DNA of 64,000 nt from Aphrocallistes beatrix (lineage: Eukaryota > Porifera > Hexactinellida > Sceptrulophora > Aphrocallistidae): positions 1 through 64,000 of the forward strand of contig OY725489.1 in assembly GCA_963281255.1 (NCBI GenBank), given 5' to 3'. How positions within the stretch are numbered: position 1 is the stretch's first letter; every line of letters begins with the position of its first letter. The position numbers were made by a program, and so were the translations under genes. Positions 1 through 64,000 of this stretch are shown piece by piece. The notes below the pieces were generated by a model that worked only from the letters and a program-made list of their open reading frames with translations, was not told where the DNA came from and made no database searches.

Positions 1-3000
1 CAAAATGTCACTGTACCCCCCCACAGGGGAGATAAAATGCTCACTTTCCCTTTGTTCTTATACTGTTTCTTACACAAAATGCCTACATCTCCGCCCTTTT
101 GGCTACATTCATTTCTCAAATGTCACTGTACCCCCCCACAGGGGAGATAAAATGCTCACTTTCCCTTTGTTCTTTATACTGTTTCTTACACAAAATGCCT
201 ACATCTCCGCCCTTTTGGCTACATTCATTTCTCAAATGTCACTGTACCCCCCCACAGGGGAGATAAAATGCTCACTTTCCCTTTGTTCTTATACTGTTTC
301 TTACACAAAATGCCTACATCTCCGCCCTTTTGGCTACATTCATTTCTCAAAATGTCACTGTACCCCCCCACAGGGGAGATAAAATGCTCACTTTCCCTTT
401 GTTCTTATACTGTTTCTTACACAAAATGCCTACATCTCCGCCCTTTTGGCTACATTCATTTCTCAAAATGTCACTGTACCCCCCCACAGGGGAGATAAAA
501 TGCTCACTTTCCCTTTGTTCTTATACTGTTTCTTACACAAAATGCCTACATCTCCGCCCTTTTGGCTACATTCATTTCTCAAAATGTCACTGTACCCCCC
601 CACAGGGGAGATAAAATGCTCACTTTCCCTTTGTTCTTATACTGTTTCTTACACAAAATGCCTACATCTCCGCCCTTTTGGCTACATTCATTTCTCAAAA
701 TGTCACTGTACCCCCCCACAGGGGAGATAAAATGCTCACTTTCCCTTTGTTCTTATACTGTTTCTTACACAAAATGCCTACATCTCCGCCCTTTTGGCTA
801 CATTCATTTCTCAAAATGTCACTGTACCCCCCCACAGGGGAGATAAAATGCTCACTTTCCCTTTGTTCTTATACTGTTTCTTACACAAAATGCCTACATC
901 TCCGCCCTTTTGGCTACATTCATTTCTCAAAATGTCACTGTACCCCCCCACAGGGGAGATAAAATGCTCACTTTCCCTTTGTTCTTATACTGTTTCTTAC
1001 ACAAAATGCCTACATCTCCGCCCTTTTGGCTACATTCATTTCTCAAAATGTCACTGTACCCCCCCACAGGGGAGATAAAATGCTCACTTTCCCTTTGTTC
1101 TTATACTGTTTCTTACACAAAATGCCTACATCTCCGCCCTTTTGGCTACATTCATTTCTCAAAATGTCACTGTACCCCCCCACAGGGGAGATAAAATGCT
1201 CACTTTCCCTTTGTTCTTATACTGTTTCTTACACAAAATGCCTACATCTCCGCCCTTTTGGCTACATTCATTTCTCAAAATGTCACTGTACCCCCCCACA
1301 GGGGAGATAAAATGCTCACTTTCCCTTTGTTCTTATACTGTTTCTTACACAAAATGCCTACATCTCCGCCCTTTTGGCTACATTCATTTCTCAAAATGTC
1401 ACTGTACCCCCCCACAGGGGAGATAAAATGCTCACTTTCCCTTTGTTCTTATACTGTTTCTTACACAAAATGCCTACATCTCCGCCCTTTTGGCTACATT
1501 CATTTCTCAAAATGTCACTGTACCCCCCCACAGGGGAGATAAAATGCTCACTTTCCCTTTGTTCTTATACTGTTTCTTACACAAAATGCCTACATCTCCG
1601 CCCTTTTGGCTACATTCATTTCTCAAAATGTCACTGTACCCCCCCACAGGGGAGATAAAATGCTCACTTTCCCTTTGTTCTTATACTGTTTCTTACACAA
1701 AATGCCTACATCTCCGCCCTTTTGGCTACATTCATTTCTCAAAATGTCACTGTACCCCCCCACAGGGGAGATAAAATGCTCACTTTCCCTTTGTTCTTAT
1801 ACTGTTTCTTACACAAAATGCCTACATCTCCGCCCTTTTGGCTACATTCATTTCTCAAAATGTCACTGTACCCCCCCACAGGGGAGATAAAATGCTCACT
1901 TTCCCTTTGTTCTTATACTGTTTCTTACACAAAATGCCTACATCTCCGCCCTTTTGGCTACATTCATTTCTCAAAATGTCACTGTACCCCCCCACAGGGG
2001 AGATAAAATGCTCACTTTCCCTTTGTTCTTATACTGTTTCTTACACAAAATGCCTACATCTCCGCCCTTTTGGCTACATTCATTTCTCAAAATGTCACTG
2101 TACCCCCCCACAGGGGAGATAAAATGCTCACTTTCCCTTTGTTCTTATACTGTTTCTTACACAAAATGCCTACATCTCCGCCCTTTTGGCTACATTCATT
2201 TCTCAAAATGTCACTGTACCCCCCCACAGGGGAGATAAAATGCTCACTTTCCCTTTGTTCTTATACTGTTTCTTACACAAAATGCCTACATCTCCGCCCT
2301 TTTGGCTACATTCATTTCTCAAAATGTCACTGTACCCCCCCACAGGGGAGATAAAATGCTCACTTTCCCTTTGTTCTTATACTGTTTCTTACACAAAATG
2401 CCTACATCTCCGCCCTTTTGGCTACATTCATTTCTCAAAATGTCACTGTACCCCCCCACAGGGGAGATAAAATGCTCACTTTCCCTTTGTTCTTATACTG
2501 TTTCTTACACAAAATGCCTACATCTCCGCCCTTTTGGCTACATTCATTTCTCAAAATGTCACTGTACCCCCCCACAGGGGAGATAAAATGCTCACTTTCC
2601 CTTTGTTCTTATACTGTTTCTTACACAAAATGCCTACATCTCCGCCCTTTTGGCTACATTCATTTCTCAAAATGTCACTGTACCCCCCCACAGGGGAGAT
2701 AAAATGCTCACTTTCCCTTTGTTCTTATACTGTTTCTTACACAAAATGCCTACATCTCCGCCCTTTTGGCTACATTCATTTCTCAAAATGTCACTGTACC
2801 CCCCCACAGGGGAGATAAAATGCTCACTTTCCCTTTGTTCTTATACTGTTTCTTACACAAAATGCCTACATCTCCGCCCTTTTGGCTACATTCATTTCTC
2901 AAAATGTCACTGTACCCCCCCACAGGGGAGATAAAATGCTCACTTTCCCTTTGTTCTTATACTGTTTCTTACACAAAATGCCTACATCTCCGCCCTTTTG

Positions 3001-6000
3001 GCTACATTCATTTCTCAAAATGTCACTGTACCCCCCCACAGGGGAGATAAAATGCTCACTTTCCCTTTGTTCTTATACTGTTTCTTACACAAAATGCCTA
3101 CATCTCCGCCCTTTTGGCTACATTCATTTCTCAAAATGTCACTGTACCCCCCCACAGGGGAGATAAAATGCTCACTTTCCCTTTGTTCTTATACTGTTTC
3201 TTACACAAAATGCCTACATCTCCGCCCTTTTGGCTACATTCATTTCTCAAAATGTCACTGTACCCCCCCACAGGGGAGATAAAATGCTCACTTTCCCTTT
3301 GTTCTTATACTGTTTCTTACACAAAATGCCTACATCTCCGCCCTTTTGGCTACATTCATTTCTCAAAATGTCACTGTACCCCCCCACAGGGGAGATAAAA
3401 TGCTCACTTTCCCTTTGTTCTTATACTGTTTCTTACACAAAATGCCTACATCTCCGCCCTTTTGGCTACATTCATTTCTCAAAATGTCACTGTACCCCCC
3501 CACAGGGGAGATAAAATGCTCACTTTCCCTTTGTTCTTATACTGTTTCTTACACAAAATGCCTACATCTCCGCCCTTTTGGCTACATTCATTTCTCAAAA
3601 TGTCACTGTACCCCCCCACAGGGGAGATAAAATGCTCACTTTCCCTTTGTTCTTATACTGTTTCTTACACAAAATGCCTACATCTCCGCCCTTTTGGCTA
3701 CATTCATTTCTCAAAATGTCACTGTACCCCCCCACAGGGGAGATAAAATGCTCACTTTCCCTTTGTTCTTATACTGTTTCTTACACAAAATGCCTACATC
3801 TCCGCCCTTTTGGCTACATTCATTTCTCAAAATGTCACTGTACCCCCCCACAGGGGAGATAAAATGCTCACTTTCCCTTTGTTCTTATACTGTTTCTTAC
3901 ACAAAATGCCTACATCTCCGCCCTTTTGGCTACATTCATTTCTCAAAATGTCACTGTACCCCCCCACAGGGGAGATAAAATGCTCACTTTCCCTTTGTTC
4001 TTATACTGTTTCTTACACAAAATGCCTACATCTCCGCCCTTTTGGCTACATTCATTTCTCAAAATGTCACTGTACCCCCCCACAGGGGAGATAAAATGCT
4101 CACTTTCCCTTTGTTCTTATACTGTTTCTTACACAAAATGCCTACATCTCCGCCCTTTTGGCTACATTCATTTCTCAAAATGTCACTGTACCCCCCCACA
4201 GGGGAGATAAAATGCTCACTTTCCCTTTGTTCTTATACTGTTTCTTACACAAAATGCCTACATCTCCGCCCTTTTGGCTACATTCATTTCTCAAAATGTC
4301 ACTGTACCCCCCCACAGGGGAGATAAAATGCTCACTTTCCCTTTGTTCTTATACTGTTTCTTACACAAAATGCCTACATCTCCGCCCTTTTGGCTACATT
4401 CATTTCTCAAAATGTCACTGTACCCCCCCACAGGGGAGATAAAATGCTCACTTTCCCTTTGTTCTTATACTGTTTCTTACACAAAATGCCTACATCTCCG
4501 CCCTTTTGGCTACATTCATTTCTCAAAATGTCACTGTACCCCCCCACAGGGGAGATAAAATGCTCACTTTCCCTTTGTTCTTATACTGTTTCTTACACAA
4601 AATGCCTACATCTCCGCCCTTTTGGCTACATTCATTTCTCAAAATGTCACTGTACCCCCCCACAGGGGAGATAAAATGCTCACTTTCCCTTTGTTCTTAT
4701 ACTGTTTCTTACACAAAATGCCTACATCTCCGCCCTTTTGGCTACATTCATTTCTCAAAATGTCACTGTACCCCCCCACAGGGGAGATAAAATGCTCACT
4801 TTCCCTTTGTTCTTATACTGTTTCTTACACAAAATGCCTACATCTCCGCCCTTTTGGCTACATTCATTTCTCAAAATGTCACTGTACCCCCCCACAGGGG
4901 AGATAAAATGCTCACTTTCCCTTTGTTCTTATACTGTTTCTTACACAAAATGCCTACATCTCCGCCCTTTTGGCTACATTCATTTCTCAAAATGTCACTG
5001 TACCCCCCCACAGGGGAGATAAAATGCTCACTTTCCCTTTGTTCTTATACTGTTTCTTACACAAAATGCCTACATCTCCGCCCTTTTGGCTACATTCATT
5101 TCTCAAAATGTCACTGTACCCCCCCACAGGGGAGATAAAATGCTCACTTTCCCTTTGTTCTTATACTGTTTCTTACACAAAATGCCTACATCTCCGCCCT
5201 TTTGGCTACATTCATTTCTCAAAATGTCACTGTACCCCCCCACAGGGGAGATAAAATGCTCACTTTCCCTTTGTTCTTATACTGTTTCTTACACAAAATG
5301 CCTACATCTCCGCCCTTTTGGCTACATTCATTTCTCAAAATGTCACTGTACCCCCCCACAGGGGAGATAAAATGCTCACTTTCCCTTTGTTCTTATACTG
5401 TTTCTTACACAAAATGCCTACATCTCCGCCCTTTTGGCTACATTCATTTCTCAAAATGTCACTGTACCCCCCCACAGGGGAGATAAAATGCTCACTTTCC
5501 CTTTGTTCTTATACTGTTTCTTACACAAAATGCCTACATCTCCGCCCTTTTGGCTACATTCATTTCTCAAAATGTCACTGTACCCCCCCACAGGGGAGAT
5601 AAAATGCTCACTTTCCCTTTGTTCTTATACTGTTTCTTACACAAAATGCCTACATCTCCGCCCTTTTGGCTACATTCATTTCTCAAAATGTCACTGTACC
5701 CCCCCACAGGGGAGATAAAATGCTCACTTTCCCTTTGTTCTTATACTGTTTCTTACACAAAATGCCTACATCTCCGCCCTTTTGGCTACATTCATTTCTC
5801 AAAATGTCACTGTACCCCCCCACAGGGGAGATAAAATGCTCACTTTCCCTTTGTTCTTATACTGTTTCTTACACAAAATGCCTACATCTCCGCCCTTTTG
5901 GCTACATTCATTTCTCAAAATGTCACTGTACCCCCCCACAGGGGAGATAAAATGCTCACTTTCCCTTTGTTCTTATACTGTTTCTTACACAAAATGCCTA

Positions 6001-7379
6001 CATCTCCGCCCTTTTGGCTACATTCATTTCTCAAAATGTCACTGTACCCCCCCACAGGGGAGATAAAATGCTCACTTTCCCTTTGTTCTTATACTGTTTC
6101 TTACACAAAATGCCTACATCTCCGCCCTTTTGGCTACATTCATTTCTCAAAATGTCACTGTACCCCCCCACAGGGGAGATAAAATGCTCACTTTCCCTTT
6201 GTTCTTATACTGTTTCTTACACAAAATGCCTACATCTCCGCCCTTTTGGCTACATTCATTTCTCAAAATGTCACTGTACCCCCCCACAGGGGAGATAAAA
6301 TGCTCACTTTCCCTTTGTTCTTATACTGTTTCTTACACAAAATGCCTACATCTCCGCCCTTTTGGCTACATTCATTTCTCAAAATGTCACTGTACCCCCC
6401 CACAGGGGAGATAAAATGCTCACTTTCCCTTTGTTCTTATACTGTTTCTTACACAAAATGCCTACATCTCCGCCCTTTTGGCTACATTCATTTCTCAAAA
6501 TGTCACTGTACCCCCCCACAGGGGAGATAAAATGCTCACTTTCCCTTTGTTCTTATACTGTTTCTTACACAAAATGCCTACATCTCCGCCCTTTTGGCTA
6601 CATTCATTTCTCAAAATGTCACTGTACCCCCCCACAGGGGAGATAAAATGCTCACTTTCCCTTTGTTCTTATACTGTTTCTTACACAAAATGCCTACATC
6701 TCCGCCCTTTTGGCTACATTCATTTCTCAAAATGTCACTGTACCCCCCCACAGGGGAGATAAAATGCTCACTTTCCCTTTGTTCTTATACTGTTTCTTAC
6801 ACAAAATGCCTACATCTCCGCCCTTTTGGCTACATTCATTTCTCAAAATGTCACTGTACCCCCCCACAGGGGAGATAAAATGCTCACTTTCCCTTTGTTC
6901 TTATACTGTTTCTTACACAAAATGCCTACATCTCCGCCCTTTTGGCTACATTCATTTCTCAAAATGTCACTGTACCCCCCCACAGGGGAGATAAAATGCT
7001 CACTTTCCCTTTGTTCTTATACTGTTTCTTACACAAAATGCCTACATCTCCGCCCTTTTGGCTACATTCATTTCTCAAAATGTCACTGTACCCCCCCACA
7101 GGGGAGATAAAATGCTCACTTTCCCTTTGTTCTTATACTGTTTCTTACACAAAATGCCTACATCTCCGCCCTTTTGGCTACATTCATTTCTCAAAATGTC
7201 ACTGTACCCCCCCACAGGGGAGATAAAATGCTCACTTTCCCTTTGTTCTTATACTGTTTCTTACACAAAATGCCTACATCTCCGCCCTTTTGGCTACATT
7301 CATTTCTCAAAATGTCACTGTACCCCCCCACAGGGGAGATAAAATGCTCACTTTCTTAGCTACATTCATTTCTCAAAAT
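1..7379. repeat. 116-bp tandem satellite array, about 63 full copies
   Basis: A 116-bp unit beginning around ATGTCACTGTACCCCCCC is repeated head to tail. Unit starts fall at 5, 120, 236, 352 and then every 116 bp to 7312. The first copies carry single-base indels (a missing A near 118, an extra T near 175); from 352 onward copies look identical by eye. The last copy is internally deleted after about 7353 and the array ends in unique DNA after a 9-base stub at 7378. The left end lies outside the window. The many 94-aa open frames inside it are by-products: 116 is not a multiple of three, so a frame drifts across two and a half units before stopping. No protein or RNA function is visible. A pericentromeric or subtelomeric satellite is possible. 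Confidence 0.97.
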
Positions 7380-8425
7380 GTCACTGTAAAGAAACGTTCG
7401 TATTGTACTGAATGATGTGAGAAGTACCACTGGCTTCACCACGATCGGAGTTGCACTCGGGGCCGGCTGTTCCCCAAGCCCGCAACAGACCGCATAATAC
7501 ATGCTACTCAACAACTGTCAGACCAGTCAGGCAAGTCAAAGACGACAACTCACCATCTAGTCATGACCATCCGGTCGCAGATTATTTAAATCAAATTTCT
7601 TTAAAATACAACTACGTATCCTTACTATTAAAACTCGATTATTGTATATATATATATATATATATCTGTAACGAATTGATTGAAGAAACTGCCGGGCGCA
7701 GAAGGCTGATTTTTGGCTATGGCTCCAGTAAGTTCTGAGCTCAGACCAAAATGTCGACTCATCATGGAATTATGACGTCATTGTCACATTTTTAAAAGTT
7801 AAGCAACACAGTTATTCGGCCATAACTCAGCCATTATAGGAGATAGATGGCTGAAATTTTAATAGAATCTGTATCCTAACACGTCTCACATATGATGCAA
7901 CTATCATCAAAAAATGATGACTCATCACTTTGCTATGACCTCATCATTACTCATCAAAATTTTAAAAATTGACAAATTTGGTGTTTTTTCGAGTGATATC
8001 GATTTTAAAACTAAGATGGACATATTTATAGATGCTATCTCCCTTATAATTAACCAATGTGACGTCAGGCGACCGAAGGGAGCCTCTGGCGGACACGAAG
8101 TGTCCGCCAGCCGCGCAGCGCAAGCAAGCGAAGCGAAGCGCGCTTGTTTCATTTATGTTGCTAGGTTTACTTTGCCCTTATTCCAATTAATTATTCGTTG
8201 TTTTATTTATTTTTCTCAATTATTAGATTAATGAAGTGGAAATAGATTTACTCTCCACTTCTACTCTGACACAAAAGTAACGTGTTGTTTTTGAATTCAT
8301 TTTGGGTTGTTTGTTCATTTATTTTCCCGAAAATTTACTTCAATGCTCGCTGTTCTATATTTACTATTTGGTCTTGCTTATGTTGCCAGGTTAGATGTCC
8401 ACAAATATGTATCGAAATTTATATA
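7380..8425. other. AT-rich spacer with microsatellite and short hairpin
   Basis: No supportable gene. It holds a (TA)n run at 7645-7665. Two related AT-rich passages, around 7750-7880 and 7910-8050, share phrases such as an ATGATGACTCATCA-like stretch and a GATAGATG/GATGCTATC segment, resembling eroded transposon sequence. A perfect 10-bp stem with a 5-nt loop lies at 8086-8110 (CTGGCGGACA / TGTCCGCCAG). It is followed by a GC-rich, GCGAAGCG-rich tail to about 8140 that differs sharply from its AT-rich surroundings. The open frames here match nothing I recognise. Confidence 0.6.
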
Positions 8426-8613
8426 CAGTCGACTCCGCTTAATAGGGCCACATCGGTCAGAGGACATTCTGACCCGATTAAGCGGAGAACCCTATTAACC
8501 GAAAATATTTTGTATTAGCTTCTATGTGTGAGAGCTATTCTGGTCCTACCAAAAGTGGCCCGATTAAGCGGCTGACCCGATTAAACAGTGGCCCTATTAA
8601 GCGGAGTCAACTG
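8426..8613. mobile_element. pogo/Tc1-type MITE with terminal inverted repeats
   Basis: The left end reads CAGTCGACTCCGCTTAATAG. The right end is its near-perfect inverse, finishing GCGGAGTCAACTG. Arms of about 26 bp differ at one position. The element is flanked by TA on both sides (8424-8425 and 8614-8615), the target duplicated by Tc1/mariner/pogo transposons. A CAG-initial terminus followed by GACTC is typical of pogo/Tigger ends. Inside are further CCGATTAAGCGG copies in both orientations. At 188 bp it has no coding capacity and is a non-autonomous element. Confidence 0.8.
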
Positions 8614-8865
8614 TATTTATTTTCTTGTTTTATTCGTTTGAATCAAGACTCATAGTTGCCTACTTTCACAAGATATATTTACGTCATAGCTTTGGGATAG
8701 GAGGGTTTAACAATCACTAAATATATACTACTTATTCACCCTTTCATTTCTGATTTGTTTCTACCCCATATGACCAATTTAATTGTTATTTCTATAAGTA
8801 TAAGTCACAATAGCATACATCGTAATTAATTATGATATCAAACATTAATGTTCACTCTTGTAGAT

Positions 8866-9165
8866 TGCGGCGTAGCTTTTCCACGTAAACGTAGCTCTCC
8901 CAGAGATATGCTGTAGCTGTAACGTAGCTTTCCCGGAGATATGCTGTAACTGTAACGTAGCTGTAATGTAGCTTTCGCGGAGATAGATATGCTGTAGCTG
9001 TAACGTTGCTTTCCCAGAGATATCCTGTAGCTGTAACGTTGCTTTCCCAGAGATATCCTGTAGCTGTAACGTAGCTTTCCCGGAGATATGATGTGGTTGT
9101 GCTGTAGATATAGCGTAGGTATCCAGTTGCTGTCACGTAGCTAGCTATGATGAGTTGGAGAGAGA
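8866..9165. repeat. Imperfect minisatellite
   Basis: Degenerate repeats of roughly 30-39 bp are built around GCTGTAGCTGTAACGTAGC and CCCGGAGATATG. The unit is partly in frame on the minus strand, giving an apparent open frame full of VTATGYLWES-like repeats. No start context, homology or splice structure supports a protein. Confidence 0.75.
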
Positions 9166-9429
9166 AGCTCATCAGATGAGTCGTTTGGAAGAGTGATGGA
9201 GAGCGAAAAGGATCTGTTGAAATTGTTCGAAACTGTGTTCATCACTTGTATATATACTCTACACCGTTCCATGCAGGAGCAGACACCTGTCGCAACCTCC
9301 TGTCTATTGCAGTTATAATTAGAATTAACTCAGTAGTAAACACTTGTCAGAGGCAACACCTGCTTCAAAGGTGTCCACACTCTAGTCTAGTCGACAGGTG
9401 TTTAGTCTTACAGGTGTCTACTCCAGATA

Positions 9430-9897
9430 ATGATTGGCAGGTGCCTACTGACAGATGCTTACTGCTGTGTGGGACCGGAGAGAGTATATATACGGGTGAA
9501 GAAGCTGCAGAAACTATATTGCCGGCAATATTCGCTACCTCCTTCAACGCTTCACCTCATCACCCCCGGGGGCATCGCTACACAGCCAACTCTCCAGCAG
9601 GTCAGTATTATCCTACTCTTACACTTGACAAATAGACTTTACAAATAGACCGACCTGATCTTTTCTCTTTTAGAATTCTCACCGCCAGATTCAGATTGAG
9701 GGACTTCCAGATCTTCAGACTGAGGGACTATCAGATCTTCAGATTGAGGGACTACCAGATCTTCAGACTGAGGGACTTCCAGATCTTCTGACTGAGGGAC
9801 TACCAGATCTTCTGACTGAGGGACTACCAGATCTTCAGACTGAGGGACTACCAGATTTCAGACTGAGGGACTTCCAAACTGCCAGACCGTCGAGCTA
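9430..9897 (+). other. Possible small spliced gene with 8-aa repeats (low confidence)
   Basis: An open frame from 9430 ends with codons for TLQQ directly before a donor (CAG|GTCAGT at 9600/9601). A pyrimidine-rich acceptor TTTCTCTTTTAG precedes 9673. Joining the two keeps phase and reads into an exon made of about seven copies of a 24-bp unit (EGLPDLQT), closing with TAA at 9895-9897 just before another donor (AAG|GTATGT). A further acceptor (CTTTCTTTCTAG) sits near 9974. Consistent plus-strand splice signals argue for a spliced transcript, coding (about 132 aa) or not. No domain is recognised and the start codon is a guess. Confidence 0.25.
9698..9880. repeat. 24-bp tandem repeat
   Basis: Seven to eight copies of GAGGGACTACCAGATCTTCA plus four bases vary at two or three positions. 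The length is a multiple of three, so the plus-strand frame encoding EGLPDLQT stays open throughout. One copy near 9855 has lost one base, which shifts the frame for the last stretch. It lies inside the possible spliced unit described at 9430-9897. Confidence 0.85.
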
Positions 9898-9899
9898 AG

Positions 9900-10469
9900 G
9901 TATGTGCCAAATCTTAACGCCATCACTCACTTCTTTCCCATTTTCAAACTAATCAACTCTTTCCTTCTTTCTAGGTGTGAGATGTCTCTAGCCTCATTCC
10001 TGACTCATCGCTAACTTCATCATTTCCTGGGTAGTGGGGTACATTATTTTAAAGTTCAGTTAAGTTAAGTTTAAATTAATGTCCGTTTTAGTCATAATTT
10101 TACATCCAAATTCAATCGTACTCATTGTTGCATCCTAAGGGTATTGAGAGGTCCTTAAATGGTGTCAAGGTATAAGTATAGGTATAGTAAGTATACAGTT
10201 AGGTTACATAATGAGGGGTCTCCCAATTCGGAGGGGCTCCGGCCTTGACACCCTCCAATTCTAGCTCAGGTTGGGGGAAAGGTACATGAATGCGTCCCAA
10301 GTGCATTCACAGTTAGCCACAAAACGGCTGCTGGAACCCTGAGAGGCCAACCTGAGTAATTAACTATAGGAACGGGCGGGAGGGAAACATAGAATAGCCT
10401 ATACAGCAGGGGGGGCCCATAGTTCGGTGACCGGAGAGGAAAGGGTGGGGGTGGAGCCGGGGCGGACTA
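9900..10469. other. Unassigned spacer
   Basis: No gene or convincing repeat. It starts with a donor-like AAG|GTATGT and contains the acceptor CTTTCTTTCTAG near 9974, so it may carry the 3' part of the unit upstream. A GC-richer segment at about 10210-10460 contains several G-runs but no open frame or RNA fold I can defend. Confidence 0.5.
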
Positions 10470-10795
10470 ACACGGACCGCGCTACTACACTTGCGGAGGA
10501 GCTACACGGACCGCGTCGCTACACTGATGAAGGAGCTACACGGACCGCGTCGCTACACTGATGGAGGAGCTACACGGACCGCGTCGCTACACTGATGAAG
10601 GAGCTACACGGACCGCGTTACTACACTGATGGAGGAGCTACACGGACCGCGTCGCTACACTGATGGAGGAGCTACACGGACCGCGTCGCTACACTGATGA
10701 AGGAGCTACACAGACCGCGTCGCTACACTGATGAAGGAGCTACACGGACCGCGTTACTACACTGATGGAGGAACCACATTGATGAAGGAGCTGTT
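10470..10795. repeat. 34-bp tandem repeat, about nine copies
   Basis: Units of GAGCTACACGGACCGCGTCG followed by CTACACTGATGAAG, with small substitutions (GATGGAG for GATGAAG, GTTACT for GTCGCT). The period is not a multiple of three, and no reading frame runs through it. The block is much more GC-rich than the AT-rich DNA that follows. Confidence 0.85.
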
Positions 10796-11909
10796 TAATG
10801 TCATTCTATTATTCTTGTCGTGTATGCATATGATCCACTCTGTATTTGAACACAATTTAACTATCAAATTAGTTACAAATTTGGTCTCAGTTCATATTGA
10901 ACTATTGGGTAAATATTCAAAGAATTACAATCGAGGTTCCGGGATATGTAAGCATTTTATTATTATAATATGCATATTTAACTAATCTAATATAGCAACT
11001 TAAGGAGTCCTACCTCATCAGCCTCCGTTTCATCTCTCTTAATTCTTAAATTGTTGGAATTAATATCAATTCGTCATAACTTTTTCATCATATTCATAGT
11101 ACATGTAACGCACATATTATATTTCACGTACCTGGCAACATAAGCACTCCATCTGCCATCCTTCATGACGTAAAGTTGATGATGATTGATGATGAAACTA
11201 TATCAATGTGTGCTCTCGGGACTCAATCTAAATGTACTGCATGTTCACTCTCTCTAATGTTGCATCTCGTTTCCCTGCTATATACTGCTTGTTTCCGCTT
11301 TATAGTGGTCCATATCAATTCGTTGGTATACTGCATGTTAACCCTCTAAATATTCACACAAATAATGAGTCCATTTTACTGAATTAATGAAGGTAAATAT
11401 CTCGTATTTTTAACTTTGACTCCAAATAATGGGATGGTTTCAGGACATACCCCAAATCTTAGTGATCAGAAGGATGCTGCTATGCCACAGGAACAAAATT
11501 CTACCTCAATTGTTGACTCTAATACCGATACAATGGTAAATATTCACACAAATGATGAGTCAACTTTCCAAATCTATGCCATATATCCTTACTACTCGTA
11601 TTATTGTAGTATGATTCCTCTTTAATCATTCTGTTTCTTAGTACTTGTATAATTCATTTTGAAGAGTGGTTATATTTCCATTCAAATTCATTTATTGAAT
11701 TGTCGATATAAGGACCTCTAAGATTGTCAGGAATTCAAATAATTGATATTTAAATTTGACCTTTATTGTGACATATCTAACAATCGTTTCATAACTATCA
11801 CATTCAATTGAAATGTCGTAAATAGAACTGCTCTCAACTGCTAGCAGTTCGGTGCCATTGTGACGGTTGATTGTCTAGTGCAAGTGACCTCGTTAGTTGT
11901 TTCAGGATT
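10796..11909. other. AT-rich intergenic DNA
   Basis: No supported gene. A phrase near 11345-11375 (AAATATTCACACAAATAATG) recurs with small changes at about 11537-11565, so part of this DNA is a diverged duplication. The 69-aa open frame at 11416 is made of this AT-rich sequence and has no recognisable domain or splice context. The SRPK gene ends at 11910 on the opposite strand. Confidence 0.5.
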
Positions 11910-14177
<2,268 letters not shown>

Positions 14178-14322
14178 GTGGCGAGCGGCTAAGGCATGAC
14201 GTCATCAGTCAGCACTGCTTACGTTAGTTAACGGACGGAGCGAACGGAGAGAACTATAGTTTATCATTCAGACTCACATAATAACAAATTCTACTAATTT
14301 AAACTAATCTACTAATCAGCTG

Positions 14323-15540
14323 TTAGAAGCGCAGTTTCTGAAAGAACCACTTGTTCTTGCCGGTCTTATATCTACAAACAAACAAATAGTAAATAAACAA
14401 ACAACAATCAAGGGACTGAGAGATGGCACACCTCTTCTCGAAAGCTGACTTGACCACTTCTCTAGCCTTGCGTCTCAGTTTCTTCTCACGGAAGCAGTCC
14501 TTGTTCACTCGCGTCGTGTCTATCTTCAGCTCCACTGAGTACCTACAGACCCTCCATTAAGTACGGAGTTAGCTACTACGATGTAACTCATTAAGTACGG
14601 AGTTAGCTACTACGATGTAACTCATTAAGTACGGAGCTAGCTACTACGATGTAACCCAATATAAGTACGGAGTTAGCTACTACGATGTAACCCGAATCCC
14701 GGAAGTTTCGTCCCTGGAAATTTCGTCCCCTGAAATGTCCCTTTCGCACTTACTGATTTCTCAATCAAAATGCCTCATTTTCACCATTATTTCAAACATA
14801 CTCCACTCCAAAAGCCTCACTTTCCGTTCCTTACATATTAGTGCCTGTTTATTTTAGGCTCTAATGAGACAAAAGTTCGGGGACGAAATTTCCGGGACGA
14901 AATTTCCGAAACCCATGTAACCCATTATAAGTACGGAGTTAGCTACTACGATGTAACCCATTATAAGTACGGAGTTAGCTACTACGATGTAACCCATTAT
15001 AAGTATAGAGTTAGCTACTACGATGTAACCCATTATAAGTACGGAGTTAGCTACTACGATGTAACCCATTATAAGTACGGAGTTAGCTACTACGATGTAA
15101 CCCATTATAAGTACGGAGTTAGCTACTACGATGTAACCCATTATAAGTACGGAGTTAGCTACTACGATGTAACCCATTATAAGTACGGAGTTAGCTACTA
15201 CGATGTAACCCATTAAGTATGGAGTTAGCTACTACGATGTTACTCATTATAAGTACGGAGTTAGCTACTAGGATGTAAGGACCTACCTGGTGGGCATCAA
15301 GTGGTTGTAGTTGAGTAGGCGCACGAACGGTTTGATGCGACACCTGCGTGCCGTCTTCTTCTTGCCCATGCGGCGAGTAATCTTGCGCGGGTAGCGCTCA
15401 ATCCCGGCGACCAGGGCGTGACTGAAGGCCTTGTCCTTGTCCTGTCCGCCTTCGAACGTCTTCACGACCACGCCCTTCTTCCCCGCGTGTCTCCCGCCTA
15501 GGACCACCACCACCTTATTCGGCTTCATTATCTTCCCCAT
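14323..15540 (-). CDS. RPL27: Ribosomal protein L27 (eL27), 137 aa
   Basis: A structural protein of the cytosolic 60S subunit. Exons 15540-15287, 14542-14432 and 14371-14323 join to 137 codons; animal RPL27 is 136 aa. The N-terminal KOW-type segment ([19 protein letters not shown]), the [15 protein letters not shown] block, [17 protein letters not shown] across the first splice, and the invariant C-terminus [15 protein letters not shown] are all present. The 744-bp first intron is about ten times the local norm. It is swollen by a 35-bp minisatellite that carries a MITE-like insertion. The start lies about 1.36 kb upstream of SRPK's start, on the same strand. Confidence 0.97.
14553..15275. 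repeat. 35-bp minisatellite filling RPL27 intron 1
   Basis: More than a dozen copies of AAGTACGGAGTTAGCTACTA plus CGATGTAACCCATTAT, most of them 35 bp. They are interrupted once by the inverted-repeat element at 14699-14911. The copies give an artefactual minus-strand open frame of repeated [12 protein letters not shown]. Some copies vary (CTAG for TTAG, TATAG for TACGG), so homogenisation is incomplete. Confidence 0.9.
14699..14911. mobile_element. MITE-like inverted-repeat element inside the minisatellite
   Basis: The left arm reads CGGAAGTTTCGTCCCTGGAA then ATTTCGTCCCC. The right arm is the inverse, GGGGACGAAATTTCCGGGAC then GAAATTTCCG. Each arm holds two copies of a GGAAATTTCGTCCC motif. 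The 140 bp between them is AT-rich and non-coding. It sits within an otherwise regular minisatellite, which suggests insertion into one unit. I cannot define a target-site duplication with certainty, so the superfamily is left open. Confidence 0.65.
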
Positions 15541-15786
15541 CCCTCAGGCCTAACTCTATAAATCGTTTATTTCATTGTTGGACAAGGAACAATTACACGC
15601 GGCACCAATAGGTACACAGGAAGCAGGAAGGAATAAATAGGACAGAACATTAGATTTAAGAGCTTCAAACTCTGCGCTACAATTTTAGAAATCTACTTCG
15701 GTTTATGCTAACCAATAATGTATAAAGCTATCAATGGATTGAACTGAATTAATATTAAAAGATATAAACTGTACATTGCAGGAGTG

Positions 15787-18327
15787 TCACAGCTGGAACC
15801 GCTCGTGCGTGTGGGTTGAGGTGTCGAAGTCGTCGTAGGTGAGTGTGGGAGGGGCAGAAGGGGTTGGAGACTCACACGACGCCGTGGGCGGGGCGGTGGG
15901 GAGGGTGAGGAGCTCGTCCTGCGCGGGGAGGATGGCGCTCAGCTCCTCGAACACTCCTCGCGGAACGTTGAAGTCGAACTCCTCTTCCGAGAGGACGACT
16001 TGGGTGGCGAGGAGGAGCTCCTGCGACTGCACCTTAGCCTCGGCCTCGTGGACGAGGCTCTGGAAGTGGGAGAAGTCCGGGACGAAGGGGAGGAAGGCGG
16101 TGCGTGGGAGAGGACAGGGCTGGATTCTGTCCCTCAGCAGTCTCGCGTCTATCCGCCTCTCCGCCGAGGTTCGCGGCGTGGGTGGTCTCCTGGCAGCCGA
16201 GGGAGGGCTTGGGGCCGTCAGCTGTCCGGCGAAGAGAGAGGCTTCGTGGCCCCGGCGGAAAGGAGGCTCCGGGTCTGTCAGGTCGAGGTCGATTGGCTCC
16301 AGCGAGGCAGGCCCTTGCAGTCGGTGGAACTTGCTGGCCCATTGCGGGGGCGGAGACTTGGCCCTCTTCGACCCAGTTCTGGACTTCTCAAACTCAGATC
16401 TGAGCTGTCTGCTCTCCGAAGGAGATCCATAGCCGTATGAGCACATGGAGTCAGCTGGCTGTGAGGATCTAGGATCAGCTGATTGGCTGTGGTTCTCAGG
16501 AGTGGATATGCTCTGTTCCGAGCGTTCAAGACTGTAGATTGGATTGGAGGCGAGGGGAGGAGAAGGTTCGGTCGACGGAGTAGGAATAACCCAGTTAGAA
16601 AGGTCTGGACTCAGACCTGGAACCAAGTTATCGAAAGAAAGTTCAGAAGAGTGAGTGGAAATCAGCTGATTGGGAATCTCAGAAGAGTGAGTGGAAATCA
16701 GCTGATTGGGAAGTTCAGAGGAATGAGTGGAAATCAGCTGATTGGGAAGCACAGAGGAATGAGTGGAAATCAGCTGATTGGGAAGCACAGAGGAATGAGT
16801 GGAAATCAGCTGATTGGGAAGCACAGAGGAATGGGGGAAAATCAGCTGATTGGGAAGCACAGAGGAATGGGGGGAAATCAGCTGATTGGGAAGTTCAGAA
16901 GAGTGAGTGGAAATCAGCTGATTGGGAAGCACAGAGGAATGAGTGGAAATCAGCTGATTGGGAAGCACAGAGGAATGGGGGGAAATCAGCTGATTGGGAA
17001 GTTCAGAAGAGTGAGTGGAAATCAGCTGATTGGGAATCTCTGAGGAATAAATAGGAATCAGCTGATTGGGAAGTTCAGAGGAATGAGTAGAAATCAGCTG
17101 ATTATTAAACTCAAGCGATGCATTTGATTCCAGCTGTTCTGAGTTAGGATGGAGGTGGATTGGAGAGAGATCAGCTGGCGGGTCTGCGGGGTGGAAAGAA
17201 TTGTGGTGTCGAGCTGGACTGTTTGGGCGCGGTGGGAGCTCCACTTCCATTGGCTGTAGCTCTTGTGGCGCGGCTGTGAAGAATGTGTCGGGATTCTCTG
17301 TGTTGTCAGGATTGTCGGGATTGTCGGGGTTGTCGGGGGAGGAGAAAGGGGGCGTGGAGGAGGAGGGCGGGGGGGAGAGCAGGCCGGACAGCTGACTGGG
17401 GACCTCGAAGTTGAGGCAGCGGATGCAGGAGAGAATCGTCTCCCCGTCCGGCAGCAGGGAGTGCGGGAGCTCGCGGGTGTGGAAGGAGCCCGCCTCCAGC
17501 GAGGCGAAGGAGAGGGAGGAGTGCCTGTCCAGGAGGAGGAAGGCGAGGGTGTGAGCGGGGGAGCCCACCGGGCACAGGTCTGTCGTCGCTGTTTTCAGTG
17601 CCACGTGCTCCCAGCAGGGACACGGCGTGAGTGGCAGGAGCGACAATGTGTCGCCGTCCTGAGACAGCGCGATGAAGTGTCCCCCGGACACACTCACCCG
17701 CTTGAAGTGGGGCTCTTTGGCGGGGAAGAGCGCCGACAGGAGCGAGCGCGGGGGCGCGGCGGTCTGCAGCCGCGCCCAGTGCAGGTACGGAGGCGCCAGA
17801 ACCAGCACGGAGCGGCCGCTGAGCGCGATGACGTCATCGTGCGGGGACAGGCAGTAGCAGTCCGCGGGGAGGGGCGGGGCCGGGAGGAGGGCAGGGGTGC
17901 CGGGGCGGTCACAGGGAGCGATGGAGAGAGAGTTGGAGCGCTTCTTGCGGAGACAGACACGGTCTCGTCCCAGCTGGAAGTCCTGGCAGCTCTCGAGGAC
18001 CTCGGACCAGCTGATGAGGGCCTCAAGCACGGACTCGACGTTTCCGAGGAACAGCTTGTCGTCCATCCGCACCCCCAGCCCCCCCTCCGCCCCCAGCTCC
18101 AGCTGCACCTGCTCGGCGGCGTCCCGCGGGAGAGGGAACCTGTGCCACTGCTGGGACCCGCCCTTGATCCCGTGGAAGTAGAAGAGCGCGTGCGCCCGCG
18201 ACTCCGGCTGGCGCCCCACCGCCCACAGGATGTTCCCTCCCAGCGAGCTCGTCTGCGCGGACGTTTTGGGCGGGGACCCGTTCGGGAGCGAGAAAGACTC
18301 GGCGGGTAGCGTCATGAGAGGGTTCAT
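15787..18327 (-). CDS. Unrecognised 846-aa protein with 12-aa QLI repeats
   Basis: A single uninterrupted exon, unusual for this window. The N-terminal 300 residues are compact with alternating hydrophobic stretches (for example NILWAVGRQ, HALFYFHGIKG, VIALSGRSVLVLAPPYLHW, FIALSQDGDTLSLLPL). That pattern is reminiscent of a beta-propeller, but I cannot assign a family. A Pro/Ser-rich linker with PDNPDN repeats follows, then about 13 copies of ELPNQLISTHSS. The Pro-rich C-terminal third ends in a conserved-looking helical block around PDFSHFQSLVHEAEAKVQSQ. No signal peptide or membrane segment. The start ATG at 18327 is the first in frame. A nuclear or scaffold role would be a guess. Confidence 0.75.
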   Translation of the reverse strand: MNPLMTLPAESFSLPNGSPPKTSAQTSSLGGNILWAVGRQPESRAHALFYFHGIKGGSQQWHRFPLPRDAAEQVQLELGAEGGLGVRMDDKLFLGNVESVLEALISWSEVLESCQDFQLGRDRVCLRKKRSNSLSIAPCDRPGTPALLPAPPLPADCYCLSPHDDVIALSGRSVLVLAPPYLHWARLQTAAPPRSLLSALFPAKEPHFKRVSVSGGHFIALSQDGDTLSLLPLTPCPCWEHVALKTATTDLCPVGSPAHTLAFLLLDRHSSLSFASLEAGSFHTRELPHSLLPDGETILSCIRCLNFEVPSQLSGLLSPPPSSSTPPFSSPDNPDNPDNPDNTENPDTFFTAAPQELQPMEVELPPRPNSPARHHNSFHPADPPADLSPIHLHPNSEQLESNASLEFNNQLISTHSSELPNQLIPIYSSEIPNQLISTHSSELPNQLISPHSSVLPNQLISTHSSVLPNQLISTHSSELPNQLISPHSSVLPNQLIFPHSSVLPNQLISTHSSVLPNQLISTHSSVLPNQLISTHSSELPNQLISTHSSEIPNQLISTHSSELSFDNLVPGLSPDLSNWVIPTPSTEPSPPLASNPIYSLERSEQSISTPENHSQSADPRSSQPADSMCSYGYGSPSESRQLRSEFEKSRTGSKRAKSPPPQWASKFHRLQGPASLEPIDLDLTDPEPPFRRGHEASLFAGQLTAPSPPSAARRPPTPRTSAERRIDARLLRDRIQPCPLPRTAFLPFVPDFSHFQSLVHEAEAKVQSQELLLATQVVLSEEEFDFNVPRGVFEELSAILPAQDELLTLPTAPPTASCESPTPSAPPTLTYDDFDTSTHTHERFQL
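16655..17105. repeat. 36-bp in-frame repeat around ATCAGCTGATTGGGAA
   Basis: Thirteen units of 36 bp, each containing an exact ATCAGCTGATT. They encode ELPNQLISTHSS-type repeats on the minus strand of the 846-aa gene. Substitutions are mostly shared between sets of units (AGTTCAGA versus AGCACAGA; GAGTGG versus GGGGGG), indicating block duplication. The core is the same palindrome that is scattered through the rest of the window. Confidence 0.92.
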
Positions 18328-18557
18328 TTCTATAAGATGGTTTGTCTCACGATATTATTAGTCTTAATATAAGTGCTGAGTAATAGAACACCCACAGCCA
18401 ATGAATGCTAGAACAATGGATGTAGTGTCAAGCTATTAGGAACTACAAATGATTCTATTGTCCCTAACCACAATTGGGTTTCAATGGAATGAATGAGTCG
18501 GATACTTCGTTTGTTTAGCGGAAGGTGGAATAATAAATTTAAATTAAAATTAAAATG

Positions 18558-19049
18558 CTATTTATAGACTCTCTTTTCCCGCCGCTTCACGGGCTTCTCC
18601 GGCTGCATTCCTTCCGGGGAGGAGCGTAGCCAGGGAGAGAGGTAGGGCCATACGATGTACGCGGCTCTGACTGGCACGAGCAGCAGCAGCCACCAGCTGT
18701 AGTCCGACACAATCCCCGCCACCTGCAGCATCCCCGTGAAGAGCACCACGTCCTTCATGTGCTCCCCCACGCCCCCGGACAGCGACAGGTCGATGCCGCC
18801 GTCCAGCAGCTGCCCCGCGCCGTAGATTGGGCGCGCGATGGCGCGCATGGTTCTGTGCGCCAAATAATGCGCGCCAACTGCGACACTAGCCGCCAGCAGG
18901 TGCCACCAGGAAGTGGCGCCGTAGAAGACCAGGAAGCTGGAGGTGTGAATGGCCGAGCACGCGACACTGACGTGCCAATAGAAGGAGAGCGCTGATTGGT
19001 TGTCACGGAGGATCTCCTGCTTCCCCTTGGTGCGGGGCTTGGCGGGCAT
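18558..19049 (-). CDS. TMEM208: TMEM208 (SND2-type ER targeting factor), 163 aa
   Basis: A small ER membrane protein of the TMEM208/Snd2 family, linked in other eukaryotes to SRP-independent targeting to the ER. Single exon. The start MPAKPRTKGKQEI (19049) fits the family's basic N-terminus; an upstream in-frame ATG at 19109 would add 20 unrelated residues. Membrane segments lie around SACSAIHTSS-FLVFYG, HLLAASVAVGAHYLAH and a C-terminal WWLLLLVPVRAAYIVW stretch. The family blocks LLDGGIDLSLSGGVGEHMKDVVLFT (human: [24 protein letters not shown]) and PVRAAYIVW are present, followed by a basic tail. Its ATG is only 66 bp after the stop of NOP16 on the same strand. Confidence 0.9.
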   Translation of the reverse strand: MPAKPRTKGKQEILRDNQSALSFYWHVSVACSAIHTSSFLVFYGATSWWHLLAASVAVGAHYLAHRTMRAIARPIYGAGQLLDGGIDLSLSGGVGEHMKDVVLFTGMLQVAGIVSDYSWWLLLLVPVRAAYIVWPYLSPWLRSSPEGMQPEKPVKRREKRVYK

Positions 19050-19115
19050 TGCTAGAGTGGGTCTAGGTTTGTTAGCAAGCAAATAGGAACTATAAATAAC
19101 ACAGCACAAAAGTCA

Positions 19116-19562
19116 TCAGCTGACAGCCCGGAGCAGCCGCTGGCACTGCCTGCGCAGCTGGGCCGGCGTCCGCTGCCAGACGTTCAGCTTCGAGTCGCGC
19201 GCCATCGCTTCGTAGTCGGCTGCGTGCTTGGAGATGAGCCGAGTCAGCGTCTGCTTGCTGTGCCAGTCGATGTACACCGCCTCGTGGCTCTCCTGCGCCT
19301 CGCGAGCCTGCGTCGCTGCCTGCTCCATCTCCACCACAGCGCCGCTCTCCCCTCCGCTCTTGTCCTCCACTCGCGCGCCTCTTTTCCGCTTTCGGTTGCA
19401 GTTGGCCGCCAGTCCCATCCGCTCGTAGTTCCCGCTCACCGTCAGTCTTCCCCGCCAGTGGCGCTTCACGAGTTTGTCCCGCGCGCGCGGGCGGGTCTTC
19501 TTCCTGCGCGCTTTCTTGGAAAGGACGAGCTTCTTGGATTTCTTATTCTTGCCTCTGGCCAT
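19116..19562 (-). CDS. NOP16: Nucleolar protein NOP16, 148 aa
   Basis: A 60S ribosome-biogenesis factor of the nucleolus. Single exon, close in length to animal NOP16 (about 178 aa) but shorter in the middle. It has a very basic N-terminus (KNKKSKKLVLSKKARRKKTR), an ERMGLAANCNRKRKRG motif matching the family's MGLA-x-D-x-N-R segment, and a C-terminal helix-rich region with SKHAADYEAMARDSKLNVWQ followed by TPAQLRRQ. The latter parallels the family's YKAMARDEKNYYQDTPKQIR. The start at 19562 lies 95 bp from the divergently oriented PH-domain gene at 19658, suggesting a shared promoter. Confidence 0.88.
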   Translation of the reverse strand: MARGKNKKSKKLVLSKKARRKKTRPRARDKLVKRHWRGRLTVSGNYERMGLAANCNRKRKRGARVEDKSGGESGAVVEMEQAATQAREAQESHEAVYIDWHSKQTLTRLISKHAADYEAMARDSKLNVWQRTPAQLRRQCQRLLRAVS

Positions 19563-19617
19563 GCGTGAGTCTCGGGTTACACTGTATGCTCAATGGATGA
19601 GGTAATCCAGCCTGGAC

Positions 19618-19624
19618 TATAAAG
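19618..19624 (+). promoter_or_regulatory. TATA box for the PH-domain gene
   Basis: TATAAAG within GGACTATAAAGCTGCAG, 40 bp upstream of the ATG at 19658 on the plus strand. Spacing to a normal initiation site (about 30 bp) leaves a leader of only about 10 nt. It lies in the 95-bp divergent interval shared with NOP16. Confidence 0.55.
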
Positions 19625-19657
19625 CTGCAGAGCAGAGTTAGACTGACTATCGACTGA

Positions 19658-22600
19658 ATGGATTTGATTCGAACGGACAGCGCACTCAGCACGGACTCCG
19701 CCGACAGCGCCAGCAGCATCAGCGGCTACCTCCTCAAGAAATGTGAGTTTAGTTTAATAGCAGCAAAAGTACAATACAAAGGAAGTTCTAAAAATAGAAT
19801 AAATCAGTCATCGCAGGTCACGTCGTGCAGGTGCACACAGAGGGTGGAGAAGGAGGGTCTCCGGTCGGGGTTCTGGTTCCAGCACTGGTTCATGAGTCGG
19901 TAGGCCCCGTCCGGACACCCCTCCTCAGGGGCGGAGAGGCGCAGGCCCGCCGGGACGTTCTCGAGCACCTGCTCGTCGGATTGCGTCTCGTAGGGCTGCC
20001 GCGCGTATGTGAAGACCTCCCAGCAGAAAACCCCGTACGCCCACACGTCCGACTTGGTCGTGAACTGCGAGTTCTGGAGACTCTCGGGCGACATCCACCT
20101 AGACCGTCACAAGCATCAAGGACTGTCCTACTCAGCCACAACTCAGCCTAGTTCATTCGTAGCACTCATTGTGCTGACACTCCAGCGCAATAAGATTAGT
20201 CTGGTGCAATGCTGCAGTCAGTCTACACATCAGTTAATACTCCCTCCGTAGGCATAACTATGCACCTCTTCTGTAGTTAGGAATAGAACCTTCCTATTTG
20301 GTGATGTTTTATGTCTTACCCCATTCGTATTGTGCATAAGGTTTATCTCCGAATAGCGCCAGCGCGATTATTAATTCTCAAAAATTCTCAATGAATACAA
20401 CCATGCAATGATGCAAGAAATGTAAAGAAAGCTCCCACTGTGGGGCTTCTATTCAGTGCATGCGTACAAGATGTGCTGTAACTCTGTTCAGCCTATCAAC
20501 TCAACCTATCAAACTGTACGGAACAAGAGTACCTGACTGGGAGGAACTCCTTGTCCCTGCGGTAGTAGTCCCCCGGGAAGAGGTTGGGCCCGATGGGGAG
20601 GTTGATGAGCTTGATGTCCAGCGAGGAGGAGACGCAGCAGTTGCGCGTGGCGACGTCCCTGAAGACCATGTCCCTCTGCGCCAGGAACTCCAGCCCCAGC
20701 GCCGCCTGCCTGCACATGCGCAGCAGGTGCGCCTGCGTCAGCACGAAGTGCACGTCCACGCCGGAGCCGCGCTTGTTCGGGGACCTGGAGAGGGTGTCGG
20801 GGGGCGTGGAGAGGAGCTAGAGGGGAGAGGGGTCAGGAGTTGTCGGGGGGGAGGGACAGAGGTGCGTACCTGCTCCTTAGCCGCCTGCAGGAACTCCTTG
20901 AGACAGCCGCGGTCCGAGTACTCGTAGATGACGTAGTACGGCTCCACGGAGGTGCAGATGCCGAGCACGCGGCTGAGGTTGTCGTGCTGCAGGTAGAAGA
21001 CCGGCCAGGTGTGCAGCTCGTCGGGTTTCGGGAAGGAGCCCTCCTCGCTGTTCGAGATGTAGCACTCCACCGCCACGTGGCGCCGCTCCCCCAGGAACTC
21101 CTCGATGCTGCCCTCGATGATCGGTCCGTACGCGCCGTCCCCCAGCCGCGTCCCGAAGTGCAGCTCGTCCCGCGGAAACCCAATCATCGGGAAGCTCACT
21201 TCCGGCTCTCGCTTCCTAGCGAAGACCATTCAAATCCTAGGCTACACTGTGCTATGCTATGCTATGCTATGCTATGCTATGCTATGCTATGCTATGCTAT
21301 GCTATGCTGTGCTATGCTATGCTATGCCATGCTGTGCTATTCTATGGTATACTAACCTGGCGCCTGCCGAAGAGGGAATCTTGGTGCTGCCGAGCGGCTG
21401 GTACTGCGCCCTGGGGGAGAACTTGCTCCTCAGAGTCCCCTCCTCGCTCTCGCGCAGCTCCCGCGAGTACTTGCTGCGGCCGCGCGAGCAGCGCCGGCAG
21501 ACGAGGACGGCCACCACGAGTCCGCAGCCGCAGAGCAACGCCAGCGCCAGCGCCAGACTGAGCGGGATGAGGACGGCGGGCAGAGAGGCGCCGGCCAGCG
21601 CGGGGATGGGCGGGAGGGACCGCAGGACGGACAGCTGGACGGTCGCGGAGGCGAAGCTTGATTGGTTGAGCGGATCCGTAGCCACGCACTTGTAGGTGCC
21701 TGCATCCGAGAGCTAAGAAGGGAGAATAGGAATGTGACAGCGTAGCCATTCAATCAGGGTTCATTAAGCACATACCTTGACATTCCGCAGCAGCAGCGAG
21801 TTGTTAGGGAGAGAAGTGTTGATCAGCTGTTCAGTCGCGTTGTCAGCTGTTTGGAACCATTGGACAGTAGGCGCTGGATATCCACTCACCTCACACCTCA
21901 GTATTCCATTCTCCCCTTCCCGTAGCGAGACTGCGGACTGGAACGCCGCCACGAAGGGTCCGAATCTGACGGAGAGGCGGAAGGACTGAGCTATGACTAT
22001 TCCCTGAGCGTCCACCGCCAGACACTTGTACTGCCCGGCCTGATCCCTCCTCACTCTACACGCACAGCCGTCAACACCAATCAGCTGAGAGCTACGACGG
22101 CGAACTCACCTGGAGAGTCTCAGAGTGTCGCCGGAGGTCTGGATCAGCTGAGTCCACAGGAACCAGCTAAAGCTGGCGCTGCCACCAGAAACGCGACACA
22201 TCACACTTAGCGCGTCTCCCTCCCGCACCACCTGGTCTCCGATGCTGCCGTTGAACTGCAGGGAACTCTGCACGAGTTGCAGCGAGGAGGAATGGACAGT
22301 GACGGAGCTCTGAGCGGTGGCTATCTCCACCTCACACCGGTACGATCCCGGCACGGATGCCGACACCTGCTGCCCGGCCCGGAACGGTTGGCCGTCGCGC
22401 GTCCAGCTGTAGTTCGCCAGATAGTCAGGGGCGAGCTCGCAATCCAGCTCCACCGATTGGTCGATGGCGAAGTAGATGGGGTCTGGCCCCTGCACAATGA
22501 CGGCTGAGGGGAGTGGCATCAGGGAGAGATCAACCGACACCTTTCGAAACCCCGCCAGATTGTGCGCAACGCAAGAGTACATTCCGGCCTGTGATTGGCT

Positions 22601-25600
22601 GAAGTTGGAGAAAATCAGGTCTCCAGAAGATAGGAGCGAGAGTGAGGAGGTGTTCGAGAGAGGCACAGCCGTCCCTTCTCGATACCAGCTGACCTCAGGG
22701 GGCGGGTCGCCCGTGAGGACACAGGGAAGAGAGAGTATCTGGCCCAGGAAGACCAGGTGAGACAGCGGTGGAGTCATGAATGTGTCGTCTATGGCTAGAA
22801 GAGACGGAATATAAGTGTGGAGGAAAGTGGCGGCATAACTAGAACTTACACGGAATGCGGAGTCTGAATTCGGAGTTGGTCACGGAGTCCTGCGTGCAGA
22901 CGTACCTCCCAGTCAGCATGCGGTTGAGAGAGTCTATTAATAGAACCGAGTGGGTGGGGAATGGGATCAGTGAGAGTCCGGAGGGGAGTGAGGAGGGAGA
23001 GAGAAGGATGGCCGACTTAAACCAGCTGATTTCCGCTCCCCGGCAGCTGAGATTGAGCGGCGTGCTTTCGTTTCTGTAAAGAGTGACAGGTGCTTGAGCA
23101 GCTGACACTGTCACCTCCACAGCTGATGAGGACGCGTTTCCTAGCAATTCATACGTAACATACAGCGTGGTAACAGATTAAGGTGATAGGAATGCTACCT
23201 TGAGAGTTCTCAGCTCGACATTGGTACTCTCCTGCCACTTCATTCGAGAGCACCGGCACGATCAGCTGATCTCCAGCTGACACCTGGGACCCATTCTGCC
23301 ACCAGGTCACAGGGGCAGGCGGCCAGGCGTCGGGCGCGCAAGAGAGAATGACCGACTCGCCGATTCTAACTTCGGTTGCTATGGTCTGAATCGGAATGCT
23401 AGCCTCGATAAACAACACCTGTATGATGACGTCACTGACGAGCTGAGTTCCGTTCGTTAGGTTCGCTGCGCACTGTAGAACAGAGCCATTCCTAGAGCGT
23501 GGAACTGTTGCTATGGTGTGGATAGCGATCAGCTGATTCGTTGAGTTAATCCTTTGATTCGTGACGTCAGCGCCTGTTGCTTCCCGCCAGAAAGGAATTC
23601 CTCCCTTGTCCAGGGAGCAGTTGAGAGTCAGCTGATCGCCAGCTGGCACCCTGGCTAGGTCAGGTCGTGACGTCACGCGGAGCGGTTGCGCGGAGATGAT
23701 AGTGGTTAGAAGGAATGTCGCTAGTAAGAGTAGTTCCATCTAATTCTAATAGTGAAACATTGGGATTATAACTTCTACATTTACAGTACATCTAATTATG
23801 TGGTTCTTATACGATATTATAAATACGATTCTATAGTAATGAGTTGTGTCGCTAGGTGGCAAGAAGCGCGTGACGTGGAAGCAGCGCTGGTTCGTGCTGC
23901 GGACGGACGTGCTGCTCTACTACGAGCACGACAGAGCCCTGGACAGCAGAGGCACGCTGGACCTGAAGGAGAGCCGCGGCCTGCGCAAGAGCTCGGAGAT
24001 AAAGACGATCAAGAACCTCCCCAAGACCGCCAATCAGGACTTGGTGTTCGGAATCGCCTCCAAGAAGAAAGTGTTCGTGGTCTGCGCGCCCGACGCGGAC
24101 GGCTACAGAGACTGGACCTGGGCGCTGCACACGGCCATCACGCAGGTGGGCGTGGCGCTAGTACCAGCAGCCGCGAAGTGACGCTTTTTTCTTTTGCAGA
24201 GCAACCCAGAGGTGGTGCAGCAGAGCTTGGGACAGTTCATCGGAAACCGAATGGACCCGTTCGCGTTCCTAGGAGACGACGACCTGGACGAGTCGGACTC
24301 CAGCTCCGGAGAGGACTGCTACGTCGCCACGAAGGAGAGCTCCAAGGACCTGGCGGCCATCCAGAAGAGCCGATCTCCGCAGGCTAAGCAGGCGTCGCGC
24401 GTGGCGAAGGGCTCCGAACCGGTGCGACTGGTGCAGACGCCCGACGGACTCCAGATGTCCTCTCCCAACCGCGCCCCAAACTCCAAGCTCTCCAAATCCA
24501 GCGCGGGATACGACACCAAGACCACTGCGCCTGCCTCCAAGTGAGTTGCCACAGCGGCCATTGTAACCCAGCCTTCACACCTCTCTGGCAGGTGGACGTC
24601 TCCGAAGTCCTCGCTGAGGGACAGATTCACCGCCACCACCGAGTGGCAGCAGGACACACATTCCGCCCCCACCACGCCCACCAACTCCCGCAGATTCATC
24701 GCCTCCGGCTTCGCCACGGTCGGACGTAGGCCGCTAGGAGAGAAGAAGGGTGAGTTGCATTCCTGCGTCGCTAGGGTAGTTACAGCTGATTACGAGTGTC
24801 TAGATCCCAAGCTGGCGATGAAGAGGGTGACGACGCCGCTGGGGAGAGTGCGGAGCTCGCTCTCCAAGCTCGCGCCCTCCAGCTCCATGACGGACCTGCG
24901 CAGCGCGGCGGAGTCCCCGCGTCCCTCCCTGAAGCGCTCCACCTCCGGGAACACCGCCGACGCGGAGGCCAGGGCGCGAGTGGCGGCGCAGGAGTGCGAG
25001 GACGAGGTGTCGCAGTTCCAGCGCCAGATCCAGCAGTTCCTAGGTACGCTCAACCCCTGAGCTCTCGAGCGGAGTTAAGCTGAGTGTTTTGTAGGGAAAA
25101 GAGTCGAGGTGGAGCACGACCTGACGCGCCTGGTGGACGACCCGAAGCTGCACCCGGACGGGTTCCAGCGGTTCAAAGGGCTGAGGGAGACCGTACGCGC
25201 GGTCCTGCAGAACCTGTACAAGGGACTGGTCACGGTGGCAGAGCCGCCCTACGTGCGGGAAGAGGCCGCGAGAGGTAAGACATAATCCGCGATCATAGAA
25301 CCGTGACTGAGGCTCTGTCAGTGCTAGGCAAGTTCCAGTTCACGCTCTACCAGATCCCGCACAACCCCAAGGCCCCGCAGCGGCCCGCCTCCTCCCTCAT
25401 GCTGCAGAACATGCGCGGGCGCGCGCTGGACTGGGACTGCCCGGACCCGCCGGCCGGCTGCTCGCTGCACTACTACCTGCAGATGCAGACGGAGGGCGGG
25501 CGGCGCGTGCTGGACATCATGACGGTCTTCCAGTGCGAGGTGTTCTGGGAGAACCTCCTGCGCGGCTGGGAGTCCAAGTTCTCTCTGCAGATCGAGACGG

Positions 25601-26137
25601 GAGTGCTCAGGTGGCAGAACGACCTCGAGAAGGTGAGTTGGGCGCCAAACCCGCCGCAAAGGCTGTGTCATGCATACCTAACAGCCGCTGTAGTATCTAG
25701 GGAGGAGTGTCGGGGTGTTCGTGGACACAGTGGCGCTGATGGGGGCGGTGCCCGAGCAGACGCTGCGCTACAGAGCGGTGAAGGCGGTGGGGAACAACTT
25801 CTGCAAGGACTCGCTCGGACGGATCGTCGAGATCCTGCGGCAGCTGGGGGACAGCGGACTCACCAGGATCCAGCTCAGGAAGAGTGAGTTCCTCCTCCTG
25901 CCACCTGCTAAGTGGCACAGTGGCATTATGATTCTATTTTTAGGACTGAGGTACATCGAGCTGGGGCCTTTGCCGGCGGAGAGTAAAGAGGAGAAGTCGG
26001 TGCAGTGGCAGGCGGGAGGACTGCTGGTGCTGGCCAAGTGGCAGAACGGAGTCCTCATCGAGTACGCAGACGTGTTCCAGTGCTTGGAGTCCGACGTCCG
26101 AATACCTAACAGCGCGATAGCTCCGTTACCTAACTAA
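19658..26137 (+). CDS. PH-domain protein, 660 aa, with unrecognised C-terminal region
   Basis: Nine exons: 19658-19742, 23856-24145, 24200-24540, 24592-24749, 24804-25043, 25095-25274, 25328-25632, 25694-25883, 25944-26137; all phases close. Exon 1 ends GYLLKK and exon 2 opens GKKRVTWKQRWFVLR. The join makes a textbook N-terminal half of a pleckstrin-homology domain (about residues 23-120) ending with the expected Trp in DGYRDWTWALHTAI. PH domains bind phosphoinositides or partners at membranes. The middle is acidic and then Ser/Pro rich. The C-terminal 300 residues (from GKRVEVEHDLTRLV, through LDWDCPDPPAGC, FQCEVFWENLLRGWESKFSL and YLGRSVGVFVDTVAL) look globular but match no family I can name. 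The 4.1-kb first intron contains the entire PTK7 gene on the other strand. Confidence 0.88.
19804..23739 (-). CDS. PTK7: PTK7-like receptor pseudokinase, 1025 aa, nested in an intron
   Basis: Eight exons: 23739-23199, 23140-22850, 22794-22110, 22055-21776, 21712-21357, 21215-20870, 20816-20533, 20098-19804. Signal peptide MELLLLATFLLTTIISA; seven Ig-like domains, as in PTK7/off-track; a transmembrane helix around residues 640-670 (leucine/valine rich, ending in CRRCSRGRSK); then a kinase-like domain. The usual VAVK lysine is glutamate (HVAVECYIS), the catalytic loop reads FRDVATRN, and DFG is replaced in IKLINLPIGPN. Late kinase blocks are intact: WMSPESL, TKSDVWAYGVFCWEVFT and NQCWNQNPDRRPSF. 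PTK7 is a catalytically dead Wnt/planar-polarity co-receptor, and the same three changes fit that role. It lies entirely inside intron 1 of the plus-strand PH-domain gene. Confidence 0.92.
21244..21345. repeat. (GCTAT)n microsatellite in PTK7 intron 5
   Basis: About 20 copies of the pentamer GCTAT with a few GTGCT and CCATG interruptions occupy most of the 141-bp intron between PTK7 exons 5 and 6. Both splice sites remain intact outside the repeat. Confidence 0.95.
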
Positions 26138-26222
26138 CTCTGTTGTGTGTGCATTGATTCTGAATGAGAGCTATTCTAACTCGTATATGCTTGCGGGTGC
26201 AGTATTGGGTTACACTGGTTAG

Positions 26223-26229
26223 TATATAG
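26223..26229 (+). promoter_or_regulatory. TATA-like element for the GPCR gene
   Basis: TATATAG, 36 bp upstream of the ATG at 26259 and 86 bp after the PH-domain gene's stop codon. It supports an independent promoter inside a 121-bp intergenic space, with a leader of only a few nucleotides. An acceptor-like CTGCAG|AAGAATG directly before the start leaves a spliced leader as an alternative. Confidence 0.4.
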
Positions 26230-26258
26230 GGAGACGGGAGCTAGCATTCTGCAGAAGA

Positions 26259-27242
26259 ATGAGTTGCGTGTTCCCGAACAACACTGAGTACTGCACAGCC
26301 AATGAGGTGGCGAGGATAACCGTGGGCTGTGTGTCCGTCCTCTCCACCCTCTTCATCCTCTTCCTTATCTTCCTGTTCCGCAGGTACAACTTCCTGTCCC
26401 AGCGGCTCATCCTCTACCTGGTCATCGCGGCCTTCTTCGACAGCGTCGCCTACTCGCTGGGGGCGGTTGGGGGCCAGGAGGAGGGGCCCCTCTGCACCCT
26501 GGCGGGGTTCTATCTGTCGGTAACGGACTGGGCGGTCGTCGTGTGGGTGTGCAACATCACGGTCAACTTGTTCTGGAACGTGGTGGTGCTGCGGCCGTCC
26601 AACCTCTACCTGGAGGTGTTCTACGTCGTGGTGAGCGTCGTGGTGCCCGTTTTCTTCTCGCTTTTCCCCTTCATCGACAGCTCGTACGGCCCGGCCGGCC
26701 TCTGGTGCTGGATCAACAACGACAGGGAAGCGGGGAAGTATCTGCGATTCTTCGTCTGGTACATTCCGATCTGGCTGGTGACAGTCGGGCTGTTCGTCAT
26801 GTTCCTCATTATCATCGTCAAGTTGACTTGGGAGGTGCGAAGGTGGGACCCTTACAACCCGGAGTCGCAGAGGAAACGGGACTTGATTCGCCGCGAGATC
26901 AAGCCGCTCATCCTCTACCCATTCGCCTTCTTGCTCCTGAACATTTTCCCGACCATCAACCGAATACAAAACGCCATCGAGCCGGATAACCCGATCTTCG
27001 CGCTCTACCTCCTGCACGCGTTCACGTCGCCGCTGCTTGGGTTCGGCTGCACCATCATCTTCGTGGTGAACCGAGAGACGCTGAGCGAGCTGAAGTGGTC
27101 CAGCTTCAAGCAGACGCTGCTCACGAGGTTCAAGTCGAGGGGCGAAGTGGTGGAGATGGACGTGAGCAATGAGAAACCCAACATGGAGCACTCGGTGGAG
27201 ATTTCCAAGACGAACACCTATCAGGAATACCCGCGGCACTAG
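26259..27242 (+). CDS. Seven-transmembrane receptor, cAMP-receptor-like, 327 aa
   Basis: An intronless GPCR with seven hydrophobic segments: about residues 18-42 (VGCVSVLSTLFILFLIFLF), 51-72, 85-107, 114-140 (YVVVSVVVPVFFSLFPF), 163-190, 213-236 and 241-268. Conserved cysteines C82 and C144 (GLWCWINND) match the loop disulfide of the Dictyostelium cAMP-receptor/GPR157-like group. Other group features are WDPYNPESQRKRD in loop three and LILYPFAFLLLNIFPTINRI in helix six. The C-tail is short and Ser/Thr/Glu rich. In other organisms such receptors couple to G proteins; the ligand here is unknown. Assignment to the exact subfamily is by resemblance only. Confidence 0.85.
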   Translation: MSCVFPNNTEYCTANEVARITVGCVSVLSTLFILFLIFLFRRYNFLSQRLILYLVIAAFFDSVAYSLGAVGGQEEGPLCTLAGFYLSVTDWAVVVWVCNITVNLFWNVVVLRPSNLYLEVFYVVVSVVVPVFFSLFPFIDSSYGPAGLWCWINNDREAGKYLRFFVWYIPIWLVTVGLFVMFLIIIVKLTWEVRRWDPYNPESQRKRDLIRREIKPLILYPFAFLLLNIFPTINRIQNAIEPDNPIFALYLLHAFTSPLLGFGCTIIFVVNRETLSELKWSSFKQTLLTRFKSRGEVVEMDVSNEKPNMEHSVEISKTNTYQEYPRH

Positions 27243-27948
27243 GGATGAGGATTTTAATAATGTATGGCTGTTTATCTGTTTATCTCTGTCTCTGCCAGTG
27301 TTGTAACCGGCGTATACTTTATATAACGAGTGTGTTTGAATGCATTCATCGCTAGAGCCATGGGTTTGCTGGGGATTAGGAGCCAGTTGATCTCGATGAG
27401 ACTTGAGGCAAGCTTGGTAGGGAAGATAAGAGCGCAAATATCCACAAAGCTTCCATGCCTGTCAAAGCTAGAAGAGGATAGATTCTCTAAGCAATCGCAC
27501 TCTCGTTTTATACAGGGAGCTAGAGTGGAGGATTTGTGGCCTCTTCCTACACTGCCATTGTTTTCTGCCTTATTGCATTATCGCGTCTGGCGCGGGATGT
27601 TAGTCTACTACGCAAGTACAATACACTCAGCTAGAGCCTATTTCATCCATTGTATGCCAGCTCAGACCAGAATTCATGCACTGCCATCTGACGTGCGGCA
27701 CAGGGAATGGCTCAGTCCACTACTCCTGTGTCTAGCATAGCTAGCAGAACGTACGAGAATTGAACTTACATAGAGATAGACTGTGAATCAATTGTGCGAG
27801 ATAGGAAGCGTTAGTACTAATATAACAATACTAGATATTCGGTACGAACCGTAGTTACAGGCTCCTCGTAATGGAATGTAAGGGGTTCGTAATGTTCTCA
27901 AGTAATGACGTCATGAGTATTCCATTACAGCAGGTCAGAGTAGCTGGA
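27243..27948. other. Spacer between the GPCR and EEA1
   Basis: No supported coding gene; a 136-aa open frame at 27330-27740 has no recognisable domain or splice context. A strong acceptor (TTCCATTACAG at about 27930) precedes the EEA1 start codon, so this stretch probably contains the EEA1 promoter and a 5' non-coding exon. A CRE-like TGACGTCA lies at 27905-27912. Confidence 0.45.
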
Positions 27949-30900
27949 ATGTTCAACAAGCTGAAGGAGGTCGGCGGGAAGATCAAGGAGCGCAGTCTCT
28001 CGATCCGGTCTGACTCAGGAACTGCCTCGGGCGCTAGTTTCAGTTCCGGTTTCATCTGCCCCGAGTGCAAGCGCAGCTTCTCAGAGGCAGAGCAGCTGCA
28101 ATCTCATTGGCTGGTCTGTCTCAAGTCTGACAGTTTGGACCGACCGCAGAGCGCCTCACTGACAGATCTCAGCCAATCCAGCCAATCAAACGAAGAAGTG
28201 GGTGAGTGCGCTCGCTGGAGCTAACTCGAATAGTTCCGATTACTCCTGCCCCGCAGATCTGACTGCGCTGGGAGCGGAGGAGCTGAGGGAGCTGCTGGTC
28301 CAGGCGAGGAGCGAGCAGCGGCGAGTGGAGAGGAGCAACAGCGAAATCGTCCGCAAGTCCGGAGCTATGTCGGTGGAGGTGACGAGGCTGCAGATGGAAC
28401 TGGATGACGTCACGGCTAAGAGCGCGAGCATGGAGCAGATGGGACTCACACTCCAGGAGACCTACCTCGCGCAGGTCAGCTCTCCTATAAATAGCTCTCC
28501 TCCCCTATAAATAGCTTTTCAATCCGTTGTGCGGTGTGCAGGTGAAGCGGAACGAAGAGCTGCGCGAGCTGCTGGAGCAGCGCAGCATGACCAGCCCCGA
28601 CGACGTGCACGTACTTACGCGCGAGCTCTCGCAGCTGCACGCGATCCTCTCCGAGAAAGAGGCGGACTGGGAGCGACGCCTCGGGGAGATGGGCGCCAAC
28701 CTGCTGCTGGCCCAGAAGCAGAACGGCGTCCTGGAGCAGAGACTGGCCGCAGACCGCACCGAGGCGCTGAGCAAAGAGGTAAGTCCTGATAAACAGCTGA
28801 TCTTAAGTCCTGATAAACAGCTGATCTTAAGTCCTGATAAACAGCTGATCTTAAATCCTGATAAACAGCTGATCTTAAGTCCTGATAAACAGCTGATCTT
28901 AAGTCCTGATAAACAGCTGATCTTAAGTCCTGATAAACAGCTGATTTTAAGTCCTGATAAACAGCTGATCTTAAGACATTGATAAACACCTGATCTTAAC
29001 ATAGAAGGAGACGTGCCAGGCGGCACTAACCGCCACGCAGCTGGAGCTCAGCAGGGCGCAGGAAGAGGCGAGGAGGCTAGACGATCAGCTGTCAAAGGTG
29101 TCAGAGACTCGAGACCAGCTGACTCAGCAGCTGACAGAGAAGCAGATGGAAGTGAATATACTCCTGGCAGAAAAGAAGTCCGACCAATCACATGCCGAGA
29201 TAGCCACGCAGTTGGAGCGCTGTGTGAACGTGGTGTCAGCCGACAAGCAAGAGCTGATTGATAAGATTGGCAGCGAGGCGCTAAGTGGCATTCTCAGCGA
29301 CACAATCCTGAAGCAAGCGCAATCCGACCTGAGCGAGGCGAGGAAGGAGCTGAAGCTGGCGCGGGAATCAGCTGTGGAGAGCGAGAAACAGCTGAGGAGT
29401 CGGCACTCCAGCGAGCAGAGGGAGAGGGAGACGCAGCTGACGGAGCTGAGAGGCAGACTCGACACGCAAGTACAAAGTCAGTAGTCCTCAGGCAGAAACC
29501 CACTGCTGTGGTGGTAGCAGATTTGGTTGAGTATTTAGGAGTCCGAGTTTCATTGAGTGAGCCGCCACAAATCCCTCTTACGTCACTTTCTGCTAGCGTT
29601 AATCCCTTGGAACCTATCCTGCGAAAGAACGTAGCTCCTCACCTCTCCTCAAACACATCCAGTTCGAACTCTAACTCATCTAGCAACCTTGATTGTGATA
29701 ATTCTCTTTAGTTAACGAATCGCTGAAGTCTGAGGTGAGAGAAGCGAAGTTGGAGGAGAGACAGCAGGCCAATCAGCTGATCGCGAGCAGACAGGAGGTG
29801 GGGGAGCTGACGAATCAGCTGACTGAGAGCAAGGGGAGAGTTCAGGGAGAGCTGGAGGGCAGCCGTGAACAGCTGATAGCTGTCAAACTGGAATTAGCGG
29901 AGAAACAGGTACGGCGCTCACTGAGGTGTGATCCAGCTGTCCAATCAGCTGATTGTTCTATTTATAGACACGGCTGAGTGAGCTGGAGCAGCAGGGGCAG
30001 AGACTGACTGAGCTAAGCGAGACACTTCAGACGGAGAAGTCACGCCTCGAGGGCCAGCTGACTCAAGAGCAGAGCAAGTGCACTGACCTACAGGTGAGAG
30101 TTCTATTTATATAACTAAATCAGCTGATTTATAAGCGCGCGTAGCTTGAGCTGGACACTGCGCGCGCAGACTTTGTGGAGCTAAATCAGCTGATCGACCG
30201 CAAGGAAGAGGAGGCGTCCAGGGCGAGCTTACGCGCGGAGAAAGCGGAGGAAGACCTGCGCAACACTCTGGAGCTGAAGAACTCCCTGTCCAATCAGATC
30301 CTGGAGATGGACTGCGTGAGTCAGCAGCTGAGGGAACAGCTGGAGAGCAAGACTGCCAGCTGTTCCGATCAACTGACCGAGAACGAACGCCTCAGCGGAG
30401 AGCTGGAACTGCTGGAGCAGCAGTTGGAAGCCGGTGAGTTCATGGCATATCTAAGTTACATACCATCAGCCCTTGTGTGTTGCTAGGGAGGGACGGGATG
30501 AAAAAGCAGAGCGAAGAGCACGAGAGTGTGAAGTCGCTATTAATAGACCAGAAGCTGGAGCTGCAGAGGAAGGTGTCGGTGTCGGAGGAGAGGGTGCGGG
30601 CGCTGGAGGAGCAGGCGGGGAAAGAGAGGAGCGAGAAGGAGAGGTCGCTAGCCGCGGCGGAGAGTGAGAAGCAGCTGGCGCTGGAAAGGGGCGATAGGAA
30701 TGCTCTGGAGTCAGCTGAGCTGAGGAATGAGTTGGAGCAGGAGAAGACCCGCGCGCACCTGACCAGCGCCAGCCACCAGCAGGAGCTCAGGTCAGCTGAT
30801 TGGCTGAGGCACTCGAGTCCATTCTGAGCTCTTCTTGCGTACTTCTCATCTCCGTGTTCAGCACTGAGCTGTGCTGTCTGAGTGGAACAGCTGTTCATGC

Positions 30901-31569
30901 GTGGAATGTGTGTAGGCGTCTGAAGGGAGAGTTGGAGGGTTTGGAAGCAGAGAAGACGCGGCTGCAAGGAAAGCTGGATCAGCAGTTCGGGAAAATGGCA
31001 GTGATGGACGCCAAACTTCAGAGTTTTAAAGACGAGAACCAACAGCTGATTGGCCAGCAGATCGAGCGAGATCAGGAAATACAACGCGCTAGGAGCAACT
31101 TCCAGCAGCTGGAGGTATGTTTGTTTGTTTGTTTGTTTGTTGTTTGTTTGTTTGTTTGTTTGTTTGTTTGTTTGTTTGTTTGTTTGTTTGTTTGCTTGTT
31201 TGTTTGTTGTTTGTTTGTTTGTATATTTGTTTGTTTGTTTGTTTGTTTGTTGTTTGTTTGTTAGTAAGCTCCTTATCCTGCCACTAGGTGGAAGTGGGAG
31301 AGCTACAAAGCGCGCTGTACGAGATGGGACGCGAGCAGCAGAAATCGTCGCTGAAGGAAGCCAAGCTGGCGGACAGGAAGTGGCAGGACGACACGGCGGT
31401 GGAGTGGTGCAACACGTGCCACAAGAAGTTCTCTCTCTCCGTCCGCAAGCACCACTGTCGGAACTGCGGAAAGATCTTCTGCCAGGAATGCACTTCCAAC
31501 CAAGCCGTGACCCCTAGCAACAAGGGCAGGGTCCGAGTATGCGAGCCCTGCTTCAAAGAGCTCTCATAA
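27949..31569 (+). CDS. EEA1: EEA1-like early endosome tether with FYVE finger, 858 aa
   Basis: Ten exons: 27949-28201, 28257-28474, 28542-28778, 29005-29476, 29712-29908, 29968-30093, 30145-30433, 30487-30790, 30916-31114, 31288-31569; phases close at 858 aa. The N-terminal zinc finger GFICPECKRSFSEAEQLQSH parallels EEA1's Rab5-binding C2H2 finger, though the last ligand appears as Cys. About 700 residues of Glu/Lys/Gln-rich heptads (coiled coil) follow. The C-terminus is a FYVE domain: W-x-x-D (RKWQDD), the basic signature RKHHCRNCG and four CxxC-type pairs ending VRVCEPCFKEL. FYVE fingers bind PI3P on early endosomes. Human EEA1 is longer (1411 aa), so the rod is shortened. The start at MFNKLKE follows a probable 5'-UTR splice. 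Confidence 0.92.
28779..28985. repeat. 24-bp repeat (AAGTCCTGATAAACAGCTGATCTT) in an EEA1 intron
   Basis: Eight units begin exactly at the donor of EEA1 intron 3 (GAG|GTAAGTCCTG...). Each carries CAGCTGAT. Read through without splicing, the intron stays open as repeated SPDKQLIL for eight units before a TGA. The next exon resumes in phase at 29005, so splicing is the simpler model. Confidence 0.9.
31115..31264. repeat. (GTTT)n microsatellite in the last EEA1 intron
   Basis: About 150 bp of GTTT/TTTG repeats with a few T-deletions starts immediately after the donor (GGAG|GTATGTTTG). The intron ends normally with CCACTAG before the FYVE exon. Confidence 0.95.
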
Positions 31570-31682
31570 CTGTGTTTATTTATTGTTTATTTGTATGTTT
31601 GTATACAATATTTGACTAAGATTGACTTGTTCCATAGCAGTGAGTAGCGAGTAGAGATGGGATCAGGTATCCACTCCGCTAC

Positions 31683-31690
31683 TATAAATA
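31683..31690 (+). promoter_or_regulatory. TATA box upstream of the PTB-domain gene
   Basis: TATAAATA in CTATAAATAGCAGC, 34 bp before the ATG at 31717 and 113 bp after the EEA1 stop. Standard TATA-to-start spacing would put transcription initiation within a few bases of the start codon. Confidence 0.55.
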
Positions 31691-31716
31691 GCAGCGAGTG
31701 GATTGGCTGAGCAGAA

Positions 31717-34700
31717 ATGACTCTATTCCAGATTAAGAACGACACTTCCACGGAGTACGCACAGATCGTGCTGGGCAGAAAAGGGGCAGAGTTCCAACCG
31801 TCCCGCCTGACGCGGCCCTCCGACACCCCCGCGCTACAGCTGGGGTTCATTCCCGAGCATCTGACCGGGAAGCCCGCCCAGCGAATCACGCGCCACCTCA
31901 ACTACCCGGAGATAGAAATAATAGGCGCCAGACCCGTTCTGAAGACACACCAACCGGAAATAACACCTCCGTCCCCAACCAAACCGGAACCGGCTTCCCC
32001 GCGGGAGGAGTCGGCTGCCGGGGAGCAGGCGTGGCGCCGGAAGTACCGGACCCTGGAGCACCGCAGACTCTCGCAACGGTCCTCCGTCCTGAACATCGCG
32101 CACCAGTTCGAGCGCTCGGAAGAGTCCCCGCTCAGCAAGTCCGTCTCTCTCACGCGCCTAGCGAGCAAGGAGGTCGCTAGAAAGCCCGCCCGACGCACCT
32201 CCGTCAAGGAAATGGCACAGCTTTACGACACAATGGCGCGCGACAACTCGCTGGACCAGCTGACTCAGAGGGACAACTCCCTCTCCCGCAGCACCTCCTA
32301 CATCCGGTGAGCTAGCGCCTGATTGGTGGTTCAATCTCTGCAGGTGTTAATGAATGTTCTAATTTAGGCACAGAGCGTTGCAGCAAATGACGTCTGACCT
32401 GACACCCATCCACTCCACCCCCTCCTCCGCCCGGGCCTCTCCACAGCCGTACATGAATGTGTCCCTCTCCCCACCCGCGCCCCCTGCCACCTCGGCGCTC
32501 TACGAGAACGCAGACCTGCTGAAGAAGCGGGCGGAGCCCTACGGTAAGAACTGTGCTACGGCAGCTGCTTGGATGAGGTAATTACTGATTATTGCGCTGT
32601 TTAGAAGAGGTATTCTTTTCCCGCCCAAACTCTCAGCTGCAGTTCCGGTTCCAGAAGAGACCGGAGACGGGAGAGCTGGTCCCGTCCGACTCCTCCCTCT
32701 CCGCCTCCTCCTCCCACGCCTCCCAGCTGGAGCAGTTCGCCGAGCAGACCAATCCCCGCGCAGAGTTCTCCCAGTCAGCTGATCTCAATTCGGAGCACAC
32801 ATGCCAGAAGCTCCGCGCCACTACCATAGCAACCGTAGAGAGAGAGGAGGAATTCAGCGAGGAGCTGTTAGGACACTTTTTTCTCACCTACCACTGGACT
32901 GAGCCGGCAGAGGGGTACACGGACATCACAACCAAGGTAACCAATCAGCTGTTCGGATTAGCATCAGCTGGTTCAGGTTGTTAATGGGTCTGTTTAGGCT
33001 TCCAGGCGGCTGTCCCGCGGTCAGGTGTCGAGAGGAGAGCGCGTGGAGGCCTCGGTGTATCGGACACATGTGTCGCTGAGTGGCAGCAGCGGGCTCCCTC
33101 CCTCGCTCCTCCTCATGGACCTCATCGCCTTCCAAGCCGACGCAGACCACCCTGACAACCTCGGAATGCTGGTCCGCGCTGGCACTGACTTCCAGGTGCT
33201 CTTCTTCTCGGCGCCGGACAGCCAATCAGCTGATCAGCTGGTCGCCTGCCTCAGAGACGCGGCCAGCGACTGCGATAGGGTGAGTCCATAGCAACCACTG
33301 CTGTATCAGGAATGTCCTGCTATTCTAACCGGGTCTAATACTTAGAGAGCTTCTCTTCTCAGTTCCGGTTCGGACGACCACTTCGCACTTCTGCTGGGGT
33401 GCAGCCCTGTGTCCAGTGGGGCGGGCAAGGTGTCGCTGGGAGTGGAGAAGACCCTCTCTTCCCACCGACTCTCCCAGAGCCTACAAGTGCGCGTAGACCT
33501 GCAGGACGGTGAGTCAGCTGTTCTCTGTCATTGTAGTACCACGACTATACTTCTAGCGTAGTGACGTTAACTGCAATATGGAATGCTCCGTGACTTGTAC
33601 ATGACCTGAGCATTATTATTCGCATTTAGCTGAGACTTTCGATTAATTCCTTTTAAGAAATCGTTGGCCGACACTTTCAGACGAATAACCAATTCCAAGC
33701 AAATGAAATCATCTCCTAGTTACGCTACTAATTCCTTGGAATGCATCACAGTTATTAGGGCTAAGTAGTGAAATATGAACTCATTGTAAGTTGCGCATTC
33801 CAGGGCAGTATCCTGGATACGCGTAGAATTCCTTTCGGAGAGAGAGGTGCCAATCTTCTAATAGCTCGAGAGGAGGCTCGACACTGAATTATCCAATCAA
33901 ATGCAATCCAGATAGAATTACAAAAGTAATGAAGTTTCTAGTTACAGGTCCCACTTACAAATTCTTTCAGCTTGTAGTGACGCAGGATGATTTGAGTGGA
34001 CCTCCTAGTGTGTGAGTGCGAGGTTAATTATAGTTCCGAATTAGTCAGAACCGAACAGAAGGTCACTTTGGGGAGGTATTTGAGTTCATTTTCAGACTTG
34101 TTTATTTGTTGTTACAACACAGAACTACTTCAAAGCTCTGAGTTCGCTGACATTTTGCTTAATCATAATCCGAAAACTGATTGAGTCAGCTTTTCTTGTA
34201 ATCCATTCTGTGAGGGAATTGTTTCCACTGATTTTGTGACTCAGCAGAACTAACACGAACTGACAAATGACCGAACAAAGAAACGGAAAATCCACTCCGC
34301 AATCCTTCTCTTGAATCCGACCAATCACGTTTATTCTTGGAACTTTACAATTCCTCTAGGCTTCCAGATTTTCCCGTTCGGCCGCTCGGACGCGCTGTGC
34401 ACGTACCGCCGCCAGCAGCTGAAGTCGGCGGGGGTGTGGGAGCGGGACGCCCGGGTGCTGGGCGTGGTGCTGCAGCAGAGGGCGGGGCGACACATCTGCT
34501 ACACCCTCCGCTTCAACCGCGTCGATCAGCTGCTGGCCTCCTTCTCTCGCATCCGACACTTGTGTCGCGAGGACGCGGTCGAGGATAGTAGGAAGCAGCG
34601 GGTAAGTGTGCCACTCTGCCACTTTCTAGGACACTTTTACTCCTCTCTCTCTCTCTAGGCGGGGTTCCTGAACCTGAAGGGACTGTTCGGGAAACAGACG

Positions 34701-35153
34701 GTGAAGCCGCGCTGCCACTCGGACACTTCTCGCTCCTCCACGCCCCCGGTGGACCAGATGGACTCCGACGCGTTCACACTTCTATTCTTAGGCGCAACAG
34801 AGCCTGACAACGCACTCCTGACTCCGGAATGCGTCCTACGGGAGTACCAGAACCTGTTGGCGGGCATTAACGTGGCGGAGAATGTGTCCCCAGCCCCCAC
34901 CACCATCCTGACAGTGTCGGAGAGCTGCGTCCGCCTGACGGACAAGGACAAGGCTCTGTTCCGGCGGAGAGTGTACCAGCGGAGGACCGTGGTGGCCTGC
35001 GAGCGCGCGGACGGAGAGAACGTGCTCGCCCTCCTCACGCAGCGGCCCGGGACCGGCGAGAAGAAGTGCTCCCTCTTCAGACCCGTCTCTTCCGAGGCCG
35101 GCCTGGTGTCCAACCACATCTGCCAGAGACTGGAACTCAAGGCTCCTCACTAA
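31717..35153 (+). CDS. Tensin-type PTB-domain adaptor, 759 aa
   Basis: Seven exons: 31717-32306, 32368-32543, 32605-32936, 32998-33279, 33346-33508, 34360-34601, 34659-35153; phases close. The N-terminal third is basic and Ser/Pro/Arg rich, with probable phosphorylation motifs (RRLSQRSS, RRTSVKE). The middle has two globular stretches (FFLTYHWTEPAEGYTDIT to LVACLRDAASDCD; GFQIFPFGRSDALCTYRR) that I cannot name. The last 130 residues resemble the phosphotyrosine-binding domain of tensins: FTLLFLGA at the first strand, then ILTVSESCVRLTDKDKALF followed by RRRVYQ (tensin: GITLTDNQRKLFFRRHYP), and KCSLFRP near the end. Tensins link integrin tails to actin, but the phosphatase, C2 and SH2 parts of a true tensin are absent. 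Intron 5 (33509-34359) is long and empty. Confidence 0.75.
33509..34359 (+). other. Long intron of the PTB-domain gene
   Basis: 851 bp, against 50-60 bp for the gene's other introns. Donor GACG|GTGAGT and acceptor TTCCTCTAG are clear. No gene or tandem repeat was found inside; the sequence is AT-rich and ordinary, with short open frames only. Confidence 0.6.
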
Positions 35154-35438
35154 CCGACGCATTCTGCTCTGTAGCGTAATGTTTGTATTGATTGAGTTTG
35201 CAATGAATAATGAGACAATAGAAAGTGCGGCTTCCAAGCCAGCTGGGGCAAGGGTGCGAAGTGGTGAATGGGAATCCGTGCAAGCGAGGTCGCGGACTAT
35301 TCACGGAACAGCTGGAACGTCTTTGAACATTCCACAAAAGTCCCTTAATGAACAGCAAATTAACAGCTTCCGATCGGTCAATTAATGAGGCATTCATTCT
35401 ATTGATTCCCTGCTGCGGACACATTTGAGCGCGAGGGC

Positions 35439-35446
35439 TATAAAAG
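35439..35446 (+). promoter_or_regulatory. TATA box of the secreted mucin-like gene
   Basis: TATAAAAG in GGGCTATAAAAGCGAG, a canonical box 31 bp upstream of the ATG at 35470. Initiation about 30 bp downstream would fall at or next to the start codon. Confidence 0.65.
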
Positions 35447-35469
35447 CGAGCCACTCGTTTAGTTCCAAA

Positions 35470-36465
35470 ATGAAACTCATTCTGGAACTAAGCATCGCAT
35501 TCTGCCTCCTCGCAGCGTGTCTGGCGGGAGAGCTCCGCTACAACTGCACGGGCGACAAAGTGGAACTGTCCGAAGAGCTGAAAGTGTTCTACGACACGGG
35601 CAGTCCGCTCCGGGACCTGATGCTGCAGGGATCTCTCCGGGGACTCCAAGGAGCTCTGGGAACGAAGGTCCGAGTGTCGCGACTGCCAAATATTGGCACA
35701 CAAGAGGGGGATTTAGAAGTGGGACACATCCATAAGCTGGAGAGCACAGTCAACAGGAAGCAAGTGGACGTTCGCCCAAAACCAAAACCCAATCCCACTT
35801 CGAAACCTCCCCACTACACCACCACCAAGAGTTCTCACGGAACCACTCCCAAACCCCCGCCCAATCCGGACTCAACCACCACAGCCCAACCGAACCCAAA
35901 CCCGAACCCTGCCACTACAGCGACACCAAATCCCCCCAACCCCAATCCAGAAACCACAGCCGCTCCCAACCCAAACCCAGAAACCACAGCCGCTCCCAAC
36001 CCAAACCCAGAAACCACAGCCGCTCCCAACCCAAACCCAGAAACCACAGTCGCTCCTAACCCGCCAAGTCCCGCCACCACGACAGCTCAGGAGGTGACCA
36101 CTCCCAGACCGATCCCAATCGTCACAACTCCGGAAGGACTCAAGACCACCGAACCGGTATCCACCACGCCGGAAGGCCGCAAGACAATAGTGCCGGTCAC
36201 GACGACGCGGGAGCGCCGGAGGACCACCCCGGCCCCCGCGGTGCTGGACCTGGAGCTGCGCGCGGGCGCGGGGCTGGAGCTGACCGTCCGGATCCGGGAG
36301 GAGGAGCGCCGGGAGAACGGATTCCGGCTGAGCATCGGACAGACTCGCATCAGCCTATCAGCTGACAGCCTGGCGGGGGCGCTGAGGGGGCTGGAGGCGC
36401 TGGTGGAACTCAGGGAGAGCGACAGGGCGGGGGGAAATTTCCTGTCCCAGTGTGAAGTATATTGA
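35470..36465 (+). CDS. Secreted mucin-like protein, 331 aa
   Basis: A single exon with a clear signal peptide (MKLILELSIAFCLLAACLAG). An upstream in-frame ATG at 35425 lies before the TATA box and would mask the signal, so 35470 is preferred. Residues about 20-105 form a small globular part (ELRYNCTGDKVELSEELK... with three cysteines overall). About 150 residues rich in Pro, Thr and Asn follow, including four tandem copies of NPNPETTAAP, a likely O-glycosylated stalk. The C-terminal about 75 residues (LDLELRAGAGLELTVRIR to the end) are charged and hydrophobic by turns, with one cysteine near the end. No membrane anchor is seen. Possibly an extracellular-matrix or mucus component; no family is recognised. 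Confidence 0.78.
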   Translation: MKLILELSIAFCLLAACLAGELRYNCTGDKVELSEELKVFYDTGSPLRDLMLQGSLRGLQGALGTKVRVSRLPNIGTQEGDLEVGHIHKLESTVNRKQVDVRPKPKPNPTSKPPHYTTTKSSHGTTPKPPPNPDSTTTAQPNPNPNPATTATPNPPNPNPETTAAPNPNPETTAAPNPNPETTAAPNPNPETTVAPNPPSPATTTAQEVTTPRPIPIVTTPEGLKTTEPVSTTPEGRKTIVPVTTTRERRRTTPAPAVLDLELRAGAGLELTVRIREEERRENGFRLSIGQTRISLSADSLAGALRGLEALVELRESDRAGGNFLSQCEVY

Positions 36466-36562
36466 CCAATCAAAGACAGACTTTAGTGTGTATTGATTCA
36501 GTTTAATATGTTACAGCGTGAGATACATTATAATACAGATAATAGGATTAGCTCACAGCTGC

Positions 36563-38619
36563 CTACTCTATCCGGTTGTAGTCCCGCTCGAACGAGTCCT
36601 GCAGCTGAGTGCGCGCGGCGATCCGGCGAGCCAGCGGCCAGTAGCACAGACTCAGGCTGAAGATCAGTCCGTCCTAGAAACAACCGTGAATAGCGACCAT
36701 TGATATCGAACTGTACTTGCAGTTTAGAAATAAAACATGTATTGATACCATGTAGATACAATGGATGTTGGTTATAAGAACACAGTTGGGAACCTCTAAT
36801 GTTCTTATAACAGCATAAATTGTATGGGATATACGTCAACCGTTTTCTAGTAGAATGTTCTTATAACCGCATCTACTGTGACAGGAAACTTAGTTCATTG
36901 ATAGCACACGTTACTGGTCCACTGTAATGTCCTCCTGAGCTCTCGAACCTACCAAGATATTCCTGGTAGGTTCTGAGCTGTAGTAGAACCTCGTTAATAC
37001 GAACAAAGTTCCGACTGATCCCTGGTGTTCGTATGAACGAGGTTTTACTTTCAAATGACCCGAGTAACCATGGATGATGACGTAGCTGTGGTGCTGGCTT
37101 ACCCTGATGAGTGAGGGCACTTCTATCCAGAATCTGTAGTTGGGAATTATTTCCAATCCTCTCTTCTTCAGCCAGCAAGCGTTCACTCCGGAACCCACGA
37201 CCAGGTACACCCCCGCGTAGAAGATGAGCCTAGCAACCAACACGAGACATAGTTATTCTAGTGCTCTAAGATTATTTCTACTTTATCCATGTCCTTAACG
37301 AGATGATAAATTATAGAATTGTAGGTTCATATCCATGGTCCAATCTCACTCTAGTCAATAACAACTCACACGAGTATGACCATGAGGCCGATAGGGAACT
37401 GTGCCGCTAATTCTTGCCTTGGACACGCGTATCTGGAACTAATCTTGAAGTTCTAAAAATAGATATGTAGCTATAATAGGATCCTCCCAATCAGCTGATT
37501 GATGGGACAGAACTAACGTAGGTGAGGGTGGGGTACTCTCCGAGAGCGGAGAAGATGGCCTCTTCGCTGCTGTTGCATTCCAATTCCATCTTAGCAGATC
37601 TAGGCACATACTGCAGATATAAATAGGATGCTAACTCTTCTAGAAGTGAGGAGCTAGAACAGCGGTTTTCAACCTTTTTGGCTGTGGATCCCTTATAAAA
37701 ATTTTCCTATATTCTGTGGACCCCCTCCTATTAACCTAACACAAAATTTCGAATCCTGTGGACCCCCTGATATCTTCTGTGGACCACTAAGGGGTCCACG
37801 GATCCCAGGTTGGGAACCACTGAGCTAGACTTTATCCGACAAAAACAATGGACTGCATTCGTATCCACGTCCACCTAAGTCGATTAAATGGATGGATCTG
37901 GATTTGAACGTAGTCCATAGCAGACACGCGATGAAATATAGCACCAGTGGATTAGGTGAATCAGTTAACCACCCCGTCTCTCTCATCCCGAATCATGGGT
38001 GAGAGAGACTAATTATCCTACATATCATGTGTACATATCGGTATCCATGCAGACCTGAACTCCTCTCGGCCGGAGTCGAACTCTCCGAGAGAGAAAGACA
38101 GCTGTAGGGAGAGGGGACTAATGGAGTGGACGCTAAACTCGGCCGTTGATTGGTTCCCGCAGCTCGTGAAGATGGGCTCCTCCGTGTCCGTCTTGTTCAG
38201 CTGGATTTGGCAGAACTAAACGGGTCAGTGATTAGACTTTCTTGAGTTTCGCCTCAGACCGGGGCCAACTCACCGCCACGTGGTTCTCTATGTCGCAGGT
38301 GCCACTGTCCGCGCCCAGATTCCTCGGCTCGCAAGGGAAGTACTTGTACAGATACCCGTCGGAGTCCACGGCCACCAGCGATCTAAACATAGAACAGGTG
38401 ACAAGTGGCTGCGGAACTGAAGTGTGGCACTTACTCGTCCTTGAGAGGAGACAGGTCGATGAATCCCAGCGCACCCTCCAGCCCCACCAGCTGGCAGCCG
38501 CACGCGCTCACCTTCAGACAGCTGTAGGTCGCCAGCTGTTCCCCCGCGCACTGACCAATGAGAACGCAGAGCAGGCACAGGGCCGATAGGGTGTTATATT
38601 CCGCGAGCATTACTTGCAT
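36563..38619 (-). CDS. MRH-domain type I membrane protein (CD-M6PR/Atg27-like), 285 aa
   Basis: Seven exons: 38619-38435, 38382-38274, 38215-38055, 37599-37518, 37452-37370, 37229-37103, 36673-36563; phases close. Signal peptide around ALCLLCVLIGQCAGEQ. The luminal part carries regularly spaced cysteines (SCLKVSACGC, YFPCEPR, GTCDIENHVA, IFTSCGN, LECNSSEE, YACPRQE). This is the style of mannose-6-phosphate-receptor homology domains found in lectin-like cargo receptors. A transmembrane segment follows (FPIGLMVIL joined to RLIFYAGVYLVVGSGVNACW). The juxtamembrane/cytosolic tail KRGLEIIPNYRFWIEVPSLI resembles the GxEMVPHxxFWxxLPxLIKDG motif of the cation-dependent M6P receptor and Atg27. Probably cycles between Golgi and endosomes. 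The start could also be 38610. Confidence 0.75.
36983..37048. mobile_element. Very short pogo-like inverted-repeat element
   Basis: GTAGAACCTCGTTAATACGA at the left end is mirrored by GTTCGTATGAACGAGGTTTT at the right end, with roughly 20 bp between. The arms match at about 19 of 22 positions. TA dinucleotides flank or overlap the ends. It lies in the sixth intron of the MRH-protein gene. The termini resemble pogo-family ends, but the element is too short to assign firmly. Confidence 0.5.
37660..37822. mobile_element. Non-autonomous hAT element (163 bp), family 1
   Basis: It begins CAGCGGTTTTCAACCTTTTT and ends GGTTGGGAACCACTG, the classic hAT/Charlie-type termini. It is flanked by 8-bp target duplications AGCTAGAA and AGCTAGAC (7 of 8 match). 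The interior repeats GTGGACCCC-like phrases. Located in an intron of the MRH-protein gene. Same family as the copy at 50118. Confidence 0.88.
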
Positions 38620-39245
38620 ATTTTGTTCCTGACCAATCACCTGCTGCTCTTATCCCATTAGCCTCTGCACATAATGAGCGAGGAAGAAGGACAAATTCCC
38701 GAACAAAGCGCAGCCAGCCCGCGCAAACTCTAAGTGTTCCCTGCGCGCCATAACTGCCATTAATCCCGCGCGCCACCCACGAAGCGCTAGTAACGCGGAA
38801 ATGAGCGCTGATCGCTGATGATGCGGGAATTCGCAGAAACCCGAGCATCAAGGATGAGTTAGGTGTCATTGCTGCAAGCTGTTCACAGCAAATCAGCTGA
38901 TCGACTTCTGATTGAGAAGCCAGTCAGCTGATTCTGAGCACAAAAGAGTCTCCACAAGTGGAAGCTAGCTGCGATATCCTCGCGAGATAATTCCAGGAAT
39001 CTTTCTTCTGCGATTCTGCCACAAGCTAGAGCACCAACAGAGATGGATTGGTTATAGCGAGCGTTGAGAATTGTTGCAACCTATTGCGATATCATAGTCT
39101 GGCGGCTAAATTAGGAACTCTAATGGATGTAGCCTCGCTCTATCTCAGCAGAGATACCCGAGAATTGCATCCATAATTAAGGAGCTAATCTTTGGAATAT
39201 TCTCCTACTAGTATGCTAAATTAATGACTGCAGCTGTATACTGCC
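38620..39245. other. Spacer upstream of the MRH gene
   Basis: No gene supported. It includes two CAGCTGA-type words at about 38892 and 38928 and ordinary AT-rich DNA; the promoter of the minus-strand MRH gene should lie in the first 150 bp. Confidence 0.5.
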
Positions 39246-39643
39246 TGGATGGATGGATGGATGGATGGATGGATGGATGGATGGATGGATGGATGGATGG
39301 ATGGATGGATGGATGGATGGATGGATGGATGGATGGATGGATGGATGGATGGATGGATGGATGAATGGATGGATGGATGAATGGATGGATGGATGGATGA
39401 ATGGATGGATGAATGGATGGATGAATGGATGGATGGATGGATGGATGGATGGATGGATGGATGGATGGATGGATGGATGGATGGATGGATGGATGGATGG
39501 ATGGATGGATGGATGGATGGATGGATGGATGGATGGATGGATGGATGGATGGATGGATGGATGGATGGATGGATGGATGGATGGATAGATGGATGGATGG
39601 ATGGATGGATGGATGGATAGATGGATGGATGGATGGATGGATG
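39246..39643. repeat. (GGAT)n microsatellite, about 400 bp
   Basis: Around 98 tetramers of TGGA/GGAT, with GAATGG variants clustered at 39361-39430 and GATAGA variants near 39590-39620. It yields artefactual open frames of repeated WMDG in all three plus frames. Confidence 0.98.
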
Positions 39644-40547
39644 TGCTAATGAGGAAATTAATTCGGTTACATTCTAGAAGTAAGACGAGATGTTAAGAGT
39701 TCCTAATTACAGCATTGTTGTGTCTATAGACGATTCGCAATATTCGCGTAGTCGTATAGAAATGCTCAATTAGGAGGTGACAACACAAGAATAGCAAATC
39801 AGCTGATTCGAGGTAAGAAGACAAATTGGATACATTTTACAAGTCCAACGAATCAGCGGTCTCCACACATAGCAACACAAGCAACGGCAAATATGCAATT
39901 CCATCAATATATTAAACAGATTCGTTTGTGAATAGAAATAATGGCTAGCACTTTCTATTCAACAAAAAGGAAAGTACGCAGCATTGGTTTCCGCGTAGAC
40001 TGAATTGTTTGCGGTCAGGAATATACCAGTGGCGCTAATCTCAGAAATAATGAATACGAAATTAATCGATTCGACAGTTCAACTCTGAAAGGAGACACAA
40101 AAGCTTGAAGTGTCTTCCTGCGTGTCAACACACAACAACAAAAGAACAATAGTGTTACGCAATCTGGACATTCTTCCATGAATGCCGAGTTGGGAGTTCA
40201 GGTCAGGATTAGCTGACAGATTGGCTTCGCAGCGATAACAGAGCAGAGGAGCACTCTGCTAATAAGGAAACGTCGCAACATCAAACGAAGCTAAATAAAT
40301 ATTTACTTTGAAACATTATGAGCTAACGCGACCTGCAATTTATGAGATAAGTGCTCCTTTGTGAAACAAAGGAGCCCACAATAATGTCAGAGCAGTGAGC
40401 GCCGCAACGAATGAGAATAGAAAGTGGAGTGCGTCAGTTGAGTGGTAGATCCAGTAGGTAGACCAGATCCACAAACTCAGTTCTAATAATCCTACATCGA
40501 ACTGACATGAAAACAGCAGAACTGTCCGTACGTCGCTGGGTCAGCTG
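39644..40547. other. Intergenic DNA between the microsatellite and RFC5
   Basis: No coding region or repeat was found. AT-rich, with one ATCAGCTGAT at 39798. It presumably holds the RFC5 3' UTR and polyadenylation region at its right end. Confidence 0.5.
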
Positions 40548-41673
40548 CTAAGGGCCCGGGTTGCCCGCTTGTCCCGCCTTGACTGCGCAGTCCCGCGCCT
40601 CCTGGAAGCTCGCCACGAGCGCGGACAGCTGCAGCTTCTCGCTGGCGCCGCCGGCCAGCGCGTGCTCGATGTCGCAGAGCCGGTGCACCAGCGCGGCCTT
40701 GACGCGGTCCGGCAGGTCCAGCCGCATGACCAGCAGGTGCGTCTCCGCGATGACGTCAGAGAGCGCCACGCCGCGCTCTGTCTGCAGCTGCGTGAGTCCG
40801 AGCAGCGCGCGCGAGAAGTCGTCGTTGAGGAGCGAGGAGACCGCCTCCGCGATCTCCGCGGGCTCCGGCTGCCCGGTGCACGCGTGGACCGCGGCGCTCG
40901 TGACGGCCTCGTGCGACAGGTGCGCCGCCTGGAGCGTGTTCAGCGCGCGCCGCATGTCTCCGCGCGACAGCCGCAGGATGGCGTCCAGACCTAGAAGGAA
41001 CCAATCAGCCATCGTGCCACTTGACACCTAGGTATAGATCGAGCTCGTGCCACTTGACACCTAGGGTATAGAGCGAGCTCGTGCCACTTGACACCTACGC
41101 ACCTGACTGCGGCATGTCGACGCCCTCGCTGTCCGCTACGCGCCGGACGTAGCTGGCCATGAGCTGAGGGTCCAGCGGTCCGAACCGGAACCTGGTGCAG
41201 CGGGACTGGATGGCCGGCACGAGCCGGTGCAGGCAGTTGCAGATGAGGCAGAAGCGGACGTTCTCGGTGAACTTCTCCATGATGCGCCGCAGCGCGTTCT
41301 GCGCGTCCCGCGTCATCGCGTCGGCCTCGTCCAGCACGACGAGCTTGAAGCCGGAGCTGAAGATGGCGCGCGTGCCGGCGAAGCTCAGCACGGGCCCGCG
41401 CACCGTGCCGATGCCGCGGTCGTCCGACGCGTTCAGCTCCAGGACCATGGACGCGAACTCGCGCGGCTTGAAGAGCTTGCGCGCGCACGCGAGGATGGTG
41501 GAGGTCTTGCCGGTGCCGGGGGGCCCGTAGAAGAGGAGGTGCGGCAGCCGGCCTTGAGACACGAATGTGTCCAGCGTCCGGACGATTTCCTCGTGCGAGA
41601 CGATCTCCTCCAAGCTGGACGGGCGGTACTTCTCCACCCACGGAGCGTTACGGACAGTCACCTCACTGGACAT
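40548..41673 (-). CDS. RFC5: Replication factor C subunit 5, 337 aa
   Basis: A clamp-loader AAA+ subunit that helps open PCNA and load it on primed DNA. Two exons: 41673-41103 and 40990-40548. The N-terminal PWVEKYRPSSLEEIVSHEEI, Walker A GPPGTGKTS, the LELNASDDRGIGTVRGP block, Walker B LVVLDEADAMT and the Arg-finger SRC region (AIQSRCTRFRFGPL) are all present. The C-terminal collar helices start at GDMRRALNTLQ. The DEADAMTRDAQNALRR and ENVRFCLICN blocks and the length (human RFC5 is 340 aa) favour RFC5 over RFC2 or RFC4. Codon use is very GC-rich compared with the surrounding spacers. Confidence 0.95.
41003..41100. repeat. Tandem 44-bp repeat in the RFC5 intron
   Basis: Three copies of CGTGCCACTTGACACCTAGG followed by GTATAGAGCGAGCT make up most of the 112-bp intron. 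Words of this type (GTGCCACT, GACACCT) recur elsewhere in the window. Confidence 0.85.
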
Positions 41674-42777
41674 GCCACACTTCTATTAATATAACAGAGT
41701 TACTATTAATATAACAGAGTTACTAACACAGTTGTGTAGAAAAAAACTGTCTTCTGACAAATTTAAACAGTAGATTTAAATCTAGAAAATATTACATGTG
41801 TGGTCAGAGTCTATGGCTTTGAAATGTATGTAATTCACCAGCAAAGGTTAAGTCTAAAATGATACATTGCATTACAGGATTACTCTGCAGTTGCATGACA
41901 GCATTGCGTCACTTGTAACAGCATTTCTCTGTGGAAAACGATTATACGTTTCCCGAGTAAGAATCACCGCAGTGAAAGCAGAGAGATGTTACACTCAGCA
42001 GTCAGATGCGTCGAGATATCCAAACCAATCAGCGCTCAGCTTAGGACGAAAGCTAACTGCATTTCAATGGGAAACCTGAGATTTCGGGGATATCATTTTG
42101 ATAAGTCAGGTAATGGGAATAATTAGCCTTGCAAAGTAAACAAAAACTGTAAACAACAGGACTCATGACGTCATCAGGAATTCATCTGCATGAGAATCCT
42201 GAGTCAGCTGATCGGCAGCTGCTCTTCGCTTCCAGAACTTCTCCTCGGAAGTGAAGGCGGCTTCTCAGCCAATCAACTGCGAGCTCCGCAGCAGGATTCA
42301 GCTCGGAATAACCGTGGAACGCTGAATGAGCATTCACAGAACTGCACAAATCCAGAAAATGGATTCTGGCTTGCGTGGATAACTCTGTAGAATTCCAAGC
42401 AACACAACCGCGGAAAAGGTTAGTAGGAAATTGCATGTTAGAAACCAATGAACGACACAATTGAAGCAGTTCAACTCCATCGCAGTGTTGTGCAATTAGC
42501 TACGCGTGATGTTAGAATTCATTCTAAACTCACGATGGCACAATTCGTTTCAATGGAAGACGATGAAACAACGATGATGGAATGGCCCAGAGGCAAAATT
42601 GAGATGTGCGGAAGTGAACTAACAATTGTTTTTCCCATTTCTTATGAACTGTAAACTCGCCGTCCCCGTAAACAACAAGCAGTTACAATAATCTGTTTAA
42701 TAAGTCAACATCATCGTATGCATACTAGAATATGATCAGTCCGTAAGTGATTTCTTTGGTTTGGCGGCTAATTTAGG
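41674..42777. other. Intergenic DNA between RFC5 and the CDK5 activator
   Basis: No gene supported. Short open frames (for example 68 aa at 42448) have no homology that I recognise. A duplicated phrase TACTATTAATATAACAGAGT occurs twice at 41680-41720. Confidence 0.5.
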
Positions 42778-43674
42778 TTAGGCGTAGGTGAGGAGCCGTG
42801 CGAGGTGTCTCCGGTACACCTCCTGCTCCTGGTTTATCTCCAGCATCTCCGCCGAGGAGCTGAGCCCCAGCGAGACGCACTCCTGGAAGAACTTGTTCCT
42901 GTCCTGCCCCAGCGAGAGGAAGGGCCGGGCGGGGTAGGATATCTCGTTCGCGTTGTAGGTGTAGGAGATGAACATGCAGACGAAGACGCTCTCCTTCACG
43001 TCCCGGATCGTGAGGAAGGTCTTGTCCTGTGCGTACCGTTCCATCAGCATGAACAGAAACACGATGTGCGACTCGCACACGAAGTTCTTGTTCGTCCACC
43101 GACAGTCCTGGAGGGACTTGTCCATGGCGATCACCCACTTGGCCACTTCGGGCGCCGTCGGCTTCAGGCACATTCCGGCGCACAGTTTCACGACGTAGCG
43201 CCCGAAGGCCTTCAGCAGGAGACCCACGTTGGACTTGTTCACGCGGGTGATTATGTTCATTTCCTGGTGGATCAGCTCCAGCTCGGTGGGCCGCGGCTTC
43301 GTGTCCGGCGGTTCCTCCGTGGGGGCCGGCACCACCGGCTTCTCCTGCTGCGCGAAGGACTGGGAGAGCGCCACAGGACACTTCTTCTGCGACTTCGAGT
43401 CCGTCCGTCCCTGCTTCAGCCCCAGCCGCGTGACGGCCACCGTGGCGAACTTCTTGATCCTGGCGTTCAGGTTCAGCTTGGAGGACGGCTGGGGGGCCGG
43501 CGCTGTGGTCCGGACGGAGTTGGAGCGCTGGGGGAGAGAGGACGGCTCGTAGAGGGGCCTGGCGTTCTGCAGCTTCTCGTACTGCTGCGCGAGGTGTCCC
43601 GTGGTGTTCGACTGAGGCAGCACTGTCTGCTCCTCGACAGTCGTGTTCACACTGACCGAGTGCGTGGATCCCAT
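42778..43674 (-). CDS. CDK5R1: CDK5 activator 1 (p35-like), 298 aa
   Basis: A regulatory subunit of cyclin-dependent kinase 5. Intronless, close to vertebrate p35 in size (307 aa). The N-terminal MGSTHSV fits the glycine-2 myristoylation pattern that anchors p35 to membranes. The C-terminal half has the p35 activation domain: TELELIHQEMNIITRVNKSN, KAFGRYVVKLC, the helix around DKSLQDCRWTNKNFVCESHI, and VFVCMFISYTYNANEISYP (p35: YFLSYSYMGNEISYP) followed by KFFQECVSLGLSSSAEMLEI. The middle is basic and Pro/Ser rich. A TATA box lies 67 bp upstream. The family is best known for neuronal roles, so finding it in a compact invertebrate genome is informative. Confidence 0.9.
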   Translation of the reverse strand: MGSTHSVSVNTTVEEQTVLPQSNTTGHLAQQYEKLQNARPLYEPSSLPQRSNSVRTTAPAPQPSSKLNLNARIKKFATVAVTRLGLKQGRTDSKSQKKCPVALSQSFAQQEKPVVPAPTEEPPDTKPRPTELELIHQEMNIITRVNKSNVGLLLKAFGRYVVKLCAGMCLKPTAPEVAKWVIAMDKSLQDCRWTNKNFVCESHIVFLFMLMERYAQDKTFLTIRDVKESVFVCMFISYTYNANEISYPARPFLSLGQDRNKFFQECVSLGLSSSAEMLEINQEQEVYRRHLARLLTYA

Positions 43675-43740
43675 TTGTATAGAAAGTATAATTTACGCTT
43701 GAGTGAATGCAAATGAATTACTAGACTGGCGGAATATTCC

Positions 43741-43748
43741 TATTTATA
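43741..43748 (-). promoter_or_regulatory. TATA box of the CDK5 activator gene
   Basis: TATAAATA on the minus strand (GCTATAAATAGG), 67 bp upstream of the start codon at 43674. Confidence 0.55.
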
Positions 43749-45147
43749 GCAAAAATAAGTAGAGCGCCTAGCGCTGCGAACCGAGCCACACAAGGCGCGC
43801 ATCTGTCGAACTGTTGTGTGCAGAGTTCGCAAGCGGCTTCTACCTTAGAACTGCGATTGTACGAGTGCCATGGTCCTATTCTCCCGAAACCGCGAACATT
43901 CCTCAGATAAAGCTACCACACGGTGAGGCAAGCGGTGGATAGGAACTTCGGGAAGTGAAGTAATATCCTAGTTACGCAATGCCAGGCAATAAATTCCCGC
44001 ATTCTAAATTCAGACATTCCTATTTGATATTACTTAACAACAGTCAGGAATGCAGTAATATTACTAGCCAGTTTTTGGGTGTTAGGTAACCTTTGGATAG
44101 AGCAGTGTTTCTCAACCTTTTTCTTCTCGCGGCACCCTTTCTAAACTTGTACCTTTCAGCGGCACCCCTTAATTTGACTTAGGGGCAGGCCAATGAACAA
44201 ATGATAGTAAAAGTGGAGATTGATTTGAATTATTACGACTTTATTATAGAATAACTAATTAATAAACTAGGAAATTATTGTGAATATTGTGTAATAAATT
44301 ATTCCAGAGGATTGTCAGAGGACACTCATCAAATTCAACATTGACAATGGTATCAATAGAAAATAAAATAAAGCAGTATGTAAGTGTGGTAAGACCTGCG
44401 GCACCCCTAGAGGAAGCAAATGGCACCCCGGTTGAGAACCACTGGGATAGATATAGTAGATTTGTGTGCTTGAGAAACGAGAAGGAATTTGTAGGGACAT
44501 TTTGAAAGGAAATTTTGTGGGTAATTATGGAATATTTTAAAAAACAACACAGACAAATATTCGACCTATCAATTGACTAATCATTCCTCCAGACGGTAGT
44601 GTAATGAATACATTTAAATTCGTAGAACAGTGCCATATTTGGTAAACTCGAAACCATTGCGGTTCCATATCATTAGTTCCAACGCGCAAAAAATAAATGA
44701 ATGAAGAATGGAACAGAAAAGAATTAAAATATTTCAGTTCTTAAGAAAGGGAACAGATTCAGAATTCAATTCCATAAGTAATGCTCATTCATGACAACGA
44801 CACCGCATAAAAGTATGTTTATGGATAATGAGAGAGAAATGGGAAGTCAGCAGATCTAAGAAGAGATATCTCTCTAATCGGAACTGAAAGCCATAACATT
44901 AAATATTCATCAACACCTGAGGAAGAGTGTATACTAAGCCTAGACGCGTCGGCAACAAATTTAGGACAAACCACCTGAAAAATCATGAATTAGAATGATA
45001 TCAACGATCTTCCAATTCATTCCCAGATCCCTTCATTAGAATAGAAACTTGTAAAAATGTCTGTACTAAGAATAGAAATGGTAATTGATAGTAGTGAGTA
45101 AATAGATGCATAGATGTACAAGCGCGTGTACAAACAAACAAACTAAT
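43749..45147. other. Spacer between the CDK5 activator and cyclin A
   Basis: No coding region was found. It contains the 342-bp hAT element described at 44103-44444. The rest is AT-rich with short open frames only. Confidence 0.5.
44103..44444. mobile_element. Non-autonomous hAT element (342 bp), family 2
   Basis: It begins CAGTGTTTCTCAACCTTTTT and ends GGTTGAGAACCACTG. An 8-bp target duplication flanks it: GGATAGAG on the left and GGATAGAT on the right (7 of 8). Subterminal GGCACCCC phrases repeat in both halves. The interior is AT-rich with no transposase. The ends are close to, but distinct from, the copies at 37660 and 50118. Confidence 0.87.
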
Positions 45148-48100
45148 CTATACGCTAACTTGCCTAGGCAAGGGCGGGCGCAGCTGGGAGACAGCTGATT
45201 TGTCAGCTGCTCGGTATTTCTCCTGGATGGCTTGCTGCTGGAGCCCGGGCGCCGATCTGAAGAGTTCGAGGAGGAGCGACCGGCACTCTTGCAGCTCTCC
45301 CCAGCTGTAGCCCGTGTGTCGCGCGAGGACTCCGCTCCAGGCGTCCAATCGGAGCGTCTCTGCCGCCACCGAGAGGGAGGCTGCTGCCACCATCGAAGGA
45401 CGGAACCTAGTGACGTTAAGGTAGCTCAGGAATGCGTAGCAACACGCTCTACATTCCAAAACGACTGAGATATAACACCGGTATTTAATTACCAATCAGG
45501 AATGGCAGAATTGGCAAGATTTAGCGGAATGCTTCGTTGGAAATTCAATTGATTTGCAATCTCGTCTTGATTGTTCCACGAAATGCAATAACCGAAATAA
45601 CTCGGAGTTCATCAAAAAATTGTTCTATTTAATTAATTATGAAATAATTTAGTAATAATTGCGATTGCAGTTTTTAGCGTTAACCTTAAATGAGTTGCTA
45701 GGCAGTGACTTTGGAATGCAATTGAGCTATTATTAGCGTACTGAACTGCCAGACGAGTTTTGGTTAGTTTGGGTGTAGAGAGGGATGCTTACTGTGAATA
45801 TTCTGGAACAAAGAAACGAGACAATGCACAGACTAATTGAGCCAATCAGAGCAATTACGAGTGACAGACAGAATATCCTGCAAATCGATTGGTTGTGACA
45901 GCCCTGCCATTCAGACAACTTCCACTGCCATCATTACTCGCAGCTCTCTTTTGTAAGGGTTTAATTCTGGGCAGCCACTGATGTCAGAGAGAAGTTATAA
46001 TTTGAATTCCTGCTACTCGCTAGGCTACTACGAACTCCGATGAACTCAGATAAACACGCCTTCTGTTAGTGATCAGTGAATCTCAGTGTTTACAAAAACA
46101 ACCAAGTTTCAGATAATTAATTAATAATAATCATAATTAGCTGACACATCTTAACAAAGAAATATTGTTTCTCACTTAATTAGAAATAGCCACAACTCAA
46201 ACTCGAACTCTCAGAATGATTGGAAACAGAGATCGCACGGCGATTCCTGAATTCTAGCAACGCAAGCTAATTAGAATTGAGTCCAGACCTTTCAAATCAT
46301 TCCTGGATATGGAGGAATGCCTAGCAACCAACTTACCGTATTGCTATGCGGTGGTTGAGTAGGGCGAGCTCACAGAGGTAGGAGAGGAGGTGTTTGAGCT
46401 GGTCGGACGCTGGATTAATTCCCCGCACAAACCTCTCCGCGAACATGTAGGCAGTGGGCGCCAGTAGGTTGAACTCCAGAGCCTGTAAACACACTTGTAA
46501 ACAAACTTATAAACAAACTTGTAAACAAACTTGTAAACAAACGAAACACAGGAAAATTCCAATACTAATTTGAGAATTCGTATTTTAATAGTAAAATTTT
46601 GAAAGAAAATGATTCGCGAAATTCTTAGATTCACGTCTGAACCTAAATTCAGCTTCAAAGCCGAACTAAGAAATATTATATTTCGCAGTGTCGCAGGGCA
46701 GACGTAGTATTCTATAAATAGACACTACACACAAACAGAAATGTAAACACAAACACAGCCGTGGATCTGAGCTGGAGTCAGCAGCTAATCATACATCAAA
46801 CGTAGGAGAACACTAATTTGAATGCAATACGTAGCAGCGTAATGAAATGGACATGATGACCAAGATGAATCAATTACCCAGCGCCACGTAACTCCACATA
46901 ACTCAGTGAGGAGATAACGTACCTAGCAACTGACATGACCTAGAAATATGTACTAATCTCACTTTCACCACACCCTTAAATTATTTGTATGAATAATGAT
47001 TTCTGTTGCGAAGGCACATTTTCAGAGATAAACGCAAATCCTAACGTCATCTCCATAAACAGAAAGTCCACTCGGCAGTAAGTGGAGAATTTCATGATTC
47101 GGCGTCAGACCGAGTTCAAACCGACTCAGACAAACTATCAGAGAATTGTAATTGAAATGTAATTATACAGATTAGCATTCCATTATGCAGCGATGGTGGC
47201 TAAGGTAATCCGATTGAAAGTGCATAGTTGATTCGGTGGAATCAGCTGATCGTGAAAGTTGATGCAAACATTACTTCATACAATTCGATAAACATTGGTA
47301 CTCTATTCGAAAATAAAACGAGAAACCCAGCAATAAATAGTCACATTCCAAGGAATTCTCATAGCAACGCATTAGAGGTGAAAGTATTCACTCAATTTCC
47401 TTTGCGAGAATCACTTTTAAAAAAATAATGATCAAATCGAAAAGAATTTCTGAAAAGGACGCGAATTTTGAAAGTCGTCTCGACACTGAATTTGATGAAT
47501 GCAAAACGAATCAAGAATTCAAACTTCCTTTCTGAGCTAAGCTTCCGATCAGCTGATAGCCCTGGCAGACCGCAGGTACCAGCTTTATCTCTACTCACCT
47601 CAGACACAAACTTAATACACTGATTCCCTACTCCCAGCAAACACACATTCGTAGCCAGCCAGTGAGCCGGAATGTAGGCTGTGTTAAGAATCATGATATA
47701 ACTGAGCTGCAGGATAACAGAACTAAGGTAGATACCACAGAGCTGAACTAGAATGTGCTATTAATAGAACGAGGGGAGGAGAGGGGAGAGGTACCTTCAG
47801 CAGTAGCGCCTCCATCCGGATGACCTGTCCCTTGGAGTAGGTGTCGTCCGTGATGAAGACGAACTCGGCCAGGTCTGGCGGGTAGATCTCCTCGAACTTG
47901 CTGGCCACGTACATGCAGCAGGTGCCCACCAGCTGCAGCTTGTTGCGGCTGACGGACATGCAGGAGAGGAACCGGTCGATGTAGTTCACGGCGAGGTACA
48001 GGGTCTGAGTGGTCATCTTGTACTCTCCCGACACCTCCACCAGCCAGTCCACCAGGATGGAGCGCATTCCTAAGGACAGGGTAGGTTGTCAGGGAGCGGT

Positions 48101-49842
48101 GGAATGCAGTGAACAGAGCTCATACCTTCGTTGATGTCCTGTTGCTTTGTGAGGTAGGCGGGGTTTGGCATGTACCGAACCTCGCAGCTACGGAGGTACC
48201 GGAATATCTCACCGGCATACTCGGGACAGTACAGATGGTCCGACGAGATCCGGTCCAGGTCCCCCAGCGGGTCCGGGATGACAGCCGGCGGAGGAGACTG
48301 CATGATGACGTCACTCTTCACAGGAGTGACCGACACCTCTGTGCTCTCCGCGAGGAGGAGCAGGTGACAAGTGGCGGGGTTGGACACATGCGTGGGGAGG
48401 AGTGGCGCTCTGTGTTGGGAAGGGAGGACACGCAAGGGATTCGGGTTCTCCTTCTCCGCCCTCTGATTGGCTAGTCTATAAATAGAACAGGGATTAGTAA
48501 AGCGGGATTAGACTGTCCATCCAGCATAAACAAACTGAACCATGGATAATGCTCTAACTGAGTATTGTATTAACTAAGATACTAATGGACCATGGATAAT
48601 GCTCTAACTGAGTATTGTATTAACTAATACACTAATAGACCATGGATAATGCTCTGAGCATTGTATTACTACGATACTAATGGACCATGGATAGCTGGAA
48701 CTCACTGGTCCGCGGTGTTCATCTTGGAGAAGGTGTGGAGGAAGGAGGTGTTGAGGCTCTGGTTCATCACGCCGCCAGCTGTCAGCAGCTGGGGCCTGTC
48801 TCCCGCGCAGCTGGCATTCTGATTGGCCGCCGCGAGGTCAGAGACAGAACTGCAGCTGGAGTCGCTGTTGGCGGCAGCTTGGGTGGGCAGCTGTCCCAGA
48901 GGACGCCGCTTCAGCTGCGGAGCTGCGAGGTGTGACTGCGACACATTTCTGGAGCTGGGAGGGGCCGGAGCTTGAGGGATGGTAGCTTTCTGGGGCTGAG
49001 GGGCGACCAAGCGACTGAGGTGTGAAGTGGCAGAGGTGCGTATACCTACACAAACACACTCAAAACCATTTGTCAATGAACACTAACATCGAGTGATACC
49101 TACCCCTGCCGTTCTGTACAGTAGGCCCAGGCCTCACACTCACAGCAGACTTTCTGTTCTCATTCTCTGAAACAGCTGGCTTTCTGTTCTCATTCCCTGA
49201 AACAGCTGACTTTCTGTTCTCGTTTCCTGAAACAGCTGGCTTTCTGTTCTCGTTTCCTGAAACAGCTGGCTTTCTGTTCTCGTTTCCTGAAACAGCTGGC
49301 TTTCTGTTCTCGTTTCCTGAAACAGCTGGCTTTCTGTTCTCGTTTCCTGAAACAGCTGGCTTTCTGTTCTCCATCACGGAGGCAGGTCTCGGCTTGAGAG
49401 CGGTAGGCTCTTGTTCTTGCTTCGCGCCTAGCGCCTTTTTCTTAGTGAACGGGTTGCTGAAGAAGCTCTTCTTCTCGCGGGCGCCGGGAAGGAGGGGGCA
49501 GTTCGGGTCCATGTTCTCCTGATTCTGCGCCGACTCCTTTCCCCGCGTCGCTGTCTTGTGTGCCGCCGACGCAGCTCTCTTCTCTCCCTTCAGATCCGCC
49601 TGCGCGCCAGTCGGCCCCTGTTTGGCCTTGTCCGTAGGGAACCCTGCGACGGAGCGCCTCACGCGAATGGTCGGCCGGGCGGGGAGGATCTTCTGGAGAG
49701 AGGTCAGCGCGCTGTGCTTCGTTCGTTTGCTCTCGCTGGTCGGAAGTCCGATCTGGTTTCCCTCCCGTTTCATCTGGCGGCCCCGGGGAAGCTGGCTCGC
49801 GAGGTTCTCCATGTTGTGCGAGCGAGTGAGCGAAATAGACAT
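45148..49842 (-). CDS. CCNA: Cyclin A, 702 aa
   Basis: Partner of CDK1/CDK2 in S phase and mitosis. Six exons: 49842-49104, 49045-48706, 48475-48126, 48069-47795, 46482-46337, 45406-45148; phases close. Cyclin box: [20 protein letters not shown] then [32 protein letters not shown] and [20 protein letters not shown]. The second fold follows: [45 protein letters not shown] and [13 protein letters not shown] at the end. [12 protein letters not shown] and the [18 protein letters not shown] type block are cyclin A hallmarks. Degradation signals: a KEN sequence (AEKENPNP) in exon 3 and an RxxL candidate (RRPLGQL) in exon 2. The N-terminus is unusually long and carries seven 10-aa [10 protein letters not shown] repeats. 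Introns 4 and 5 (1.3 and 0.93 kb) are large for this window and contain no gene. Confidence 0.95.
48538..48690. repeat. Roughly 60-bp tandem repeat in a cyclin A intron
   Basis: Two and a half copies of ACCATGGATAATGCTCTAAC followed by a TTGTATTAACTAA-type tail, nearly filling intron 2 of cyclin A. The third copy is internally shortened. Confidence 0.8.
49150..49372. repeat. 30-bp in-frame repeat in cyclin A exon 1
   Basis: Seven to eight units of CTTTCTGTTCTCGTTTCCTG plus AAACAGCTGG encode [10 protein letters not shown] on the minus strand. Central units are identical while the outer ones differ by one to three bases (GACTTT, CATTCC). Each carries CAGCTG. It expands the disordered N-terminal region without breaking the frame. 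Confidence 0.92.
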
Positions 49843-51254
49843 TGGATTACAAATAAACAAATAAAAATATTCAAATCTAAACTAGTAACAAAACTGAGTT
49901 GAAAACATATCACGCACAAGAACGGCTCAGTCGGATTATAAGTCAGTGCGAGCAGCGCCTAACAGACATTCCATTCACTTCCTTCCTTCGCCAGAACTGA
50001 ATCGAATTCACCCGAATAAATTCTGAAGCATTCAAAGATATAAAAGAATTTCTGAGCTAGGGTGAAAATACCAAAAGTTTTCGCAGCCATAACGAATAAA
50101 CTAACCAGTCTCTACACCAGCGGTTTTCAACCTTTTTGATTGTGGACCCCCTATATCAATTTTCCTATATTCTGTGGACCCCCTCCTATTAACCGTAATA
50201 ATTTCGAATCCTGTGGACCCCTGATATCTTCTGTGGACCACTAGGGGGTCCATGGACCCCAGGTTGGGAACCACTGCTCTACACCTAGCCGCCTCTTCGC
50301 AACTCATAATACGCGAAATCAAACACGTTTAATTTGAGAGTTTGTTAGATTTAGGGAATTTTATTATAAATAAATGAAACTTGAGAAATTTGGTTTAACT
50401 TTGAAGTCAATTGAGGGAGCATTATTGCCACTCATGGATATTGTCTAAGCCAGGGCGGAACATGGACCAGTGAGTCGGTGGTACAGCCGGAATATTTGAG
50501 TTCGAGGCCACGGATGTGCTAGCTATCACCGCCTGAAAGTTGCCATTCCTCCTGTCAGGATGATGCGGAGGCATTCAGAGGGAAAGGATGAGAATCTTCA
50601 AAAGTTTCAGGTTTCCTGCTAGCTTCACAACAGATGCAGGAATATCGGATTCCCGCATCTGTTGAGAAGCACAGTGGAAGATGATACTATGGCATCTGAA
50701 TGAGACTCATGATGTAACATAGTTTCAGTGATCAGGTAACCAAATTACTGAATAATCATCAGAAACGAGGCAAGAAGTTTCCTTTTTAAATTTGGGCTAA
50801 TAATTATGCAAATGTTGAACAATGTATCAAATGTAGAGCTAAGGAATGCAAATAATTGCCTGAAGTGTTTGCTATAGAGTCGGGTGCTCGTTTGAGGTGG
50901 GAGTCGAATAGATTGCACACCGCGCATTAAATATATTCGCTCCTTGAAAGACGATTAGAACACAGAACTGAGTTCAGTATTGCGGTTAGATAAATTGAAC
51001 TTATCTGTCTGGACATAACTTGGATATTTGCAATCAGACAGTTCGTCAGTCTGTCGGCACTCCCACAAACCGACACAGAAATAGTTCAGTAAAGAACTCC
51101 GCCCGCTTATCAGTTCTGAAAGATTAGTTAGGAAAGTTCATAAAATTGCCACCTCATTACTATATACACTTTTGTTAAATAAGAAAATAAAAGCACAATA
51201 AAATGCAATTAATTTACAGAATAAAACGCTCTGATGGAGGATAGGCCAGAGGAG
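49843..51254. other. Spacer between cyclin A and the phosphatase array
   Basis: No gene supported. It contains the hAT element at 50118-50276. The remainder is AT-rich, with a partly repeated phrase (GATGCAGGAATATCGGATTC and its partial inverse around 50630-50665). Confidence 0.5.
50118..50276. mobile_element. Non-autonomous hAT element (159 bp), family 1
   Basis: It begins CAGCGGTTTTCAACCTTTTT and ends GGTTGGGAACCACTG, with a perfect 8-bp target duplication CTCTACAC on both sides (50110-50117 and 50277-50284). Its interior closely matches the copy at 37660-37822, including TGTGGACCCC repeats. The perfect duplication suggests a recent insertion. Confidence 0.92.
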
Positions 51255-54200
51255 CTATAGGGAGGAGATGCAGGGGTAGGCACCCTCAGTGGGAGTTTGC
51301 GGATCGTCGTAGCTCGTTCCTTGCAGATATGAGTTTATGATTGTGTGTACGGAGATGTATTGATCCTACAGAACAAGCATAAATATAAACAAGCATGAGA
51401 ATGGATCGGATTTCACTGTTGTGTTACAACATAACATTTGCTCGTTGCAATGTTTTGATTGAGTCTCTCAGAGTTGTTGCAATTAAGCTTTGTAACAAGG
51501 ACTCCCACGAACACAGATGTTGCAGCTCTTCTGCAGTCTTATTCAGTGTTAGTTCGAATCACTGTAATTACTTATCAAAAGAATTTGCAATCAAATATTA
51601 CCGCACATTACGAAGTTGCAACTACATTGGCGCACTGGAATGCTGTGGTATTCAGTAGGAGAGTGAATGCGTGTTTAATTAATTAATTAATAATATCCAG
51701 AATCATTGCTCGACCTAGCAACAGTATTTGCTCAATGGAATTCCACACCACACTTACCAAGCTGTTGACCATGGAAGGTCTGCAGTAGCGCATGCGCTTA
51801 ATGCTCTGGAAAACGTCCACACTCTGCTCCTCCTTGATCTGGCAGACGGAGTTGTACGCGGAGATCATCACTCCTGAAGCCCCGGCGCCGTCCGCGCACT
51901 GAAGAATGACTTTGCGGTTTTTCTGCTGCAGACACTGCTCCATCTCTTGCAGCACCGTGATCAGCCTCTGCATGCTCTCAGGGGACACTTTGAACTGGCC
52001 CCCTTCCGTCCAATCCAGCAGCGTCACCAGTCTGAACTCCACCTCTGACTCGTCCGCGTTGCAGACCAGCTTCATCCTGTTGATGAGCGGGTGCTCCTGC
52101 TGGTTCTCGTTCATCAGGTTGAACCCGTCGAACTCGTGCTGCGTCATCGGCTCGGGCCAGTAGCGGATGCGGCCCTCGTCGTACTTCATCTCCTCGAACT
52201 CCTCCCGGCTGGCGAGCAGCAGGACGACCGGGGCTTCCGTCTGGAAGATGAGCTGCATCAAGTCGCGGACGGACTCGGAGACCGGGAGCTGCGTGGCGAT
52301 GAAGCTGCTGTCTCCGTAGTAGTCCTCCACGTGGCTAGCGTTGATGTAGCGGGAGCCGTTCCAGTGCCGGCCGGACAGCTCCACCCCGCAGTCGTCGTAC
52401 GGAAGCACCATCTCGCACGGGTTAATCGCTAGCGCGTCCAGCGCGCGGAAGTTCGCTCGCGTGTAGGCCTTCTCCGTCTGGAACTCCAGCTCTGCGAACT
52501 GCAGCTCGAACAGGCCGGACTCCACCTCGCAGCGGGACTGGAAGAAAATGGGGAAGTTGCTCGCGGGTACGGACGTGTCTCCCTGCAGCAGCTCCAGCAC
52601 GGCGAGGTAGATGAACCGGTACTGAGGGAACGCCTGTACCAACAGCGGCCTGTGCTCGCGTATCTCGTTCACGATGTTGAACACGCTAATGCTGCGCCCT
52701 GCATGGATTGCCTCTGACAGGTTGACCAAGGTGATGAAGGTGCCACTCCGGCCTACTCCTGCGCTACAGTGCACGCACACGGGAGATGGGGACTTCACTG
52801 CCTCGAGCTTAACCTTCTGCATGAACCGGATCAGGTCCTGCGGGAACCGGGGGGCGTCAAAGTCCGGCCAACCTACGAACTGGAAGTGTCGCACCAGCAG
52901 CTTTTCTGTCCCTGCATTGTCAGACACTGTCATCTCCCGGCACACCCACAGCTTATCCTGCTGCAGACCTACGAGGGTGACGAAAAGCGCGCCGTATCGC
53001 TCCCCGTCCCCAACTCTCTCCGGCCAGTACTGCTCGCACTTCTTCTTCTGCCCCTCCACCACCTTGGTGAGCATCACGACGGTGCAGATCTTCTCCTGCC
53101 ACAGCATGCGCCACATGTCCTCCACCGTCTCCTTCCTCGGGCCCTGCGAGGAGATGAACTCCTGCTTCACGTGGATCCCGGGGACCAGGGACGCGTTGAT
53201 GTAGTCCGACGTAGGTTCGTTCGGGATGGAATCGAGCACCACACGGGACCGGTCGTACGGCAGAATGTTCCGGTACCGGTTCTTTTCCTTCACGGCGGGA
53301 TTGGTGGCCTTGTTTGTCGGGTATCGGTACTCACTCCCGCCTAATGCGTTGTACTCCTCAGCCAAGAGGTTGTTCTCTTTCTGCCACAGCAGCTCCACCC
53401 GCGCCTTGAAATCCTCCTGCGATATTTCTTCTGAGAAGATGCCCCCCGCAGGATCAGGGGCACCGTGGGGCACAGGCTCATAAGGGGGCGGGACTGGGAC
53501 TGGGGACTTAGTCTTAGAGACCACGGGGTTGATCTCCTCATCCGTGGGGATTGATTTCGTGTATTTCCCAGAGCTTCTCCTCCTGATGCAAGTGACACAC
53601 AAGCACCACACAACTATCACAACCACGATCACGGCGAGAATTATGATGGCCAACAGACCCAAAAGGATAGGAATCAGCCAGCTGGTGTTGACTACAGGAA
53701 GTGGGGCGCTAGATGGTACAGGGGTGTTAGATGGTACAGGGGAGCTAGATGGTACAGGGGTGCTAGATGGTACAGGGGTGCTAGACGGTACAGGGGAGCT
53801 AGATGGTACAGGAGTTCTAGAGGAGACTGAAGCACTGGAGGAAGGGGCAATTATGTCTTCAGATGTTGCAGCTGATTCTGATGCACTGCTACTAACGGTG
53901 TCATCTGTGGCAGAAGTAGTGGCAGGGATGGAGAGAGAGAAATCGGAGGGAGTCGGTGTGGGCATAGGGGGAGTGGAGGTGTGAAGTGTCGAGGTGTCTG
54001 TAGCAGGTACAGAACTGGAACTAGGTGTAGAGACTACAGTGGACGTACTTAGTGAGGGGGTAGGGGTAGGGGGGTAGGAGGACGGTAGAGGTGTCACTAC
54101 GGGGGAGGAAGACAAGGATGGGGTCGAAGCAACAGGAGTGGAGACAATGGGAGCGGGAGTGGAAGATAACATCACATTCTGAACTGTATTAGAAGAGGAC

Positions 54201-55499
54201 TGTTCCTGCTGGAGACTCGACGAAGGAATGGATTCGGAACTGAAAATAGAAATGGAACTGGAACTAAGAATGGAATTAGAAGTAGGAATGGAGCTAGATA
54301 TAGGAATGGAGGTGGAACTAGTCATGCTCTCTGTTACAGAAGGAGAAGAGATGACAGAGGAAGAAGGTGTTAGAGGAGGCATAGTTTCACTCGGATCTAG
54401 TTCACCCACTCCTCCAACACTCGTTTCTGGAATAACCGTCAGATCTAAATCAATCCTGAACACGACCATATTTTCTAACACTCTGCGACAAGAATATGTT
54501 CCATTGTCTTGTGACGTCACTGAAGGAATGGTGATGACAGGAAATGAAGATGACGTGTCTCCATTTGGAAGTATCCATCTCCCATCTCCTGTGTTAACAC
54601 TGCAAGTTAGAACTAAGTTAGCTGTGTTTTGTTCCACTTTCAGTGCTGTATTGTTTGTGTATTCTCCGTCTCTTAGTACACTTCCTTCCACGCTGATATG
54701 TCCGCCTTCTACAATCAAACACAGCTGTAACTATCACATTCTTTAATAGCATTAAATAACATTGATCAATATTTACCTTTTATATCTAATAATATTGATC
54801 CGACATAGGAATTCGTTATAACACCTTTCCTGATGCATAAGAGCTGATGCTCTCCTGTACTCTTCTCTTTCTGGTAGAACTTATATATATTCATTGGATT
54901 AGAATATATAGAAAGATTATAATTCCATTCCTTCTCTGTATTGTCGTTAGGATCTAAGCAGTTGTATTTTCTGTTGTAAGGATCTACGTCCAGTATGTAT
55001 GTGAAGTCCACTGTTGTACTGGATGTGACATCGATATTCACTAAACAAATACATTACATTCACAATATGTTCATTATTCTATCTATTTGGTATACATTCA
55101 CACCATCTTAATTAATAGATGTCTTAAGATCTTAAGAGGTGAAGGAGGGTCGAAAAATCTATTAATTCCAATTCAGGATTCTACATCCGAATTGAAATAC
55201 TCAGCTTCTCTTCGTGTATCAAATCTACACCACAAAGCACTGCAGTGATTGTGCCGGTCACAAATGGCACAAATTAGCACACTTTGACCTCGAGAATAAT
55301 TAAGTAGGAATTTGAATAGTTACAATGCTAATTTGAAATAAAAATGCAATTTCTGTTAGAATTGAATGCAATTCTAGTTTGTCAGTGTTCAGGTAAATCC
55401 TAGCTTTGAACTGTGCGACTTACCTGTTCTACACATCTCCGTCAAGAAGATTAACACGCAAACAGAGACGTACAGGTGCTGTCTGATCCTCAGTTCCAT
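51255..55499 (-). CDS. Receptor tyrosine phosphatase A (Ig-mucin-TM-PTP-PTP), 1133 aa
   Basis: Four exons: 55499-55424 (signal peptide, MELRIRQHLYVSVCVLIFLT), 55040-54777, 54708-51758, 51365-51255; phases close. Two Ig-like domains (about residues 26-205; Cys pairs in YNCLDPND...LLCIRKG and LTCSVNTG...YSCRRV) are followed by a 240-residue Ser/Thr/Pro stalk, partly an SSTPVP tandem repeat. The transmembrane helix is near 455-480. D1 is canonical: KNRYRNILPYD, DYINASLV, WPD loop GWPDFDAP and P-loop HCSAGVGRSG (Cys near 760). D2 keeps the fold, but its P-loop is QCADGAGASG, without the essential arginine, and it lacks WPD; it is predicted inactive. The last exon encodes a 36-aa tail with several tyrosines. 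First of a head-to-tail array; a TATA box lies 83 bp upstream. Confidence 0.92.
53700..53815. repeat. 18-bp repeat in the RPTP-A stalk
   Basis: Six to seven copies of GGTGCTAGATGGTACAGG (variants GGAGCTAGA, GGTGTTAGA, CTAGACGG) encode SSTPVP/SSSPVP on the minus strand, part of the extracellular mucin-like stalk. Confidence 0.9.
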
Positions 55500-55581
55500 T
55501 CAATGATATAATTGCTATAATTGCTAATTAAAATACTTGAAACCATACAATGCATAAGATATTGTAATGCAGATTGCAGCA

Positions 55582-55589
55582 TATTTATA
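55582..55589 (-). promoter_or_regulatory. TATA box of RPTP A
   Basis: TATAAATA on the minus strand (AGTATAAATATGC), 83 bp upstream of the start at 55499 and inside the 195-bp gap after the RPTP B stop codon. Confidence 0.55.
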
Positions 55590-55693
55590 CTGCTGCGAGA
55601 GCCTATATATACACAGACATAGAGTCGGGAGAGAATTTAATTGCAACTGCATCATAAAATATTAAAACAAGTCCAATCTACATTCCAGAGACA

Positions 55694-58600
55694 CTAGCTG
55701 TTGCCACTCAGGTTCTCGTAGGTGTTAGGGGAGAGATGGAGGTGCAGCACTGCGTGTAGCGACTGGTACTGCTCCTAGAGTTGAGGTTAATATTAACTCA
55801 GTTCTGTCCAATCAACATTATTGCAACTACCCACTAGCTCTAGACTGCAGCTGAAACGGCACTGAATGCTGCTAACAATGTAACTTAGCATTAGGAATGT
55901 CGAGGTTAATCTTTGGGATAATTATTAACGAATGCAACTCACCAAGTTATGTACAAGATTGGGTCTGCAGTATCTGAGGCTCTTCACCGTCTGGAACACG
56001 TCCACTCTCTGCTCCTGCGTGGCCTGCGTGATAGCGTTGTACAGCGAGATGAGGACGCCTGTCTTCCCGGCTCCGTCCCTGCACTGCACGACGATGGGCA
56101 GAGTGGGGAAGTTCGCCTTAACACTAATCATCTCGTTCACGATGCCTATCACGCTCGCCTTGTCCAGCACGCCCCCCTCCGGGCCCCAGTGCAGGGAGAT
56201 GATCAGGTTGAACCGGTGCTGCTTCTCGTCGCTCGTGTCTATCAGCACGAACTCCATTATATCCCTCTGGACCATGGACATGTTCTTGAGGACAAACCCT
56301 TCGAATTCGTGTTGCGTGTTCGGCTCGGGCCAGTAGACGATGCGTCCGTGCTCGTACCCCATCTCCGAGTACTCCTCCTGGCTGGCGAGCACCACCACCA
56401 GCGGACACTCCGTCTGGAAAATCAGCTTCACTGTCCCGCGGGCGGAGTACGCGTTAGGGTGCTGAGTAGCGATTAGGTCCTGGTACCCTTGGAACCCGTC
56501 GACATAGCTGGCGTTTATGTACTCCCCCACGCCCCACTGCCCCTCTGACAACATGGGCCGGTAGTCGTCGTAAGGGAGCACGGAGGGGTCCGGGTTCAGG
56601 GTCGCGTGCCTTGCGCTGGAAGCTTCGGAGTTCGAGCGAGCGAAGGACTTCTCACAATAGTAGTCGATCTCTTCCAGCTGCTTCGCCAAGATGGTGGGGC
56701 CGCCTTCCACGCACTTGTTGTAGTAGTGCGTGTAGCTGGCGATTGGGACGGCCGTGTCTCCGTGAATCAGCTCGAGACAGGACAGGTAGATGAACTTGTA
56801 CTGCGTGAAGGTCTGCACCATGTGTGGTCTGTGTTCCCGCATCTCGTTCACGACCCAGAAGATGGAGATGGGTCTGCAGGCCCGTATCTCCTCCATCAGG
56901 TTGTACAGCGCGATGAACGCGCCCGTACGTCCGACGCCTGCGCTGCAGTGGCAGCAAATGAGGCTGCTTTCCGCATTCGTTTCTCGCTTCACTTTCTTGA
57001 TGAAGCTGATCAGCCCGTGCGGATGCCGTGGCGCCTCATGGTCCGGCCAACCCGAGAAGTGGAAGTGTCGAATGCTCAGTTCCGTCGTGACGTCACGTCC
57101 CGTCTTCACGGCGAGCAGTCTCGTGGTCTGGTTGAACTCAGAGGACATCTGCACGAGAGTTATGTAGATGTCTGCCACTGCTATCGTCTCCCCAACGCGC
57201 TCAGGGAAATATGGCTCACACTTCTTCTTGTTCCCTTCCATCACGCGGGTCAGCATCACCACGTTTGACACCTTATGCTGCCACAACATTTCCCAGAACT
57301 CCAACATGGTTTCCTTCTTGGGCGCTTGGCATGCAATAAACGTTTCCTGCACAGCAAAGCCTGGGATGTAGGAGGCGTTCACGTAGTCCGTGGTGTTGGC
57401 GTGCAGCTCAAGGGGGACGCGGGACTTGTCGTAGGGGTAGATGTTCTTGTACCGATTCTTCCCGTTGGTGATGTGCTCCCTGGCGGCCTCCGTGGCGTAC
57501 CTCAGCTCGCTCAGACCCAGCGCGTTGTACTCGGAGTTCAGTAGAATGCAGTCGCCCTCCCACAGCTTGTCCGCGTAGGACTTGAAGCTGCTGAGGGGGA
57601 TGGGCCGCGAGTGCACACTGTCCTCGTTGAAGGAGGTGCTCAGAGGTTCGTAGTGTCTGCCGGACATGGGCAGGAACTGTCGAGGGGACAACATGGCCTC
57701 TAGCCCAACTGGGCCGTTCCTCTCAGTGTCGTCCGTCTGTTGGAGGTACTTGCTGCTCTTGAACTCCGTGTAGTGTCTCCACAGACACACCACCAGGGCG
57801 GCCCCTGCTAGCAGCAGGACCAGCAGGATCATCCCCACGATGGAGAAGCCGATGGCGATCGTGTCTGGGCCTGCTTGTCTTATTGGCGTGGCAGTCATGT
57901 TGCGTGTAGTGTTTGAGGAGATTGAGGTCTCAGTTGTAGGATGTGAACTACCGGGTACAATGCCTATGTTTGTTGTTGTAGATGTAGATATAAGGAATGG
58001 TGTAGTAGGAGTTGTTGTAGCTATTGATGATGATGATGTAATTGTTGTGGGAGTTGTAGTAGGTGTTGTGGGAGTTGTAGTAGGTGTTGTGGGAGTTGTT
58101 GTGGGAGTTGTTGTGGGAGTTGTTGTAGGAGTTGTGGGAGTTGTGGGAGTTGTTGTGGGAGTTGTGGGAGTTGTTGTGGGAGTTGTGGGAGTTGTTGTGG
58201 GAGTTGTTGTGGGTGTTGTTGTTGCAATTGTTGTAGGAGTTATTGTAGTATTTGTTGCTGTTGTCGTTGTTGTCGTTGTTGCTGTTGTTGAAGATACTGT
58301 ATTGGTAGATAATGTAGTTGGTTGTGTTGGTGTCGTTGTTGTTATGTTCACCTCTGCTATTAACAATATAATATAACAACTACAATAATTTACAGTTAAA
58401 TTTAGTGCTAAATAATGTACCTCCTATTTCTACGCTTATTTGTAGAACTAAAAATGGGGTGGATATAGTAGTAGATCTAAGACAGCTGTATATCCCCTTT
58501 CCCAATGAACTAGTCAGCTGAGGTAGAGATATGGAAGGATTCTTTGTAGGAGGTATGGTTCCAATCGGAGTGAGGAGAACTCCTCTACTGACTTCACAAG

Positions 58601-59139
58601 TAAATATGATGTTCTCAGTGTTGAGAGGAATAGATATAGTGTGAAATAGACTATCACTTCTGGCAAATGATTGAACAGCTCCAGAATATGTCACATTAAA
58701 CAAGGCATCATCTAGAGAAAATTCTCACTAAATAAACTAACAGCACATAGACTCATATTCTCACCTTTCAGAGTTAGATTCATTTCTCCTATCTTCCCAC
58801 TGCTAGAGTGGCATTCCACTGTATAGTCTGTGAGTTCATTATTCCGTCCATAGAACTGATACGCATTCAAGAGACTCCCTTCATCCGCTCCGTCATACTT
58901 CCAGGTCAGACCGTTAGAACTCCCGCTACTGACACACCTGTACTCCAACCCCTCACTGTCTCTACCAGCCACGTACTGGAACGAAGTCTGACCAGAACTC
59001 ACATCCACGTCAACCACAGGATCTGTCAGGGAATTAGAGTCACAGCCTCGCTACACACACTGACTTAACACCTACCTGCTCCACACACCAGCACTTGGAG
59101 ACTGAGCAGAGAGAAGAGGAAGGTTAGAACTCGATTCAT
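55694..59139 (-). CDS. Receptor tyrosine phosphatase B (Ig-mucin-TM-PTP-PTP), 1035 aa
   Basis: Five exons: 59139-59076, 59022-58765, 58711-58421, 58356-55943, 55774-55694; phases close. Signal peptide NRVLTFLFSLLSLQVLVCGA; Ig-like 1 (YRCVSSGSSNGLTW...TVECHSSSG) and Ig-like 2 (FTCEVSRG...YSCLRS); a PTTTPT-rich stalk; a transmembrane helix near residues 370-397 (IVGMILLVLLLAGAALVV). D1 is intact: KNRYKNIYPYD, DYVNASYI, GWPDHEAP and HCSAGVGRTG (Cys about 675). D2's P-loop is QCRDGAGKTG: the catalytic Cys is present but Lys replaces the invariant Arg, reminiscent of the inactive CD45 D2 (CRDGSQQTG). The terminal exon ends NTYENLSGNS, with a YxN motif of the Grb2-SH2 type as in RPTP-alpha. Ectodomain exons 1-2 are identical in sequence to those of RPTP C. 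Confidence 0.93.
58030..58340. repeat. Thr/Pro stalk repeat of RPTP B
   Basis: GTTGTGGGAGTTGTTGTGGG-type 9- to 12-bp repeats encode PTTTPTTPTTT on the minus strand. They are the mucin-like stalk, and also the source of the Val/Gly-rich plus-strand open frames. Confidence 0.93.
58741..59118. repeat. 378-bp block identical to 62502-62879 (copy 1)
   Basis: Compared line by line with 62502-62879, I see no difference over 378 bp. The block covers most of exon 1, intron 1, exon 2 and the start of intron 2 of RPTP B. Homology continues into exon 3 at roughly 95%, then fades in the stalk. Upstream, identity stops abruptly in the signal-peptide codons. Confidence 0.93.
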
Positions 59140-59227
59140 GAGATTCCAGTCTCTGTAGCTGTGCAGAATAGAATTGTAAAATGACTTAAGCCTGCTGTAT
59201 ATTCAGCATACATTACTGCAGCTATGG

Positions 59228-59235
59228 CTTATATA
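59228..59235 (-). promoter_or_regulatory. TATA-like box of RPTP B
   Basis: TATATAAG on the minus strand (CTTATATAAGCC), about 90 bp upstream of the start codon at 59139, in the 228-bp gap between RPTP C and RPTP B. Confidence 0.45.
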
Positions 59236-59367
59236 AGATATCCTAATTGCTTTAGATTCAAACCAAAGACTTTCTAGGCATTCACATATTAATCTCATTA
59301 CGCATGCCACATAATACATTCTCGCAGGGTTAACACAGTCAAACACTTCAGTTAGCATTCCACCTGT

Positions 59368-62300
59368 TCACGTGGAGATGTTCTGGTAGGTCGCAATCTG
59401 TCTGTACTCCGAGATGAGCTGGTAGCAGTGAGCATACTGCGCCTAAACACACAGAAAAGATAAACTCAGCCTATTCGGATCAGTTTCATTCAGACCACAA
59501 TTGCTTAAGCAACTAATTCAGTGGGATTAGATAATGCAATTTACAAGTCTGGCTCTTGTTGCAACACTATACTCCAGAACTAGCAAACTAATCAACTGCC
59601 TCAACATTATCACAGTGCACTCTATCACTACTAATTCAACATTGTTATGTCGCTCCACTTCTATTGTTACAGAGTTGTACTTAGAGATTGCATTGATTGG
59701 TTAAACAATGGAATAGTTGCACAGTGGTATTCTCACCTTACTGCACACCATGCGGCGTCTCTGTGTCCTGGCGCTCTTGACTAACTGCACAAGATTGACT
59801 CCTCCACCTCTCCTCATCATACTCACAGCACAGCACAGCACTATGAACACTCCCGTCTTCCCCACAGCATCGGAACAGTGCACCACGACAGGTCCGGTAT
59901 TCTGGTTCGTGACCTGTTCTGCTAGCTTTACGACCGGTAGCAAGTGCGAGGGGGTGCCGGTATCCTCCCACTCCATCAGGAGGTAGTGGGTCAGTGGGCG
60001 GGATTGCGACACAGAACTGTCGCTCAGTGTCAGCGTCTGCTTGATCAGATTTCCGATTCTCTCCGAGCTCACCGTCTCGACTGAGAACCGGTCTATCTCG
60101 GTCCGCAGTCCTTGCTCCGGCCAGTAGCAGGAGGAGGAAGAGGCGCCGGACACCATGTCCTCCCAGCCCCTCGCCGTCTCCAGCGCCACCACCGTAGTGG
60201 CTCCGCTCTGCCACAGCGTCTGCAGGAATGCGGCCGAGGTGTGGCTGTGCGGGTTTAGCGTTGCAATGAACTGAGTTTTCACACCTCTGATGCTGACATA
60301 GGACGCATTGACGTAGTCTCCCTTGTGCCAGCTGTCTGCCTCCAGCACCACCCTGTTCCTGTCGTAAGGGAGAGAAGCGCTGTGTGTGTTCTTGGATTGG
60401 TTTTCTGGTCGAATCGCGTCCGATACAAGCGCCAATGAACCCAGTGAATCCAGGAATTCCAGATACGAGAATTCTTCTTCTATCCTAGCAACCGTAGCCT
60501 CACTATCAGGATAGGAATGCGACATTTTCACACCTCTGTCTCCTAGACACATCTCCAGGAGACACAGGTATGCGAACCTGTACTGCTCCACCGTCTGCAC
60601 CATGTAGGCCCTATGCTCCCTCATGGTCCTCACAATCTCAGACAGGTACACGTGCACCCCAGACTCCAGCAGCTTCATAGCTGTGTACAGCAAGACGAAC
60701 ACTCCAGTCCTGCCGACCCCAGAGGTGCACACGACACAGATAGGAGTGTTTGTGTTGTGTCGCTCCTTCACACCTCTCAGCATCTCAACCATCCCGCTAG
60801 TGTCCTCGGGTACTGTGCCATCTCTCCACCCTGTGTAGTGGAACTGAGTTATGGTGGAGGTGTTACCTGATTGGGTGACAACGAACTCCCTCCTAAACCA
60901 CTCCCCTTCACACACCTCTTCTCCTAGCTGGATTTCTACCCCTGACACCTCCATGCTACGATCCTGACGCTCTGGCCAGTACAGTTCACACCTCCTCCGT
61001 CCATTCTCCACCGGATCTGCCAGCTGCACCACACAGCTGACATTGTACTGCAGTAGCATGTGCCACATGTCTGCCACTGTGTCCGCTAGAGGCCCCTGGG
61101 TGGCTATGAACACGTTGGGTTCTTGTCTTATGGGTACAAAGGACGCGTTGATATATTCACAAGCACCACTCAATGCTACTCTTGTGTGGTCGTAAGGGAG
61201 GATGTCCTGGTATCTATTTTTGGCAGCATTCCTAGGTAGACGGGCGGTATCCACGGAATGTGTAGATGTGTGAGGAATTGATTCAAACTCTCTTTTCAGT
61301 TTCAAATCTTTGTCAGCTGTTAAACTCTCAATTTCAGACTTCAAAAGAGTGAACGAATTGCTGGCATCAATAATCTCATAGTATCCTCCCTGATCTGCTC
61401 CCACTCCCTGATACGTGTCTAGCTCATAGTAGAGTCCTGTCTGTGCTGCTGGGACTGATTCTAGCTTATTAGAGGGGTCAGTAGTGAGTCTAGTGTGGAG
61501 GTGTCGCTTCTTCCGTTTGAGATATATCATCACACAGATGAGTGAGATGAGGATAACTGAGGCTATACAGAAAATACTTAGAATCACTACAACGATAGTT
61601 ATGAGTGTAGGCGTGGATATGCTGGTGTGAGTAGCTGTGGAGTTTGAGGATATTATTGGAGTATTAGTTTCTGTTGACATTCCATTTGGTTTAGGACCTG
61701 AGGATGCGGATTCAGATGTAACCTCTCGTGTTGTTGTTTTAGATCTGGTTGAAATAGTTGTAGACTCTGACATAGGCTCTGTCATAGTTGTTGCTGTAGG
61801 AATTGTCATAGTTGTTGCTGTAGGAATTGTCGTAGGAGTTGTTGTGGGAGTTGTGGGAGTTGTGGGAGTTGTGGGAGTTGTTGTTGGAGTTGTGGGAGTT
61901 GTTGGAGTTGTGGGAGTTGTTGTTGGAGTTGTGGGAGTTGTTGGAGTTGTGGGAGTTGTTGTGGGAGTTGTGGGAGTTGTTGTTGGAGTTGTGGGAGTTG
62001 TTGTTGTTGCTATTGTTGTTGTAGGAGTTATTGTAGTATTTGTTATTGCTGTTGTTGGAGATACTGTATTGGTAGAGAATGTAGTTGGTTGTGTTGTTGG
62101 TGTCGTTGTTTGTATGTTCACCTCCGCTATTAGCAATATAATATAACATAAAAATTTTACAGTTAAACTTACTGCTAAATAATGTACCTCCTATTTCTAC
62201 GCTTGTTTGTAGAACTAAGAATGGGGTGGATATAGATCTAAGACAGCTGTATATCCCCATTCCCAATGAACGAGTCAGCTGAGGTAGAGATATGGAAGGA

Positions 62301-62906
62301 TTCTTTGTAGGAGGTATGGTCCTAATCGGAGTGTTAAGAACTCCTCTACTGACTTCACAAGTAAATACGATGTTCTCAGTGTTGAGAGGAATAGATATAG
62401 TGTGAAGTAGACCATCACTTCTGGCAAATGATTGAACAGCTCCAGAATATGTCACATTAAACAAGGCATCATCTAGAGAAAATTCTCTATAAATAAACTT
62501 ACAGCACATAGACTCATATTCTCACCTTTCAGAGTTAGATTCATTTCTCCTATCTTCCCACTGCTAGAGTGGCATTCCACTGTATAGTCTGTGAGTTCAT
62601 TATTCCGTCCATAGAACTGATACGCATTCAAGAGACTCCCTTCATCCGCTCCGTCATACTTCCAGGTCAGACCGTTAGAACTCCCGCTACTGACACACCT
62701 GTACTCCAACCCCTCACTGTCTCTACCAGCCACGTACTGGAACGAAGTCTGACCAGAACTCACATCCACGTCAACCACAGGATCTGTCAGGGAATTAGAG
62801 TCACAGCCTCGCTACACACACTGACTTAACACCTACCTGCTCCACACACCAGCACTTGGAGACTGAGCAGAGAGAAGAGAGAGACACTGACTGATCTGTA
62901 ATACAT
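59368..62906 (-). CDS. Receptor tyrosine phosphatase C (Ig-mucin-TM-PTP-PTP), 1025 aa
   Basis: Five exons: 62906-62837, 62783-62526, 62472-62188, 62126-59737, 59442-59368; phases close. Signal peptide MYYRSVSVSLFSLLSLQVLV, whose second half is shared with RPTP B. Ig-like domain 1 is identical to that of B and domain 2 is nearly so; a PTTTPT stalk follows; transmembrane helix IVVVILSIFCIASVILISL. D1 has KNRYQDILPYD, EYINASFV and P-loop VCTSGVGRTG with Cys and Arg, but the WPD loop is GWRDGTVP (Pro lost, Asp kept) and the usual His before Cys is Val. D2 reads HCSDAVGKTG with Lys for Arg, so it is probably inactive. The terminal exon ends IATYQNIST, again a YxN motif. The intracellular half is far more divergent from B than the ectodomain is. 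Confidence 0.92.
61820..62110. repeat. Thr/Pro stalk repeat of RPTP C
   Basis: GTTGTGGGAGTTGTTGTTGG-like short repeats encode PTTPTTTPTT on the minus strand. They are similar to, but arranged differently from, the RPTP B stalk. Confidence 0.92.
62502..62879. repeat. 378-bp block identical to 58741-59118 (copy 2)
   Basis: Partner of the block at 58741-59118, at an offset of 3761 bp, in RPTP C. It includes intron sequence, which selection on protein could not keep identical. Confidence 0.93.
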
Positions 62907-63072
62907 CAGTGAAGATTCTAGTTATATCCTATTCGGTATAAGAATTAGTACAGTTACGACATTTGAAAGCATAAAAATTATAAGAACCGCAAAGTTATAA
63001 TAGAAAATTTAGCTATTATGCTGATTGATGATAATCTTTGAATATAATAAATGCCTTCAACCATGAGATTAA

Positions 63073-63127
63073 GGATATGCTCATTTGCAGATCTTCGGCA
63101 AATTTGAATCTGCAAATGAGCATATCC
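63073..63127. repeat. Perfect 20-bp inverted repeat
   Basis: GGATATGCTCATTTGCAGAT (63073-63092) and its exact inverse at 63108-63127 flank a 15-nt spacer. The spacer phrase ATCTTCGGCAAATTTGA recurs as a direct copy at about 63133-63149. Non-coding, upstream of RPTP C. Confidence 0.9.
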
Positions 63128-63309
63128 AGCATATCTTCGGCAAATTTGAAAAGTTTTTACATGTCAATTAAACAAATTTAAATTTTAGGAATAAACATAC
63201 GCACTTTTCAACACTCGTTAAAATAAAAAATTACAACTTAACTCTAAAAAATTCAATTATTCAAAACAAAATACTAAATAAATGAATGAATTCCAGCTAT
63301 CACAACAAC

Positions 63310-63612
63310 GAGTGGTGTTTTGGGGGGGGGGCGCTGCCCCCCTACTTTTTTCGCTCGGGGGGGCTCGGGGGGCGCTGCCCCCACACTTTTTTCGCTTGGA
63401 GGGCGCTCCTTACCTCATGCTAACTACTATTTTAATTTTAGCCTTATAATGTATTACGTAGCATAACAAATTCAAATCAATTGTTGCCATTTAAACTAAC
63501 CATATTCTTTTTCTCTTTCTTATTATCACCATTTCTATACCAACGAAAAAACATATAACTTTTTTACGGGAAGGAAGCGCCCCCCACTTCTATTTTTGGC
63601 AAAACACCGCTG
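63310..63612. mobile_element. hAT-type MITE (303 bp) with G-rich interior
   Basis: The ends GAGTGGTGTTTTG and CAAAACACCGCTG are inverse copies with two differences. Perfect 8-bp direct repeats ACAACAAC (63302-63309 and 63613-63620) flank it, as expected for hAT insertion. The left interior has long G-runs and two GGGGGGCGCTGCCCCC-like blocks each followed by TTTTTTCGCT. The right interior is AT-rich with a GCGCCCCCC block. No coding capacity. Lies between the RPTP D fragment and RPTP C. Confidence 0.72.
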
Positions 63613-63645
63613 ACAACAACCCTATACATCATGTCAGTGTGTCAG

Positions 63646-63830
63646 CTACAAGTTCATCTGACAGAACTCGTTGAGGAGAGAGTAGCAGGAGAGGTAGTGC
63701 TCCTAGAGGACTCAGCATAACACTGCACTACAAGGCTATAAATAGACTCACACTGAACTCACGATAGAGGGAACCATGCGTCTCCTGGCGTTCCTCAGCT
63801 CCTTCACAGTCTGGAACACGTCCACACTCC
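63646..63830 (-). pseudogene. 3' end of a fourth RPTP gene (truncated copy)
   Basis: Two pieces match the last exons of the array genes. About 63826-63763 reads SVDVFQTVKELRNARRRMVP then SI before a donor (ATC|GTGAGT), equivalent to VDVFQTVKSLRYCRPNLV at the end of D2. Then 63702-63646, after acceptor CCTCTAG, encodes EHYLSCYSLLNEFCQMNL and a stop, in the same phase as the terminal exons of A, B and C. Upstream of SVDVFQ, homology stops at an acceptor-like TTTTGGTCAG, and the DNA to the window edge is non-coding on this strand. It is therefore either a 5'-truncated relic or a gene with an extra intron whose remainder lies beyond 64000. The YxN tail motif is absent. Confidence 0.7.
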
Positions 63831-64000
63831 CTGACCAAAACGAATACTTCGAGATGTATCAGAATATTCACATTTCGTGTCCTACGTCACTCAATGGAGC
63901 TGCACTATCAGTCCGTCGACGTACATTTTTCATGATTTTATTCGTATTTCAAGTAATTCTATAAATACTCTATATACGCATTCTTAATTGGTCAATCGCT
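63831..64000. other. Non-coding edge sequence
   Basis: No open frame continuing the phosphatase homology is seen on the minus strand. The 62-aa plus-strand frame at 63776-63964 is antisense to the RPTP D fragment and not credible. Confidence 0.5.

Follow-up and report, generated by a model that had tools for sequence, protein, structure and literature searches.

A modular family of receptor tyrosine phosphatases in a glass sponge that may be organised like paired receptors

The window, by which we mean the whole stretch of 64,000 nucleotides analysed here from the glass sponge Aphrocallistes beatrix, carries three complete, intron-containing genes for receptor-type protein tyrosine phosphatases (RPTPs), arranged in tandem on the minus strand and referred to as g1 to g3. 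The features of the locus are as follows.

1-7355, unstranded: 116-bp repeat in 63 copies, at the contig end
51255-55499, minus strand: g1, splice model without stops, 1133 aa
55424-55499 (signal peptide) and 54777-55040, minus strand: g1 exons
51758-54708 (Ig, stalk, TM, D1, D2) and 51255-51365 (last D2 helix, tail), minus strand: g1 exons
53612-53668, minus strand: g1 membrane helix, mean hydropathy 3.69
55694-59139, minus strand: g2, splice model without stops, 1035 aa
59076-59139, 58765-59022 (Ig1) and 58421-58711 (Ig2), minus strand: g2 exons
55943-58356 (stalk, TM, D1, D2) and 55694-55774 (tail, YENL), minus strand: g2 exons
57785-57841, minus strand: g2 membrane helix of 19 residues, mean hydropathy 3.03
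58765-59075, minus strand: Ig1 exon and intron 1 of g2, base-for-base identical to 62526-62836 in g3
59368-62906, minus strand: g3, splice model without stops, 1025 aa
62837-62906, 62526-62783 (Ig1) and 62188-62472 (Ig2), minus strand: g3 exons
59737-62126 (stalk, TM, D1, D2) and 59368-59442 (tail, YQNI), minus strand: g3 exons
61546-61602, minus strand: g3 membrane helix, mean hydropathy 3.19
62526-62836, minus strand: copy in g3 of the Ig1 exon and intron 1, 98.4% identical to the matching g4 stretch
63613-63834, minus strand: orphan 3' fragment of a gene-5-type receptor (D2 end and terminal exon), 98.2% identical to 68308-68529

Each of the three genes has two stretches matching PF00102 (E <= 1.8e-106), situated behind a membrane helix located by hydropathy, which is the classical layout of receptor-type PTPs; Ig2, encoded by the third exon of g2, adopts a predicted immunoglobulin fold in a structure model, and Ig1, from the second exon, is a putative domain of this type. 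Judged by motif, the membrane-proximal domain (D1) is intact in g1 (KNRY/WPD/HCSAGVGRSG) and g2 (WPD/HCSAGVGRTG) and atypical in g3 (WRD, VCTSGVGRTG). The tract identical between g2 and g3 covers 311 nt, with all 258 exonic and all 53 intronic aligned bases matching. A sequence-only reading had claimed three complete genes in the same orientation and a fourth 3' end; the splice models bear out the first, and a 3' end is indeed present, but it is a 98% copy of that of gene 5 rather than gene 4's own, with an identical terminal peptide at 63702 and at 68397. That reading was largely right in what it described, but understates what the locus holds.

Beyond 64 kb the array continues to a total of nine tandem genes on this contig (C2), lying less than 90 kb from the repeat block at the contig end. 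A second array of 23 genes occupies contig C15 and six more genes are scattered, with members also on C10, C11, C1, C3 and C16, giving a family of 38 genes with PTP domains in this genome; both clusters are placed toward contig ends. We scored D1 as intact where KNRY, WPD and HCX5R motifs were present, allowing KNKY, KNRF and one HCSTGVGR, the last being the P-loop of C10. On this basis D1 is intact in 15 of the 38 genes. Of the 23 others, here called non-intact, nine are two-domain and 14 single-domain genes; in these 14, D1 is missing, and a long linker with many tyrosine motifs leads to a dead D2-like domain. Non-intact g3, g4, g6 and g7 retain the P-loop Cys and Arg, and their D1 may be weakly active; the Cys is absent from g8 and replaced by Ser in g9. 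The distal D2 is predicted to be inactive from its motifs, with WPD missing in all 24 two-domain genes and the P-loop Arg retained in three (265557, 269593, 274386). C-type lectin domains occur in the mosaic ectodomains (E 5.9e-13 and 1.1e-16). A pattern search yielded a plausible terminal exon for only nine of the 38 genes.

As far as this genome allows a test, the suggestion that the locus is a lineage-specific expansion is supported by the two arrays and by a tree of D1 domains in which one branch separates 24 array members from nine other PTPs of the genome and three human anchors. That branch has a support of 90/92, not starred, with the bootstrap unsettled and g8 and g9 as long branches; the tree excluded all 14 single-domain genes, as well as partial domains from two other PTPs. 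A likeness to CD45 had also been proposed, and here the evidence points elsewhere: among solved structures the cytoplasmic part of g1 is nearer PTPRS (386.6 bits), PTPRA (382.4 bits), LAR (368.6 bits) and PTPRE, also among the best, than CD45 (281.2 bits). These scores rule out CD45 (PTPRC) orthology for g1; the resemblance in mucin stalk and in degenerate D2 is a general one. An 18-kb mitochondrial contig carries an atp9-like frame along with cox1, in which 14 TGA, 16 AGA and 42 ATA codons stand, as judged by eye, at Trp, Ser and Ile places; TGA=Trp, AGR=Ser and ATA=Ile with atp9 is the combination that we take to be that of Hexactinellida. A literature search at listing level, reaching few subscription journals, found no account of RPTP arrays in sponges.

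The key result is that intact and dead genes have ectodomain DNA in common, introns included, while little or none of their cytoplasmic DNA is common. By blastn, g3 matches g2 at 90.6% over 1126 bp of ectodomain with no cytoplasmic match, and the same holds for g6/g5 (83.2% over 2539 bp) and C11/105276 (88.2% over 1208 bp); short cytoplasmic matches accompany the ectodomain matches of dead 102374 with intact 105276 (87.3% over 2751 bp; 187 bp), 147772/115328 (81.2% over 1512 bp; 191 bp) and 242040/258352 (77.5% over 3603 bp; 86 bp). At a strict cut of 900 bp of ectodomain at 75% with a cytoplasmic match below 250 bp, an intact partner is found for 11 of the 23 non-intact genes and the other 12 fall short, so that live/dead pairing is not a universal rule. 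Five (74630, C16, g8, g9 and C3) had no intact ectodomain match in the DNA compared, which for four of them covered only 646-1249 bp of the ectodomain side. The 1621-bp match of 65906 to 77020 was rejected as a shared ectodomain, as it probably reflects intergenic repeats; with ectodomains limited to 4 kb, the best intact partner of 65906 matches over 637 bp at 73%. Variable stalks, which the sequence-only reading had stressed, do differ among members, but the stronger pattern is that of common ectodomains and swapped cytoplasmic halves.

The switch between common and unlike DNA lies close to the membrane helix. We aligned whole, uncut genes for 13 class-crossing pairs and three same-class controls; in 11 of the 13 the membrane-side alignment ends close to the helix start, from 188 nt upstream to 81 nt downstream of it, and in all three controls homology continues to within 40 nt of the cytoplasmic frame end. 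The other two pairs (183574/232800 and 160123/258352) show only patches that stop 441-566 nt short of the helix; we did not count these pairs as joints. Trees covering 11 Ig-type and nine FN3-type genes of the 38 agree: D2 separates intact from dead with 100/100 support in both gene sets, while ectodomain DNA rejects a single dead clade (p 1.9e-48 for the Ig-type; p 0.039, which is weak, for the FN3-type). Genomically, this is the signature of paired receptors, built here, to judge from their motifs, from phosphatases and pseudophosphatases.

Could the chimeras instead be by-products of ordinary tandem expansion, through unequal crossing-over and gene conversion, with shared ectodomains but no paired function? 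Such processes leave duplicated blocks spanning gene ends, and both the orphan fragment and the identical g2/g3 tract are of this kind; module averages also give no positive selection. On the other hand, homology stops near the helix in the class-crossing pairs and runs through it in those of the same class, and the joint recurs in several combinations of ectodomain and cytoplasmic part, on C2 and on C15. Since the stalk or FN3/Ig part, helix and PTP part form one open frame, recombination in introns cannot account for it. Adding that selection maintains the dead domains (below), we consider this explanation unlikely. A far more remote one is that the chimeras are artefacts of collapsed or mis-joined repeats. 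Tandem arrays with tracts of 98-100% identity, as here, are difficult to assemble, but the ectodomains of the named pairs are some 10-25% apart overall and therefore represent distinct loci rather than a single sequence that was placed two times, and further members lie on C10, C11, C1, C3 and C16.

It is also very improbable that the non-intact genes are simply decaying pseudogenes. The missing or substituted Cys of g8 and g9, the split frame of 166425 and the orphan fragment inside the window are what decay might produce, but 13 of the 14 single-domain genes keep open frames of 520-689 aa, and the dead D2-like domains give dN/dS of 0.14-0.17 in seven of seven dead-dead pairs; because they are under purifying selection, they are not decaying, and on these values we reject decay of the dead genes. 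Among the modules compared, no average dN/dS exceeds 1, the highest (1.00) coming from pre-membrane segments of g4 and g6 that are non-homologous. Nothing here thus points to a pervasive arms race, and pervasive positive selection on ectodomains is unsupported by these averages.

Tyrosine motifs of SH2 type are enriched in 13 single-domain linkers, with 45 Yxx[ILV] against 23.4 in shuffles, 24 YxN against 9.5 and 17 [VILS]xYxx[ILV] against 6.4. The last motif occurs nine times in the 15 intact genes (4.9 shuffled, p 0.05) and four times in seven others (2.2 shuffled, p 0.16); C1, 166425 and g8, whose membrane helix is not clear, were excluded from all these counts. Motif density in the intact receptors is similar or higher (Yxx[ILV] 2.11 vs 1.47 per 100 aa), so there is no clean split between erasers and docking sites. 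The genome has 62 SH2 matches, two of them adjoining a PTP at C8:160.2-163.2 kb in an SHP-like arrangement, and at C1:12.12 Mb there is a receptor whose tail carries tyrosine motifs and which has no PTP.

Vertebrate paired immune receptors are encoded by clustered genes and carry tyrosine motifs. KIR, LILR, PIR, SIRP, CD94/NKG2 and NKR-P1, among which are Ig-like and C-type-lectin-like members, are described as closely alike in their extracellular regions but different in their cytoplasmic signalling parts (PMC3533184), and the sponge family fits that description in its near-identical ectodomains on different cytoplasmic parts, as in g2 and g3 within the window. Unlike theirs, its cytoplasmic arms are themselves phosphatase domains, live or dead by motif, and the ectodomain kinship seen goes no further than the Ig fold. 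With classical RPTPs (PTPRS/LAR, PTPRA/E, CD45) it has in common a signal peptide, Ig/FN3-type ectodomain, single membrane helix, tandem PF00102, in 15 genes the KNRY-type, WPD and HCSxGxGR motifs of D1, and a degenerate D2; it differs in being large and clustered, with C-type lectin modules, 14 members devoid of D1 and ectodomains common to intact and dead members. Human PTPRU is a receptor PTP reported to have two pseudophosphatase domains, with no detectable D1 activity, to bind substrates of active relatives, and proposed to compete for them (PMC7320164); the sponge likeness is one of motif states, and in place of one human gene there are 23 non-intact genes, of which many have an ectodomain in common with intact genes. 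The Botryllus fuhc locus encodes Fester/FcoR, which are likewise clustered invertebrate Ig receptors with tyrosine motifs (ITIM, hemITAM or core motifs), varied signalling tails and an allorecognition role proposed from experiments, and the account of them in PMC12065747 names no phosphatase domains; in the sponge a recognition role would be our inference. The AIG1 cluster of Aphrocallistes vastus, for which an immune role has been suggested, is likewise tandem and lineage-specific, and lies in the compact genome of a glass sponge, although it belongs to an unrelated protein family, and the main text of that paper does not use the word phosphatase (PMC10282587).

We propose, with a probability of roughly 0.6, that the window is part of a modular receptor family, expanded in this glass sponge and organised like paired receptors. 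The sequence shows that ectodomains are shared and cytoplasmic parts are not, that the joint lies close to the membrane, what motif states the genes have, and that the dead domains are under purifying selection. Through recombination within and between clustered genes, the same Ig, FN3 or lectin ectodomains would come to sit on unlike cytoplasmic halves: an intact D1 with a dead D2, a D1 with altered active-site motifs, or, where D1 is absent, a linker with many SH2-type tyrosine motifs followed by a dead D2-like domain. One ligand might then be read by both intact and dead receptors, the former stripping phosphate from tyrosine motifs and the latter holding or presenting phosphotyrosine docking sites or competing for substrate, so that the live/dead balance would set the response. 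With less confidence, the ligands may be self or non-self surface molecules; a recognition or immune role is made likelier by the paired-receptor layout than by clustering alone. It is rather doubtful that these are instead developmental or adhesion receptors (for matrix, tissue contact or skeleton), numerous by chance and recognising neither self/non-self nor microbes. Vertebrate type IIa and IIb RPTPs do act in adhesion and guidance, and LAR and PTPRS are among the best solved relatives of g1, but the vertebrate adhesion RPTPs are few and unlike this family in copy number, clustering (here toward contig ends), mosaic lectin-bearing ectodomains and live/dead pairing.

Paired receptors with ITIM/ITAM logic are described as mostly vertebrate, and parallels to them have been put forward for tunicates and cnidarians (PMC12065747). 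The sponge genome has dozens of clustered receptors whose common outer parts are joined to a phosphatase that appears live or to one that is broken or missing, an arrangement familiar chiefly from the immune receptors of vertebrates. It is tempting, though tentative, to speculate that it evolved paired-receptor recognition independently, with the receptor's own phosphatase as the inhibitory arm and a pseudophosphatase or docking tail as the opposing arm. Live/dead pairs would be renewed by recombination close to the membrane helix, and in this syncytial animal the system might be used in defence or to control fusion. If so, the same logic would have arisen in an early-branching animal from different parts, with a phosphatase, live or dead, as the switchable arm. 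The family would also offer a natural series of pseudophosphatase receptors matched to active partners, and, where a literature search at listing level found only the A. vastus AIG1 cluster, candidate recognition genes in glass sponges.

The window covers bases 1-64000 of C2, a 7.6 Mb contig of the 100.5 Mb, 28-contig assembly. The three receptor tyrosine phosphatase genes complete in it (g1, g2 and g3) all lie on the minus strand and yield spliced models with GT-AG introns and no stops (1133, 1035 and 1025 aa), bearing out the sequence-only reading of three complete genes in one orientation. The separate terminal exon it described recurs in these models and codes for the closing helix of the distal phosphatase domain (D2) together with the tail, which carries TYENL in g2 and TYQNI in g3. 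The supposed 3' end of a fourth gene, by contrast, is an orphan copy from gene 5; the last exon proper of gene 4 is at 64335. Inverted ends at 50120-50280 resemble, by eye, what we take to be the remnant of a small hAT-type transposon. Other features of the window are:

1-7355: 116-bp repeat, 63 copies, 99% match, filling the contig end
20738-23739, minus strand: frames suggesting, by eye, an Ig-domain receptor whose cytoplasmic part is kinase-like
26223-27242, plus strand: GPCR of slime-mould cAMP receptor type, single frame (Dicty_CAR, E 6.5e-13)
42778-43692, minus strand: CDK5 activator, p35-like (E 1.1e-26)
63613-63834: orphan 3' piece, 98.2% copy of the gene 5 3' end

The mitochondrial contig (C28, 17,996 bp) has a cox1 with, by eye, 14 TGA at Trp, 16 AGA at Ser and 42 ATA at Ile places, and an atp9-like frame upstream of it, a combination that points to a glass sponge as the host. 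Published glass-sponge genome sizes are 80 Mb for A. vastus (PMC10282587) and an estimated 141 Mb for a tulip sponge (PMC10232365). Neither the A. vastus paper (PMC10282587) nor that on O. minuta (PMC10280926) uses the word "phosphatase" in its main text.

At E 0.001 or better, the PF00102 profile (PTP domain) matched the assembly 155 times, counted exon by exon. A second profile, built from g1-g3, was applied to C2 up to 90000, to stretches of C15 covering part of its array, and to stretches of other contigs. With PTPs set apart as other excluded, the family numbers 38 genes in this DNA: nine on C2 (g1-g9), 23 between 65 and 276 kb of C15, another at C15:775 kb, and one each on C1, C3, C10, C11 and C16. 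Judged by motif, the membrane-proximal domain (D1) is probably intact in 15 of the 38 (g1, g2, g5, the C10 gene and 11 on C15), a scoring that tolerates KNKY, KNRF and, in C10, HCSTGVGR. Nine two-domain genes lack intact D1 motifs:

g3 and the C1 gene: WRD and VCTSGVGRTG
g4, g6 and g7: CCVTGSGRTG, plus WPE in g6 and g7
g8: P-loop without Cys
g9: Ser replacing Cys
C16 gene: Gly replacing Arg
C15:265557: Pro replacing Arg

Fourteen genes have a single PTP domain, with WNED, WNDD or WEED in the WPD position and Lys for the P-loop Arg. This domain shares a mean identity of 35-43% with the 15 intact-class D2 domains versus 20-27% with the 15 intact D1 domains; it is thus D2-like, and these genes lack D1. 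Their helix-to-domain linker spans 213-249 aa in the 13 measured, whereas the 15 intact genes have one of 108-178 aa. One single-domain gene (C15:166425-168306) has its frame broken into 333 + 329 aa, and is either a pseudogene or interrupted by an intron.

Genes on C2 carry Ig-like exons and mucin stalks, except that g5-g7 instead have Ig-like and FN3-like modules (judged by eye), while those on C15 carry runs of Ig-like exons. Among the C15 stretches tested, two contain C-type lectin domains (E 5.9e-13 and 1.1e-16) and one an FN3 match short of the Pfam cut-off (E 0.0012). Structure models of g2 predict an Ig domain for Ig2 and a beta sandwich of uncertain class for Ig1. Near the opposite end of C15, a third array (C15:3872823-3990446) holds 26 Ig modules that match one query at 78-99% identity, plus four more at 40-50%, with no PF00102 hit among the matches listed.

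The same ectodomain DNA occurs across different cytoplasmic classes. For the intact g2 and the atypical g3, identity is 100% in intron 1 and exon 2 alike, 94-96% in intron 2 and exon 3, 89% in intron 3 and 74% in the stalk; from the membrane helix onward a forced alignment gives 42-51%, and the D1 domains share 39% of residues. In g6, an ectodomain of g5 type (83.2% over 2539 bp) is followed by a cytoplasmic part of g4 type (88% over 2042 bp). The C15 genes 102374 (dead) and 105276 (intact) have 2751 bp in common at 87.3%, introns included, but their cytoplasmic DNA matches over no more than 187 bp. When the genes were compared uncut, 11 of the 13 pairs crossing the classes gave a membrane-side alignment, ending -188 to +81 nt from the helix start, and the other two only patches farther out from the helix; in same-class pairs homology continues through the helix (3/3). 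Under a strict cut (900 bp ectodomain match at 75%, <250 bp cytoplasmic match), 11 of the 23 non-intact genes have an intact partner and 12 fail. Because several pairs have a common ancestor, independent swaps are fewer than pairs; we judge that there are at least four distinct ectodomain/cytoplasm combinations: those of the FN3-type dead genes, of 242040, of the 223332 group and of C2.

In each of the two gene sets, D2 protein trees split intact from dead genes with full support, and ectodomain DNA trees intermix them. On ectodomain DNA, a single clade of dead genes was rejected, at p 1.9e-48 among 11 Ig-type genes and at p 0.039 among nine FN3-type genes. Synonymous divergence agrees: in six live/non-live pairs, dS is 0.30-0.84 in pre-membrane modules and at least 2.6 or saturated in D2. 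Separately, pairs among g4, g6 and g7 have dS of 0.04-0.12 in D1-D2 versus 0.34-0.69 in the linker, as if their phosphatase part had been homogenised.

The dead D2-like domains have dN/dS of 0.14-0.17 (7/7 pairs), below the range of 0.18-0.45 that intact D1 domains show across six pairs of intact genes. Yxx[ILV] and YxN exceed shuffled expectation in the linkers of both classes, and the genome has 62 SH2 matches, two of them adjoining a PTP on C8 in a layout like that of SHP. At C1:12123620-12124732 lies a receptor, free of PTP matches, that combines the family's Ig modules with a helix and a short tail bearing YTNL, YATI and YSNL. PTPRU, a pseudophosphatase receptor, is proposed to compete for substrates (PMC7320164), and the D2 of PTPRK is reported to recruit substrates (PMC9640194). 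Taken together, these lines lead us to favour a reading in which live and dead receptors would balance each other on common ligands; the gene layout suggests that the family may serve an immune or allorecognition role.
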